IMG/VR virus record: IMGVR_UViG_3300008267_000076
Span: 1-48,620 of that record
Reading direction: 5' to 3' (one strand)
DNA from: a virus
Length of the DNA stretch: 48,620 nt
Shown: positions 1-48,620 of the stretch, one piece after another
Layout: every line of letters begins with the position of its first letter
How positions within the stretch are numbered: the stretch's first letter is position 1
Position numbers and translations under genes: made by a program
Notes under the pieces: generated by a model
Databases searched by the model: none
Seen by the model: the letters and a program-made list of their open reading frames with translations, nothing else
What the model was told of the DNA's origin: nothing

Positions 1-1592
1 GTTCCTTCGACAATGAAAGAAAGAGAGCCAAGCTGGCTCGACATTGACGTCAAGAAGAAATCTTCAATGGTACCAAAGTACTTACGGATATTCTTATCCG
101 TATCATTTCTATCTAGGCCATTTAGAGACTCAGTTTCTCCCGTGATAAGGTCTTCGACCCAAAAATTCAAATCAGTTTTAGCCTCTTGGGTTTCTTCTCC
201 TTTGAGCTTCTTGGTATACTTCTCGCACCTTCTCTCGATATGAAAGATATTGTTCTCAATAACTAGCTCAACCTTTCCACGACCCCATTGGCAATCTTGG
301 TTAATGGTATTATAGTTCTTTCTATTACCCTTCGAAGTTGTATTATAGATAGTAAAAAGTAAGCTATCGATGATAGAAGACTTACCAGAGAAGTTCTTGC
401 CAAAGATACCAACAATGCCCGTTACATCATTGAAATCAATATAGTTACCTTCACCATAATTGAAGAGATTGTCCCACTCAAGCCTCTTGAGCTTCCAATT
501 GACATTGCGCATTACGCTTTCATTCTCTTCAATCGATTTATTATACTTACTATTAAGCGAGTAAACACGATTAAGCACTTCATCTGTTACCTTATAATCA
601 TTAAGGTATTCTTTGATGAACTTCTCCTGTACAGAAGTGCTTCGCAGATCTTCCTGAATATCTTCATGAGTTACGTCAATAGAATTTCTTGTCTCGTTAG
701 CCTTATTCAAAAAAGTAACAGATGTCGGCTTATACTTCTTATAGGCAACGTCAATTACCTTCTTAAGCTCAACCATTGGAATGCTGGTATTAGATACCAA
801 CCTAAGACGAGCATTAGATGGTACTTCAGCATCTTCCGGTAGCTTTCCTTCTCTGGTTAGATGGACCGTAACAAAAGGCTTAGAATTACGTAGGATATGA
901 TGCTCTACGGAAAAATCAGTCTTGCTACGAATATCCCAGAGCAGGAACCCTTTATCATTTGTCTCAGCGTGATTCTGCTGCATTGTTGAGCCGGGATATC
1001 TAATCCTACCATCCTTATCAAGGATCTGGTTAGTCTTATGGATATCACCCAACATAGCGTAATCAAACTTATCAAAAATACCAATGTCATGATCACCATG
1101 CTCCATGACCCATCCCATATCTGTAGTTACACCAGATAGAGAACCATGATATAGAGCAATGTTAATCTTTCCTAGATCAGTTGGATCAGTCCAATTTGTT
1201 TCATCAAATACGCTCAATACATTCAACGTAATATCTTTATCAAGTGAAGTTTCTCCAGACTTCTTGAGAAGATGAAGGTTTGGAAGGTTGAGGGCATCTA
1301 TGATTGGAGTAAGAGCATCCTGCCTATTATTATTCTTTAGGTTACCATCATGATTACCAAGAATGATGTAGGTTGGAGCTATACTAGCTAAGTTACGGAA
1401 AAACTCAGAACACATCTCAACAAACTCTGGCGAGATTTGTGTCTTCGTATGAGCAATATCTCCGCAATGCACAATGTAATCTACTTTCTTTTCTGTAAGA
1501 ATTTCATACAAGTGCGAGAAAGCGTTACGGTATTCTTCATGATATTTGAGATTACGAATGTGTGTATCCGCAATATGAGCAATCCTTACCAT
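1..1592 (-). CDS. sbcDC: SbcD-SbcC (Mre11-Rad50 / gp47-gp46) fusion, 3' part outside window
   Basis: I translated this frame by hand. It is open from an ATG at 1592 (preceded by AGGAG, spacer TATAA) to the left edge, about 530 residues with no stop. Residues 1 to about 340 are a calcineurin-like phosphoesterase of the Mre11/SbcD/gp47 family: IADTH (D9, H11), HCGD, LGNHD, YHGS, GDIHK and the typical YPGSTMQQN. From about residue 365 the frame runs straight into a Rad50/SbcC N-terminus: KLKRLEW, Walker A GIFGKNFSGKSS at 395-406, and FFLTSMSSQ, the Q-loop region, near the edge. In known phages and bacteria these are two genes whose products form an ATP-dependent nuclease for double-strand ends; T4 gp46/47 serves recombination and host DNA breakdown. 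Here they are one polypeptide. An in-frame ATG at 512-510 could also start a separate SbcC, but its ribosome binding site is weak. The gene follows the primase by 13 bases. Coiled coil, zinc hook and Walker B must lie outside the window. Confidence 0.9.
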   Translation of the reverse strand, partial: MVRIAHIADTHIRNLKYHEEYRNAFSHLYEILTEKKVDYIVHCGDIAHTKTQISPEFVEMCSEFFRNLASIAPTYIILGNHDGNLKNNNRQDALTPIIDALNLPNLHLLKKSGETSLDKDITLNVLSVFDETNWTDPTDLGKINIALYHGSLSGVTTDMGWVMEHGDHDIGIFDKFDYAMLGDIHKTNQILDKDGRIRYPGSTMQQNHAETNDKGFLLWDIRSKTDFSVEHHILRNSKPFVTVHLTREGKLPEDAEVPSNARLRLVSNTSIPMVELKKVIDVAYKKYKPTSVTFLNKANETRNSIDVTHEDIQEDLRSTSVQEKFIKEYLNDYKVTDEVLNRVYSLNSKYNKSIEENESVMRNVNWKLKRLEWDNLFNYGEGNYIDFNDVTGIVGIFGKNFSGKSSIIDSLLFTIYNTTSKGNRKNYNTINQDCQWGRGKVELVIENNIFHIERRCEKYTKKLKGEETQEAKTDLNFWVEDLITGETESLNGLDRNDTDKNIRKYFGTIEDFFLTSMSSQLGSLSFIVEG

Positions 1593-1605
1593 TTATACTC
1601 CTATT

Positions 1606-2553
1606 TTAAAATGACAATTCAATCTTTCGTCTCTGCCAATAGTTGATATCAACTAGCTTGGCATTTTTCTTTCTCTCTGCAAATTCTTGCTTTGACATCT
1701 CGCCAACATCAGAGAAGGGACTGATGTCGACTTTATAGAGTTCTATATCATAGTCTAAGAATTGTTTAATAATATCTAAAGCTCTCTTCTCTGCATCTAG
1801 ATCAAGAGCTAGATAAACTGGTGTATCGTGTTCAACGACTCTATTGACCAACAAGGAGCCTTCTCTTAGAGTTGTTCCAAGGATAGGTACAGCGTTCCCA
1901 GCCACGATTGCATCAAACACACCTTCGACGATTGTAAGATCATCATCCCAATCAACATAAAGTTCATTAAAGATAATATCTCTGCTAGCCTGAGGGGCTA
2001 GATACTTTCTCCATTCACCCGTATATGACCGTCCAATAAAGTAATCCAGATCACCATTTAGATTGAACGAGGGAACAATGATACGACCAGCATAGTCTCC
2101 AGAGGAACAAAACCCTATCTTCCACTTTAAGATATCCTGTTTAGATACTCCACGCTTATGAAGAAAATTTAAAGCAGGAGAAGCCGTTACTGGAAGATTC
2201 TTTGAAGCAAGGGATACAAACTCATCTGGTAGATCAACAAGCTTCTTTTCTACCTCATCTGTTCCAAACAGTTTCTGGACCATCAAAGCATCAAATGATG
2301 AAATCTCCGTCTTTCCTGACAGACGATCCCATGATTTTAGATGTGAGAAGGTGCCGTGCGAACGCACAACTCTACGAATACTGGCTCCATGATAATCACA
2401 CACCCAACACTTGAACTTATCCTTCTCAATATTGATTGAGAGTTTGTTCTTATGGTGATTACATTTGGGGCAGCGATAAAGACGTTCAGAGCCAGACTTG
2501 AAAGATTCACCAAGAATCTCTCCTAAGATATTTACCTTTTCTTTGAACTCCAC
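1606..2553 (-). CDS. DNA primase, zinc finger plus Toprim (DnaG / T4 gp61 type)
   Basis: 315 residues. The N-terminus carries a zinc ribbon with CPKC at 28-31 and CWVC at 49-52, as in DnaG and gp61 primases. The central part (about 125-200) resembles the primase N-half of the catalytic core (RIIVPSFN, YFIGRS). A Toprim domain follows, with the conserved glutamate in TIVEGVFDA (E210) and the acidic pair in LALDLDA (D251, D253). It would make RNA primers for lagging-strand synthesis. No helicase domain is fused, so it should work with a separate helicase not seen here. The start is GTG at 2553, lying 22 bases inside the upstream RuvC-like gene. I see no clear ribosome binding site, so translation is probably coupled to that gene. 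The protein is shorter than cellular DnaG and close to phage primases. Family assignment is firm; the exact start is less so. Confidence 0.9.
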   Translation of the reverse strand: MEFKEKVNILGEILGESFKSGSERLYRCPKCNHHKNKLSINIEKDKFKCWVCDYHGASIRRVVRSHGTFSHLKSWDRLSGKTEISSFDALMVQKLFGTDEVEKKLVDLPDEFVSLASKNLPVTASPALNFLHKRGVSKQDILKWKIGFCSSGDYAGRIIVPSFNLNGDLDYFIGRSYTGEWRKYLAPQASRDIIFNELYVDWDDDLTIVEGVFDAIVAGNAVPILGTTLREGSLLVNRVVEHDTPVYLALDLDAEKRALDIIKQFLDYDIELYKVDISPFSDVGEMSKQEFAERKKNAKLVDINYWQRRKIELSF

Positions 2554-3074
2554 TTTAGACCAGCTTTTGCTACAACTAGGCTATCTGCACGATCGTATGT
2601 ACCGGGCGCAGGGTTGCCAAATTTGGTCTTATCATAAGTAAAGTTAGGCTCTTTGTCAAGGATAAATTTTAAAACATGCTCTTTGATATTTGCTCGAACG
2701 GACTTCTCTCTAGTCTTAAGACCAACAGCATTTCTAGCTTGAATAGCTGTAATAAAATGTGGAGTTAATCCAAAAACTTCCCATACAATCCATGATACGA
2801 TTCCATTGAATCTGGCTAGTGTTAAGATCGTCTGAGCTGTTGATTTACCCCTGCTTATCCACAGGGGAGACTCAATATAAATCTCTTCTATTTTAAATCT
2901 TGATTTAATATCAAGAAGATAGTTCTTCACCTTATCTGCCTTGGCGAATATATCCATATCCTTCTTTTTGCTTTGGCTATTCAATTTCCAAGCTTCGCAA
3001 TAAAGTATCTCATCGCCCATACTCAATACTGTGGCACCAGTTATTGAAGTTGATATATCCAAGCCTAATATCAT
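2532..3074 (-). CDS. RuvC-like Holliday junction endonuclease (RNase H fold)
   Basis: 180 residues with the RuvC-type catalytic layout: LGLDIS at the N-terminus (D6), a second strand IYIESP carrying E68, and a C-terminal YDRADSLVVAKAG (D161, D164). These acidic residues bind the metal ions in RuvC-family resolvases, which cut four-way junctions symmetrically. In a phage the likely job is to clear branched replication or recombination DNA before packaging, as T4 gp49 does with an unrelated fold. The length is normal for the family. It begins at ATG 3074, one base after the preceding virion gene's stop, and overlaps the primase by 22 bases, which places it in a DNA-metabolism cassette with primase and SbcDC. 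A RuvC-like fold is well supported; junction specificity is inferred. Confidence 0.83.
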   Translation of the reverse strand: MILGLDISTSITGATVLSMGDEILYCEAWKLNSQSKKKDMDIFAKADKVKNYLLDIKSRFKIEEIYIESPLWISRGKSTAQTILTLARFNGIVSWIVWEVFGLTPHFITAIQARNAVGLKTREKSVRANIKEHVLKFILDKEPNFTYDKTKFGNPAPGTYDRADSLVVAKAGLKWSSKKR

Positions 3075-3075
3075 A

Positions 3076-4338
3076 TTAAAAATCCAGTTTTAGTTTAAAA
3101 GTAAATTCACGATCTTCTTTCTTTAATATCGGCTTGGCCAATTTTGCGATCGCAATAAGGTTTCTATTTTCATCATATATGCCTATCTTAGATATCCATG
3201 TCTGTTTAGCAAACTCTGGGGCTGGATCATTATAAGGTGAATATACTGTATTCTTTATTTGAAGATTACTATTCTCATGGTAACCAGAACTGCCACTCCA
3301 AAAAATGGTACTTTCTTGATCATTTTTTAAATATGTGGGATTATTAGAATGGTTCAATTCTCCCTTTTTTGCATGAGCTAACATTGTTAAAGTAGAGATA
3401 TTTGTAGTACCATTCATCTTCAAATAAAAACTTGAGTTTATAACAGAAGTAGGAGTATCCTCGATGGTTTCTGGATCGTTCGGCAGCCCATTTTCGTCAA
3501 TATATCCTTGAGTTCCCCAATGAATCCATCTTGGATAATCTAATTGAATATCTTCTCCTTCCACTATATTTATAGGATAAGGACAAAACTTATATCTTTC
3601 TTTAAAGTCAGTAGAGAGTTCCCATTGACCAGTTAGTATAATAAATCCCTCATTATATAATACAATGCCAGCTACTTTGCCAGTATTTCCCTGCAATTTA
3701 CCATATGTTTGTATAAGTTCGCCATTCTTATTTACATCTTCTAGAGTTGCAATCACTTCTCCATGAATACGATATTCAAGTTTAACGCTTCCCTTCTCGA
3801 TGTAAGAGCCAAAAAATATCGAAGGTACACTTATCAATGATAGCCGATCTGTCATCAGATTATGATAATCAGATTCAAAAGCATAATGAGGGCTTAATAG
3901 TTTATAATAATTAAGAGTATTCTTTAGTGCTACTAATCTTCTTCTATCTTTTCCGCAAACATCATAGAATTCATCCTCTGGGCTTAGATACCTATCGATA
4001 GATATGGTGCTAGCTTGTGGATATTTTCCTCTTATTTCGTCTCCGTAAGAAAAGGATTGGTATTCTTGCAGCGATATTGTTCTAAATGATAAAGAGGTTC
4101 CGGACTTTACTATGAATGGATAAATCAGGTCCTCTTCTCTTCTATTGATATTTATCTCATAAAGCTCTATATGACCGGATGGAACATGCTTTATAGTTTC
4201 ATTTTCAGAAAATGTTGATTGTTCATAATGCTCACCATTATAATAAATCTTCCTATCATGTATGAAAAATTCAATTTTTGGATGAGTCTCTAATACATTA
4301 CGAAAAATGTCATTTTCTTGAAATTCATTATAAGGCAT
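3076..4338 (-). CDS. Virion-associated protein, paralogue of the upstream neighbour
   Basis: 420 residues, soluble, no signal peptide or membrane segment. I do not recognise a named family. The C-terminal half (about 220-420) is clearly related to the product of the neighbouring gene at 4356-5546. Both contain a hydrophobic strand pair (GIVLYNEGFIILTG here, GLIYYQAGVVVLSP there), a shared SNPTYLK motif, and a matching ending (GIYDENRNLIAIAKLAKP here, GLYSSDNELLAVAKLSEV there), finishing in alternating hydrophobic residues KLKLDF. The two genes sit 17 bases apart and probably arose by duplication. It is the last gene of the structural block before the DNA-enzyme genes, and a tail or baseplate structural role is inferred from position only. 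Confidence 0.8.
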   Translation of the reverse strand: MPYNEFQENDIFRNVLETHPKIEFFIHDRKIYYNGEHYEQSTFSENETIKHVPSGHIELYEININRREEDLIYPFIVKSGTSLSFRTISLQEYQSFSYGDEIRGKYPQASTISIDRYLSPEDEFYDVCGKDRRRLVALKNTLNYYKLLSPHYAFESDYHNLMTDRLSLISVPSIFFGSYIEKGSVKLEYRIHGEVIATLEDVNKNGELIQTYGKLQGNTGKVAGIVLYNEGFIILTGQWELSTDFKERYKFCPYPINIVEGEDIQLDYPRWIHWGTQGYIDENGLPNDPETIEDTPTSVINSSFYLKMNGTTNISTLTMLAHAKKGELNHSNNPTYLKNDQESTIFWSGSSGYHENSNLQIKNTVYSPYNDPAPEFAKQTWISKIGIYDENRNLIAIAKLAKPILKKEDREFTFKLKLDF

Positions 4339-4355
4339 GGTTTTCTCTATTGGTA

Positions 4356-5546
4356 TTAGTAATCCAATCTAACTCTTAAGACCATTTCATTAGTGGGATC
4401 TTTTCTTAAGACCTCAGACAACTTAGCTACAGCAAGAAGTTCATTATCTGAAGAATATAGTCCAACAGATGAAATATATGATATAGGAGCATCTTCAGTG
4501 CTATCCTTAACTCTTATCTTACTATCTTTTAAATATGTAGGATTTGAACTATAATTGAAATCATTGTGATTTACTCTACAAAAATATATTGTAGAATTTA
4601 ATTCTGTCGTATTGTTGAAAGCTAATCTAACTATTCTTCTACGAAGCGAAGAACATGAAGTTGGAATATCAACTTGCTGTAATACATCTTCTATATCAAG
4701 CTCTGCCGCCGATTCTTCATCTATATGCATAACTGGCTGGACTTCACTACCGGGTAGCTTACCATAGGTAACATCAGGTGAGGCATATTTATTAAATACA
4801 TGAGGACTTAAGACTACAACTCCGGCTTGATAATAAATCAATCCACATCTCTCATCTATTCCTATAGTATCACTGGAGCCATATATGATAGTATCAGTTG
4901 GAGTAACACCATCTGCTCCAAAAGTGACCAACTGTTTGCATCTTAAAATTCCATAATCACCAGCCGGTGAATTGACTCTATATCCATTTATCGAACCATT
5001 ATCAGATGCATCGGATATATAGAGAACCTTACGTTCTTCTGATACTCCTTGCTCAAAAGGATTTTGACCCACATCCAAATGAATATGAAAAGAACCCTTC
5101 TTTATTTCATCCTTATTTAAAAGTCTAGCTAAGCTAATTACATATAGTTCATCATATTTTGTACCACCTTCCAGAATATCACCATCAGCATCAAATCTTA
5201 AAACGCCGCCGGTAGTATTATGTCCTGCAAGTACTTGAGCCATTTGAGTATATATTCTAGCCTTCTTAAGATAAGAAGTATCTTGATTATTCAATAATTC
5301 AGATTTACCTGATAGTCCTAAAGTCATATCAAAAATATGATTTGCTGATGATCTCAAATAAGGATAATCATAAACACTCTGAAACATCTTATGCGGATAA
5401 TTCTTAATGTTAGTACCCTCTGCATCGTCTTCAGGCTCTGGGTATGTACCAAATACGATTCCTCCGTGAATTGGAATTGCTTCGTGCAGAAGGGTTCTAG
5501 TAGTCGTTACGTCGTCGTTTAAAAACGTCTTAAACATTGTTGCCAT
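4356..5546 (-). CDS. Virion-associated protein, paralogue of the downstream neighbour
   Basis: 396 residues with a strong ribosome binding site (GAGGAG) before ATG GCA ACA ATG at 5546. The N-terminal half (MFKTFLNDD, then IPIHGGIVFG) is specific to this copy. The C-terminal half shares with the 3076-4338 product the strand pair GLIYYQAGVVVLSP, the motif SSNPTYLKD and the ending LLAVAKLSEVLRK followed by LRVRLDY. The middle holds repeated beta-strand-like stretches, which suits a fibrous or shell-like virion component. No enzyme motif is visible. Its place in a run of head-to-tail structural genes points to a tail or baseplate accessory protein. Function is otherwise unknown. Confidence 0.8.
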   Translation of the reverse strand: MATMFKTFLNDDVTTTRTLLHEAIPIHGGIVFGTYPEPEDDAEGTNIKNYPHKMFQSVYDYPYLRSSANHIFDMTLGLSGKSELLNNQDTSYLKKARIYTQMAQVLAGHNTTGGVLRFDADGDILEGGTKYDELYVISLARLLNKDEIKKGSFHIHLDVGQNPFEQGVSEERKVLYISDASDNGSINGYRVNSPAGDYGILRCKQLVTFGADGVTPTDTIIYGSSDTIGIDERCGLIYYQAGVVVLSPHVFNKYASPDVTYGKLPGSEVQPVMHIDEESAAELDIEDVLQQVDIPTSCSSLRRRIVRLAFNNTTELNSTIYFCRVNHNDFNYSSNPTYLKDSKIRVKDSTEDAPISYISSVGLYSSDNELLAVAKLSEVLRKDPTNEMVLRVRLDY

Positions 5547-5559
5547 CTTATATTACTCC

Positions 5560-6492
5560 TCAGTTATCTAGCTTTAAAAATCTTACTGGCATGTCAATAC
5601 TAGAACCTGTTGTAGCCCCAGTTATTCTTACGATTGAATCAATAAATTTATAAGTCTTTCCTGCTATATCAAAAGTACTACCTAGCTTATCAAATAAATA
5701 ATCACTGGTATTTAGTTCTAATGATGAAGCAATCTTGAATTCTATTGTGGTTCCTCTCGGGCCTCTAATGACTTCTGTTCTTGCATTTGAATTTCTTTCT
5801 CTGTTTAAGGACACAAAATTTATGTCTTGACCAAGTGATAGATAATAGCTTGCTACGTTATCATCATCTATATAAGAAACAGATGCTTGCAGAGTTCCTT
5901 GCTTATCGATAATTCTTCCGAATCTATTGTCTATCTCGATGACATATTGTGTTTCATTTAGATCGTTATCAATAGCAAATTCAGAATTAATTTCTTCTGT
6001 ATCTAGACCCTGATCTATTCTGCAATATGATCCGACTGTTCTTGTCTCGCCGAACATTACACCTTGGACTAGTCCATTTAGACTTGTGCCAAAAGCTTCT
6101 TCTGTATCCTTATCAACTGCACAGATAAAGGCGTTATAGTCTTCGCTCATTCTAGTATCATTAGAAGCGGCTTGATTTATTTTCATGATAGGTAGAAATA
6201 GAAGATTATTTCTTGGAATTGAAATTAGCTTAGACTTCATTGAAGACATATTATTAGTAAATGCTTCTAAAATTGGTGTCATTAAAATATCTAAATCATA
6301 ATAAGCTGAGCCATTAGGATGCGCACCATCAGGGTGATTATTGTTTCTATATAAACTATAGTCTACCTCATCGTCTCCTAAGGCAAATTTGGCAATTCTA
6401 AAAGAGCCATCACCTTTTGCTAAGCGTGCTCTTCCAGTATCTGTAAGAACAGCATCTAAAATAATATCACCTGAATTGTCTAAAAAAGCCAT
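5560..6492 (-). CDS. Conserved phage structural protein with MxFLD N-terminal module
   Basis: 310 residues. The N-terminus has a pattern I associate with conserved virion proteins of T4-like phages: AFLDNSGDIILDAVLTDTG, then LAKGDGSF and FALGDDEVDY, followed by SAYYDLDI and ILEAFTNN. The 12597-13586 product starts with a related pattern (SFLDTKEQVI, LTQYGKHL, LGKF, FFDDDILYD), so the two probably share an N-terminal domain. The rest is beta-rich with no catalytic motif. The start at ATG 6492 is fixed by TAAGGAG. That ribosome binding site directly follows short AT-rich inverted repeats at 6505-6528. Tail or baseplate attachment is inferred from context. Confidence 0.82.
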   Translation of the reverse strand: MAFLDNSGDIILDAVLTDTGRARLAKGDGSFRIAKFALGDDEVDYSLYRNNNHPDGAHPNGSAYYDLDILMTPILEAFTNNMSSMKSKLISIPRNNLLFLPIMKINQAASNDTRMSEDYNAFICAVDKDTEEAFGTSLNGLVQGVMFGETRTVGSYCRIDQGLDTEEINSEFAIDNDLNETQYVIEIDNRFGRIIDKQGTLQASVSYIDDDNVASYYLSLGQDINFVSLNRERNSNARTEVIRGPRGTTIEFKIASSLELNTSDYLFDKLGSTFDIAGKTYKFIDSIVRITGATTGSSIDMPVRFLKLDN

Positions 6493-6504
6493 AATTTAAA
6501 CTCC

Positions 6505-6528
6505 TTACTATATTTAGTAATTACTAAA
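6505..6528 (-). promoter_or_regulatory. AT-rich inverted repeats upstream of the 5560-6492 gene
   Basis: Three related half-sites lie here: TTACTA (6505-6510), TAGTAA (6515-6520) and TTACTA (6521-6526). The first pair can form a six-base-pair hairpin with a four-base loop, directly 5' of the GGAG ribosome binding site on the minus transcript. The last two form the exact 16-base palindrome TTTAGTAATTACTAAA (6513-6528). The 67-base gap 6493-6559 is one of the longer spacers in the structural block. It could be an operator or an RNA structure that tunes translation, but in such AT-rich DNA chance is possible. Confidence 0.3.
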
Positions 6529-6559
6529 GATTAAATAGTCATAAAATATTAAAATAAAC

Positions 6560-9052
6560 TTAGAAATTAGTTCTATTTTTAATATGCTCATGTTTGAAAA
6601 CAATATTCAAATCGATTTTTTTACCAGTTTGTTTTGATGTCAAACGAATTTTAAACTTCTTACCCCATAATGATTGATCTTGTATGCCCAAAAATATCGT
6701 ATCCTGTTCAGAAAGATTAATAACACTATCTAAGTCATAAGATATATTACTCTTTTGATAATTTATCAATCCCTGAGGATACGAAGGAGTTATTTGTATT
6801 AATCTCTTGAGTGCTCTTGTGAGCTCTTTATTGTTTTCTGATTTTAGATCATATAATTTAATTATTGGATATACAGAACCATTATCATCAATATTCTCTA
6901 TTTCATATATTTGTGATGGATATGAAATATTACCATGATTATCTATGCTTCTAAAAGTATACCAATATTTTTTATTTGGCAAGATATTATCAATATAGGA
7001 TATTGATGTAGTTTGAACATCAGAATTCAATAGCTTATCCGAAGATATTGTAATAATACTTGACTCATCAATATCAAAATCACGATAACTATATGGTTGT
7101 GTATCTATTCTAAAAATCTGAAATATCACAGAGTGATCGTCTGATTCATATTCAATTGGATCATTAGATTTTCTTCTTTGATGATCCCTGAACATTTGAT
7201 TAAATTGTTCTTCTTTTAAAGAAATAACTTCTGGTAGTCTATGATATTTTCCAACTGTTGAATTTATATTAAATTTAATCTTATCCGCAACACTCATTAA
7301 AGGTATTACTTCTATGTCTGGTGCTGTTGGCGGTTTATCGAGTAATAAATTTATATAATTATAATATGGTACTTCAACTAGTTTTAAAGATGGTTCAGTT
7401 CGTACTGTACAACCTGCTCTCCCTGTACTCGCATTATTCCAGATAGAGTTGTAAGAATATTTACTTCCAAATACTAAATGATAAGCATAAATATTATAAG
7501 AATAATATGTACCATATTTTACTTGAGTATCAATGTAGTTAATAACGTCTAATTTATTTGAATTTGGCAGCCAAATATTTTGAATCTCTTCGCCATTAAT
7601 GGCATCTTTTCTTTTCTCAATACGATAGAAAACAGTTTCTGAATAAGCTTTTTTACCCATTAACATTTCTTGATATGTTCTTGTTCTAGACCTTATTAAT
7701 TCTTTTAGCTTAGAAGAAAATACATATGTCATTAAAGTACGATAAAATACATAACTCGGATCATCTGTAACTTCTTCAGATTGTTCATTTTTACCTAAAA
7801 ATATTGAGTCTTCTGAGTCAAAAAAACCAACTGGTGATATAGTTTGACCATTTACAAAATCTTCATACCATTTATTAATATCAAAAACTCTTCTTTGCTG
7901 AGTAGAGATATCTACTTCTGATAGATTTAATCTATTTTGAAAATCAGATTCGTCTTGAACACTTAAGCCAGTTTTAATTTGTTCTATAAATTCAGAATAC
8001 TCAGAACTATGTTTCGAAACAACATTCATTAAATAAGATGATAATCCAGATTCTTGTAAAATATTGCCGAACTCAATATTAGAATCTGTTCCAAAACTTA
8101 TATCCATAAACATTGGAAATAATTCTTTTTTTGAATTATATTTTTGAAATAAATCTACATTTTTATGAGATATAAATAAATTACTAAATTTATTACTTAA
8201 TTCATTTATTTGTTCATTAGTTAATTTTAAAACTTCTTTGCCATATATATCGAAATATTCAATATTTGAATCTAGATTTATCTTTGAATAAAGAGAAAGG
8301 TGTTTTCTGAACCATTCATTTTTTACATCATTAGTTTGTTTTGATAACTCATCATTAAAAACATATAAATTTGGCAATATTGCATCATGAATATTAGATA
8401 TATTGGATTCATATTCTTTGATATAAAAATTGTATGTCGATTCAATATTTGCAACATTAGTTGACATAATTGTATTATGATTCTCAATGCTTTTTAAATC
8501 AAAAGGAATATTGACATCAAAGATATGATCTTCATATGTCTCTTCATCAAGAACATTAGATATAATATTATTAAATATATTTATAGGATCTTCTTGCGTT
8601 CGATATGCAGGTGACAAAGTATTTCTTGTTATTTGAATTACTTCTTCAAAAGATGGTAAAGATAAATTATTACTTACCTCTTCTCTTATGGCATTCATGG
8701 GCCTGAACCAAATATCGTAAGGAGAGCTAGTATTTCTACCAGTAAGAGATAGCTCTCCGGAGTCATATCTACGATTATCCCAGTATAGGCCAGATACTAA
8801 TCTAAATTTATCTGTTATTGAACTATTGACATCTTCATATTGTAATATTTTTTGTAAAATATCATCATATGACATTTTTTGTTCAACGATTGTAGAATTG
8901 AATATTTCTTTCTTTTTACCAATTGAATTTACAATATAGGAAAATCTTTCATCTATTTCTAAAGTTTCTTCATTTCTAAAGAAGCTAGCTGGGTTATTAG
9001 ATTGTTCTCTCAGAAGATCATTAATTTCTGCTGGTGTTAATCTTATCGCCAT
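6560..9052 (-). CDS. Large virion (baseplate-region) protein with C-terminal FnIII-like segment
   Basis: 830 residues, AT-rich, no membrane segment. The N-terminal two thirds is helix-rich and not recognised. From about residue 640 to 750 there is a fibronectin type III-like stretch: IFRIDTQPYSYRDFD, then IDNILPNKKYWYTFRSIDN followed by GNISYPSQIYEI. This is the classic pattern of a tyrosine-rich strand after a proline turn. Such domains are common in tail and baseplate proteins, where they bind carbohydrates or join other domains. The ATG at 9052 overlaps the upstream gene by 10 bases, with AGGAG about 10 bases ahead, so the two are likely made together. No enzymatic motif is visible. A baseplate or tail role is inferred from its place in the cluster. 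Confidence 0.82.
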   Translation of the reverse strand: MAIRLTPAEINDLLREQSNNPASFFRNEETLEIDERFSYIVNSIGKKKEIFNSTIVEQKMSYDDILQKILQYEDVNSSITDKFRLVSGLYWDNRRYDSGELSLTGRNTSSPYDIWFRPMNAIREEVSNNLSLPSFEEVIQITRNTLSPAYRTQEDPINIFNNIISNVLDEETYEDHIFDVNIPFDLKSIENHNTIMSTNVANIESTYNFYIKEYESNISNIHDAILPNLYVFNDELSKQTNDVKNEWFRKHLSLYSKINLDSNIEYFDIYGKEVLKLTNEQINELSNKFSNLFISHKNVDLFQKYNSKKELFPMFMDISFGTDSNIEFGNILQESGLSSYLMNVVSKHSSEYSEFIEQIKTGLSVQDESDFQNRLNLSEVDISTQQRRVFDINKWYEDFVNGQTISPVGFFDSEDSIFLGKNEQSEEVTDDPSYVFYRTLMTYVFSSKLKELIRSRTRTYQEMLMGKKAYSETVFYRIEKRKDAINGEEIQNIWLPNSNKLDVINYIDTQVKYGTYYSYNIYAYHLVFGSKYSYNSIWNNASTGRAGCTVRTEPSLKLVEVPYYNYINLLLDKPPTAPDIEVIPLMSVADKIKFNINSTVGKYHRLPEVISLKEEQFNQMFRDHQRRKSNDPIEYESDDHSVIFQIFRIDTQPYSYRDFDIDESSIITISSDKLLNSDVQTTSISYIDNILPNKKYWYTFRSIDNHGNISYPSQIYEIENIDDNGSVYPIIKLYDLKSENNKELTRALKRLIQITPSYPQGLINYQKSNISYDLDSVINLSEQDTIFLGIQDQSLWGKKFKIRLTSKQTGKKIDLNIVFKHEHIKNRTNF

Positions 9053-12000
9053 CTTAATATAACTCCTATATCGTTACTAACGGTCCTTCCTGAATTAATA
9101 TCAGTTTCAATTAAATTGACGCCAGATATATCTGAGGTAAACTGATCGCATTGATAAGTACTGCTTGTCGATTCACTAGAGATAACATTTGTAACTGTTA
9201 TGCCAATTGGCATATTTACTCCTATTCTGTCTATATTCAATTGATTATTTTCTATTACAATTCTTTCTAAATCTATTTCACCAATATCAATTGACGAACC
9301 TGTTAGAGAAAATGCTTTGAGTATAAAATACTCATCATATATAGATAAATTATCTAAATGATTTGGCCTATTAATTCTCAATATATTATTTGAATATGGC
9401 TTCATTCTACAAAGTAATTCTTTACCTATTGAATTTTGCCATGTTTCATAAGTTAGATTTTGCCATTTTGAACTCTTTAAATTTCCATCAAAATCTTTAA
9501 GAACTTCGATTTTATTAGTTAAATGATAAAAAAACAAGTACATTGGAGAGTACAATGAATTAATATTAATTTCATTTCCCTCTTGATTTGTAATGAATTG
9601 AGGATCAAACCACCTGAATATAGGCTTCAACATATCCGGGTTGGTTAATGATAGAAGTATTCCTTTGAAACTATTTGGAAGTTCTAGAATATTAGATGAA
9701 TCAACCTGTTGATTATTCACAATATTTCTAGCTATGAGCAATGAGTTCGATTCATTTCTGTTATTATAATACTGCCTTGTTATAGATAAGAATTCCAACA
9801 TTATAGGATTTAAATTTTGATTTTGAGCTCTATCTCTTAAGACTGCTTGATTTCTAGAAAGAGTAGAAGGTACAGCAATATCTCTATATAAATTTTCAGT
9901 ATGTATGTCGATTATCGGATCAAGATTTTTTTCTTTTCGATCTAATAAACATTCATTAGGTAATAAAACATCTTGTGGCGTAAAGACAGGTCTCTGTTGT
10001 CCTACGTTTCCTTGATTAATTATAATACCTGATTGAGATAAATTCGTTCTCAATTCTTGCTCTAAAATGTCTTCTGGTCTTGGTCTTGGGACAGCTGAAT
10101 TAGGATCAGGAATCCTAAAAGGATTTGATGCATTTCTTATAATAGTTGATTCAAGTGAGGCAAAAAACGATGGCTCGCTCTGTCCTATAATAGAGATTGG
10201 TAAATTATTTGGATTTATTGTACCAAGGATAGTATTACCTATATTTGGTATATTAACCGGTCTTAATTCAGAAGTATTCATTAATGATGGAGCTATTAAA
10301 CTGGGGCTTAAATAAGTCCATCCTGTTCTTAAATAAGAATCGCCAGTTGTAATACCTTCTATATCTAAAGAAATATTTTCATCAATGAAGAAATTTCTCA
10401 TTTCAGATAAAACTCGGTCATAATAATATTGACCAGTTATAAATCTCATACCTTGATAATCTGGTATATCTGACGGATTTATTGTTAGATAATCTAATCC
10501 ATATTCTTTATTAAAATTTGAATCAATATAATGATCAGTAAACCAGTGTGATATGTTTATTATTCTTGGTGGAGATGACAAGCTGTTTTCTTTCATTAAA
10601 GAATTCTCATCATTTCCTAGAGCAATATCATAACCAATAATGGTAGCTGTCTTGGAAAGAAAATTATCAATAAGTTTAATAACAGTCTCAATTCCTTTAG
10701 GACTGCCAGAGTATGGATCTGCTAATTTTAATAAAGATTGTAAATCTTCTTGCTCAGTTAGGACGCCAGTAAATAAATTCAATATTTCTAAATAATTTAT
10801 TATAGGGCTTATCCAAGGGGCATTTTTTAGTGCTGCATTATTTGGATATAAACTATATTGTTCTTCAATAAATTTATTAGTAAATCTTCCTAAATCTATA
10901 TTAAAATTACTAATTTGATTATTTTTTAATATGTTAAGCTTTTCTTTTGTTTCTTCAATATGAGGATCGTCTGCTTCAGATATCAAGTTATTTATTCCGA
11001 TCTCAGAAGCTTTTAAATAATATTGATAAAGCCTTGCTTTATCACGCTTTAATTTATCAATAAGTTCATAAACAAACTTTTGTGATGCATCTTCTATGGA
11101 AATATCTAAACCATATTGATAATAACCATCTGTTACCTTGGAAATAGTTTTATCAGTAACCTTAAAAAATCTTACATCTTTTAATGTACTATCCAAAGAA
11201 AGACCAATATCTCCCTCAGAAATCTCGCCTGTATCAAGTATCATGGAATTAATTCTACCTAATTCAGAATCTGCTGAATAAGTAATTATGTCATATGGCG
11301 CATCTAGATCAAATGGGACATATCCATCAACATAATTACCATTCTTGTTCATGGTTCTTATAGGAGTAATTCTTCTTCTTTTTATTTTAATATCTTTAAT
11401 CTTGCATTTTTTTAAGATATTTTTTATTTGACTACGAGTTCCTCTTAGGAATAAGTTTTCAAAAATAGAATTTTCTTTAAGCATCCTCTGGTAATCTAAG
11501 GCAAACATAAACCTAGAATTGCCGTCTCTTGATTTTGAAATAAAAGCCTCTGAAAAATAAACATTTTTTGGCTTTCTTATTTCCCCACCGGATTTTAAGT
11601 AAATAAATTTATTCGAAGGATTGATAATATCATTTTCAATAGATGATAAATTAATCATTTTTCTTGCAAGAAATTCAATTATTCTAAAATCTTGTATTTT
11701 ATTATTTGGAACTTTTAATAGCGCAAGAGGTTTTGAAGTCTCAGCAGAATACTTGTAGCCAGTAAACCAATTACCTTGTCCGTTTTCGTTCACAGGACCG
11801 TACCAAGGTGTCTTATCAGACATCAAAAATATATTTGAAGTTCCTATAGTTATTCCATTGTCAATAACAATTTCAGAAGTTATTTTTCCATTATGATAAC
11901 CTAATGTTAGATTGTCATAAGATAAATTATAATCATTAACTAAAAGCTCCATATCAATGCTACACATTAAAAATAATGAAATATGCTGTGAATTATTTTC

Positions 12001-12573
12001 TTTAATTTTAAAATCAGTATTAAAACTTATATTGTGTACAGTATTGCCATCTTTATCTAATTCAAATGAATGTTGAAATAGATTCTTTTGATCTTGAGAA
12101 ACGTCATTTAGGAGATTAAATTCTTTGGTTTGTATATATTTTTCAAAAACTTGATTTAAGTTATTTGTATCAAAAGAAGCTTTTAAAATCTTATAAGCAC
12201 TTGAACCATCATCTATCTGCATTTTAGAGTTTATTATTTTAATAGCATTATTAGAAGTAGATAATGCAGCAGTTATTGCCGGGTTTGATACTAACAATAT
12301 ATTCAATTTTAAATATTTAGAAAATTTATCTTCAAACCATTTTGATATAGGGTCATTAGAATTGATAAACTCTTTTAAGGAACAATTGACAGTTATCTTT
12401 AATGTTTTATCTGAAGAGAAGTTACTTCTTAATTCTGCAATTTCCAACTCATGATCTATATGAGGATCAGAAAATGAATAAGGATTTGTACTATTTTCTA
12501 ATATAATACTATTAATCATTACATTTGGTATTATATTTGCCAATATATCATCTTGTTTTTCTAAAGAAAACAT
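9043..12573 (-). CDS. Very large virion protein, probable baseplate component
   Basis: 1176 residues, soluble, rich in Asn, Ile and Ser. I do not recognise a family. The first 300 residues alternate hydrophobic and polar residues in a beta-rich pattern. The middle (about 480-600) is helical and charged. Around residues 790-900 there is a proline- and asparagine-rich, low-complexity linker (PFRIPDPNSAVPRPRPED). The C-terminus is again beta-rich and ends ILRWR. There is no signal peptide, and no lysozyme, peptidase or nuclease motif. It starts with ATG 12573 after GAGGTG and overlaps the 830-residue gene downstream. Size and neighbours suggest a baseplate or tail-fibre connector. This is inference; the coding call itself is solid. 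Confidence 0.82.
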   Translation of the reverse strand: MFSLEKQDDILANIIPNVMINSIILENSTNPYSFSDPHIDHELEIAELRSNFSSDKTLKITVNCSLKEFINSNDPISKWFEDKFSKYLKLNILLVSNPAITAALSTSNNAIKIINSKMQIDDGSSAYKILKASFDTNNLNQVFEKYIQTKEFNLLNDVSQDQKNLFQHSFELDKDGNTVHNISFNTDFKIKENNSQHISLFLMCSIDMELLVNDYNLSYDNLTLGYHNGKITSEIVIDNGITIGTSNIFLMSDKTPWYGPVNENGQGNWFTGYKYSAETSKPLALLKVPNNKIQDFRIIEFLARKMINLSSIENDIINPSNKFIYLKSGGEIRKPKNVYFSEAFISKSRDGNSRFMFALDYQRMLKENSIFENLFLRGTRSQIKNILKKCKIKDIKIKRRRITPIRTMNKNGNYVDGYVPFDLDAPYDIITYSADSELGRINSMILDTGEISEGDIGLSLDSTLKDVRFFKVTDKTISKVTDGYYQYGLDISIEDASQKFVYELIDKLKRDKARLYQYYLKASEIGINNLISEADDPHIEETKEKLNILKNNQISNFNIDLGRFTNKFIEEQYSLYPNNAALKNAPWISPIINYLEILNLFTGVLTEQEDLQSLLKLADPYSGSPKGIETVIKLIDNFLSKTATIIGYDIALGNDENSLMKENSLSSPPRIINISHWFTDHYIDSNFNKEYGLDYLTINPSDIPDYQGMRFITGQYYYDRVLSEMRNFFIDENISLDIEGITTGDSYLRTGWTYLSPSLIAPSLMNTSELRPVNIPNIGNTILGTINPNNLPISIIGQSEPSFFASLESTIIRNASNPFRIPDPNSAVPRPRPEDILEQELRTNLSQSGIIINQGNVGQQRPVFTPQDVLLPNECLLDRKEKNLDPIIDIHTENLYRDIAVPSTLSRNQAVLRDRAQNQNLNPIMLEFLSITRQYYNNRNESNSLLIARNIVNNQQVDSSNILELPNSFKGILLSLTNPDMLKPIFRWFDPQFITNQEGNEININSLYSPMYLFFYHLTNKIEVLKDFDGNLKSSKWQNLTYETWQNSIGKELLCRMKPYSNNILRINRPNHLDNLSIYDEYFILKAFSLTGSSIDIGEIDLERIVIENNQLNIDRIGVNMPIGITVTNVISSESTSSTYQCDQFTSDISGVNLIETDINSGRTVSNDIGVILRWR

Positions 12574-12596
12574 TTATCACACCTCATGCAATAATA

Positions 12597-13586
12597 TTAC
12601 TTCGAAGCCAAATATAGATTTTCTTCTATATTATTTTCTAAAGATGATGTGACACTATCAGAAATTTCATCATCAAACTTTATATCAAACCAATATTCTA
12701 CATAACTAGGATCATTATCAAAATATTCATTATTTTGTTGATTAAGTTCATTATCTATTAAAAATCCATTTATTATTTCTCTCTTTGTTGCTTTAAATGA
12801 TAAAGGAAATAATCTTTCATTTAATGAATCTTGTTGCTCTGTTCCAGAAATAATATTTCCTTGAGCATCTGTTCTTTCAACTAAAAAAACTTCAATATCA
12901 AAATTTTCATTTTGAAACTCAGAGTTTAATTCTTTTACATCAATAATGATATTATCTTCAATTACTTTAATATAGGAGCCATCTCTAAATTGAATAGCAA
13001 CCGTTTCTAGGTCTCCTTGCTCAGATAAGGTATATGGCTCTCCTGTCATTTCAGGAGGAGAAGATGTTCTATCTTCTGGTGGTAAATCCATACCTATTTC
13101 AGTTTTATAGACTACTGGTTCTAAAAATAATTGTGGAATTTTAATAGTTTGAACGTCTCCGGTAATAAACTTATTACTTGATTCAATCTTTCCTCTTAAG
13201 AGATTTATTTTCCATGCTGGGAGTTTATTTACAGCTAAAGATGAATTACCAAGAGGCGCAGAAAGGGCATATCTTTTCTCTACAGATGGCTGAGTATATC
13301 TTCCACTTCTAGGGCCAACTGAATTTAATTCTTCATTTAGTTTTCGTATCTCATCTTCTCTACTGCTGAAAACATATTGAGCTTTAATTCTAGGAGTTTC
13401 TTCTTCAATTCTATTCTGTGTCTCCATGTGATTTTCTTCAATATCCGCATAGGAAGAATCATATAGAATATCGTCATCAAAAAAAGCATACATCTTTGGA
13501 TTAAACTTACCTAAAGAAAGAAGATGTTTACCATATTGTGTTAATTGCAATTCAATTACTTGTTCTTTAGTATCTAAAAAACTCAT
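12597..13586 (-). CDS. Conserved phage structural protein, MSFLDTKEQV family
   Basis: 329 residues. The N-terminus (SFLDTKEQVIELQLTQYGK, then LLSLGKF and AFFDDDILYDSSYAD, then RIEEETPRIKAQ) matches a conserved virion protein I recall from marine and other T4-like phages, of unknown role. It shares the MxFLD, LTxxG, GxF and DDx spacing of the 5560-6492 product, which suggests a common N-terminal domain. The C-terminal half is acidic and beta-rich (IYVKVIED-like strands, then YVEYWFDIKFDD). The ATG overlaps the stop of the 3874-residue gene as ATGA, so translation is probably coupled to it. It may act as an adaptor between the giant protein and the baseplate. That is inference. Confidence 0.83.
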   Translation of the reverse strand: MSFLDTKEQVIELQLTQYGKHLLSLGKFNPKMYAFFDDDILYDSSYADIEENHMETQNRIEEETPRIKAQYVFSSREDEIRKLNEELNSVGPRSGRYTQPSVEKRYALSAPLGNSSLAVNKLPAWKINLLRGKIESSNKFITGDVQTIKIPQLFLEPVVYKTEIGMDLPPEDRTSSPPEMTGEPYTLSEQGDLETVAIQFRDGSYIKVIEDNIIIDVKELNSEFQNENFDIEVFLVERTDAQGNIISGTEQQDSLNERLFPLSFKATKREIINGFLIDNELNQQNNEYFDNDPSYVEYWFDIKFDDEISDSVTSSLENNIEENLYLASK

Positions 13587-16500
13587 TGATTACCTCCTTG
13601 ATTATTCATCTCTAAAGTCATATTTGGCTTAATCGAGATGCCTCCCTTTATCTTGCAAAGCTCAACAAGACTGCAAAAATCATATGGCCAATTATAATTA
13701 TATTTATTTTTATTAATATTAGTGCCATTAATCATATCATAATAATCATTATTAGCTTTTCTCTTGACCCTAAATACTAGCCATCTGATATTGTTGGGAA
13801 GCTGCTTACCTTCGAAGAAGTTGTTCTCGTCTAATTCATGCTCTATGAATTGATTATCCTTCGAAGCTATCTTTGCTCTCTTTGGCATCAATCCTTGCCA
13901 AATATTAGCCAAGTCTTGAGAATCAAAATTATCAGTAAACTCAAACATGTACATTACAAAAGGTTCAATGTCTTGTGTTCTCATAAAATCAAACTGTGGT
14001 GGCAGATTATACTTTCCTATTCTTTCAACAAGTTCAATGACAGAGCTACCAGCATTTCCTTGCTGAGCTGCATTTAGCAATGTTCTTGATAGCTTAAAGA
14101 AGTTTCTACCAGAATTAGAAATAGTATTTGCCAGATTAGTTCCAGATATTGGACGATCAACGAATGGTATCATTACTAAAGCTTCAGATATCTCTTTACT
14201 ATCAGCTATTTCCCCAATTCTTGATTTTTGCGATGTAAAGCCGCATACATCTATAAGAGAGCCTATCTTATCATCACATGCATTCAAATTTCTACGAGAA
14301 TAGAATTCTCTATCTCTTTGTATTTCAACTTCTCTATCGTCACTTGACAAATCTATATTCTTTTGAGAATCGATATAATAAATTCCAAGTTTTCCTGTTG
14401 GATTCATCAATGAATCAGTCTTTGACTCCAAAGTTATTTTTGGACTTATTCTAGCAATGATTCTCTCTACTTCCTGTCTCCCTCTTCTATTATTTAAGAA
14501 ATTACGCTCATGATCATATATTATTTCTACTATTACTTTAGCATTTGTTTCTAGTCTAGAATACTCTATATTATCTTGTTCTTCAGATAATCTTTCACGA
14601 GACAAGCCTCTAATTTGTTCTCCTTCCAATGAAGACACCCAAACTATTCTAGCATCCCATGGGTAGCTTCTATCTCTTGTTCTACTCATTTTTATATGAT
14701 AGACAATAGCATTTGCTAAATCCGATGAAGTTGGGACATTTGATGTAGCTGGTAAAGCCAATTCGTCAATATTTGAAGCATATCTATCTGCTTGTAAATA
14801 AGCTTCAATATCATATTCTCCTGACATACCTACTGAAATATTTTCTAGTGTTGCTCTTGGACTGGTTCCAATTGTTCTGATGCATGCGTCGGCTGAGTAA
14901 GGTATAAATTCTGATGAGTTATCGGCTGATAATATTTCAGCTATAGATGAATTCATGTACTTGTCTTGCCATGAATAGAAATTAACTCTGCCACCTACAG
15001 ACTCAATGGCATTAGAAGGTTGTCCAATCTTTATATAATCAATTCTTCCAGTTGGATCTTTAAGAGTAATAATATTTCTATTAGCCTCTCTAGTATCATG
15101 AGGGATGCCAATCAAAACTGAATAATCATTTATCTGTTCCGAAGAACAAACTGGTGATTCTTCAATGGCTAAGAATAACCCCTGTTCTGAAGTTGGGATC
15201 TCTCCATAACCTCCCCACATGCCTGTACCACACTGGTTATCTTTATTAAGATAGCTTAGATTTTGTTCAGTTTTAAAATTAAGAGCCGGGCTTTCAAATT
15301 TTGGCGATATTGACCAAACAAAATCATCATTCTCCTCAACGAAGCGATCAAAATTTATCGATGCCTGAATAGGCATTCTTGCTTGATAAGCCGGTGTATC
15401 GTGCCATTTATACGGCACTTCTCCTATGGCGGCCAAATAAAGTTGAGAAGCTGTCAAGGGCTGACCTGAAGTTCTAGAAGAGAAAAGCTGCTCCATTTCT
15501 TCATTGATATAATCAATTTCTAAATTAAGTAGTATTTCTCCAATCGTAGGCTGCCCGGTTCTTGGAGCTTTGAATTTCAATCTTGCTTTTGCACGACCAT
15601 AGAAATAAGGTGGAACATAAGCAGCCTGAGATGGATCAGAAATAGAAAGATGATTTAAATTCTGATCGGCATCTTCCGGCAAATATCTCATAGATGGACC
15701 AAAGTAACGACCATGGGTTGTCAGAGGAAGATCATTATTATCAACACCAATAATAACATCTTTACCATTATGTGGACTCATGATCATTTCGAAATCATTT
15801 GTCTTATATAGATGTATATCAAGATAGTATGTCCAACCTTCTTCTACGTGTTTCCACTGACTTTGTGGAGCTGATTTAAAATTAGTTAAACTATTATTCT
15901 TTAAGAAGAAGTTTGGTATCTCTGCTAAGAAGTTATGCATGGCCATTTCATATAATGGTTTTTGCTCACCCGTCCACTCAAAATACGGATAACGCTCATT
16001 GCTTCTTACGCTTAGAGAAGAATTTTTATAGTTCTCTTGATAATAAGATGGAGCTAATAAGAACAGCTTTGAATCCTCCCGATCATTTATCTTAGGGAGA
16101 TAAGTATCTAATGATATTAAAGATTCAAATGGCAATCTAAGTGTAGGAATAGTATTAAGAACTCCTCCTTCAGCATCAAATAATCTTTGAGCATCATTAT
16201 TCTCGATATTAATATTAGTAAGGTTAGATATTCTAAAATCAACAACTACACGATCAATATAATCGAGAATATTATTGACTATGTTAGATAATGTCTGACC
16301 TGATATACCTAATAATAAATCTTCTCTTAAAAGAGACGAAATATATGGAGAGTTAGCGAATCTATTTATTTCTTGAATTGAATCAAATTCAGTAGTATAA
16401 GTTCTTAACTCATCCCTAAAATCAGCTGCGCTTCGAAGCATTGATTGCCTAGCGTATTCCTCTAATTCTCTCGGAGTAGAGATATTACCAAGAGACACTT

Positions 16501-19500
16501 GTCTATAAATGTCATCAGTCACTACTCTATTTAAAATATTTTGAGCTATAGTTCCTTCGTATCCAGTGAAAGATTCAGTAATAGAAGAAGTTATTTTAAC
16601 ACTATTTTTGACAAATCCATATATCTGCTCTTTAGCCTCATTGCCAGTAGTTCCAGTATATGAAGCCCAATCTACTGCAATGCCAGACTTAAATGTGTTA
16701 AACAATATTCCCGGAGCAAAGAAAGGCTGTAAAGCAGCTTGTTCAGTTCTGGCTCTTGAAGTAGATTTATTTTCTTCTTCCCCTTTGATAAAAGGCATAA
16801 CGCTATCATAGAAAATAGAACCAATTTGTACAGCATGCTGAGAAGGATAAAACCCATTGTATGGAATAAGCTTCTTTACTGCATCAACTTCAAGACGGAA
16901 AACCTTTTTATTATCAACAACTTCATGATCATTAATCACTTTTGTTAAATGAGGAATTGTATCTGTATGAGCATATGACTTAAAGAATTCTTCATTCCAT
17001 ACGTACTTATCGCAAACATCTTCTCGTTTTCTTGGGATTCCAAGTTTGAACCATCCTATCAACTCTGAACAAGCTGAATTAATAGAACTTCTAATTACCG
17101 GCTCCCCACCATTTTCTGAAACAGATTCTGGTTCTTCTGAAGTTACAATATCAAATGGACCATGATTTAGGAACACCGGTGGGATGCTTAGATAAGCCGA
17201 TGGATCGGGAAGAAAATTGTTTCTCGGTAGAGAAAATCCTGTTCTCATTTGACCATTAACATAGTCATTAATATTTCCTAATATATCCTGAAGATTATTA
17301 TATTGTTCTGTCGGGATACTATCCGAGTCTATAATCGGAATTCTAATTGATTCAAAATCATAGTAAATGTTTTCAAATACTTCAATATTCTTGCATACAG
17401 TCATTGCATCTCGCCATTCAGCATAAAGTTCATTAGCATCCTGACATTGAGATGAAAAGATTCTATTTGCTAAATTATTAAACAATCTACCTGTCTTAGA
17501 ATAATAACCATTATTCTTATGATCAAAAAACCATGCATACTTATCAGGCCTATTGTGCTGATTATTAAGCGCATGAGATGAAGTGATATTACTTAATCCG
17601 GGATTACCTCTAAAAATCAATAAATCTGTAGCTTTTCCATTGAGGTACATATCTTTCGCTTTAGCAAAAGAAATATGAGATATAGTTCTTGGAAAATAAT
17701 TCTTGAAGAATAAGCTTCCATCTTTACGGAAAATATCTATAGAATCTTCTCCGAGACCCGTAATCTCCCTCATTCTTGTCGCATTTAAAGCATTTGAAGG
17801 AATCCATACACCGTCGACAAATAAAAGAACTCTATGTCTATATTCAGACGGCTTATTTGATGTGCCGCCGCCGATATAATACAAACATATGTTTTTCCAC
17901 TTGTCTTTCAGTTCGCTGGACTTAATAGCAAAAATTAGCTTATTTCCAAGAGAGTCTTCCCAAATAAGATCTCCGTCTTGGTATACTCCTTCATCTAGGT
18001 ATAGATAGGATGCTAATGTTTCTTTAGCTGTTTGCCCACTGAGCAGACGACCAGTATTTATAACATTTCTAATATTTTCAGTTATTTCTTCTATTCTTCT
18101 AGATAGTTGTTCTATTTCTAGGCTATATGAAATTCTTCTTTGCTCGAAGATATTTGCAATAGTAGAATTAAGACTAACAGTATTATTTACTTTTTCTAAA
18201 TCAGCAATCTTATTGGTTAATTGAGTTTGTAGAGTTGATATTTTGTCCTTCTCATCTTTAATTGAAATGATATCGCCTGTAAGAGATATAAAATTATCAT
18301 TCTCTACTTCTGTAAAATAATCTGCTTTTAGTTCAAAAATACCATTTTTTGAATTATTTTGCAAGTTTATCCAAGATGATAACATGAAAGAGTTATTCCA
18401 TCTTTCAAGCATAATTTCAGATGTATCTGGAGGTGATGACCAATTCCAATTGAATGCCTTGCTTAATCCAACTTTAATGCCTTGAATTTGAGTATTATCT
18501 GATAGATTTGTAATAAGTTCGTTTAGTCCGATAGACAAATTGATCTTATCTTCTGAATTCAATTGTATAACAGGATATGGCTCTCTACAATTCCAATTAT
18601 TGGATAGTTCAGAATCGATTGATACTGGCTCTTCGAGAATAAACATCTTGTCTTCAGAAACAATACTGGTTATCTGATTAGCTAAAACAGTATTATACTT
18701 GGCATTGAAAAGTTCGTTCCAATTAAGAGCATTATTAGGCTGAGCATTAATTTCAGAAATATCTAATTTAGATACTCCATCCCAAGATAAATAACTCATT
18801 TCCTTATAATCATGATGCCTCTTGCCGCTAGCATCATTCTCTTTGATAGCACCTTTTAGTTCTAAGAAATTCTTATTTTCAGTTCTAAAGTTACCAGAAT
18901 TTTGATTAATATAAAAATCTATATGAGTAGAAATATTAAACTCTGGAGTTAGAGAATAATCCTTTCCTATAGCTCTTGTGTCTTCAGAATATTCTTCATA
19001 TGAAGAATACCAAGGAGAATTATTAGAAATCTCAGCAGCTTTCCATAACCAAGATTTTTCTTTTGCTAGAATACTTCTTGGATTATATATAAATTGCATT
19101 GTCGGTCTTGGAGATAACCAAGAATTTTCCGACTCAATATCAAATTCTGCAATATTATTACTTTCGTTCGTACGGTATTCGTACGTGTAACCATTATACT
19201 GAGAATCTCCGGGCCATGAAAGCTCTCCTCTCAAATCAATATTTTCTTCGTTTCTTGGTTTATATTCTAGAGCCCAAACAGAACTTCTTCTCAAGGGCCA
19301 ACCAAAAGCGTTAAGTGAGACACTATCAGAAGGCTTATCTGGGTTCCATGAGGTTCTTTCTCTCGCATCCTCAGAGCCCCAAAACGTTCTTATTTCTGAT
19401 GCCCTAGCATCATAGCCATGATATCCTTTGTCTTCTTTATAGAATTTTCTTCTTCTTGTTCTATCTAAGCCAACGTTTCTATGTTTAGGGAATATATTTT

Positions 19501-22500
19501 CTTCATAAATTGTTTCAAATATTCTAAGCTGATACGGATCAGTAATATTACCAGAAATTAAATATTTTTCAGTTAATACATCATATATTTGACGAATATC
19601 TTTTTGTAAACCTAATCTTCTTACCAGAAGAGGATTTGCAAAATTCTCCACATTATTGCTATAAGAACTGATTATTGTCTCTGGTAACCTCCACCCACCT
19701 TCATTCATTAGAGATTCAGATGTTGGATATCCTACTCTAGAATGAATAGGTTTATTCCATGCGACAACAGGCTCTAAGTAGTGAGTAGTTGTTTGCGCTC
19801 TAGATTCTTTAATAGAGATTCTATTATTTCCGTCTTCTATATCTAAATTCTTAGGTAAGTCTAGATTAGAAATAATATTGTGTTTTCTCTGCTTTATGAC
19901 AATAGGATTTTCTGATCCTCTTATTTGTTTCCAAGAAGGAAATTGATATGGTCCATTTCTCTGATTAAGAACATCGTTAAATGGAATTTCTTCACCATTC
20001 TCTCCCATAATTGGAGGCGCTGTAAATGTCTCAGAGGACAGATCCATATTATAGTCAATATTATTGTAAGTGCTAGGGTGTCTAGCTCCTTCAATCTTGT
20101 AGAAATTATTTAAGAATGGTAAGCCATCTTCAGTAATTAACCTTTCCATTTGATCTCTTCTAACAACAGACCTTGAAAAGGCAGTTAATTCAGATGGATC
20201 TGTTTCAATTGATGGATACTTTGCAGTTATATTAGGGAATTCTGATACATATCCCCAAGGACATAGATCACGTGTAATAATATTCCCATTAATTTCTTCT
20301 ATAAAAGTTTTTTGTACTGAAGAATTAATCCAAGAATATTGAAAGTCTGAACGTGGAATCTGATGAGATACAAATGCATTATCTCTAGAAACTTTACAAG
20401 TCTCTATATCATCAATAATTTCTGGTCTATACGAATTATTTCTATGGTTCTTGTGATAGTTTGCTCGGCATGACGAGTTTAAATCGCCGGGGTTCTCGCA
20501 GTCTTCTAAAGGTATACCTCTATGGTAGCTCCTGAAGCCCCACTTCTTAGTGTGATATGTCAGCCAATTCTTTAAAAGAATTCTGACATCAAGATTTCTA
20601 TAGTTTAATCCGTTATATACAGCAAGCTCTTCAGCTTCAACATCAAGCATGCCACGAGATAACGTATCAGAGCTACCGGGAGCAGAAAATCTCTCAGTAA
20701 AAATATGCTCGTTTCTAGCACGAACTGGTAATTTAAAGTCATACAAACCAAGTACCGTCTCGGAATTAGAAGTTGGTGCCTCTTGTATATTTTCTCCCTC
20801 TTTCTCTATTAGCCATCTATTATTAATTCTTCTACCAGAAGTTTGTACAACCTGATAGTCGAATCTATAATTACCAAATCCATGTTTAATATTTCTTATA
20901 TTTATGGGTCTTTTTGCTTTTTCGTCTCGGTAGTACTGAGCTTTAGGCTGTTCTGGGAGAAGGGGAGTATAGGTGCCATTGCTGAAATTCCAAGCCTCTG
21001 GTCTATTATCTTCATTATCTTCTCCATCATTCAATGGTACATGTCGACTTTGTAAACCACCAACATGAGTTTTGGTGAAAATACCTTGTAAAGGAATTTC
21101 CTTATCATCACCATATGTATCGGAGTGATTGCTATTCCAATATTTCTCATTGGTATCAAATACCTTATTTAACTCAAAGAGAGAGAGTATACTACCATTC
21201 ATACCATCTCCCTCTAGAGCCAGATTTAGCCTAGAGTGCAGGAAAGGATTCTCAACATCTCGTCGATCAACGCAAACTGAATTAGCTTTATCTTCTGCTT
21301 CTATAAAAGAAACAGTATTATTATCAGCGATCTCAGCTCTTACGAAATCTATTTTCTTGCTTCTTCTATTGTTTATTCCAGAGTGTAAATTATTTTGTGG
21401 CTCAATATTAAATTTATATGGTGTAGTTAAACTCCTAATAACAAAAGTCTGACCATCATAAGTTCTTCTTTCCCCTGAGATTTCATAAGAAAGATTTCTC
21501 TTGATATGGCTTCCAAAGCTTTTAGTATTTATTGAATCTAGTATTTTATTCTTTGATTGATCAACATCGTCATTGCCAGATGTTAGTTCCTCGCCATCTC
21601 TTTCTGCTCTAGACTTCCACCATAAGCAATTTTCATTTTCCTGCTCTGTCGCATGACCATGCTTCCAATTGTAAGTTAGTTCATTGATACCAAGCAAAGC
21701 AGCTTCTGGTGGTTTCTGCTTAAATTCTAAAGTAGGAAACTTATTCCAGTATTTATTTCTCTCAAGAATATGAGACTCAATAACAGTTCTGATGTCATCA
21801 GAGAAATTAGCTGATGCTGGTATCAATTGTTTAATGATATCTCCTATGGAAGAATCTATCCATTTATAAAAATTAATATATCTTTCTATCTTGGGAGATT
21901 CTATAAATCTTTGAAAGAACAATTGTCTTAACTTATTAAGATTCTTATACTCCATCCTATAACGATTTACAGGCTCACCTAGCAAATTATTAAATTCAGT
22001 TATAGAAGCAAACGCTTCTATAATCTCTTGTGAAATATTTTGATACATGCTCTTTTCTAGAGCCCAGAAATAGTTTACAGGACGACTTAATTTAGTAAAA
22101 TACTCATCGTCTTCTGAAGCAATATTTATTGTTTCAGAAGGGCCAATAATCTCAGGAAGATTTTGTTTATAAGAAATAAGATAGTTTCTATCAACAACAT
22201 TTAGATCATCTGGGTAGTAAAAATCACCTTTTCCAGTATATTGTTTTTTAAGAATTTCACTTAGCCAACCATATCTACTATTTTCCGTTGATTCAACTAA
22301 AGAGCCTCCAGATACGTCATCAATATAGAAATAAGAATCAGAAAGAATATTACCTGCTTCATCTATTCCATTACTAGGACTTGATTTAGTTACAGTTGCA
22401 AAATCCCAATATAAACAAAGAGTATCCATCTCTGGAACTCTTATATCTGCTGATATTTGATAAAAATAGGCATTCTTATAAGGATTTTTCACACCCCAGT

Positions 22501-25207
22501 TATCAGGATCTTGAGCATGATATTTAATAATATCATTACTCAAATATGATTGCCAATATCTAACTTCTCCTACTTTTACGTCTGAAAAAGTAATAGGACT
22601 AATACTATTGTCATTAAAATTACGATACTCAGAACCAAGAAATATTCTCTTATTAGCATTTAATGCTAATTTGGCAATTGACGGCTCTAACTCATATTCT
22701 AAATGAAACTCTTTTTGAGTAAGTTCAAGAACCGTATTAATTCCATAAAATTCCAAAAAATATTTAGCACTGTTTTCAGATAAATAAGCTAAATTCGGAT
22801 TATTATCAACTCTAATTCTTACAGCAAAATTCCATCTTGTATCATCATATACATCTGAAAAGTAATCAGTCTCTAATACTCCATTAGTATATTGGAATTC
22901 TGTATTAGGTTCAAATCCCATTCCACGAATATCTAATCTAAACTTTGCATTATTGCTATATTCTTCTTCTTTAATAGCTACAACTCTAAAACCTAGATGA
23001 GCATTTTCATACCATGTATAATCATCTTCTTGTTCTTTTGCCTGATGCATACCAAATAGACAACTTGGCTTAGCATCTGTAAACCCAAAGTATATATCAT
23101 CATACTTTGGATGCTCAATGGGTATTTTCTTAGGAAAAATTATTGATGCTTCAAAAGTAAATGGAATAAAATCAAGGTTTTTTTCCTGATCAGATGAACC
23201 GAGAATATAAGATACGCTATGTTCATTATCAGGCTGTTTTGCTTGATAAACTGTCGAATCATATCTATCAGCATCATTAAAGTCTAAAAAGTTCTTTCTA
23301 ATAGATGTAGAACGATTATTATCTTCAAATTTATATTTGATCTCATTTCCATATAAATTTATTTTGATGATGTCGTCGCCTATGCCAAAACATCTAAATA
23401 AATTTCGAAATGATTTTTCTGTTCCCTTTGACTTATAGATAGCAATAATATTATTATATATGTTTTGATATATTAAGTTTTTAACATTATATAACTTCTC
23501 TTCATAGAATGTATCTTCATCTCTATTAAGAAGCCTTTCCAATATCGATGCATCAATAAAAATATCTGGAGTCGATAATCCAAGTGATTCAAGCATTTTT
23601 GAAACAAATGGTAATGGCTTATCTCCATTATTATTTGAGTAGTATATATTGCCTAAAGTTGGTAGAGCTTCAATTTGTAAATGCAAAGTATCAAAATAGC
23701 TTGATATCATTTGAGTGAGGTTTGATAAACTGCCGTTTGTCTCATCAGCTTCTGCTATCCAACTTGGTATAGAATTTAGTATTGAAGCATTGTTTATCTG
23801 GTCGTAGGATAAACCTTCTTCCCTCTTGCTCTGTATAAGAGAAATTACTTCTTTATTTTCTCTATACATAATGGGATCTTTAAATTCTACATTTTTTACT
23901 TTCTTCTCGTTAATTGCAGAACCTGTATCTCTTACAGAAAGATCATAATTGATGATGATTCCATTTGAAATTCTTCCTGAATAATCAAGCACCTGCTTAT
24001 CTAAAGCTGAAATATTTTGGTTATCAGTTATACCTTCATTGAATTTAAAATATACCCCTAATTCAACATTAGAGTTATCAGTATTAGTACCACCATATAC
24101 TTGTGTTAGCCAATTTCTACCAATTTCTTCTGAATTTCTAATCGATTTCCAGAATCTAAACTCATCAAAAGAGGCCTTTGGACTTCCATAACCATAGAGA
24201 TTTGATTGAGTATTATTTGATGTTCTGTGTTGTAATGAGCCGATAGTAGCAGTCAAATGATATGATTCAATATCATCTGTAAATGATTTATTTATCTTTG
24301 TACCATCAAAGAGTTCTTCGATTAATTTACCATTTATATATAATCTAAAGCATAAAGAGTTTTGAGAATTCACTACAGAAAAAGCATAGTGGTTCCACTC
24401 TCCTATGGAATAAGAAGAAGGTAAATTATTTCTATCTCCAATATTACAAAATTCTTTTCCATAACCTGAAGTTACATAACTTACTCTGAATATGGAATTT
24501 ATTGAATTTTTATCCTCTGGTATCTCTACTAGAAATCTAGAATAGTCAGGTGAACCGTATTGTTGATTATTCCATAAATCAAAAAGACATAAATTACCAT
24601 CTATAGCCTGTCTGTCTTCATCTAATTTAAACCAGAACTCAACAGTATTTCCTATATTTGCATTAGCATAGAGGTTTACTTCACGATTCTGACTTGGATT
24701 CCAAATATTAGAATTACCAAATCCTTCGGGATACTCTCTCCTTAGTTCACCAGTTGGATTATTAGGTGTTGAGTTTGGTCCTCCTTTTACAAAGACAAAC
24801 TGAGGCGAATTTAAAATTCGATATCCATCATTATAATTAAAGATATTATTATTTTGATTTAATTTTATAAATCCAGTAGTGCGAGGATAAAGATTATCAA
24901 ATATATATTCATCAATATATGTTGAATTATTATGCCAAGAAGTCTTTTCAGCCAGCGAACCATCATATGGGTAAGTATCAATAATTCTATTAATTGAATC
25001 TAAATAATATTTCTCAGCTGAACCATATCTTGCAAACGTACTTGGATTATTAAAATTTATTATATTTCTTGGTATAAAAGTATTTTTCTCTTGATTTCTT
25101 TGCTCAAGATATTCTATGGATTCTCCATTTCTTTCAACTGTTTCTTGAAATTTTTCTACACTTAAAATCTGGTATGACTTTTTACCAAATAAGTCTTTGA
25201 TGCTCAT
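13583..25207 (-). CDS. Giant 3874-residue LamG-type tail or fibre protein
   Basis: One unbroken frame of 11.6 kb, about a quarter of the window. The N-terminal 120 residues carry FARYGSAEKYYLDSI, YPYDGSLAEK and YIFDNLYPRTTG, which look like an attachment domain. A LamG/concanavalin-like jellyroll lies at about 186-380: TVEFWFKLDE, then WNHYAFSVVN, LYINGKLIEE and FDEFRFWKSIRN. A second, weaker LamG-like unit is at about 680-930 (FTFEASIIFPKK, WNFAVRIRV, VGEVRYWQSYLS). A third near 2270-2520 (FMLSSWINLQN, LFVDGVW, DLLIFRG) is interrupted by a coiled coil (about 2310-2390). The rest is unrecognised and rich in Asn, Tyr and Arg. LamG folds usually bind glycans or proteins, so host-surface recognition or a large baseplate skirt is likely. 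Ribosome binding site GGAG precedes ATG 25207. No signal peptide or protease motif is seen. Confidence 0.88.
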   Translation of the reverse strand: MSIKDLFGKKSYQILSVEKFQETVERNGESIEYLEQRNQEKNTFIPRNIINFNNPSTFARYGSAEKYYLDSINRIIDTYPYDGSLAEKTSWHNNSTYIDEYIFDNLYPRTTGFIKLNQNNNIFNYNDGYRILNSPQFVFVKGGPNSTPNNPTGELRREYPEGFGNSNIWNPSQNREVNLYANANIGNTVEFWFKLDEDRQAIDGNLCLFDLWNNQQYGSPDYSRFLVEIPEDKNSINSIFRVSYVTSGYGKEFCNIGDRNNLPSSYSIGEWNHYAFSVVNSQNSLCFRLYINGKLIEELFDGTKINKSFTDDIESYHLTATIGSLQHRTSNNTQSNLYGYGSPKASFDEFRFWKSIRNSEEIGRNWLTQVYGGTNTDNSNVELGVYFKFNEGITDNQNISALDKQVLDYSGRISNGIIINYDLSVRDTGSAINEKKVKNVEFKDPIMYRENKEVISLIQSKREEGLSYDQINNASILNSIPSWIAEADETNGSLSNLTQMISSYFDTLHLQIEALPTLGNIYYSNNNGDKPLPFVSKMLESLGLSTPDIFIDASILERLLNRDEDTFYEEKLYNVKNLIYQNIYNNIIAIYKSKGTEKSFRNLFRCFGIGDDIIKINLYGNEIKYKFEDNNRSTSIRKNFLDFNDADRYDSTVYQAKQPDNEHSVSYILGSSDQEKNLDFIPFTFEASIIFPKKIPIEHPKYDDIYFGFTDAKPSCLFGMHQAKEQEDDYTWYENAHLGFRVVAIKEEEYSNNAKFRLDIRGMGFEPNTEFQYTNGVLETDYFSDVYDDTRWNFAVRIRVDNNPNLAYLSENSAKYFLEFYGINTVLELTQKEFHLEYELEPSIAKLALNANKRIFLGSEYRNFNDNSISPITFSDVKVGEVRYWQSYLSNDIIKYHAQDPDNWGVKNPYKNAYFYQISADIRVPEMDTLCLYWDFATVTKSSPSNGIDEAGNILSDSYFYIDDVSGGSLVESTENSRYGWLSEILKKQYTGKGDFYYPDDLNVVDRNYLISYKQNLPEIIGPSETINIASEDDEYFTKLSRPVNYFWALEKSMYQNISQEIIEAFASITEFNNLLGEPVNRYRMEYKNLNKLRQLFFQRFIESPKIERYINFYKWIDSSIGDIIKQLIPASANFSDDIRTVIESHILERNKYWNKFPTLEFKQKPPEAALLGINELTYNWKHGHATEQENENCLWWKSRAERDGEELTSGNDDVDQSKNKILDSINTKSFGSHIKRNLSYEISGERRTYDGQTFVIRSLTTPYKFNIEPQNNLHSGINNRRSKKIDFVRAEIADNNTVSFIEAEDKANSVCVDRRDVENPFLHSRLNLALEGDGMNGSILSLFELNKVFDTNEKYWNSNHSDTYGDDKEIPLQGIFTKTHVGGLQSRHVPLNDGEDNEDNRPEAWNFSNGTYTPLLPEQPKAQYYRDEKAKRPINIRNIKHGFGNYRFDYQVVQTSGRRINNRWLIEKEGENIQEAPTSNSETVLGLYDFKLPVRARNEHIFTERFSAPGSSDTLSRGMLDVEAEELAVYNGLNYRNLDVRILLKNWLTYHTKKWGFRSYHRGIPLEDCENPGDLNSSCRANYHKNHRNNSYRPEIIDDIETCKVSRDNAFVSHQIPRSDFQYSWINSSVQKTFIEEINGNIITRDLCPWGYVSEFPNITAKYPSIETDPSELTAFSRSVVRRDQMERLITEDGLPFLNNFYKIEGARHPSTYNNIDYNMDLSSETFTAPPIMGENGEEIPFNDVLNQRNGPYQFPSWKQIRGSENPIVIKQRKHNIISNLDLPKNLDIEDGNNRISIKESRAQTTTHYLEPVVAWNKPIHSRVGYPTSESLMNEGGWRLPETIISSYSNNVENFANPLLVRRLGLQKDIRQIYDVLTEKYLISGNITDPYQLRIFETIYEENIFPKHRNVGLDRTRRRKFYKEDKGYHGYDARASEIRTFWGSEDARERTSWNPDKPSDSVSLNAFGWPLRRSSVWALEYKPRNEENIDLRGELSWPGDSQYNGYTYEYRTNESNNIAEFDIESENSWLSPRPTMQFIYNPRSILAKEKSWLWKAAEISNNSPWYSSYEEYSEDTRAIGKDYSLTPEFNISTHIDFYINQNSGNFRTENKNFLELKGAIKENDASGKRHHDYKEMSYLSWDGVSKLDISEINAQPNNALNWNELFNAKYNTVLANQITSIVSEDKMFILEEPVSIDSELSNNWNCREPYPVIQLNSEDKINLSIGLNELITNLSDNTQIQGIKVGLSKAFNWNWSSPPDTSEIMLERWNNSFMLSSWINLQNNSKNGIFELKADYFTEVENDNFISLTGDIISIKDEKDKISTLQTQLTNKIADLEKVNNTVSLNSTIANIFEQRRISYSLEIEQLSRRIEEITENIRNVINTGRLLSGQTAKETLASYLYLDEGVYQDGDLIWEDSLGNKLIFAIKSSELKDKWKNICLYYIGGGTSNKPSEYRHRVLLFVDGVWIPSNALNATRMREITGLGEDSIDIFRKDGSLFFKNYFPRTISHISFAKAKDMYLNGKATDLLIFRGNPGLSNITSSHALNNQHNRPDKYAWFFDHKNNGYYSKTGRLFNNLANRIFSSQCQDANELYAEWRDAMTVCKNIEVFENIYYDFESIRIPIIDSDSIPTEQYNNLQDILGNINDYVNGQMRTGFSLPRNNFLPDPSAYLSIPPVFLNHGPFDIVTSEEPESVSENGGEPVIRSSINSACSELIGWFKLGIPRKREDVCDKYVWNEEFFKSYAHTDTIPHLTKVINDHEVVDNKKVFRLEVDAVKKLIPYNGFYPSQHAVQIGSIFYDSVMPFIKGEEENKSTSRARTEQAALQPFFAPGILFNTFKSGIAVDWASYTGTTGNEAKEQIYGFVKNSVKITSSITESFTGYEGTIAQNILNRVVTDDIYRQVSLGNISTPRELEEYARQSMLRSAADFRDELRTYTTEFDSIQEINRFANSPYISSLLREDLLLGISGQTLSNIVNNILDYIDRVVVDFRISNLTNINIENNDAQRLFDAEGGVLNTIPTLRLPFESLISLDTYLPKINDREDSKLFLLAPSYYQENYKNSSLSVRSNERYPYFEWTGEQKPLYEMAMHNFLAEIPNFFLKNNSLTNFKSAPQSQWKHVEEGWTYYLDIHLYKTNDFEMIMSPHNGKDVIIGVDNNDLPLTTHGRYFGPSMRYLPEDADQNLNHLSISDPSQAAYVPPYFYGRAKARLKFKAPRTGQPTIGEILLNLEIDYINEEMEQLFSSRTSGQPLTASQLYLAAIGEVPYKWHDTPAYQARMPIQASINFDRFVEENDDFVWSISPKFESPALNFKTEQNLSYLNKDNQCGTGMWGGYGEIPTSEQGLFLAIEESPVCSSEQINDYSVLIGIPHDTREANRNIITLKDPTGRIDYIKIGQPSNAIESVGGRVNFYSWQDKYMNSSIAEILSADNSSEFIPYSADACIRTIGTSPRATLENISVGMSGEYDIEAYLQADRYASNIDELALPATSNVPTSSDLANAIVYHIKMSRTRDRSYPWDARIVWVSSLEGEQIRGLSRERLSEEQDNIEYSRLETNAKVIVEIIYDHERNFLNNRRGRQEVERIIARISPKITLESKTDSLMNPTGKLGIYYIDSQKNIDLSSDDREVEIQRDREFYSRRNLNACDDKIGSLIDVCGFTSQKSRIGEIADSKEISEALVMIPFVDRPISGTNLANTISNSGRNFFKLSRTLLNAAQQGNAGSSVIELVERIGKYNLPPQFDFMRTQDIEPFVMYMFEFTDNFDSQDLANIWQGLMPKRAKIASKDNQFIEHELDENNFFEGKQLPNNIRWLVFRVKRKANNDYYDMINGTNINKNKYNYNWPYDFCSLVELCKIKGGISIKPNMTLEMNNQGGNQ

Positions 25208-25209
25208 TT

Positions 25210-26640
25210 TTACTCCACCCTGAACTTGAAAGTTTCTGGCTGTTGTAAGAGATTACCGTCGATCTCGTATTTTAATTCAATTCTATAAGAATATTCTGGC
25301 TCTAGAAGATTCATATCAAGATCAAAATAATTGCCTGTCTTATCATAAGACATCAATGTATATTCTCCGTAATCTACTGCAATCTCCTCATCAGCTACTC
25401 TAACGATTCTAAAATATGCCTTTTCTACAATAGAATTCTCAATATTTTTGCTCGCCTTGGTATAAATAGTCGGGCTCCAATCTTTTAATCTTGAATATAA
25501 TCTAAATCTTGCTGTTTCATTTCTAGAATATACATTCTTTAAATTTACGAAATTTGATACATATATTGGAAGTTCTTCGCTCTTTATAGTTCTCGATAAA
25601 ACTTTTATTTCTTCCGAATACAAGACAATATCTTCTTTAAGCCAATCTAGATAGATTAGATTAATATCTGTATCAATCCTTAATAATGCTTTGTATACTC
25701 CAGTTCTTACCCATGAAATATCAGTATAACTTATATAAATTTCATCTTCTGGTCTCTTAAGCGGATTAGAATAAGCTTTAATGCTTAATTCAACTGGTGG
25801 GTTAGAAACGTCATTAATGTCCTCAGAAGACTTTAAATATATGGTATTAGTATTTGTCTCATCAGACAAAAGAGGGCTAATTCTATAAAATTTTCCTCTA
25901 TCATCTTTTTCAGAAGAATTCCAAAGAGCATAAATTGCTGGCCTCTTAAAGAAGAATTCTGTCCCCCGAGCAAAAAATCTCTTTGTATAATATGAAGTAG
26001 AATAGAAACTGTCTTCATAATTTGTTTTAAGCTTGATGATAAGACCATTATTTTGTAACGTTCCATCAATCCAAGATTCTACAATATCAGTTATATCAAC
26101 TTCAAGATCTTCATGTCCTTCAATAAATAATATTTCCTTTTTATACTGCGACTCTGGATCGAAATCTCCACCTTCATTATCCCATTGAGTTTCTTCGTCA
26201 GAGTTAATCCAATCTGTCCCCCGCCCGCCACGGCTTGAGCCTCTATCAGAATATTCTTCCATATCTAAGCCGATTCCTTCAGACCATGACTTATTTAATG
26301 GAAAAAGCTCTAAACTGTAATCATATGGGAGAGTTTCCCCGTGAGGAGCATTATATAATTTCAATATAAAGTTTACTTGTCCTGAGGGAGGTATTTTTCC
26401 ACTACTTCTCTGTAGAGAGATGTCATCAACTGAATAATGAATTAATATTCTTGCTTTTTCAATTGTCTCTTGATCCTCATTTTCATTTATAAGAGATGGT
26501 ATACCTTGTCCATAAATTGAAAATACTTCTAAAATATCAGAAGCTCCCATATTTGAATCTTTACTTCTTGAGCGAAGATTTGGGCGAATAGCATCAGTAA
26601 TTGTAGTATCTTTTAATGCTAGAAATTTTTTAATTGCCAT
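25210..26640 (-). CDS. DNRLRE-like beta-sandwich virion protein
   Basis: 476 residues. The N-terminal half follows the layout of DNRLRE-type domains: an opening LALKDTTITDAI, then RILIHYSVDD, a LKLYNAP strand, a Trp in LNKSWSEG, and the hallmark VDITDIVESWIDGTLQNNG (about 190-210). After it come NGLIIKLK and a paired FFARG and KRPAIYALW. These domains are usually found in secreted or cell-surface proteins of bacteria and archaea. The C-terminal 200 residues look like one or two Ig-like beta domains (ARFRLYSRLKDW, then YRIELKYEIDG). It directly follows gp6 (the ATG touches the gp6 stop) and precedes the LamG giant by two bases. A role as a baseplate-periphery or fibre-anchoring protein is plausible. 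The domain name is a pattern judgement. Confidence 0.75.
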   Translation of the reverse strand: MAIKKFLALKDTTITDAIRPNLRSRSKDSNMGASDILEVFSIYGQGIPSLINENEDQETIEKARILIHYSVDDISLQRSSGKIPPSGQVNFILKLYNAPHGETLPYDYSLELFPLNKSWSEGIGLDMEEYSDRGSSRGGRGTDWINSDEETQWDNEGGDFDPESQYKKEILFIEGHEDLEVDITDIVESWIDGTLQNNGLIIKLKTNYEDSFYSTSYYTKRFFARGTEFFFKRPAIYALWNSSEKDDRGKFYRISPLLSDETNTNTIYLKSSEDINDVSNPPVELSIKAYSNPLKRPEDEIYISYTDISWVRTGVYKALLRIDTDINLIYLDWLKEDIVLYSEEIKVLSRTIKSEELPIYVSNFVNLKNVYSRNETARFRLYSRLKDWSPTIYTKASKNIENSIVEKAYFRIVRVADEEIAVDYGEYTLMSYDKTGNYFDLDMNLLEPEYSYRIELKYEIDGNLLQQPETFKFRVE

Positions 26641-28430
26641 TATCTAACTACTCCATTTATATCTTGATTCAAGAATTTAATTTCCCAAATACAATTTTTT
26701 GGAATTTCTATATATCGTCCATCTGGCGATGTGTTTGCTCTTACATTAAATCTTATATCAGAATAATCACCACCAGATCTTAAACTAATATTTACATTTT
26801 TTGTATCAACAACGCCTTCAACATCATTAAGTATTTTATAGATATCAGTAATAAAAAATGGTTCACCTATCTCGGGATGCTTAGCATAATATCTCTTTAA
26901 AGCTGAAACACAAGATTGTAGAACTTCAATAGATTCTTTTTCTTGATGAGCCAATATTTCGAAATTAATTGCAAGATTAATTATCTTTGCATTTAATATG
27001 TCAATTGTATCATTGACCATTTTATTTTTATTTAACCAAGTCTTAATATTATTTTTGATAGTATCGTTTGTTGATTCAAGGCTATAATTTTTTGATTCAG
27101 ATATGACATATAAATTTAAATTTCTCTTTAAAGAATCCGTATCTCTATACAATTTACATCTCTTAATAGAACCAAAGTTTGATGGCATAGCATATGTTAT
27201 TGCTTCATAATCTTTTGATGTAACTGCTCTATTTTGAGTTGAAAAATTATCTATTATTCTTCTTTTTAATTCTTCACTTGTAGGTAATTTAACATCTCCT
27301 AAAATAGGCTCTTCGTTAATACATTCTAGACTTCTCATAACTGCATTCATTTCAGTTGTAACTAATAAATTTCTATTTTTAAATTCGAATATTGGAGAAA
27401 CTACATTTGTTACAGTGCCAGTAAGTGCATTGACATCCTGCGGGCTATTGATTCTATAAGCTATCTGAAGATTAGTATTTGAAGGAGATACGCCGAATTG
27501 ATCTGACTCAACAAGCTTGTGGGGATCAAAAGAATCATCCGTAATATATGGAGTACCATGTCTTCTCAAAACTACGCTTGCTGGATCTATAAAAGAAGAG
27601 TTAAACCTTAAATCTAACTCTGTTTCATAATCATATCCTCCTCCAAAAACTAGCGTAGTTTTTTGTCTATCTTTTTCAGTAATAAATCTTCTAGCTACTT
27701 GGAAAGGTTTTAAAATATCTTCGTTCTCACCTCGTACAGATTTATAGATGGTATCTTGTGACAAATATTCTACTTCGTAATACTCATGGCCTTCAGAATC
27801 AAAAACAGAAACTATTTCTGCAATATTTGAAGCATTTAAAGTTATTTTTTTAAATCTTTCATATTGACCTACTCTAATGAACTCTTCGGAATATCTTCCA
27901 GATATTACTCTTCCTCTAGCTTTTATAGCATACGCAGAAGGAATACCAGTAACAGGATCATTACGAGCTACACGTACTTCATTATTTGGATCGCCAAAAT
28001 TAACATTTTCATCTAATGTAAAATAAGATCCAACTAAAGATTTAAATTGAGATTTTTTCTTCAAAATAGGTAAATATCTTACATCCGGACCTGAACCTGA
28101 AAAATCAGCTGGACATAAGATATAGAAAGTGCATATTCCAAAAGATGAAGGATTTCCTTTAAATTTAAAACCTAATTGTCGACCAAGTTTAATGATATTG
28201 TCGTATTCCAATGCTGTTTCAAGGAAACTTTCATTTGCTTGATAATCGACATAATATGATAGTATATCTCCAACATATGCTACTGTATCAAGCATTAGAG
28301 AACCAAAAGAAGCTTCACTGAAATCTCTAAATGTTTCGGGGTAATATCTTTTGGCGTAATCAACTAAGGATTGCTTAATTGAATTAAATTCTCTATCAGT
28401 ATATTTAATTGGTACTATTTTTTTAGGCAT
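26640..28430 (-). CDS. gp6: Baseplate wedge protein, T4 gp6-like (baseplate J family)
   Basis: 596 residues. The N-terminus is highly characteristic of the T4 gp6 / baseplate J-like family: YTDREFNSIKQSLVDYAKRY, then FSEASFGSLMLDTVAYVGDI, LSYYVDYQANESFLETA and KLGRQLGF. The C-terminal half has AVTSKDYEAITYAMPSNFGS, also typical of this family. In contractile tails gp6 dimers form the inner ring of the wedge that joins baseplate to tube and sheath and transmits the contraction signal. The gene lies 15 bases after the gp25-like gene and abuts the DNRLRE-like gene, the usual gp25-gp6 pairing. Length is close to T4 gp6 (660 residues). It is cytoplasmic before assembly, with no signal peptide. Confidence 0.93.
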   Translation of the reverse strand: MPKKIVPIKYTDREFNSIKQSLVDYAKRYYPETFRDFSEASFGSLMLDTVAYVGDILSYYVDYQANESFLETALEYDNIIKLGRQLGFKFKGNPSSFGICTFYILCPADFSGSGPDVRYLPILKKKSQFKSLVGSYFTLDENVNFGDPNNEVRVARNDPVTGIPSAYAIKARGRVISGRYSEEFIRVGQYERFKKITLNASNIAEIVSVFDSEGHEYYEVEYLSQDTIYKSVRGENEDILKPFQVARRFITEKDRQKTTLVFGGGYDYETELDLRFNSSFIDPASVVLRRHGTPYITDDSFDPHKLVESDQFGVSPSNTNLQIAYRINSPQDVNALTGTVTNVVSPIFEFKNRNLLVTTEMNAVMRSLECINEEPILGDVKLPTSEELKRRIIDNFSTQNRAVTSKDYEAITYAMPSNFGSIKRCKLYRDTDSLKRNLNLYVISESKNYSLESTNDTIKNNIKTWLNKNKMVNDTIDILNAKIINLAINFEILAHQEKESIEVLQSCVSALKRYYAKHPEIGEPFFITDIYKILNDVEGVVDTKNVNISLRSGGDYSDIRFNVRANTSPDGRYIEIPKNCIWEIKFLNQDINGVVR

Positions 28431-28445
28431 TTAAAATTCCTCATT

Positions 28446-28856
28446 TTAAATAAAAATACCTTTGTCTTTATCAAAGATAATATTTATATTCGAATCAACT
28501 GTAAGAGGAGATATATGATAATTTATTTCTATTTTTATATATTCTCTGGGTAATTCGGGAGAAGTATCATTAGTCAATATGTTAACGTTTCTAACGATAA
28601 TTGAAGGCAAATATTTACTTAGCTGTGAATATATTCTAGAGATTATATCTGAATGAACTTGTATTATGTTAGGTTGAAATAAAAATCTTTTTAATCCAAC
28701 TCCAAAATCAGGGTACATTATTCTTTCGCCGGGAGAAGTCAATAATATCATTTTAATATTTTGCTTTATCAGCTCTATGAATGTTAGATTCATAGCATAT
28801 CCATTTTTAGTGATATCATAAACAACCGGTAACTTCGGTGAAAGAGCTTTAATCAT
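28446..28856 (-). CDS. gp25: Baseplate wedge protein, T4 gp25-like (GPW/gp25 family)
   Basis: 136 residues, the normal length for gp25 (132 in T4). The diagnostic segment LLTSPGERIMYPDFGVGLKR is at about 38-58 and is followed by FLFQPN. The Glu-Pro/Gly-Arg core region is the one that nucleates sheath assembly in contractile tails, type VI secretion and related machines. A conserved beta-strand tail (YIKIEINYHIS) follows. It starts at ATG 28856 after GAGGA and directly precedes gp6. A 44-base spacer separates it from the 2143-residue gene upstream. A TATAAT hexamer lies in that spacer, but I found no matching -35 box. The family call is secure. Confidence 0.93.
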   Translation of the reverse strand: MIKALSPKLPVVYDITKNGYAMNLTFIELIKQNIKMILLTSPGERIMYPDFGVGLKRFLFQPNIIQVHSDIISRIYSQLSKYLPSIIVRNVNILTNDTSPELPREYIKIEINYHISPLTVDSNINIIFDKDKGIFI

Positions 28857-28900
28857 TTAAAATTGTCCTCATTATAAGTATCAACTTTTTATTTTATTTC

Positions 28901-31900
28901 TTATTTGTTGCTAGAAGATAATATCTTTTCTTCTAGTTCATCTATTTGCATTTCAATATCATTCGAATATGATTCACAAATATCTTCTATTGTTTTACTT
29001 TGGTCTTGTTCATTTACAGAGCCTTCAGTTTCTTCTGATGAATTATCATCACATATAATTTGGTCTATAACGTTTAAGGCTAAATAAGTAAAACCAAGCG
29101 TAGTTAATGGCGGTCCAATTCCAATACCAGTTGGTGGGGTTCCAAATATTGTTGGAGGAAGTAATCCAAGTACAATGGATGCCATTGGTACAACCTGACC
29201 ATGTGATTCTGCTAAATCATATATTTGTTTGGCTACCTTAATAGCTGGATCTGAATGTTCTACAAATTTATCAAAAATAATTTTTGGTGTTTTTACTGCC
29301 ATCTGTCTTATGGCAGATAAGTCTAGGCCCATATCAATGCCATCTATCTTTAAACCTATCTTTCTCTTTAAACAGCCAATACCAAATTTAAAATATTCAT
29401 CAATTGACTTTGATAATTCTCTATTAGATGGCTGTTGAGAAATTTTAAAGCTAGAAGTCTTCATTAGACTCATAAAGCTACGGTATAGCTGTTCTTTGCT
29501 ACCAGCAAATATATATTTTGTACCAGAATGATTTGCTACCGACATCATCGTATAAACAGTCATAATACCTAAAAATCTTTCTATAGGAATAGAAAATTTA
29601 AAAATAGTCTGGTATGCGTCGCTCTCGACCATCTTCTCACGAAGAGGTATGAAAATTTCATTATAATAATTTTCCCAATCCTCCTCTCCTAAGTCCAATA
29701 GAGAACGATTTTTAATATCATTTTCAAAATAGCTTCCATAACTCTCTATCAAAGGTACAGGGAAGAAATATCTTGTTTCAATAACATTCTCAATATTGTT
29801 AAATAAATTTACTTGCTTCTCTTCAGTATAAAAGGTTCTATATTTTTTACTCATATTTTTTAATGAGTTTAAAACAACCTCAGAAGGCTTTGGCGGTTGA
29901 TATTCCTTATTATCAATACCCATAATATTCTTGTCATATGGAAGATAACTTAATCTAAGGCCCGGCTCTATCAAAGAAAAATAATTCCCAACTTTCCACT
30001 TATCTTGAGAATAATCAAAGATATCTGTATATTCTTCGCTATATTGTCTAAAAATAGATACTCCATCTATACTTGAATTCAATATATTTCTAACAAATGA
30101 ATCATGAAAACTCTTCATTTTATTATTCATTTCTTCTATATTAAGATAGACTTCATATTCTTCTGCTGAAGAAATATTTTCTTCCCAAGCTAACTTTAAA
30201 GAGTCATTGATTATTTTTTTCAAAGTTTGTTCTTCAACTGAAAGGTTGAAAATGTCCTGTCTATCAAGTAGCATTGAAGAGAGTGAATCTACAGCTGATG
30301 AAAAATCATATTTTCGTATTAAACGATAAAACTTCTCTAAAAAGAGATTTCCATTTTTAATATTAAAGTTATTTTCTTGCCTTATTGCATTTTGTATTTC
30401 AGATACAAATCGATTATTGTTTTCCTTCTGTAATTCTACAGTAGGCAACCAATCTTTAATCATTTTATCATGCATATTAAAAGAAGAATTAAAATTAATA
30501 TTTTTTAATGGCGAACTTTCATCTTGTAGAAAGATTTGCTTCATTTCGAATGCAATAACAGCAAATTCACGAATAATCATATTCTTTAAGTTCTTTTTAA
30601 AGAATTTTTGGTACTCTTCTTCTAGATTTGCATTTTCATCCATTTCTGATAAGATTTGATCATTATTCAAATTTCTATTATTAACAACTTTCACTATATC
30701 TTCATAATATGAAGATTGATATTTTTTTAATTCATCTATTATATTGGTAGAAATAAATTCAATGACATAATCATCAATACCATTTTGAAATGAAAACTCA
30801 GAGAATACGAATATGCCTCTTAAAAAATAATCTAATACATAAATTTTTATGGTCAAATCGATAACAATATCAATAAGTGATTTATTGACTGGGTTGTCAT
30901 AACCATTCTTTTCTTCATTTAAATCTTCATCTTCTAGACCATCAATAAGTGAGCAAAAGCCTCCATTTTTTTCGAAATTAATCTGAGCCTTTTTTACCAT
31001 CTTATCAAGAGATAAAATATCAGGATTAATATTACAAATTTTTTCAAATGAATTCTGCTTACGATTAAAGTTTATTTTTTCTAATAATGTACTATTGGTT
31101 TTTATACCACTCTTTTGTGGATCTTTATTATTCTTAGCCGATTCAGAATCGAAGAACAATAATGAATTAGATATTTGCTTTGCTAACAAAGACATCAAAT
31201 CATTTGCTATATTGGGTTGTACAGCTCTTGAATAATATTCATATATCTCATCCAAGTACTTTTTATGCTCATCTAATAAGCGACCATTATTGTCTCTAGT
31301 AAAATGTTCTCTCAAAATATTCTTTACATATAATCCAAATACAGAATATTGTAATGGTATTTTATTTGTATTTTGTTCTGTTCCTAATAAGCTATCAGCA
31401 CAACTAGAAGATTCATATAAAGGCCTTAAAATATTCCATACCTCTGGTATGGCCATATAGGATATAATATATTCACACCTCTCTTTGCCACTTAAGTTCA
31501 TAGCTTCTCTTAAAGCTTGTTGAGGACTTATTAAAGGATCAAATTCTCTATCGAAATGAAATTCATGAACAAGGAGATTCGCATTAGGCGGGCATAATGC
31601 ACTATAGCTAGCATATACTCTAACTATAGTTGTATTATTATGATTTTCTGTTATAACTCTCGTAGTACCAGAAAAATTAGGATTCAGCGCTTCCTGTAAT
31701 GAAATCGAAGAGGAATTATTTGGATCATTTACTTCAGTATTAATAGCTATGCCTAAGTTACTGAAATTATTTAATGATATTAATCTTGATATATATCTTT
31801 TTATAGATAAAGGAAGTTTTTTTTCTATCCTTGATATTAAATAAGGCTCAGTTTGTGCAGGATTATCGCCATTTGTCTGCATAATTTGTGAATATATTTC

Positions 31901-34900
31901 TATTTGAAATATTTCATTCTCGATATCATCAATGCTGCCTTTATCCCATAGATTTTTATATCTTATCTTCCAAATAGGATAGCTTTTAATAAGTTCTTCA
32001 TAATTTAATTCAATTTTATCTTCCTCGACTTCAACTAAACTCTTTAATCCATCAGCCATTTTTTTGATCGATTCATGGTCTGGAACCAGCGTTAATTCGT
32101 AATAGACTCCACTATCATCCATTCTTGTATTAAAAGAATCAGTATATTCTAGATTAGAGAGATTCTTTTTTGCATATGGACATACAACTTTCATTGTTGT
32201 TTCTTTTGTAACTTTTTTATTTCTTGCAAGTGGCTCTTTTCCAAAACCAGTATCAAAAGGCAAATCATATCCTTGTGCTTCCATTCTCTTAATTTCTGGG
32301 TTCCATGTCAATTTTCCATTTCTATATATAACTGCATCTATTATTTCATTCTTTCTTATATTGGATATCATAAAATCATGATATGAATTGATATCAGAGT
32401 CAAAAGACATAGATATCGTTTCCAAGTTAGATCTAACTACCATCTCCAACATATGATCAAATGTGTCATCTTTAAGAGATATTGAGCTTCCTTTCTGCTT
32501 AGAACAAAATAAATCTTCAACAATATTATTATTTTGTAAAGCATTAGTTGAAAAAGTATCCAATACAGAATTGATATACCTCATCTTCTTTTGTTTTCTG
32601 ATTCTACTTTTTTCTAAAATTTCATCTAATTGCTCTTTAGTTATGCTAGTATCTTTTGAATATACTATATTCATATCAATATCTAAATTAGATGGTTCTG
32701 ATAATCGTTCATTATTAGTAATATTGATTGTATCAATTAATTTACTATCTACAATATCTCCAATTGAAGACATAAAGTCTTTAATTTTAGTCTTTGAATT
32801 AAAGACTTTTGAATATTTCGGATATCTTTTATCTATTAAAATTCTAACTTTAGTTAGAAGCGGATCGCTGGCATCTCCCTTTAATAGACTAGCTAATTCA
32901 GCTGAATTTAACATAAGAGAAATATCATTAAATAATGAATTAAATTCCTTGATATTTCCATCTTTAATGCCAGAAATCTTAGAAATTTCAGAAATATAAT
33001 TATCAAGATTTTTATATGATTGATCAACTGAAGAAAATTTCTTTTCGTTTGATTTCTTTAACATCGATATTATATTATCATCATGGCTATTAGCAGAAAC
33101 GTTTATTTTTATTTGCAATAATGAATTTATAAATTCTTTAATTAAGGTAACAAATATATCATTGAAATAATCAATCATAGTATTATAAATAATTTTCGAA
33201 AATCCTTTATTTTCATCAATAGTAGGATACTCATCAGATATCTTAACTGTACCAACTTTTGGTAAAGTATTTCTTTTGAATAAAGATTCAATCGATTCAA
33301 TGTCATATGTTGATAGCTTATTATTAAGTAAGATTTGTTTTTTATATTGAGGATATAGAGAAATTATTTTCCACGCCACCTTAGGCGCACTGGTTGGAGC
33401 TTTAAAAGCTGTAATATCAATTTCAGTATTCAAAACAATTTTGTATAACTGTTCTATTTTTATTTTTCCAAAACCATCAACATTTATTTCAATTTTAAAT
33501 ATTTCATCTTTATTATACTTTACTGTATTAGTTCTCTCCGAAGGAGAGCCGCCGGCAGAGCCGGTGGGACCAGCCAAAGATGTATCAAAATCATAAGAGA
33601 AGAAATCATATATTGAATTCTTACTACCTTTTTCATATTCTTCTGAAAGAGACAACAAGATATTTTTAATCTTTGATTTTCCAATAGTTGGAATAACTAT
33701 CTCTCTTTCTATAAGATTTTTGAATTGTTCTTCTTCAATAAAAGGCCGAAGCTGGCCGAGCGGTAGTTCAGGGTCGCCCACAAACATCACGGCATCTTTT
33801 GGGACGTCTTCTTCTATGCTTTCCTCTTCTTCTGATTCTTTTAAATCTTTGATCAAATCAAGACCAGTAAGTGAATGTACGATATCTTTTAATTCTATCT
33901 TACCTAAGATCTTTTCAAATGCTTGATCTACGCCAGTAATTTCTTCTATAATATTAGTTAAATTAGCTATTATTTGATCTTCTACGTTATCAACTGCATT
34001 AATAGCATAATTTGCTACTTCTTGTCGTATTTCGTTATTTAAGAATATTTTTTCTTCTTTGGCTAGTTCTGAAGATGATTTCAATGATTTTTTTATAGCT
34101 CTTATCTTATGTCTACCGTCAATAGACATACTTCTTGCTATATTTAATTCATTGATAGCAGAGTCAACTTTAGATAAAATATTACCCTTTTTCTTCTTCA
34201 AGGAAGAAGGACTAATATTAATCAAAGGAAAATCTGTATATTTTTGCAGGAATTCAGACCATGTTATTTTTTGATTATAATCATTTTCAATTTCATTTAA
34301 ATGAAATAAATACTTTATTGTCCTTTGTGAATCATTTGGTTCAGAGTCTATAAAAGAATCAAAACCAATTTTTATTGGTTCATAAGTATTATTTATTTCA
34401 TATGAAATTGATTGTGGTTTATAATCTAAATCTACAACATATTCTAAAGAATTAATTGAATTTAAATTCAAATTATTTTTTCCCAATAGAATATTCAACG
34501 TTGCAATAAATTTATTTAATCTTTTTGCTTCTTTAGTGAGATCAATATTTAGATTAATCTCTGAATTAGAAATTTGTCTATCCCATACATGAAAGTATTT
34601 AACAACGTTTCCTATTTTATTAAGAAACGAAGAATCACCAGATGTATATAATATTATTTTTTTTATACCATCAGGAATTGCATTCTTTGCTTTTTGCATC
34701 TTCTTGAGATATTTCTCTTCTATAGAGATCAAAGCTTTCATATTTTCCAAATATTTATCGGAAACATGATAGTCTTCTACTGCAATAACTCCAATAGCAG
34801 ATATGACCATATCAAGATATTGGTCAGAGGAATCGATTCCTAAATCTGAAAGAATTATTCTGGCTGCTTCTTTTCGTGAGTTTTTAAGTCTAGGAATTAA

Positions 34901-35332
34901 ATTTTCACCTCCAGTAGAGGGAAATCCAGTATCGTATGGTATATACCACTTAGTATCTTGCTTATTATAATAAGGCTTATTTATCTCTTTTTCAGTCCAA
35001 TCGATCTCTATAATAGATAATATATTCTTTTTATCTTTTTTAATACATTCATAGTCAAGATACACATAATCAGAATTAGGTAATTTTTCTAAATTATAAC
35101 CTTTTTCTTTTTTTAAAAATGAAAAAGTTTGATTATGCTTTATATAATGCCATTGGCAGTCATCTCCCACACCTTGTTCTAATAAAATTATTTCGTCATC
35201 ATCTCTTAACGAAGAAATAACTTCTGAATCGGAATTAGCATTTCTTCTTGTATAAAAAGAATTTTGCTTATTTGATATTTTTATTTTATGTGTGTTTTTA
35301 TCAGGAAATGATTTTATAGGTAAATTAGTCAT
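28901..35332 (-). CDS. Giant 2143-residue baseplate-region protein with N-terminal SH3-like domain
   Basis: One unbroken frame of 6.4 kb. Residues about 10-75 look like a bacterial SH3 domain: SFYTRRNANSDSEVISSL, then DDEIILLEQG and a QWHYIKHNQTFSFLK ending. Such domains often bind peptidoglycan or peptides. The long middle is charged, helix-rich and unrecognised, with patches rich in Asp/Glu and Lys (for example around 500-530, EESEEEESIEED). Near the C-terminus (about 2040-2100) there is a glycine- and proline-rich hydrophobic stretch (MASIVLGLLPPTIFGTPPTG and on to LGFTYLALNVIDQI) that could insert in a membrane or pack against the tail tube. It then ends in a charged helical tail. Tape-measure proteins are also long and helical, but this gene's place between spike and gp25 genes fits a hub or baseplate protein as well. 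Function is open. Confidence 0.82.
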   Translation of the reverse strand: MTNLPIKSFPDKNTHKIKISNKQNSFYTRRNANSDSEVISSLRDDDEIILLEQGVGDDCQWHYIKHNQTFSFLKKEKGYNLEKLPNSDYVYLDYECIKKDKKNILSIIEIDWTEKEINKPYYNKQDTKWYIPYDTGFPSTGGENLIPRLKNSRKEAARIILSDLGIDSSDQYLDMVISAIGVIAVEDYHVSDKYLENMKALISIEEKYLKKMQKAKNAIPDGIKKIILYTSGDSSFLNKIGNVVKYFHVWDRQISNSEINLNIDLTKEAKRLNKFIATLNILLGKNNLNLNSINSLEYVVDLDYKPQSISYEINNTYEPIKIGFDSFIDSEPNDSQRTIKYLFHLNEIENDYNQKITWSEFLQKYTDFPLINISPSSLKKKKGNILSKVDSAINELNIARSMSIDGRHKIRAIKKSLKSSSELAKEEKIFLNNEIRQEVANYAINAVDNVEDQIIANLTNIIEEITGVDQAFEKILGKIELKDIVHSLTGLDLIKDLKESEEEESIEEDVPKDAVMFVGDPELPLGQLRPFIEEEQFKNLIEREIVIPTIGKSKIKNILLSLSEEYEKGSKNSIYDFFSYDFDTSLAGPTGSAGGSPSERTNTVKYNKDEIFKIEINVDGFGKIKIEQLYKIVLNTEIDITAFKAPTSAPKVAWKIISLYPQYKKQILLNNKLSTYDIESIESLFKRNTLPKVGTVKISDEYPTIDENKGFSKIIYNTMIDYFNDIFVTLIKEFINSLLQIKINVSANSHDDNIISMLKKSNEKKFSSVDQSYKNLDNYISEISKISGIKDGNIKEFNSLFNDISLMLNSAELASLLKGDASDPLLTKVRILIDKRYPKYSKVFNSKTKIKDFMSSIGDIVDSKLIDTINITNNERLSEPSNLDIDMNIVYSKDTSITKEQLDEILEKSRIRKQKKMRYINSVLDTFSTNALQNNNIVEDLFCSKQKGSSISLKDDTFDHMLEMVVRSNLETISMSFDSDINSYHDFMISNIRKNEIIDAVIYRNGKLTWNPEIKRMEAQGYDLPFDTGFGKEPLARNKKVTKETTMKVVCPYAKKNLSNLEYTDSFNTRMDDSGVYYELTLVPDHESIKKMADGLKSLVEVEEDKIELNYEELIKSYPIWKIRYKNLWDKGSIDDIENEIFQIEIYSQIMQTNGDNPAQTEPYLISRIEKKLPLSIKRYISRLISLNNFSNLGIAINTEVNDPNNSSSISLQEALNPNFSGTTRVITENHNNTTIVRVYASYSALCPPNANLLVHEFHFDREFDPLISPQQALREAMNLSGKERCEYIISYMAIPEVWNILRPLYESSSCADSLLGTEQNTNKIPLQYSVFGLYVKNILREHFTRDNNGRLLDEHKKYLDEIYEYYSRAVQPNIANDLMSLLAKQISNSLLFFDSESAKNNKDPQKSGIKTNSTLLEKINFNRKQNSFEKICNINPDILSLDKMVKKAQINFEKNGGFCSLIDGLEDEDLNEEKNGYDNPVNKSLIDIVIDLTIKIYVLDYFLRGIFVFSEFSFQNGIDDYVIEFISTNIIDELKKYQSSYYEDIVKVVNNRNLNNDQILSEMDENANLEEEYQKFFKKNLKNMIIREFAVIAFEMKQIFLQDESSPLKNINFNSSFNMHDKMIKDWLPTVELQKENNNRFVSEIQNAIRQENNFNIKNGNLFLEKFYRLIRKYDFSSAVDSLSSMLLDRQDIFNLSVEEQTLKKIINDSLKLAWEENISSAEEYEVYLNIEEMNNKMKSFHDSFVRNILNSSIDGVSIFRQYSEEYTDIFDYSQDKWKVGNYFSLIEPGLRLSYLPYDKNIMGIDNKEYQPPKPSEVVLNSLKNMSKKYRTFYTEEKQVNLFNNIENVIETRYFFPVPLIESYGSYFENDIKNRSLLDLGEEDWENYYNEIFIPLREKMVESDAYQTIFKFSIPIERFLGIMTVYTMMSVANHSGTKYIFAGSKEQLYRSFMSLMKTSSFKISQQPSNRELSKSIDEYFKFGIGCLKRKIGLKIDGIDMGLDLSAIRQMAVKTPKIIFDKFVEHSDPAIKVAKQIYDLAESHGQVVPMASIVLGLLPPTIFGTPPTGIGIGPPLTTLGFTYLALNVIDQIICDDNSSEETEGSVNEQDQSKTIEDICESYSNDIEMQIDELEEKILSSSNK

Positions 35333-35344
35333 ATAGATTTCCTT

Positions 35345-36262
35345 TTAATTTAAATTATTATATCTTGACAAGATCCAATCAGACGATTGAGATTTGAGGT
35401 ATTTTACCTTAAATAATTCTAAATTAACTCTATTTAGAATTAATGATACTTCTGTTTTAGTAAAGTGTTCCAATGAAATTTTTGGACCTAAATTTTTTAA
35501 AGTTTCTGAAGGTGTAGTTGGTCTTCCCTCAAAAGGAGAATAATGAAAATGAGTTGCTATAGCGTCGTTAAACTCCATTTGTTTTCTTAAAAAATGAGCT
35601 ACTATGCTATTTAATTTACTCGTATGTTTAACTAGCTTTTCCAAAGAAGCAGTTAACTTCTTTCCTTTTACCATTGGTTCAAGCTCTTTATCATCGTTTC
35701 CTGCAATTAAATCTATTCCATGAACAGATTTAACTTCACCAGATGCAGAGTTTTGTGCATCTGTTCTAGTTATTAATTTTATTCCCTCTCTAGCTATTAT
35801 CCTAACTGCATCAGCTTTAATTCCTATACCAGATCTGGCTATTGAATTTGCCATAGAGCCATTTGATAAATTAAAATTTTCATCAATATCTGTTTTTTGA
35901 CTTAAATATATTCTTGCTGCATCTCTAATAAAATCCGGATCGCATACAGCTTTTTCTTTATTTGGCGTTTTCTCAACAGCATCTCTACCCATTCTGCCAA
36001 CAACTATATCGATCGATCCAGCATGTGTATGACCTCGGCCGGCATACCCACTCGCTCTGCTACCCGGTCTATCTCTTCCTAAAACTATAGAAGAGTTATT
36101 AGCATTTTGAATAACTTTTTCACATCCTGCTTTGATAAGTTCCGGTACCCCTTCCCTCATGGGTTCACAAAATAAACCATTTCCTTTTGGATCTAAATTA
36201 AGTCTTTTATTTGCGATATCGTCAATTGATGCTTTTTCAATAGCCTTTATAGTATCAGTCAT
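35345..36262 (-). CDS. Spike-associated baseplate protein (hypothetical)
   Basis: 305 residues from the preferred ATG at 36262, which has AGGAT nine bases upstream and begins just after the stop of the spike gene. A longer reading from 36304 would overlap that gene by 40 bases and lacks a good site. Visible motifs: RPGSRASGYAGRGHTHAGS (about 65-83) followed by IDIVVGRMG, then a short repeat-like beta stretch GIGIKADAVRIIAREGIKLI and a LEPMVKG plus helical segment. That last order resembles the C-terminal parts of VgrG/gp5-like spike proteins and their partners. Together with the gene just upstream it may complete a membrane-puncturing spike. The HTH-rich loop (H78, H80) could bind a metal, but this is a guess. 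No database family is recognised with certainty. Confidence 0.75.
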   Translation of the reverse strand: MTDTIKAIEKASIDDIANKRLNLDPKGNGLFCEPMREGVPELIKAGCEKVIQNANNSSIVLGRDRPGSRASGYAGRGHTHAGSIDIVVGRMGRDAVEKTPNKEKAVCDPDFIRDAARIYLSQKTDIDENFNLSNGSMANSIARSGIGIKADAVRIIAREGIKLITRTDAQNSASGEVKSVHGIDLIAGNDDKELEPMVKGKKLTASLEKLVKHTSKLNSIVAHFLRKQMEFNDAIATHFHYSPFEGRPTTPSETLKNLGPKISLEHFTKTEVSLILNRVNLELFKVKYLKSQSSDWILSRYNNLN

Positions 36263-36264
36263 AT

Positions 36265-38409
36265 TTATACATCCTGTTGTGGTCCTAAGAATGATGGTCT
36301 CCAAGTTCTATTTCTATGCTTCCATGTAGGAGCTCTCTGTAGTTCTTCTTCGGAATGTACTTTAGTTAAAGTTTGAGCCCATGTATCTCCAATATTTATG
36401 CCATCTTCGAATTGAAAATGCCACCATTCAGAGGCATCACCTCCTCTACAATTTTTTAGATAATCTTGTATAGGAGAAATTGGCTGAAATCCATATGACA
36501 TTAATATTGCAGTTAAGTTAATAAAATTACCTGTTACTAATGAACCACTAGGACCACCGCCACTTCCTTTATCGCATCTTAAAGCTTCAAGTGAAAGAGA
36601 TTGAACCTTGTGGCCAGATACTTCTGTTCCTGCTGGTTTATCAGACCTAGCCCATATAATAAAGGTAACTTTAATTCCTCGCTTATTTTTAATGCTATTA
36701 TCTTTATTTAAAGTTATAATATATTCACAATTTTGAGTAGCTTTTGCTTCTGTAGAAGCAGATCCTCTGTCTGAACCATCTCCTAATGTTCCGGAACTCA
36801 TATCTAAATCAAATGCTAAATAAGTATAATGCATCGATGTTTGTGATACATTACCATTTCCGCCGCTAGGATATGATGAAAGACTTCTATTACTCTGTCC
36901 TAAAATAACAAGTCCGCCTAATTGATTAACAATATTTTTTACGTTCTGCATAGCTCGACCAGCGTCTTCTCGAAAATTCATTGTTGAATTTCTTGGACGA
37001 GAACCGTTTCTATATGAGTCATTAGGAATAGTAATAATTTTTGCTTTTGGCTTTGTTAGAGCGAGATTACCATTATATGAGGAAATACTTGTTACACCAT
37101 TATTATCGCATGGTTGTGCTGGAATTATACCTACTGCAACTTGCCCCGCAGATTCTGAATCTGAAGGTACTGTAGGAGCAGCTTCCGTAGGGGTAGGTGG
37201 TTTATAGTTTGGCAAACTTTTAACAACTGAACTTATTATATCGCCAGCTAATGTGCATGCAGCAATATGATTTCTATATGGGTTTATTTCTTGTCTAAAT
37301 CCATAGCTCTCTCCACGTGCTCTAAAATATATTTGCTCAGGGAATCTATTAACTAATTCTTGTAATCTAGTAAATTTTCCTGTTCCAAGACTATTTCCAG
37401 TTATATATAATCCTCCACCTTCTAAAAGACTTTGAACTTCGCTCAGCGCTTTATTATCTGTTTCCTCGCTCCAATATCTTTCAGTTGAAATTATTCTTCT
37501 CCTATCAACTCCATCTCTAGCTAATCTAGTAAAATGTTCAGCTGATTTAGAAAAAATAACTATAGGTATATTAGGTATTTCTCTTGCTGCTTTGATTAAC
37601 TTGTCATATTCCATATGACCAAAGCTAAGAATTTGAAATTCTCCCATCCCTTTTTTAAAAGCATTAATATGATTACTTCTAGCCCAGCGTGATTCTTCTA
37701 ATCCAGCACTAAAAATTGCTTTATAAACTCCAGCATTTGATAATAGGGAAGGTAAATTATTTTTATTCATGCCATTGCCTGTAGCAGAATTTATTTGAGC
37801 AGTACCGGATGAATTACAAAAAGTTGAAGAAGCACTTGCTCCATGCGATGGAGGAGTTGGAGGTGAAAATATTTTTCCAAGATATATTGGCTCTTCAAAT
37901 GTTTTTCTATTACCATAGTCAGCCCATACGACATCGCCGGCTTTTGCCGATTCCAGATCAGCTGACTTAGCAATAAAAGTTGGGTATAAACCAACTTTTA
38001 CTATTTCTGGGTCTCTGATAGTAGTATCATATGGAAACCATTTTGTAGGCTGAGGTAAGTGCGCATGCAACTCAGGTATCATTATTTTATATCTTTTTAA
38101 AGAATAAGGTAATGTTTGCTTATTCGAACCATCACCTTTATTTGCAAAATAATTGTTTAACCAAGAATTGACCGGGATAGGAGCACTTTCATCACCTGTT
38201 ATATCTGGTAACTCCATTAAAACTATTCCACGCCATGGACCAGTTCCAGCAACGGAATCTGTGTCCAGAGTAGACAAAATCATTTCTTTTAAATTTTTTA
38301 GAGTTCCACCGTTTTGAAAATCATAATTTTTCCTAAATTTATTAGGCTTTACATTTGGATTTAAAACGCCGGGCGAAACTGATTCAGGAAGTTCATCACT
38401 TAAACTCAT
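36265..38409 (-). CDS. Baseplate spike / hub protein with C-terminal M15 peptidase (gp5-like role)
   Basis: 714 residues in three parts. Residues about 55-185 look like an OB-fold entry domain as in gp5-type spikes (WRGIVLMELPD, then VGLYPTFIAKS and AGDVVWADYGNR). Residues about 215-400 are an unrecognised alpha/beta domain with IPIVIFSKSAEHF and GGGLYITGNSLGTGKFTRLQ. A Pro-rich linker follows. Residues about 455-670 are a zinc D,D-peptidase of family M15 (VanY-like): SMHYTYLAFDLD supplies H527 and D534, and SEWWHFQF supplies E661 and H664, the canonical ligands and catalytic Glu. T4 gp5 carries a lysozyme in this position; here a peptidoglycan peptide-cleaving enzyme would help the tail cross the cell wall. 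Ribosome binding site GGGAG precedes ATG 38409. The peptidase is well supported; the OB fold is moderate. Confidence 0.87.
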   Translation of the reverse strand: MSLSDELPESVSPGVLNPNVKPNKFRKNYDFQNGGTLKNLKEMILSTLDTDSVAGTGPWRGIVLMELPDITGDESAPIPVNSWLNNYFANKGDGSNKQTLPYSLKRYKIMIPELHAHLPQPTKWFPYDTTIRDPEIVKVGLYPTFIAKSADLESAKAGDVVWADYGNRKTFEEPIYLGKIFSPPTPPSHGASASSTFCNSSGTAQINSATGNGMNKNNLPSLLSNAGVYKAIFSAGLEESRWARSNHINAFKKGMGEFQILSFGHMEYDKLIKAAREIPNIPIVIFSKSAEHFTRLARDGVDRRRIISTERYWSEETDNKALSEVQSLLEGGGLYITGNSLGTGKFTRLQELVNRFPEQIYFRARGESYGFRQEINPYRNHIAACTLAGDIISSVVKSLPNYKPPTPTEAAPTVPSDSESAGQVAVGIIPAQPCDNNGVTSISSYNGNLALTKPKAKIITIPNDSYRNGSRPRNSTMNFREDAGRAMQNVKNIVNQLGGLVILGQSNRSLSSYPSGGNGNVSQTSMHYTYLAFDLDMSSGTLGDGSDRGSASTEAKATQNCEYIITLNKDNSIKNKRGIKVTFIIWARSDKPAGTEVSGHKVQSLSLEALRCDKGSGGGPSGSLVTGNFINLTAILMSYGFQPISPIQDYLKNCRGGDASEWWHFQFEDGINIGDTWAQTLTKVHSEEELQRAPTWKHRNRTWRPSFLGPQQDV

Positions 38410-38415
38410 CGTTTA

Positions 38416-38730
38416 TCATTCTCCCTGTCCTTCTTCAGAGTCAGGTTGAATACCTCCCTTGATGATTTCATATATTTCCTCTTTTAACTCAGAGGTTATA
38501 TTTACATTAGAGCCTGTTTCACGGTTAACGATAGATGTAATCTTGACCAACTGTTCATTTGATCTTTGTAAGGTCTCAAGATATTTAGCAGCAATCAGAC
38601 CAACAGATTGATGATCTGAATTGCTTGTCATATTCTTAAGAAGATCAGTTAAAAGTTTCGAAGCTAAAGAACGATCATCTCTAATATTTCTTGTTGCTTC
38701 ATCAATATATCCTTTTAGTTTTTTATCCAT
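38416..38730 (-). CDS. Small helical protein of unknown function
   Basis: 104 residues from ATG 38730, chosen over a TTG at 38745 because GAGG lies nine to twelve bases upstream of the ATG. The reading from TTG adds only five residues and overlaps the sigma-factor stop. The protein is charged and helical (KLKGYIDEATRNIRDDRSLA, then LLTDLLKNM and AAKYLETLQRSNEQLVKI), ends in an acidic GEGQGE-type tail, and has no cysteine or membrane segment. It lies between the gp55-like sigma factor and the spike gene. The helical layout would suit a small DNA-packaging or transcription accessory factor, but nothing in the sequence proves it. Confidence 0.75.
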   Translation of the reverse strand: MDKKLKGYIDEATRNIRDDRSLASKLLTDLLKNMTSNSDHQSVGLIAAKYLETLQRSNEQLVKITSIVNRETGSNVNITSELKEEIYEIIKGGIQPDSEEGQGE

Positions 38731-38741
38731 TTCATATGACC

Positions 38742-39455
38742 TCAAAGATTACCATCATTCCAATCTGAAATAAATAGCTTATACTTATTTCTTAATTTAT
38801 TTAGATTGTTGACAACTTGCTTTGTATTTAAACCTGTCAATTCTCTGATGTACAAATAAATAGCTTTCTTATTAAATATTTCAATATAATCTGGGTTTTC
38901 TAATAAAACCAATATTGCTTTATAAACTTTTTCTTCATTTGGCTTCATGGGCATATTAGCCCAGTCTTCTATTTCTTGAAGAAGAAGTTCTCTAAATTCC
39001 CACCCTTCTCTATCCTTATGATAGGGATTGTGAGTTATCATATAATTTTCTTCAATAACTCTCGGTAATTCATCAAAGGTTATTTCTTTCTTATTTCTAT
39101 AAGTATTCTTTTTTACCTTATGAATAAACCAATTTTTTGTTATAACCGAAAAATAAGAAAAGGCTTTCGACCCCTTATCAGAATTAAATTTCTGTAAGAC
39201 AGTCGTAAGCCATACTTTGCAATCTGCTTTTAAATCTTCAATATTTGGTAACGTTGTGAATTTATATGTAAACACAATTTTATCTACCATCTCATTAAAG
39301 GCAGGTTGTATTAATCTTCGATATAATTCTTCTTTTTCAGAATTATTTGTCGAAGTTACATAAGTCAAAATTGCATCTTCATGCTCTTTTGTAAAATATA
39401 ATTTCTTGTTATTCAATTTTTTCCTTCTTCTTTTTCTTTTCTTCTCTTCAGTCAT
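38742..39455 (-). CDS. gp55: Late sigma factor, T4 gp55-like
   Basis: 237 residues. After a basic N-terminus (KKRKRRRKKLNNKKLYF) come features of the gp55 group of divergent sigma-70 proteins: LYRRLIQPAFNEMVDKIV, LKADCKVWLTTVLQKFN and a region 2-like KAFSYFSVITKNWFIHKVK (about 95-115). A C-terminal helical part TGLNTKQVVNNLNKLR follows. In T4, gp55 binds host RNA polymerase and reads TATAAATA late promoters with gp33 and the gp45 clamp. It lacks the full region 4 of host sigma factors. Presumably it drives the structural genes around it, although I found no convincing TATAAATA in the real spacers. Its ATG overlaps the stop of the membrane protein gene by eight bases, so the two are coupled. 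Confidence 0.85.
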   Translation of the reverse strand: MTEEKKRKRRRKKLNNKKLYFTKEHEDAILTYVTSTNNSEKEELYRRLIQPAFNEMVDKIVFTYKFTTLPNIEDLKADCKVWLTTVLQKFNSDKGSKAFSYFSVITKNWFIHKVKKNTYRNKKEITFDELPRVIEENYMITHNPYHKDREGWEFRELLLQEIEDWANMPMKPNEEKVYKAILVLLENPDYIEIFNKKAIYLYIRELTGLNTKQVVNNLNKLRNKYKLFISDWNDGNL

Positions 39456-39771
39456 CTTCTTCTTCGTCTTCCTCTAGCGGCATTTGTTCTCCGGTAAATA
39501 TATCATTCTCACTTTTTTCTAGAAAAGTAAGTAAATCTTTACTGTGCGCTAGAAGTCGACCAATGGTGTCATCACCATAGAACAAAGGAAGTTCATGGAT
39601 ATTATTTAAATGAATAGCAAACTTCCTTATTTCCAAAAAGACTTGTCTTCTTTCGTTAAGAAGAAGAGACATCTTTGAAATGATTTTCCTGACATACCAT
39701 ATCATTATTCCTACAGAAGTAATCGAAATCAAAGTCATAAGAATAAGAATGATATCAAACAATGTACTCAT
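39448..39771 (-). CDS. Small membrane protein with N-terminal anchor
   Basis: 107 residues. Residues about 5-27 (LFDIILILMTLISITSVGIM, then IWYV) form one strong transmembrane helix; positive residues right after it (RKIISK) suggest N-out, C-in orientation. A helical segment (NERRQVFLEIRKFAIHL) and a very acidic C-terminus (PLEEDEEEDD) follow, all probably in the cytoplasm. There is no cleavage site, so it is an anchor and not a signal peptide. It starts at an ATG that overlaps the zinc-ribbon stop (ATGA) and overlaps the sigma factor by eight bases. Function unknown; it does not look like a holin, since there is a single helix and the soluble part is large. Confidence 0.77.
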   Translation of the reverse strand: MSTLFDIILILMTLISITSVGIMIWYVRKIISKMSLLLNERRQVFLEIRKFAIHLNNIHELPLFYGDDTIGRLLAHSKDLLTFLEKSENDIFTGEQMPLEEDEEEDD

Positions 39772-40019
39772 GGATTATATTCCTTTGTATATTCTCCCTT
39801 GTCTTCCTTTACCATTTGCTTAGCTTCTTCGATTGCTCTCTTTACTTCTGAGCCGATCTGCTTCTCAGCTATCATACTCTTTTCAGCTGAAATAATTGGC
39901 AAAATCCTAACAAGGGTTTGCTTGGAGCACTTAGGACACTCTGTCCTATTATCATTCATGGAATGCCTAACATCTAAGGCGAAATTACATGAATCGCATT
40001 CATAATGATATCTTGGCAT
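39768..40019 (-). CDS. FmdB-type zinc ribbon protein
   Basis: 83 residues. The N-terminus has the FmdB/CxxC_CxxC zinc ribbon pattern: MPRYHYECDSC (C8, C11), then ECPKC (C28, C31). The rest is a basic and acidic helix (EVKRAIEEAKQMVKEDKG). Proteins of this family are common in bacteria and many phages and are annotated as putative regulators; a defined role is not known. It overlaps the preceding gene's stop by one base (TAATG) and the next gene as ATGA, so it belongs to a coupled chain ending in the sigma factor. Confidence 0.82.
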   Translation of the reverse strand: MPRYHYECDSCNFALDVRHSMNDNRTECPKCSKQTLVRILPIISAEKSMIAEKQIGSEVKRAIEEAKQMVKEDKGEYTKEYNP

Positions 40020-40210
40020 TAGTCATCCACCTCAGTTAGAACTACATTTGCGCCAGCCTTGATAATAGGCGGATTCTTTACAACTAACTCTGAATCGTTA
40101 AGAGTCTCAAAATTAAATCCCTTAAGAACAGGGACAATATCCGACTGTTCCATTAAGCTCTTCTGTAGAGCCATCATAATAGCACCCATAGCCTGATCTG
40201 ATAAAATCAT
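40019..40210 (-). CDS. Small conserved-looking phage protein
   Basis: 63 residues from ATG 40210, which is preceded by AAGGAGATAATTGT. A longer reading from 40285 would add 25 residues and overlap the nuclease gene, and has no comparable site, so I prefer the shorter start. The sequence (ILSDQAMGAIMMALQKSLME, then LKGFNFETLNDSELVVKNPP) has a helix followed by a short beta part and no metal-binding or membrane feature. It ends one base into the zinc-ribbon start. Function unknown. Confidence 0.7.
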   Translation of the reverse strand: MILSDQAMGAIMMALQKSLMEQSDIVPVLKGFNFETLNDSELVVKNPPIIKAGANVVLTEVDD

Positions 40211-40227
40211 ACAATTATCTCCTTGAT

Positions 40228-40279
40228 TGAATAGATTAGTATAACAATTTATAACAATTGTTAAGGAATTTAATTCCTT
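40228..40279 (-). promoter_or_regulatory. Inverted repeats and possible promoter before the 63-residue gene
   Basis: The spacer carries an exact 12-base palindrome TAACAATTGTTA (40252-40263), a direct repeat ATAACAATT (40241 and 40251), and a hairpin AAGGAATT-T-AATTCCTT (40263-40279) that overlaps the nuclease stop. On the minus strand TTAACA (40264-40259) and TATACT (40243-40238) resemble -35 and -10 boxes, but their 15-base spacing is short. It could be a promoter with an operator or a weak terminator for the nuclease gene. Promoter identity is uncertain. Confidence 0.3.
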
Positions 40280-41061
40280 TTGCAATGTTCAGTGTTATAG
40301 AACTCGCACGTGCCATATTGTGTCTTGCACGAGAGTCTGTTCTTTACATAGTTTTCGTTAAGAATATTGAAAATAGCACTGTTCAATAGTTTGAGAGCAT
40401 TTCCTACCTTCTTAGCTCCTGAAGAAACTTCAAATATCTCTACCTGATCCTTATTGGCTGTTCTCTTAAGAAGAGCGAAATGAGTCTTAATTAGCTCATG
40501 GTCGATATTATGCTTTTGAGCATAGAAGTTCTTATATAGAGTTAGCTGATATGTCGTCATCGTATCAGTTCTCTTTTTCATGTCCCATCCCCAAGAGCAA
40601 GTCTTCCAGTCAATAATATGGATCTTCCCATCTGGTGTCTTAAGTACGAGATCGATAAAGCCCTTGAAGTTATAATCTTCAACTTCTTGAATCTTTTCCA
40701 TCAGGTCTTCTTCCGTCTTTAAGATCTCATATCCATCAGTAAAATAAGCATTCAATGCAGGAATGATTCTCTTGGAGATTTCACCGCCTGCAACTCTCAT
40801 TTGCTCAATAGATTTTTCATCAAGCTTCTCTACTGTTTCCTTAGGAAGTTTCTTTAGCTCATCAAAGAACAAATCTTCAAAATATTTGACTTCATCGATA
40901 GTTTGGTCGAGAAGCTTCTTCTCGCAAGCTCCGTGTACAGCCGTTCCAAAAGCTGTATACTCATTGCCATTAAATATCTTATTCTTATCGATATTTACGA
41001 GTTTATGATACCACGGACAAGTATTCCAGTTTTTGAGTTCAGAAAATGAAATATGAGGCAT
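40270..41061 (-). CDS. PD-(D/E)XK nuclease, Cas4/RecB-like with probable 4Fe-4S cluster
   Basis: 263 residues. Motifs in order: SELKNWNTCPWYHK near the N-terminus (C15), a histidine in AVHGACE (H43), FKGFIDLVLKT (D137), HIIDWKT (D151, K153) and the YQLTLY box (Q172). Three more cysteines follow at the C-terminus (C245, C252, C260). One N-terminal and three C-terminal cysteines are the layout of the iron-sulphur cluster in Cas4 and AddB nucleases. Such enzymes degrade or trim DNA ends; phages use them in recombination and replication. No CRISPR array or Cas1/Cas2 is present, so a Cas4 role in spacer acquisition is not implied. It starts at ATG 41061 one base after the upstream gene's stop. Confidence 0.87.
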   Translation of the reverse strand: MPHISFSELKNWNTCPWYHKLVNIDKNKIFNGNEYTAFGTAVHGACEKKLLDQTIDEVKYFEDLFFDELKKLPKETVEKLDEKSIEQMRVAGGEISKRIIPALNAYFTDGYEILKTEEDLMEKIQEVEDYNFKGFIDLVLKTPDGKIHIIDWKTCSWGWDMKKRTDTMTTYQLTLYKNFYAQKHNIDHELIKTHFALLKRTANKDQVEIFEVSSGAKKVGNALKLLNSAIFNILNENYVKNRLSCKTQYGTCEFYNTEHCKRN

Positions 41062-41062
41062 C

Positions 41063-41446
41063 TTATACCTCTTCTTCGTTGATGATTTTATTCTTATTCT
41101 TTGACTTCTTTCTCTTCTTGATGACGGGAGTCATATCCTCTTCTACTTCGAGAGTTAACTCTTCCTCTTCAGGCTCTTCCTGAACCACGGGCGTAGCATA
41201 TGATGGGATCTGAATTACCCATTCACCAGAAGCTTCACCAGAACGATTTGTCAAAGTATTTCCAGAGATAATTTTGATCATCTCGGCTCCACCTTCTTCT
41301 GCAATTTTCTTAAGGACAGATTCAGTAATCTTCGTAATAGGATGTCTTGCCAAACGATTCTTCAAGGTAACCTTTACATAGGCTAGACCCTTATCCCTAT
41401 CGACAAGCACTTCCTTATGCTTTATCCAAGTCTTATCATAAGTCAT
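41063..41446 (-). CDS. Small acidic and basic-tailed protein of unknown function
   Basis: 127 residues. The N-terminal 85 residues form a compact alpha/beta-looking domain (LAYVKVTLKNRLARHPITKI, then GGAEMIKIISGN and ASGEWVIQI). The C-terminus is a low-complexity tail: first acidic (EEPEEEELTLEVEEDM), then lysine-rich (KKRKKSKNKNKI), then acidic again. The basic tail could touch nucleic acid. It starts at ATG 41446, twelve bases after the metallopeptidase gene, and precedes the Cas4-like nuclease. No family recognised. Confidence 0.75.
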   Translation of the reverse strand: MTYDKTWIKHKEVLVDRDKGLAYVKVTLKNRLARHPITKITESVLKKIAEEGGAEMIKIISGNTLTNRSGEASGEWVIQIPSYATPVVQEEPEEEELTLEVEEDMTPVIKKRKKSKNKNKIINEEEV

Positions 41447-41458
41447 GATATTCTCCTT

Positions 41459-42160
41459 TTATCCTTCTACTATGCTTTTTATTTTCGAGTATAAGACAGG
41501 AGATACTTTCTTTAACTCCATCTTGTCTCCATAGAGATACTCTTCAAGCCCAACAGCAAAATACTCTCTTAGAGAGGTCATAGCATATGGAGTTGGGAAT
41601 ATATCTATGCATAGCAAGCTAAGTTTATCATAGCCGACCTTTTTGTATAGGAATTGATCCAAATTCTTTGAGAACTTTGAATCAAGAAAATCAACGACAT
41701 TAAATCTATATCCCTCAGCTGCCAAGACTTCTATCATCTTCTTTCTCTTGCGTAGGAACTCAGTCTCAAGATAACCATCAGAATATATTTCCATTCCTGC
41801 AAATGATTCAATGGCATGAGCTATTTCATGGATGATATCGTTTACCATCTCATCTTCGCTCGCCTGCTCATTTGTCATGAATATCTTATTGTCTTTATAA
41901 ACAGCTTTGACTTCTCTACTTATAAGCTCTTCAAACTGACCTACGTAGATTCCTTCTATCTCGCTTGAGACAAAATCAAAAAGGTGTCGAGGTATAAGTT
42001 CCTCGATCTTCCTAATAACCGAAATCATATTAATCTCTTCGCCAAGAGAATCCTTTATATAAACATTAATGGAATTGAAAATAGAGTATTCCTTCCTTTC
42101 GGAAAGAATCTTCTTGGCTCGGTTTACCAAGTTCTCTCTTATCAATTCCAAATTATTCAT
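41459..42160 (-). CDS. Putative zinc metallopeptidase (HExxH)
   Basis: 233 residues. A clear HEIAH zinc motif lies at 111-115 inside a helix (NDIIHEIAHAIESFAG). A likely third ligand is E199 in TSLREYFAVGLEEYLYG, an arrangement like the ATLF-type (anthrax lethal factor C-terminal-like) gluzincins found in several phages and bacteria. There is no signal peptide, so it would act in the host cytoplasm or in the virion. Possible roles are processing of phage or host proteins. It is not the T4 head protease (a serine enzyme). The start is ATG 42160 with only a weak site (AAAGAG), three bases after the preceding gene, so coupling is likely. The motif is firm; the substrate is unknown. Confidence 0.78.
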   Translation of the reverse strand: MNNLELIRENLVNRAKKILSERKEYSIFNSINVYIKDSLGEEINMISVIRKIEELIPRHLFDFVSSEIEGIYVGQFEELISREVKAVYKDNKIFMTNEQASEDEMVNDIIHEIAHAIESFAGMEIYSDGYLETEFLRKRKKMIEVLAAEGYRFNVVDFLDSKFSKNLDQFLYKKVGYDKLSLLCIDIFPTPYAMTSLREYFAVGLEEYLYGDKMELKKVSPVLYSKIKSIVEG

Positions 42161-42163
42161 ATA

Positions 42164-42400
42164 TTAAGAAAGCTCTTTCATTGATTCAACATCTTCAAGA
42201 GCTTGTTCATAACCTCGAAGCCAGTTTTCCTCAGCAATAACGATAAGGAAGTCGGGGAATTCTTCTGATAGGACGTTAACGATCATCTCGACAGTAACTT
42301 CTCCATTCTCAGGCTGAAGCTTGTTTCCAACATAATCAACAAACATTTCCTTAAGAGGACTATCAGGAGAAACTCCTTTTACTAACAATGGATTATTCAT
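42164..42400 (-). CDS. Small acidic protein of unknown function
   Basis: 78 residues, acidic, probably a small helical domain: PLLVKGVSPDSPLKEMFVDY, a beta stretch GEVTVEMIVNVLSEEFPDFL, and a helix ENWLRGYEQALEDVESMKEL. There is no cysteine and no membrane segment. The ATG at 42400 has AAGGAG upstream, within the end of the PhoH gene spacer. It lies between PhoH and the metallopeptidase in a tight run and is probably co-transcribed with both. I do not recognise the family. Confidence 0.72.
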   Translation of the reverse strand: MNNPLLVKGVSPDSPLKEMFVDYVGNKLQPENGEVTVEMIVNVLSEEFPDFLIVIAEENWLRGYEQALEDVESMKELS

Positions 42401-42408
42401 AATGCTCC

Positions 42409-43803
42409 TTATAAAATCTTGGCTGCTAGAGTAGCTACTTCAGATCTCTCTCCCTTCATCAAGGTAATGTGACCTGTTATATTGAATGGCTTGAACTTTT
42501 CTACGGCGTATGTCAATCCATTGGTAGTCTCATCAAGATAGATATTGTCAATCTGTTCAATATCACCCGTAAGAACAATCTTGGTACCTTCTCCTACTCT
42601 TGTAATTATAGTCTTTAATTCATGCTTTGTTAAATTCTGGGATTCATCAATAATAATATAAGCATTGGATATCGAGCGTCCTCTGATATAAGTAAGGGCT
42701 TCGATTTCAATTACCCCAGTTTCCATGTACATTTCCAACGTTGTCTTGTCATCTCCAAGAAGGAACTGAAGGTTGTCCTGTACGGGCTTAAGCCAAGGTG
42801 CCATCTTTTCTTCAAGCGATCCCGGAAGGAATCCAATATCCTTTCCTAAGGGCTGAACCGGTCTTGAAACGATAAGTCTCTTATATGTCTGTTCATCCTT
42901 TCCCTTCTTTTCCGATGAGCTTGAATACTTACTCTTCTTTGTTGATATAGGGAAGAAAGCATCAGACTTTGGATCGAGCACCTGATGTAATCCGGCAGCT
43001 AAAGCGCAGAGGGTCTTTCCTGAGCCAGCCTTACCAATGAGAGAGACGATTGGAATCGATTTATCAAGCAATAAATCCATCGCAAAACATTGTTCCTTAT
43101 TTCTTGGAGTCAATCCCCATATGCTCGAAGGATAATCGCTTACGACCTTTTTAAGAGGGGCTAGCTTGCCCATATATCTAGCCAACGCAGTCTTCTTATT
43201 GTTTGTATTCGAGATAAGCATCAAGAACTGATTTGGTTCAACGTTATGCTTCTCATCATCAATTCTTATCGGCTCTCCGTCGTAAAAGCGATCGATGTCG
43301 GCATCATCAACAAGAATTTCCTTATATCCAGTATAAATCTCATGAGCATTGTTGATGATCTTGCCTGAGAAGTAATCTTCAGCTGGAATTCCTAGAGCAT
43401 CGCACTTGACTCTCATGTTGATGTCTCGTGAGACAACTGCAACCTTCTTTGAACTATCCAACTTAAGCTCAGTTAAAGCTGTTGCGATGATTTGGTTATC
43501 GGAGTCTGAAACTGATAATTCATTTGGTAATACTTCGGGATCAAATCCCTTTACCATGATTGTTCCAAGACCCTTCTTTATTTTTACTCCCTTCTGAAGG
43601 GAACCTACGGAGCGTAGATCATCAAAGATCTTGATGATCATTCTTGCGTTAAGACCAACAGAATCTTGTCTCTTCTTATGCCCATCTATCTCCTCAAGAA
43701 CCTTCATCGGAATAACGATATCATTGTTCTTGAAAGCATAAATTGCGTTGAAGTCAGTTAAATAAACACTGGTATCAAGAATATAAGTTTTCTTTCTCGT
43801 CAC
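42409..43803 (-). CDS. phoH: PIN-PhoH fusion protein (PhoH2-type ATPase/RNase)
   Basis: 464 residues. The N-terminal PIN domain (about 5-150) shows YILDTSVYL (D10), VLEEIDGHKK (E37/E38), SDSDNQIIATA (D102) and VSRDINMRVK (D127), the acidic set of PIN ribonucleases. A PhoH ATPase/helicase-like domain follows (about 225-464): Walker A LIGKAGSGKT (255-264), SRPVQPLGKDIGFLPG, Walker B IIIDESQN (383-390) and VLTGD. In bacteria PhoH2 proteins unwind and cut RNA in an ATP-dependent way. Phage PhoH is usually the ATPase part alone, so the intact PIN domain is notable. The start is GTG 43803 (GTG ACG AGA), with GAGGGG seven to twelve bases upstream. It is the first gene after the fibre-operon terminator. 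Confidence 0.9.
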   Translation of the reverse strand: MTRKKTYILDTSVYLTDFNAIYAFKNNDIVIPMKVLEEIDGHKKRQDSVGLNARMIIKIFDDLRSVGSLQKGVKIKKGLGTIMVKGFDPEVLPNELSVSDSDNQIIATALTELKLDSSKKVAVVSRDINMRVKCDALGIPAEDYFSGKIINNAHEIYTGYKEILVDDADIDRFYDGEPIRIDDEKHNVEPNQFLMLISNTNNKKTALARYMGKLAPLKKVVSDYPSSIWGLTPRNKEQCFAMDLLLDKSIPIVSLIGKAGSGKTLCALAAGLHQVLDPKSDAFFPISTKKSKYSSSSEKKGKDEQTYKRLIVSRPVQPLGKDIGFLPGSLEEKMAPWLKPVQDNLQFLLGDDKTTLEMYMETGVIEIEALTYIRGRSISNAYIIIDESQNLTKHELKTIITRVGEGTKIVLTGDIEQIDNIYLDETTNGLTYAVEKFKPFNITGHITLMKGERSEVATLAAKIL

Positions 43804-43858
43804 TTTAAGCCCCTCTTATGTTTAAGACCGTAGATAAAACGGCTATGGTTAAACATAA
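43804..43858 (-). promoter_or_regulatory. PhoH leader with long inverted repeat
   Basis: Between the terminator and the PhoH start lies a perfect 10-base inverted repeat, TTATGTTTAA (43816-43825) and TTAAACATAA (43849-43858), with a smaller CCGT/ACGG hairpin inside it. On the minus transcript this would fold directly 5' of the ribosome binding site. The ribosome binding region AGAGGGGCTT (complement of 43807-43816) repeats the AGGGGCTT of the terminator's second arm, so the terminator's first arm could pair with it instead. I found no convincing promoter boxes here. The structure is seen; its function is inferred. Confidence 0.4.
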
Positions 43859-43870
43859 ATAGTTTACCAA

Positions 43871-43900
43871 AACAAAAGCCCCTTTTTTGTGAAGGGGCTT
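43871..43900 (-). terminator. Intrinsic terminator after the autotransporter-repeat fibre gene
   Basis: A perfect nine-base-pair stem, AAGCCCCTT (complement of 43892-43900) and AAGGGGCTT (complement of 43876-43884), with a seven-base loop. It is followed on the minus strand by TTGTTTTGG. It lies 26 bases past the fibre stop at 43926 and ends the right-hand fibre transcription block. Confidence 0.88.
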
Positions 43901-43925
43901 AGATTAGGATATGTATTAATGATTA

Positions 43926-46268
43926 TTAGGCAACAGCTGCGCCACCAATACGTAGCTTAGAACCTGCATTAAATGTTAGGTCGCCGCCATATCTCATTTG
44001 ACCTTTTTGTAGTAACGAATATCCAGTGACAATATCTCCGTTTACTGTAACGTCTGATGTTCCAAGTACTCTTCCAGTTCCTGCAACTGATGGAGTGGCA
44101 TCAGTAAATAAATTAACAGTTGCTCCTGCTGAAATGGTAGTCGTACCGCTATACTCATTATTTGATGCACTTGCTGGGTATAGAGTTGCAGTATTTGAGT
44201 TAACTGCAATATTCTTCGCTCCTGAAATTATTGCAGTTACTCTTCCACCTGTCATTGTTACGTTAGATTCAATTGTTGAAGTTCCATTTTCTAATACACC
44301 GCCAGACATTGAAATATTTCCTGCCAATGTTCTTGGGATATCTCCATAATCCAATGCTCCCTCAGTTATAGTCGTAAGACCAGTATAATTAACCGTAGCA
44401 TCAGTAAATGCCCATCTTCCTACGCCTTCTTTTACGATAGAAGTTGGTTGCGAAGCGTCGCTAAGAGCTGAAGCAAAATGATTACTTCCTGTATTTGTAC
44501 CCTTAAAAGTCAATGTCTTAGAAAGAGGATAGTTATGACTAATGGTTGAATTATAAGATATATGTCCTGTTCCAGATGCATCAAACGATGCAAGAGGACC
44601 AGTAAAAAATATAGAACGATTCGTTGAAGCAGGTGATGTGCCATTATACTTCAATGTTCCACTCAATTGGATAGAATTTCCAGCTCCAAGAGAAGAGTTT
44701 GTTCCGCTAGCTTGGATATTGCCAGCAGTCAGTGTACCATCGCTAATTACAACTGAGCCTGTAAAGTTATTTGCAGTTGAGCCTAGATTTAATTCTCCTC
44801 CGCCTTTCTTATTAATAGCATTTACAGTGCTACCACCTGACATTACATTTGAATTTTGTAAAGTTAAAGATGCTCCCTGAGCAATATCAAAATTAACAGT
44901 AGCAGATGTAGCTAACGGAATACTGCCACATATGATCGTATTATTACCTCCGCCTACTGGTACTTGAATTGCATTCGCTCCAGATGAGGATTGCAACGTT
45001 AATGTTCTTGTTCCCTTATTTATAATAATATTATTAGATATTTCAATTGTTCCACCAAATTGAGTTATATCTCCTGTGGATGAAGGGCCAAAAGATTGAT
45101 CATTTTGTGCAGATAATATACCATTATTAATACTAGTAGTGCCTCCATAGGTATTCTGCTCAGTAAGAGTCCATTTACCAGCTCCTGATTTATTAATTGC
45201 TAATGTTCCTAAACCAGAATTTTGAATAATATTACTATTAAATACTGAATTATTATTTGTTCCAGATAAACGCAATGTTTGAATAGCACTACTATTGCTT
45301 CCGTTCAATAAACTAGCACTGCCGGTCCATGAGGTGGCACCTGAACTGTTATCTGTTAGTGTATGAATAGTGCCGGTACCAGCTGCTTGCGCTTCAAGAA
45401 TAACAGGTACAGGTACTGTGCCACCAGATGAGGCAAGCGTAAAGTTCGTAATACGCTCAGTTGATCCAGTTTGATAGGTCCTGAACCAGATACGGGCTGC
45501 ATTAATTGGAATAACATTAACAATGGCGCTAGCAGCTACGCCACCTGCATCAGCTTGCAAATAGAAATTTCCTTTCCATGAAATTACTGAAGTATTATCT
45601 GCTAATGTAGTCCCGGCATTATTATAAAAAGCAAGATAAGCATCTGTACTCTGAACTTCTGGTCCTGTAAATGATTTATCAAATGAATGTGCTGTACCAC
45701 CTTGCCACCCTAGACCGGCTGCGCCAGCGGAGGTAGTGATATTATAACTTGAGATCGATTCAAGGTTGGATGGCGTACCAGTAAGTCCATAACCAATGAT
45801 TACAAATCCTTGATTAATCGTCACATTTCCAGAAATTGAAGAAGGCGTTTCAAAATAAACAAAACTTCCACCTTCTTTAACAAATCCAGAGGTACCACCG
45901 ACTGGGGTTTGAAAGCGGATTCCACCAGTTCCGGTTCCCATGTCTAATATTGGTAATACACCGGATGATGTATTTACTAGATTTAACTGGTTAGTGCTGG
46001 TACGTGTAATAATTTGCGTACCTAAGCCACCGCTGGTTACAAGCTTGTTAAGAGTAATTAACGGTACCGTAATAGTTACTGTTCCAGCTATAGCAGATGT
46101 ACCAGTAAATCCAAATTGAGCTGTATCTTCTGCTGTAAATGTATATGCCGTCGGGGAGGATGTTCCAGCTGATGACGTTGACCAATAGGATAAGGTTGTA
46201 TCCCAGTTGCCGTTTAGTGTGCCAAAGCCAGCAACGGTACCGTTGCGATCGAAGTAACGAATGGCCAT
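43926..46268 (-). CDS. Fibre-like protein with autotransporter beta-strand repeats
   Basis: 780 residues, Ser/Thr/Gly/Asn-rich and almost free of charged runs, predicted all-beta. At least three units match the autotransporter-associated beta strand (PATR-type) repeat: GAGKWTLTEQNTYGGTTSIN with NGILSA (about 357-385), GGGELNLGSTANNFTGSVVI with SDGTL (about 486-512), and GVGRWAFTDATVNYTGLTTI with TEGAL (about 611-640). In bacteria such repeats build the beta-helix passenger of secreted autotransporters. Here there is no signal peptide and no C-terminal barrel; the protein ends GGDLTFNAGSKLRIGGAAVA. The N-terminus (AIRYFDRNGTVAGFGTLNGN) may be the attachment domain. A long beta-helical tail or capsid fibre that contacts the host is the best reading. 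AAGGAGGA sits upstream of ATG 46268. Its base composition is less AT-rich than the baseplate genes. Confidence 0.83.
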   Translation of the reverse strand: MAIRYFDRNGTVAGFGTLNGNWDTTLSYWSTSSAGTSSPTAYTFTAEDTAQFGFTGTSAIAGTVTITVPLITLNKLVTSGGLGTQIITRTSTNQLNLVNTSSGVLPILDMGTGTGGIRFQTPVGGTSGFVKEGGSFVYFETPSSISGNVTINQGFVIIGYGLTGTPSNLESISSYNITTSAGAAGLGWQGGTAHSFDKSFTGPEVQSTDAYLAFYNNAGTTLADNTSVISWKGNFYLQADAGGVAASAIVNVIPINAARIWFRTYQTGSTERITNFTLASSGGTVPVPVILEAQAAGTGTIHTLTDNSSGATSWTGSASLLNGSNSSAIQTLRLSGTNNNSVFNSNIIQNSGLGTLAINKSGAGKWTLTEQNTYGGTTSINNGILSAQNDQSFGPSSTGDITQFGGTIEISNNIIINKGTRTLTLQSSSGANAIQVPVGGGNNTIICGSIPLATSATVNFDIAQGASLTLQNSNVMSGGSTVNAINKKGGGELNLGSTANNFTGSVVISDGTLTAGNIQASGTNSSLGAGNSIQLSGTLKYNGTSPASTNRSIFFTGPLASFDASGTGHISYNSTISHNYPLSKTLTFKGTNTGSNHFASALSDASQPTSIVKEGVGRWAFTDATVNYTGLTTITEGALDYGDIPRTLAGNISMSGGVLENGTSTIESNVTMTGGRVTAIISGAKNIAVNSNTATLYPASASNNEYSGTTTISAGATVNLFTDATPSVAGTGRVLGTSDVTVNGDIVTGYSLLQKGQMRYGGDLTFNAGSKLRIGGAAVA

Positions 46269-46294
46269 ATATTTATATCCTCCTTATTTCTTTC

Positions 46295-46615
46295 TTACGC
46301 ATTAAGATTTGGATCTAACGGAGGTAATTCTTCAATAATCGGAATTACATCAAAATGATCTACTGCTCCTTCATATGCTGGAAGAGTCTTAAGGTATTCA
46401 TATGCTACCGTAAACGTGTCGCCATTTATCACTGATATATCTGCTATATGCTCTTCTGCAAAGAATGGATAATCATGGGCAGCTCTTGCTGCTTCGTTTA
46501 CATATGAACAAACGAAGATATAGCAGTTCATCTTATCGCAGCGAATTGTTTCTATCTTTGAATAAGCTTCGGGATATGAAACTTCATTTACTGTCATGCT
46601 TCTTATTAATGCCAT
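46295..46615 (-). CDS. Small fibre-cluster protein of unknown function
   Basis: 106 residues, acidic, beginning ALIRSMTVNEVSYPEAYSKI and containing a short beta/alpha segment CDKMNCYIFVCSYVNEAARA and a FTVAYEYLKTLPAYEGAVDH helix. The proline-rich end is PPLDPNLNA. Two cysteines (about 26, 31) and another at about 36 are probably reduced in the cytoplasm. The ATG at 46615 follows TTGAGGA. Its place between two fibre-type genes suggests a fibre accessory or a small virion protein, but the sequence gives no direct evidence. Confidence 0.72.
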   Translation of the reverse strand: MALIRSMTVNEVSYPEAYSKIETIRCDKMNCYIFVCSYVNEAARAAHDYPFFAEEHIADISVINGDTFTVAYEYLKTLPAYEGAVDHFDVIPIIEELPPLDPNLNA

Positions 46616-46639
46616 TTTATTATCCTCAAGTATTATTTA

Positions 46640-47122
46640 TTACTGTCTTCTGATCTTCGGCTGAGTTGTAGGAGTGAGAATCTTGAAATTGTCTTCTGTA
46701 GCTGTTTCAAGCTGATTAAACTCGATGTAATATACTAATAGGCTCGTAGCATCATCTGCGGCTGGTGACTCAATATAGATTGCAGCTCCCTTGAGATCAG
46801 TAAAAGTAATTCCCGTCCAAGAAGCACTATCAGTTAATGAGAGGTTAAGAAAAGCACCTTCTTCGTCTTGAGAAGCTGTATCTAAGCTGATTGAGACAGG
46901 GATTGTTTTTCTAGTGTATCCATCTTGTCCAATAGTAAGCTCAGAAGATGAAATACTAGCTACTGTATTATGAGATGGTGAAAATACATAATCATTCTTC
47001 AAAAGAAGACACTTAACGACTGCTGTATCTACCAATGGTTCTGGTGGATCGTTTTGAAGGCTGGCTCCTACTTTGTTTAATAAAAGAGCTTCAAAAAATG
47101 ATGGGTAAAATGAACTTGGCAT
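46640..47122 (-). CDS. Probable virion protein, small beta-rich
   Basis: 160 residues. The arrangement SSFYPSFFEALLLNKVGASL at the start, then AVVKCLLLKNDYVFSPSHNT and VASISSSELT, resembles a widespread class of phage tail proteins that begin with a short helix followed by a 'VKVALVD-YTYSAAHDF' type strand and turn. The C-terminal part (WTGITFTDLKGAAIYIESPA, then SLLVYYIEFNQLETA) is beta-rich. No enzyme motif, no signal peptide. AAGGAG precedes ATG 47122. A 5' leader with a small TGTCTT/AAGACA hairpin (47145-47160) lies between the second terminator and this start. Tail-fibre association is inferred from family resemblance and position. Confidence 0.75.
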   Translation of the reverse strand: MPSSFYPSFFEALLLNKVGASLQNDPPEPLVDTAVVKCLLLKNDYVFSPSHNTVASISSSELTIGQDGYTRKTIPVSISLDTASQDEEGAFLNLSLTDSASWTGITFTDLKGAAIYIESPAADDATSLLVYYIEFNQLETATEDNFKILTPTTQPKIRRQ

Positions 47123-47201
47123 ATTATTCTCCTTAAATACATATTGTCTTTCTTAAGACATATTTGTCTCTATAAGTAGATTCTTGTTCATTTATTTTCT
47201 T
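47123..47201 (-). promoter_or_regulatory. Spacer after the second terminator, possible promoter region
   Basis: This spacer must hold the start of transcription for the 46640-47122 gene if the terminator at 47202-47231 is efficient. It contains a six-base-pair hairpin TGTCTT/AAGACA (47145-47160) in the leader. On the minus strand AATAAATG (complement of 47189-47196) shares the ATAAAT core of T4 late promoters (TATAAATA) but differs at both ends. Weak evidence only. Confidence 0.25.
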
Positions 47202-47231
47202 AAAAAAAAGCCCGGCTTTTGACCGGGCTTT
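47202..47231 (-). terminator. Intrinsic terminator after the 90-residue gene
   Basis: A perfect nine-base-pair stem, AAAGCCCGG and CCGGGCTTT (47207-47215 and 47223-47231), with a seven-base loop. On the minus strand it is followed by a run of eight T (complement of 47202-47209). It is the stronger of the two terminators in the window. An 18-base AT palindrome TAAAATCATATGATTTTA (47231-47248) lies between it and the gene stop at 47253 and may extend the structure. Confidence 0.92.
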
Positions 47232-47252
47232 AAAATCATATGATTTTATTGT

Positions 47253-47525
47253 TTATTCTTCGATAAATTCAAGTTGTCTTGAGTCGATGGAAGCGAGAGA
47301 AGTGCCATCTTCAAATGATAGATCGTAATATGTTGCAGTTTCCGAATCTCCAAAGAAATCGACCAATGGTCTTTCTCTAGGAGCTTCTCTTAAAACAACA
47401 TTATCTGGCATCTTTTGATCGCAAATTTCGACTGCACTATCTTCATATTCGAAAAACCATCCTTGAGGAAGTTCAACCCATCCTTCTTCTAATTTTATTC
47501 TATAACCATTGAATTTTACTTTCAT
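47253..47525 (-). CDS. Small acidic protein of unknown function
   Basis: 90 residues, acidic. The start MKVKFNGYRIKLEEGWVELP with GWFFEYEDSAVEI looks like two beta strands around a Trp-rich turn. A loop CDQKMPDNVVLREAPRERPL and an acidic ending LSFEDGTSLASIDSRQLEFI follow. It has AAAAGGAGAATATAAAAT upstream of ATG 47525 and ends just before the second terminator, 20 bases after the kelch fibre. It could be a small fibre chaperone or accessory protein, which is a guess from position. No family recognised. Confidence 0.7.
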   Translation of the reverse strand: MKVKFNGYRIKLEEGWVELPQGWFFEYEDSAVEICDQKMPDNVVLREAPRERPLVDFFGDSETATYYDLSFEDGTSLASIDSRQLEFIEE

Positions 47526-47545
47526 ATTTTATATTCTCCTTTTAA

Positions 47546-48620
47546 TTAATTAGATGTTATAAATTTCATGTTAGGTCTTGTCGTAGTTGATGTACCAGTA
47601 GTAAGAGTTGATGAACAAACGCTACTTGTTCCATCCAAACGGTACCATCTAGAAAATGTTGCTCCTGATAAATTACTAGTCTGCACAGATTCATTAGTGT
47701 AAGAGCTTAAGGAGTAAGAACAAACTTGAATAACAAGACCAGATGTACCATCCCAAGTATATGGTGTATTTAGCGTATGCTGATTCCATCCGGGATTCGT
47801 AGTCATATTCGAAGCAGTAAAAGAAGCAACTCCACCAGCATTAACCCATCCAGCAGATATGGGATTTGTATTTGCTGTTGGATAAACAACCAATTCAAAA
47901 GAATTATAAACTACGGCTTTATCAAGAACAACATTAAACCCTATGGAAATAATATTTTTTCCAGTTAAACCAGCATTAGACAATTCAGCTGCTGTTATAA
48001 AATATTGTTGCTTAGCAGAATCAAAATAACTACTATATGGGGTAGGGTATGATGTTCCTCCAATTGAAACAGTACCAGTTCCAATAATAAATTCTCCACC
48101 AACTATCCACTTTGCATATAAAGTCTGATTTTGTGTTATAGCAACAGCAGTATTTCCAATAATAAGTTGTCCTCCTCCATTAGATTGAGTATACCAGCCA
48201 TCAAAGAGATATCCTGCTTTCGTTGGAGAACATAAAGTCGGTATATTTTCTCCATCTGTAACAGAGAAGCTAGCTGGTAAACATGCAGATCCCTCTTGTG
48301 AATCATAAGTGTAAGTTATACTGTTATAGTTCCATTTTGCATATAACGTATGACTAGTTGTGAGACTTATAATGGTTGATGAATTTATCATATAATTTAC
48401 ATCATATATCTGAGCCGAGGAAAGATAAGTCGAATTGGAACCACCAACAATAAGCACTTTTCCATTGCTTAATAAAGTTGCTGTATGTTTTCGTCTATCT
48501 ACTTCCAAAGAAGGAGTGTTTGTGGACCAAGTATTAGCTACAGGATCATATATCTGAGCCGAGGAAATATAAGTCAAACTCGAATTGTAACCTCCAACAA
48601 TAAGCACTTTTTCATTGCTT
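47546..48620 (-). CDS. Chimeric fibre: kelch repeats, InlB-type repeat and Bacteroidota-type C-terminal domain (5' end outside window)
   Basis: The frame is open at the right edge, so the start is not visible: residues SNEKVLIVGG at the edge repeat an internal LLSNGKVLIVGG unit. Visible part about 358 residues. First come kelch units (VLIVGG, SSAQIYD, ANTWS, HTATLL). Then a Listeria-Bacteroides (InlB B) repeat: ITYTYDSQEGSACLPASFSV, AGYLFDGWYTQSNGGG and TLYAKW, preceded by a truncated copy ending HTLYAKW. Last is a domain with IGTGTVSIGGTSYPTPYSSY, ITAAELSNAGLTGKNIISIG, WNQHTLNTPYTWDGTSGLVI and TTTRPNMKF, which I recognise as typical of secreted Bacteroidota surface proteins. There is no membrane anchor. 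In a phage this should be a tail fibre or adhesin, with the last domain the likely receptor-binding tip. Domain calls are by pattern. Confidence 0.8.
   Translation of the reverse strand, partial: SNEKVLIVGGYNSSLTYISSAQIYDPVANTWSTNTPSLEVDRRKHTATLLSNGKVLIVGGSNSTYLSSAQIYDVNYMINSSTIISLTTSHTLYAKWNYNSITYTYDSQEGSACLPASFSVTDGENIPTLCSPTKAGYLFDGWYTQSNGGGQLIIGNTAVAITQNQTLYAKWIVGGEFIIGTGTVSIGGTSYPTPYSSYFDSAKQQYFITAAELSNAGLTGKNIISIGFNVVLDKAVVYNSFELVVYPTANTNPISAGWVNAGGVASFTASNMTTNPGWNQHTLNTPYTWDGTSGLVIQVCSYSLSSYTNESVQTSNLSGATFSRWYRLDGTSSVCSSTLTTGTSTTTRPNMKFITSN
48401..48620 (-). repeat. Two near-identical DNA copies of a kelch unit
   Basis: Positions 48401-48470 and 48545-48620 are alignable with about four mismatches in 70 bases and one six-base in-frame insertion in the second copy. 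They code for SSAQIYD and VLIVGG segments of neighbouring kelch units. The near identity points to a recent duplication, and further copies may lie beyond the edge. Confidence 0.85.

Follow-up and report, generated by a model that had tools for sequence, protein, structure and literature searches.

A fused Mre11-Rad50 (SbcD-SbcC) gene of the R555 type and its predicted role in DNA-end processing in tailed phages

Fusions of the nuclease Mre11 and the ATPase Rad50 (also named SbcD and SbcC, respectively) were described in 2011 by Yoshida, Claverie and Ogata, who identified them in Mimivirus R555 and in twelve other cases that include a Bacillus phage, bacteria, plasmids and eukaryotes (PMC3175470). 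Homologues of R555 were abundant in aquatic viral metagenomes, where they were found on scaffolds with phage primases, and phages were suspected to encode them. The active site of R555 departs at two positions, i.e., Asp is replaced by His in the GDxxD motif and His206 is replaced by Asp, and the authors reasoned, on the basis of the Thermotoga complex, that 9-12 residues of linker would be enough to join the two proteins (PMC3175470). In T4-like phages the same two enzymes, gp47 and gp46 in T4, are encoded by adjacent genes in the same order, as are their cyanophage homologues, and a similar role, recombination-dependent replication, is expected. These proteins differ from the lineage described here in that they are encoded by two separate genes (as an earlier, sequence-only reading of this DNA correctly stated for T4), have a GHxH active site and a shorter coil, and carry a CX2C hook. 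In the literature, the Rad50 hook has been called conserved in all forms of life.

The window, i.e., the whole stretch of DNA that was analysed, comprises 48,620 nucleotides of a marine phage. Positions 3-1592 of its minus strand form one open frame of 530 codons, which starts with the ATG at 1592, has an AGGAG ribosome-binding site 5 nt upstream of this start (sense strand AATAGGAGTATAAATG) and runs off the end of the contig. The contig stops short of the 3' half of the gene, which encodes the coiled coil, the hook and Walker B, and the window protein thus consists of the N-terminal 530 residues. Domain limits were drawn in part from an AlphaFold2 model of the nearest relative, L001, in which 386 of the 530 residues are identical to those of the window protein. 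The features of the region are as follows.

3..1592 (-), fused Mre11-Rad50 (SbcD-SbcC) gene, first 530 of ~1050 codons (Pfam and relatives)
894..1592 (-), Mre11-type phosphoesterase (nuclease) domain, residues 1-233 (Pfam PF00149, motif conservation; limits from the L001 model)
705..887 (-), putative Mre11 capping domain, residues ~236-296 (by position, with secondary structure of the L001 model)
525..638 (-), putative Rad50-binding helix-loop-helix of Mre11, residues ~319-356 (L001 model, helices 319-333 and 337-356)
501..524 (-), linker, residues 357-364, holding a non-conserved internal ATG at 510-512 (junction alignment and L001 model)
3..500 (-), Rad50 ATPase N-lobe, residues 365-530, with Walker A GKNFSGKS at nt 378-401 (Pfam PF13476, alignment and L001 model)
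1606..2553 (-), primase gene immediately upstream of the fusion (phrog_47 DNA primase, E 3.5e-31)
2532..3074 (-), RuvC-like Holliday junction resolvase gene (phrog_159, E 2.7e-6)

The claim of the sequence-only reading that an Mre11-type nuclease and a Rad50 Walker A share one frame without a stop was borne out, and both the motifs and the Walker A residues that it gave were right. The window protein carries ADTH, GDIAH, GNHD, YHG and GDIH, as well as the Walker A GIFGKNFSGKSS at residues 395-406. On this single chain Pfam identifies Metallophos (PF00149) at residues 3-129 (3.3e-12) and AAA_23 (PF13476) at residues 371-507 (2.3e-6), and both SbcD-like and SbcC-like families of PHROGs are matched.

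A scan of viral contigs yielded 401 stretches encoding relatives of the window protein, of which the best 80 loci were examined for complete open reading frames. Such frames were found in 77 of these loci, and all 77 are full fusions of 1044-1053 residues with no internal stop, each ending in Walker B/D-loop and ISH motifs; Walker B, which had been proposed as a check, is thus present in the same frame, together with the D-loop, in all complete relatives. Added scans raised the total to 126 distinct full-length fusions. While Walker A is read in the window itself, the SGAE signature and the LDEP Walker B are read in the relatives, as the window ends earlier.

The fusion is widespread in aquatic phages and belongs with the R555-type fusions; it is of a kind already known, and the novelty implied by the sequence-only reading is not supported, as descriptions of such fusions date back to 2011 (PMC3175470). 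Common to R555 and the window lineage are the domain order on one chain, the two active-site substitutions and the aquatic abundance near phage primases; both substitutions occur in the window protein (GDIAH and GDIH), its relatives, Microcystis phage Mel-JY01 and the uncultured phage LR756508.1. The proteins differ in length (1351 residues in R555, ~1050 here), the tailed phage here also has a RecA-type recombinase, and most relatives carry a CX6-7C hook, a feature that is undiscussed in the R555 paper. To enzymes that were seen in 2011 as fragments from aquatic samples only, the fused gene adds a long genomic context.

The nearest annotated isolate is Mel-JY01 (PP395634.1), in which an "AAA domain containing protein" is a 1066-residue fusion with ~35% identity over 99% of the window protein; it adjoins a primase-like gene, as here, but has a CX2C hook and other surrounding genes, and is annotated by its ATPase half alone. 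ORF305 of Xanthomonas phage XacN1, a fusion of 1099 residues, has the same order as the window protein, but it displays the T4-like motifs GHFH and SAGQK and groups with unfused T4-type pairs; given this placement, which involves long branches, it is probably an independent fusion. When the first 20 kb of the window were compared with phage records using megablast, no match was found, i.e., there is no near relative among the isolate phage records searched. A search of bacterial and archaeal assemblies returned eight loci under unrelated organism names; these are probably misbinned phage contigs, and no host is therefore proposed. Plasmid matches were rejected as fusions, being metallophosphoesterases or annotated exonucleases that cover less than half of the query, none of them fused.

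The L001 model has a mean pLDDT of 82 and a pTM of 0.49; with the latter value the domain folds are usable, while the overall arrangement is unproven. It displays a phosphoesterase core (residues 1-233), a cap (236-296), a low-confidence stretch (299-312) and a helix-loop-helix (319-356), followed by an 8-residue linker and the first Rad50 strand at residue 365. The outgoing arm of the coil spans residues 545-718 and the returning arm residues 730-902, with a loop between them at 719-729. The helix-loop-helix fits the Rad50-binding domain of Mre11, an assignment that follows the discussion of the Thermotoga complex in PMC3175470, and the linker length is close to the 9-12 residues argued for in the same paper. 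Solved Mre11 and Rad50 chains are among the sequence and fold matches. The sequence-only reading had suggested a search for fused homologues in other large phages, and proteins of the same architecture were indeed found in giant viruses and several phages: the best viral neighbours in Foldseek are long DNA-repair proteins of Tupanvirus, Harvfovirus, Catovirus and others, and proteins of Tenacibaculum and Listeria phages. The sequence, the 126 relatives and the model with its short linker all support the proposed covalent SbcD-SbcC fusion, in which the nuclease is tethered and the ratio fixed at 1:1; the tether may also, as had been proposed, change how the complex opens DNA ends. Such a single chain, with its stoichiometry fixed, could ease biochemical and structural work on a complex that usually consists of separate subunits.

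Further off in the window are genes for a PD-(D/E)XK exonuclease, a PhoH-type protein and a baseplate protein. Each of 14 related records, 124-204 kb in length, has no full-length match to SbcC or SbcD other than the fusion; a separate phosphoesterase frame of ~220 residues is found in two of the records and a weak, partial SbcC match in two. All 14 records encode a RecA-family protein. Such a gene complement would be expected of T4-like recombination-dependent replication, from which the role is inferred. The fused protein is very probably a single-chain Mre11-Rad50 end-processing nuclease of tailed phages, of the R555-type kind, in which the equivalent of gp47-gp46 would be one polypeptide composed of nuclease, cap, helix-loop-helix, short linker and an ATPase with coil and hook. 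Beyond the single frame, the conserved junction and the motifs of both enzymes, which are taken directly from the sequence, we infer that two copies would pair via Mre11, the ATPase heads and the hook to form the usual M2R2 complex, and that the linker would take the place of free assembly, yielding a pre-tethered gp47/gp46 complex. The fusion would resect or open phage DNA ends to leave 3' single strands for the phage RecA-type recombinase, which together would feed recombination-dependent replication.

The Mre11 metal-ligand motifs DxH, GD, GNHD, H149 and GDxH are kept in the window protein and its relatives, while the substitutions of GHxH by GDxH and of GDxxD by GDxxH are present throughout the lineage. 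With GDxH in place of GHxH, the metal site is possibly unlike the one in standard Mre11. These lineage-wide substitutions could also be taken to indicate that the fusion has lost or altered the usual nuclease and serves another role, e.g., DNA tethering or inhibition of the host SbcCD; however, conservation extends to the other metal ligands and to the Walker, signature and D-loop motifs, the fusion is the sole full-length SbcCD match in genomes where RecA, primase and RuvC genes accompany it, and a Vibrio phage D12 homologue likewise has GDLH, which leaves this alternative improbable.

It could also be imagined that the long frame is translated and that, in addition, an internal start at the ATG at 512 produces free Rad50, such that fused and separate forms coexist. 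This in-frame ATG directly precedes the Rad50 part and a purine-rich GAAGAGAA is found some way upstream, but, in contrast to the main ATG with its AGGAG, it lacks a ribosome-binding site at the usual distance. Furthermore, the corresponding residue (M361 in the window) is Met in just 2 of the 77 relatives, while the adjacent junction RN[IV]NW (residues 362-366) is nearly invariant among them; the internal start was rejected on these grounds, and the probability that it is used is very small. That two genes were joined by a sequencing or assembly error masking a stop or frameshift near 510-560, a concern because the window is a single metagenomic contig, has a negligible probability and is refuted by the same join in all 77 complete relatives from many independent contigs, by the conserved junction residues and by nucleotide differences between the window and L001 that fall mostly in third codon positions, at the junction as well as to either side of it. 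The fusion is genuine, the original observation is confirmed, and chance and frame error are excluded.

The window ends before its own hook, which was therefore surveyed in the 126 distinct full-length relatives. The zinc hook (CxxC) that had been anticipated is found in 27 of these, typically as HEYDPxCxYC; the other 99 display a wider cysteine pair instead, in most cases PCGxxFPxCKFIKDA (CX6C) or CX7C. The search pattern overlooked four of the 99, which were identified by eye, and two of these four have a third cysteine. At least two cysteines lie within the 26-column hook in all 126 relatives, while cysteine makes up ~1% of the rest of the coil; their retention in the hook argues for a retained, predicted metal site. 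No description of the wider CX6-7C hook was found in the papers searched, a set that covers a minority of subscription journals, and the replacement of the Rad50 CXXC hook by CX6-7C seems to be unreported. An unfused SbcC of Moorella phage MTATph1 (L107:3474-5606) carries PCNDKLKPSC, i.e., CX7C and no CXXC, so that the wider hook is not confined to fused proteins.

On a tree of the head domains, the hook type switches at least eight times (relatives L001-L199; hook at ~residues 713-739 of L001). The heads of L004 group with those of L005 and L006, and the head data reject a grouping of L004 with L007 (p-AU 0.0004), whereas its coil and hook group with those of L007, and the coil data reject joining L004 to L005 and L006 (p-AU 3e-9); the group was picked after the identities had been seen, which renders these p-values somewhat optimistic. 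Identity between L004 and L005 is 86-97% over the head bins and mostly 30-45% around the hook. The AU tests support the exchange of at least one coil-hook cassette (that of L004), while other changes, e.g., in L131, look like replacement of the tip within the same coil. One may speculate that there are two discrete hook types, the wider one also metal-binding, with tips or cassettes swapped under kept heads, and that types that do not pair constitute a compatibility code. The two types, their repeated interchange and one exchange are found in the data, metal binding and incompatibility are speculation, and the reading as a whole is doubtful; if the types indeed cannot pair, the hook would keep each phage's DNA-tethering complexes apart during co-infection.

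In two cases the fused gene is interrupted just after GDIHK. In the 484-kb phage LR756508.1 (L084:5573-6613) an insertion of ~1 kb holds a 305-residue frame with cysteine-pair motifs and a TnsA-like nuclease match, and is possibly a homing element; a comparison of this insertion with Rfam for an intron gave nothing significant. At L106:3880-4003 the gene is broken at the same place by a short insertion and a frame change, possibly the relic of an element of the same kind.

Elsewhere in the window, two very long frames of 3874 and 2143 residues (13583-25207 and 28901-35332) lack any Pfam match; they occupy a region that also holds a baseplate wedge match, and they probably encode virion proteins. 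Frames with passenger-associated (PATR) repeats (43926-46268) and with kelch and Listeria-Bacteroides repeats (47546-48607) are perhaps those of adhesion or tail-fibre proteins. At 42409-43803 a PhoH-like ATPase carries an N-terminal PIN nuclease domain, which is a PhoH2-like arrangement.
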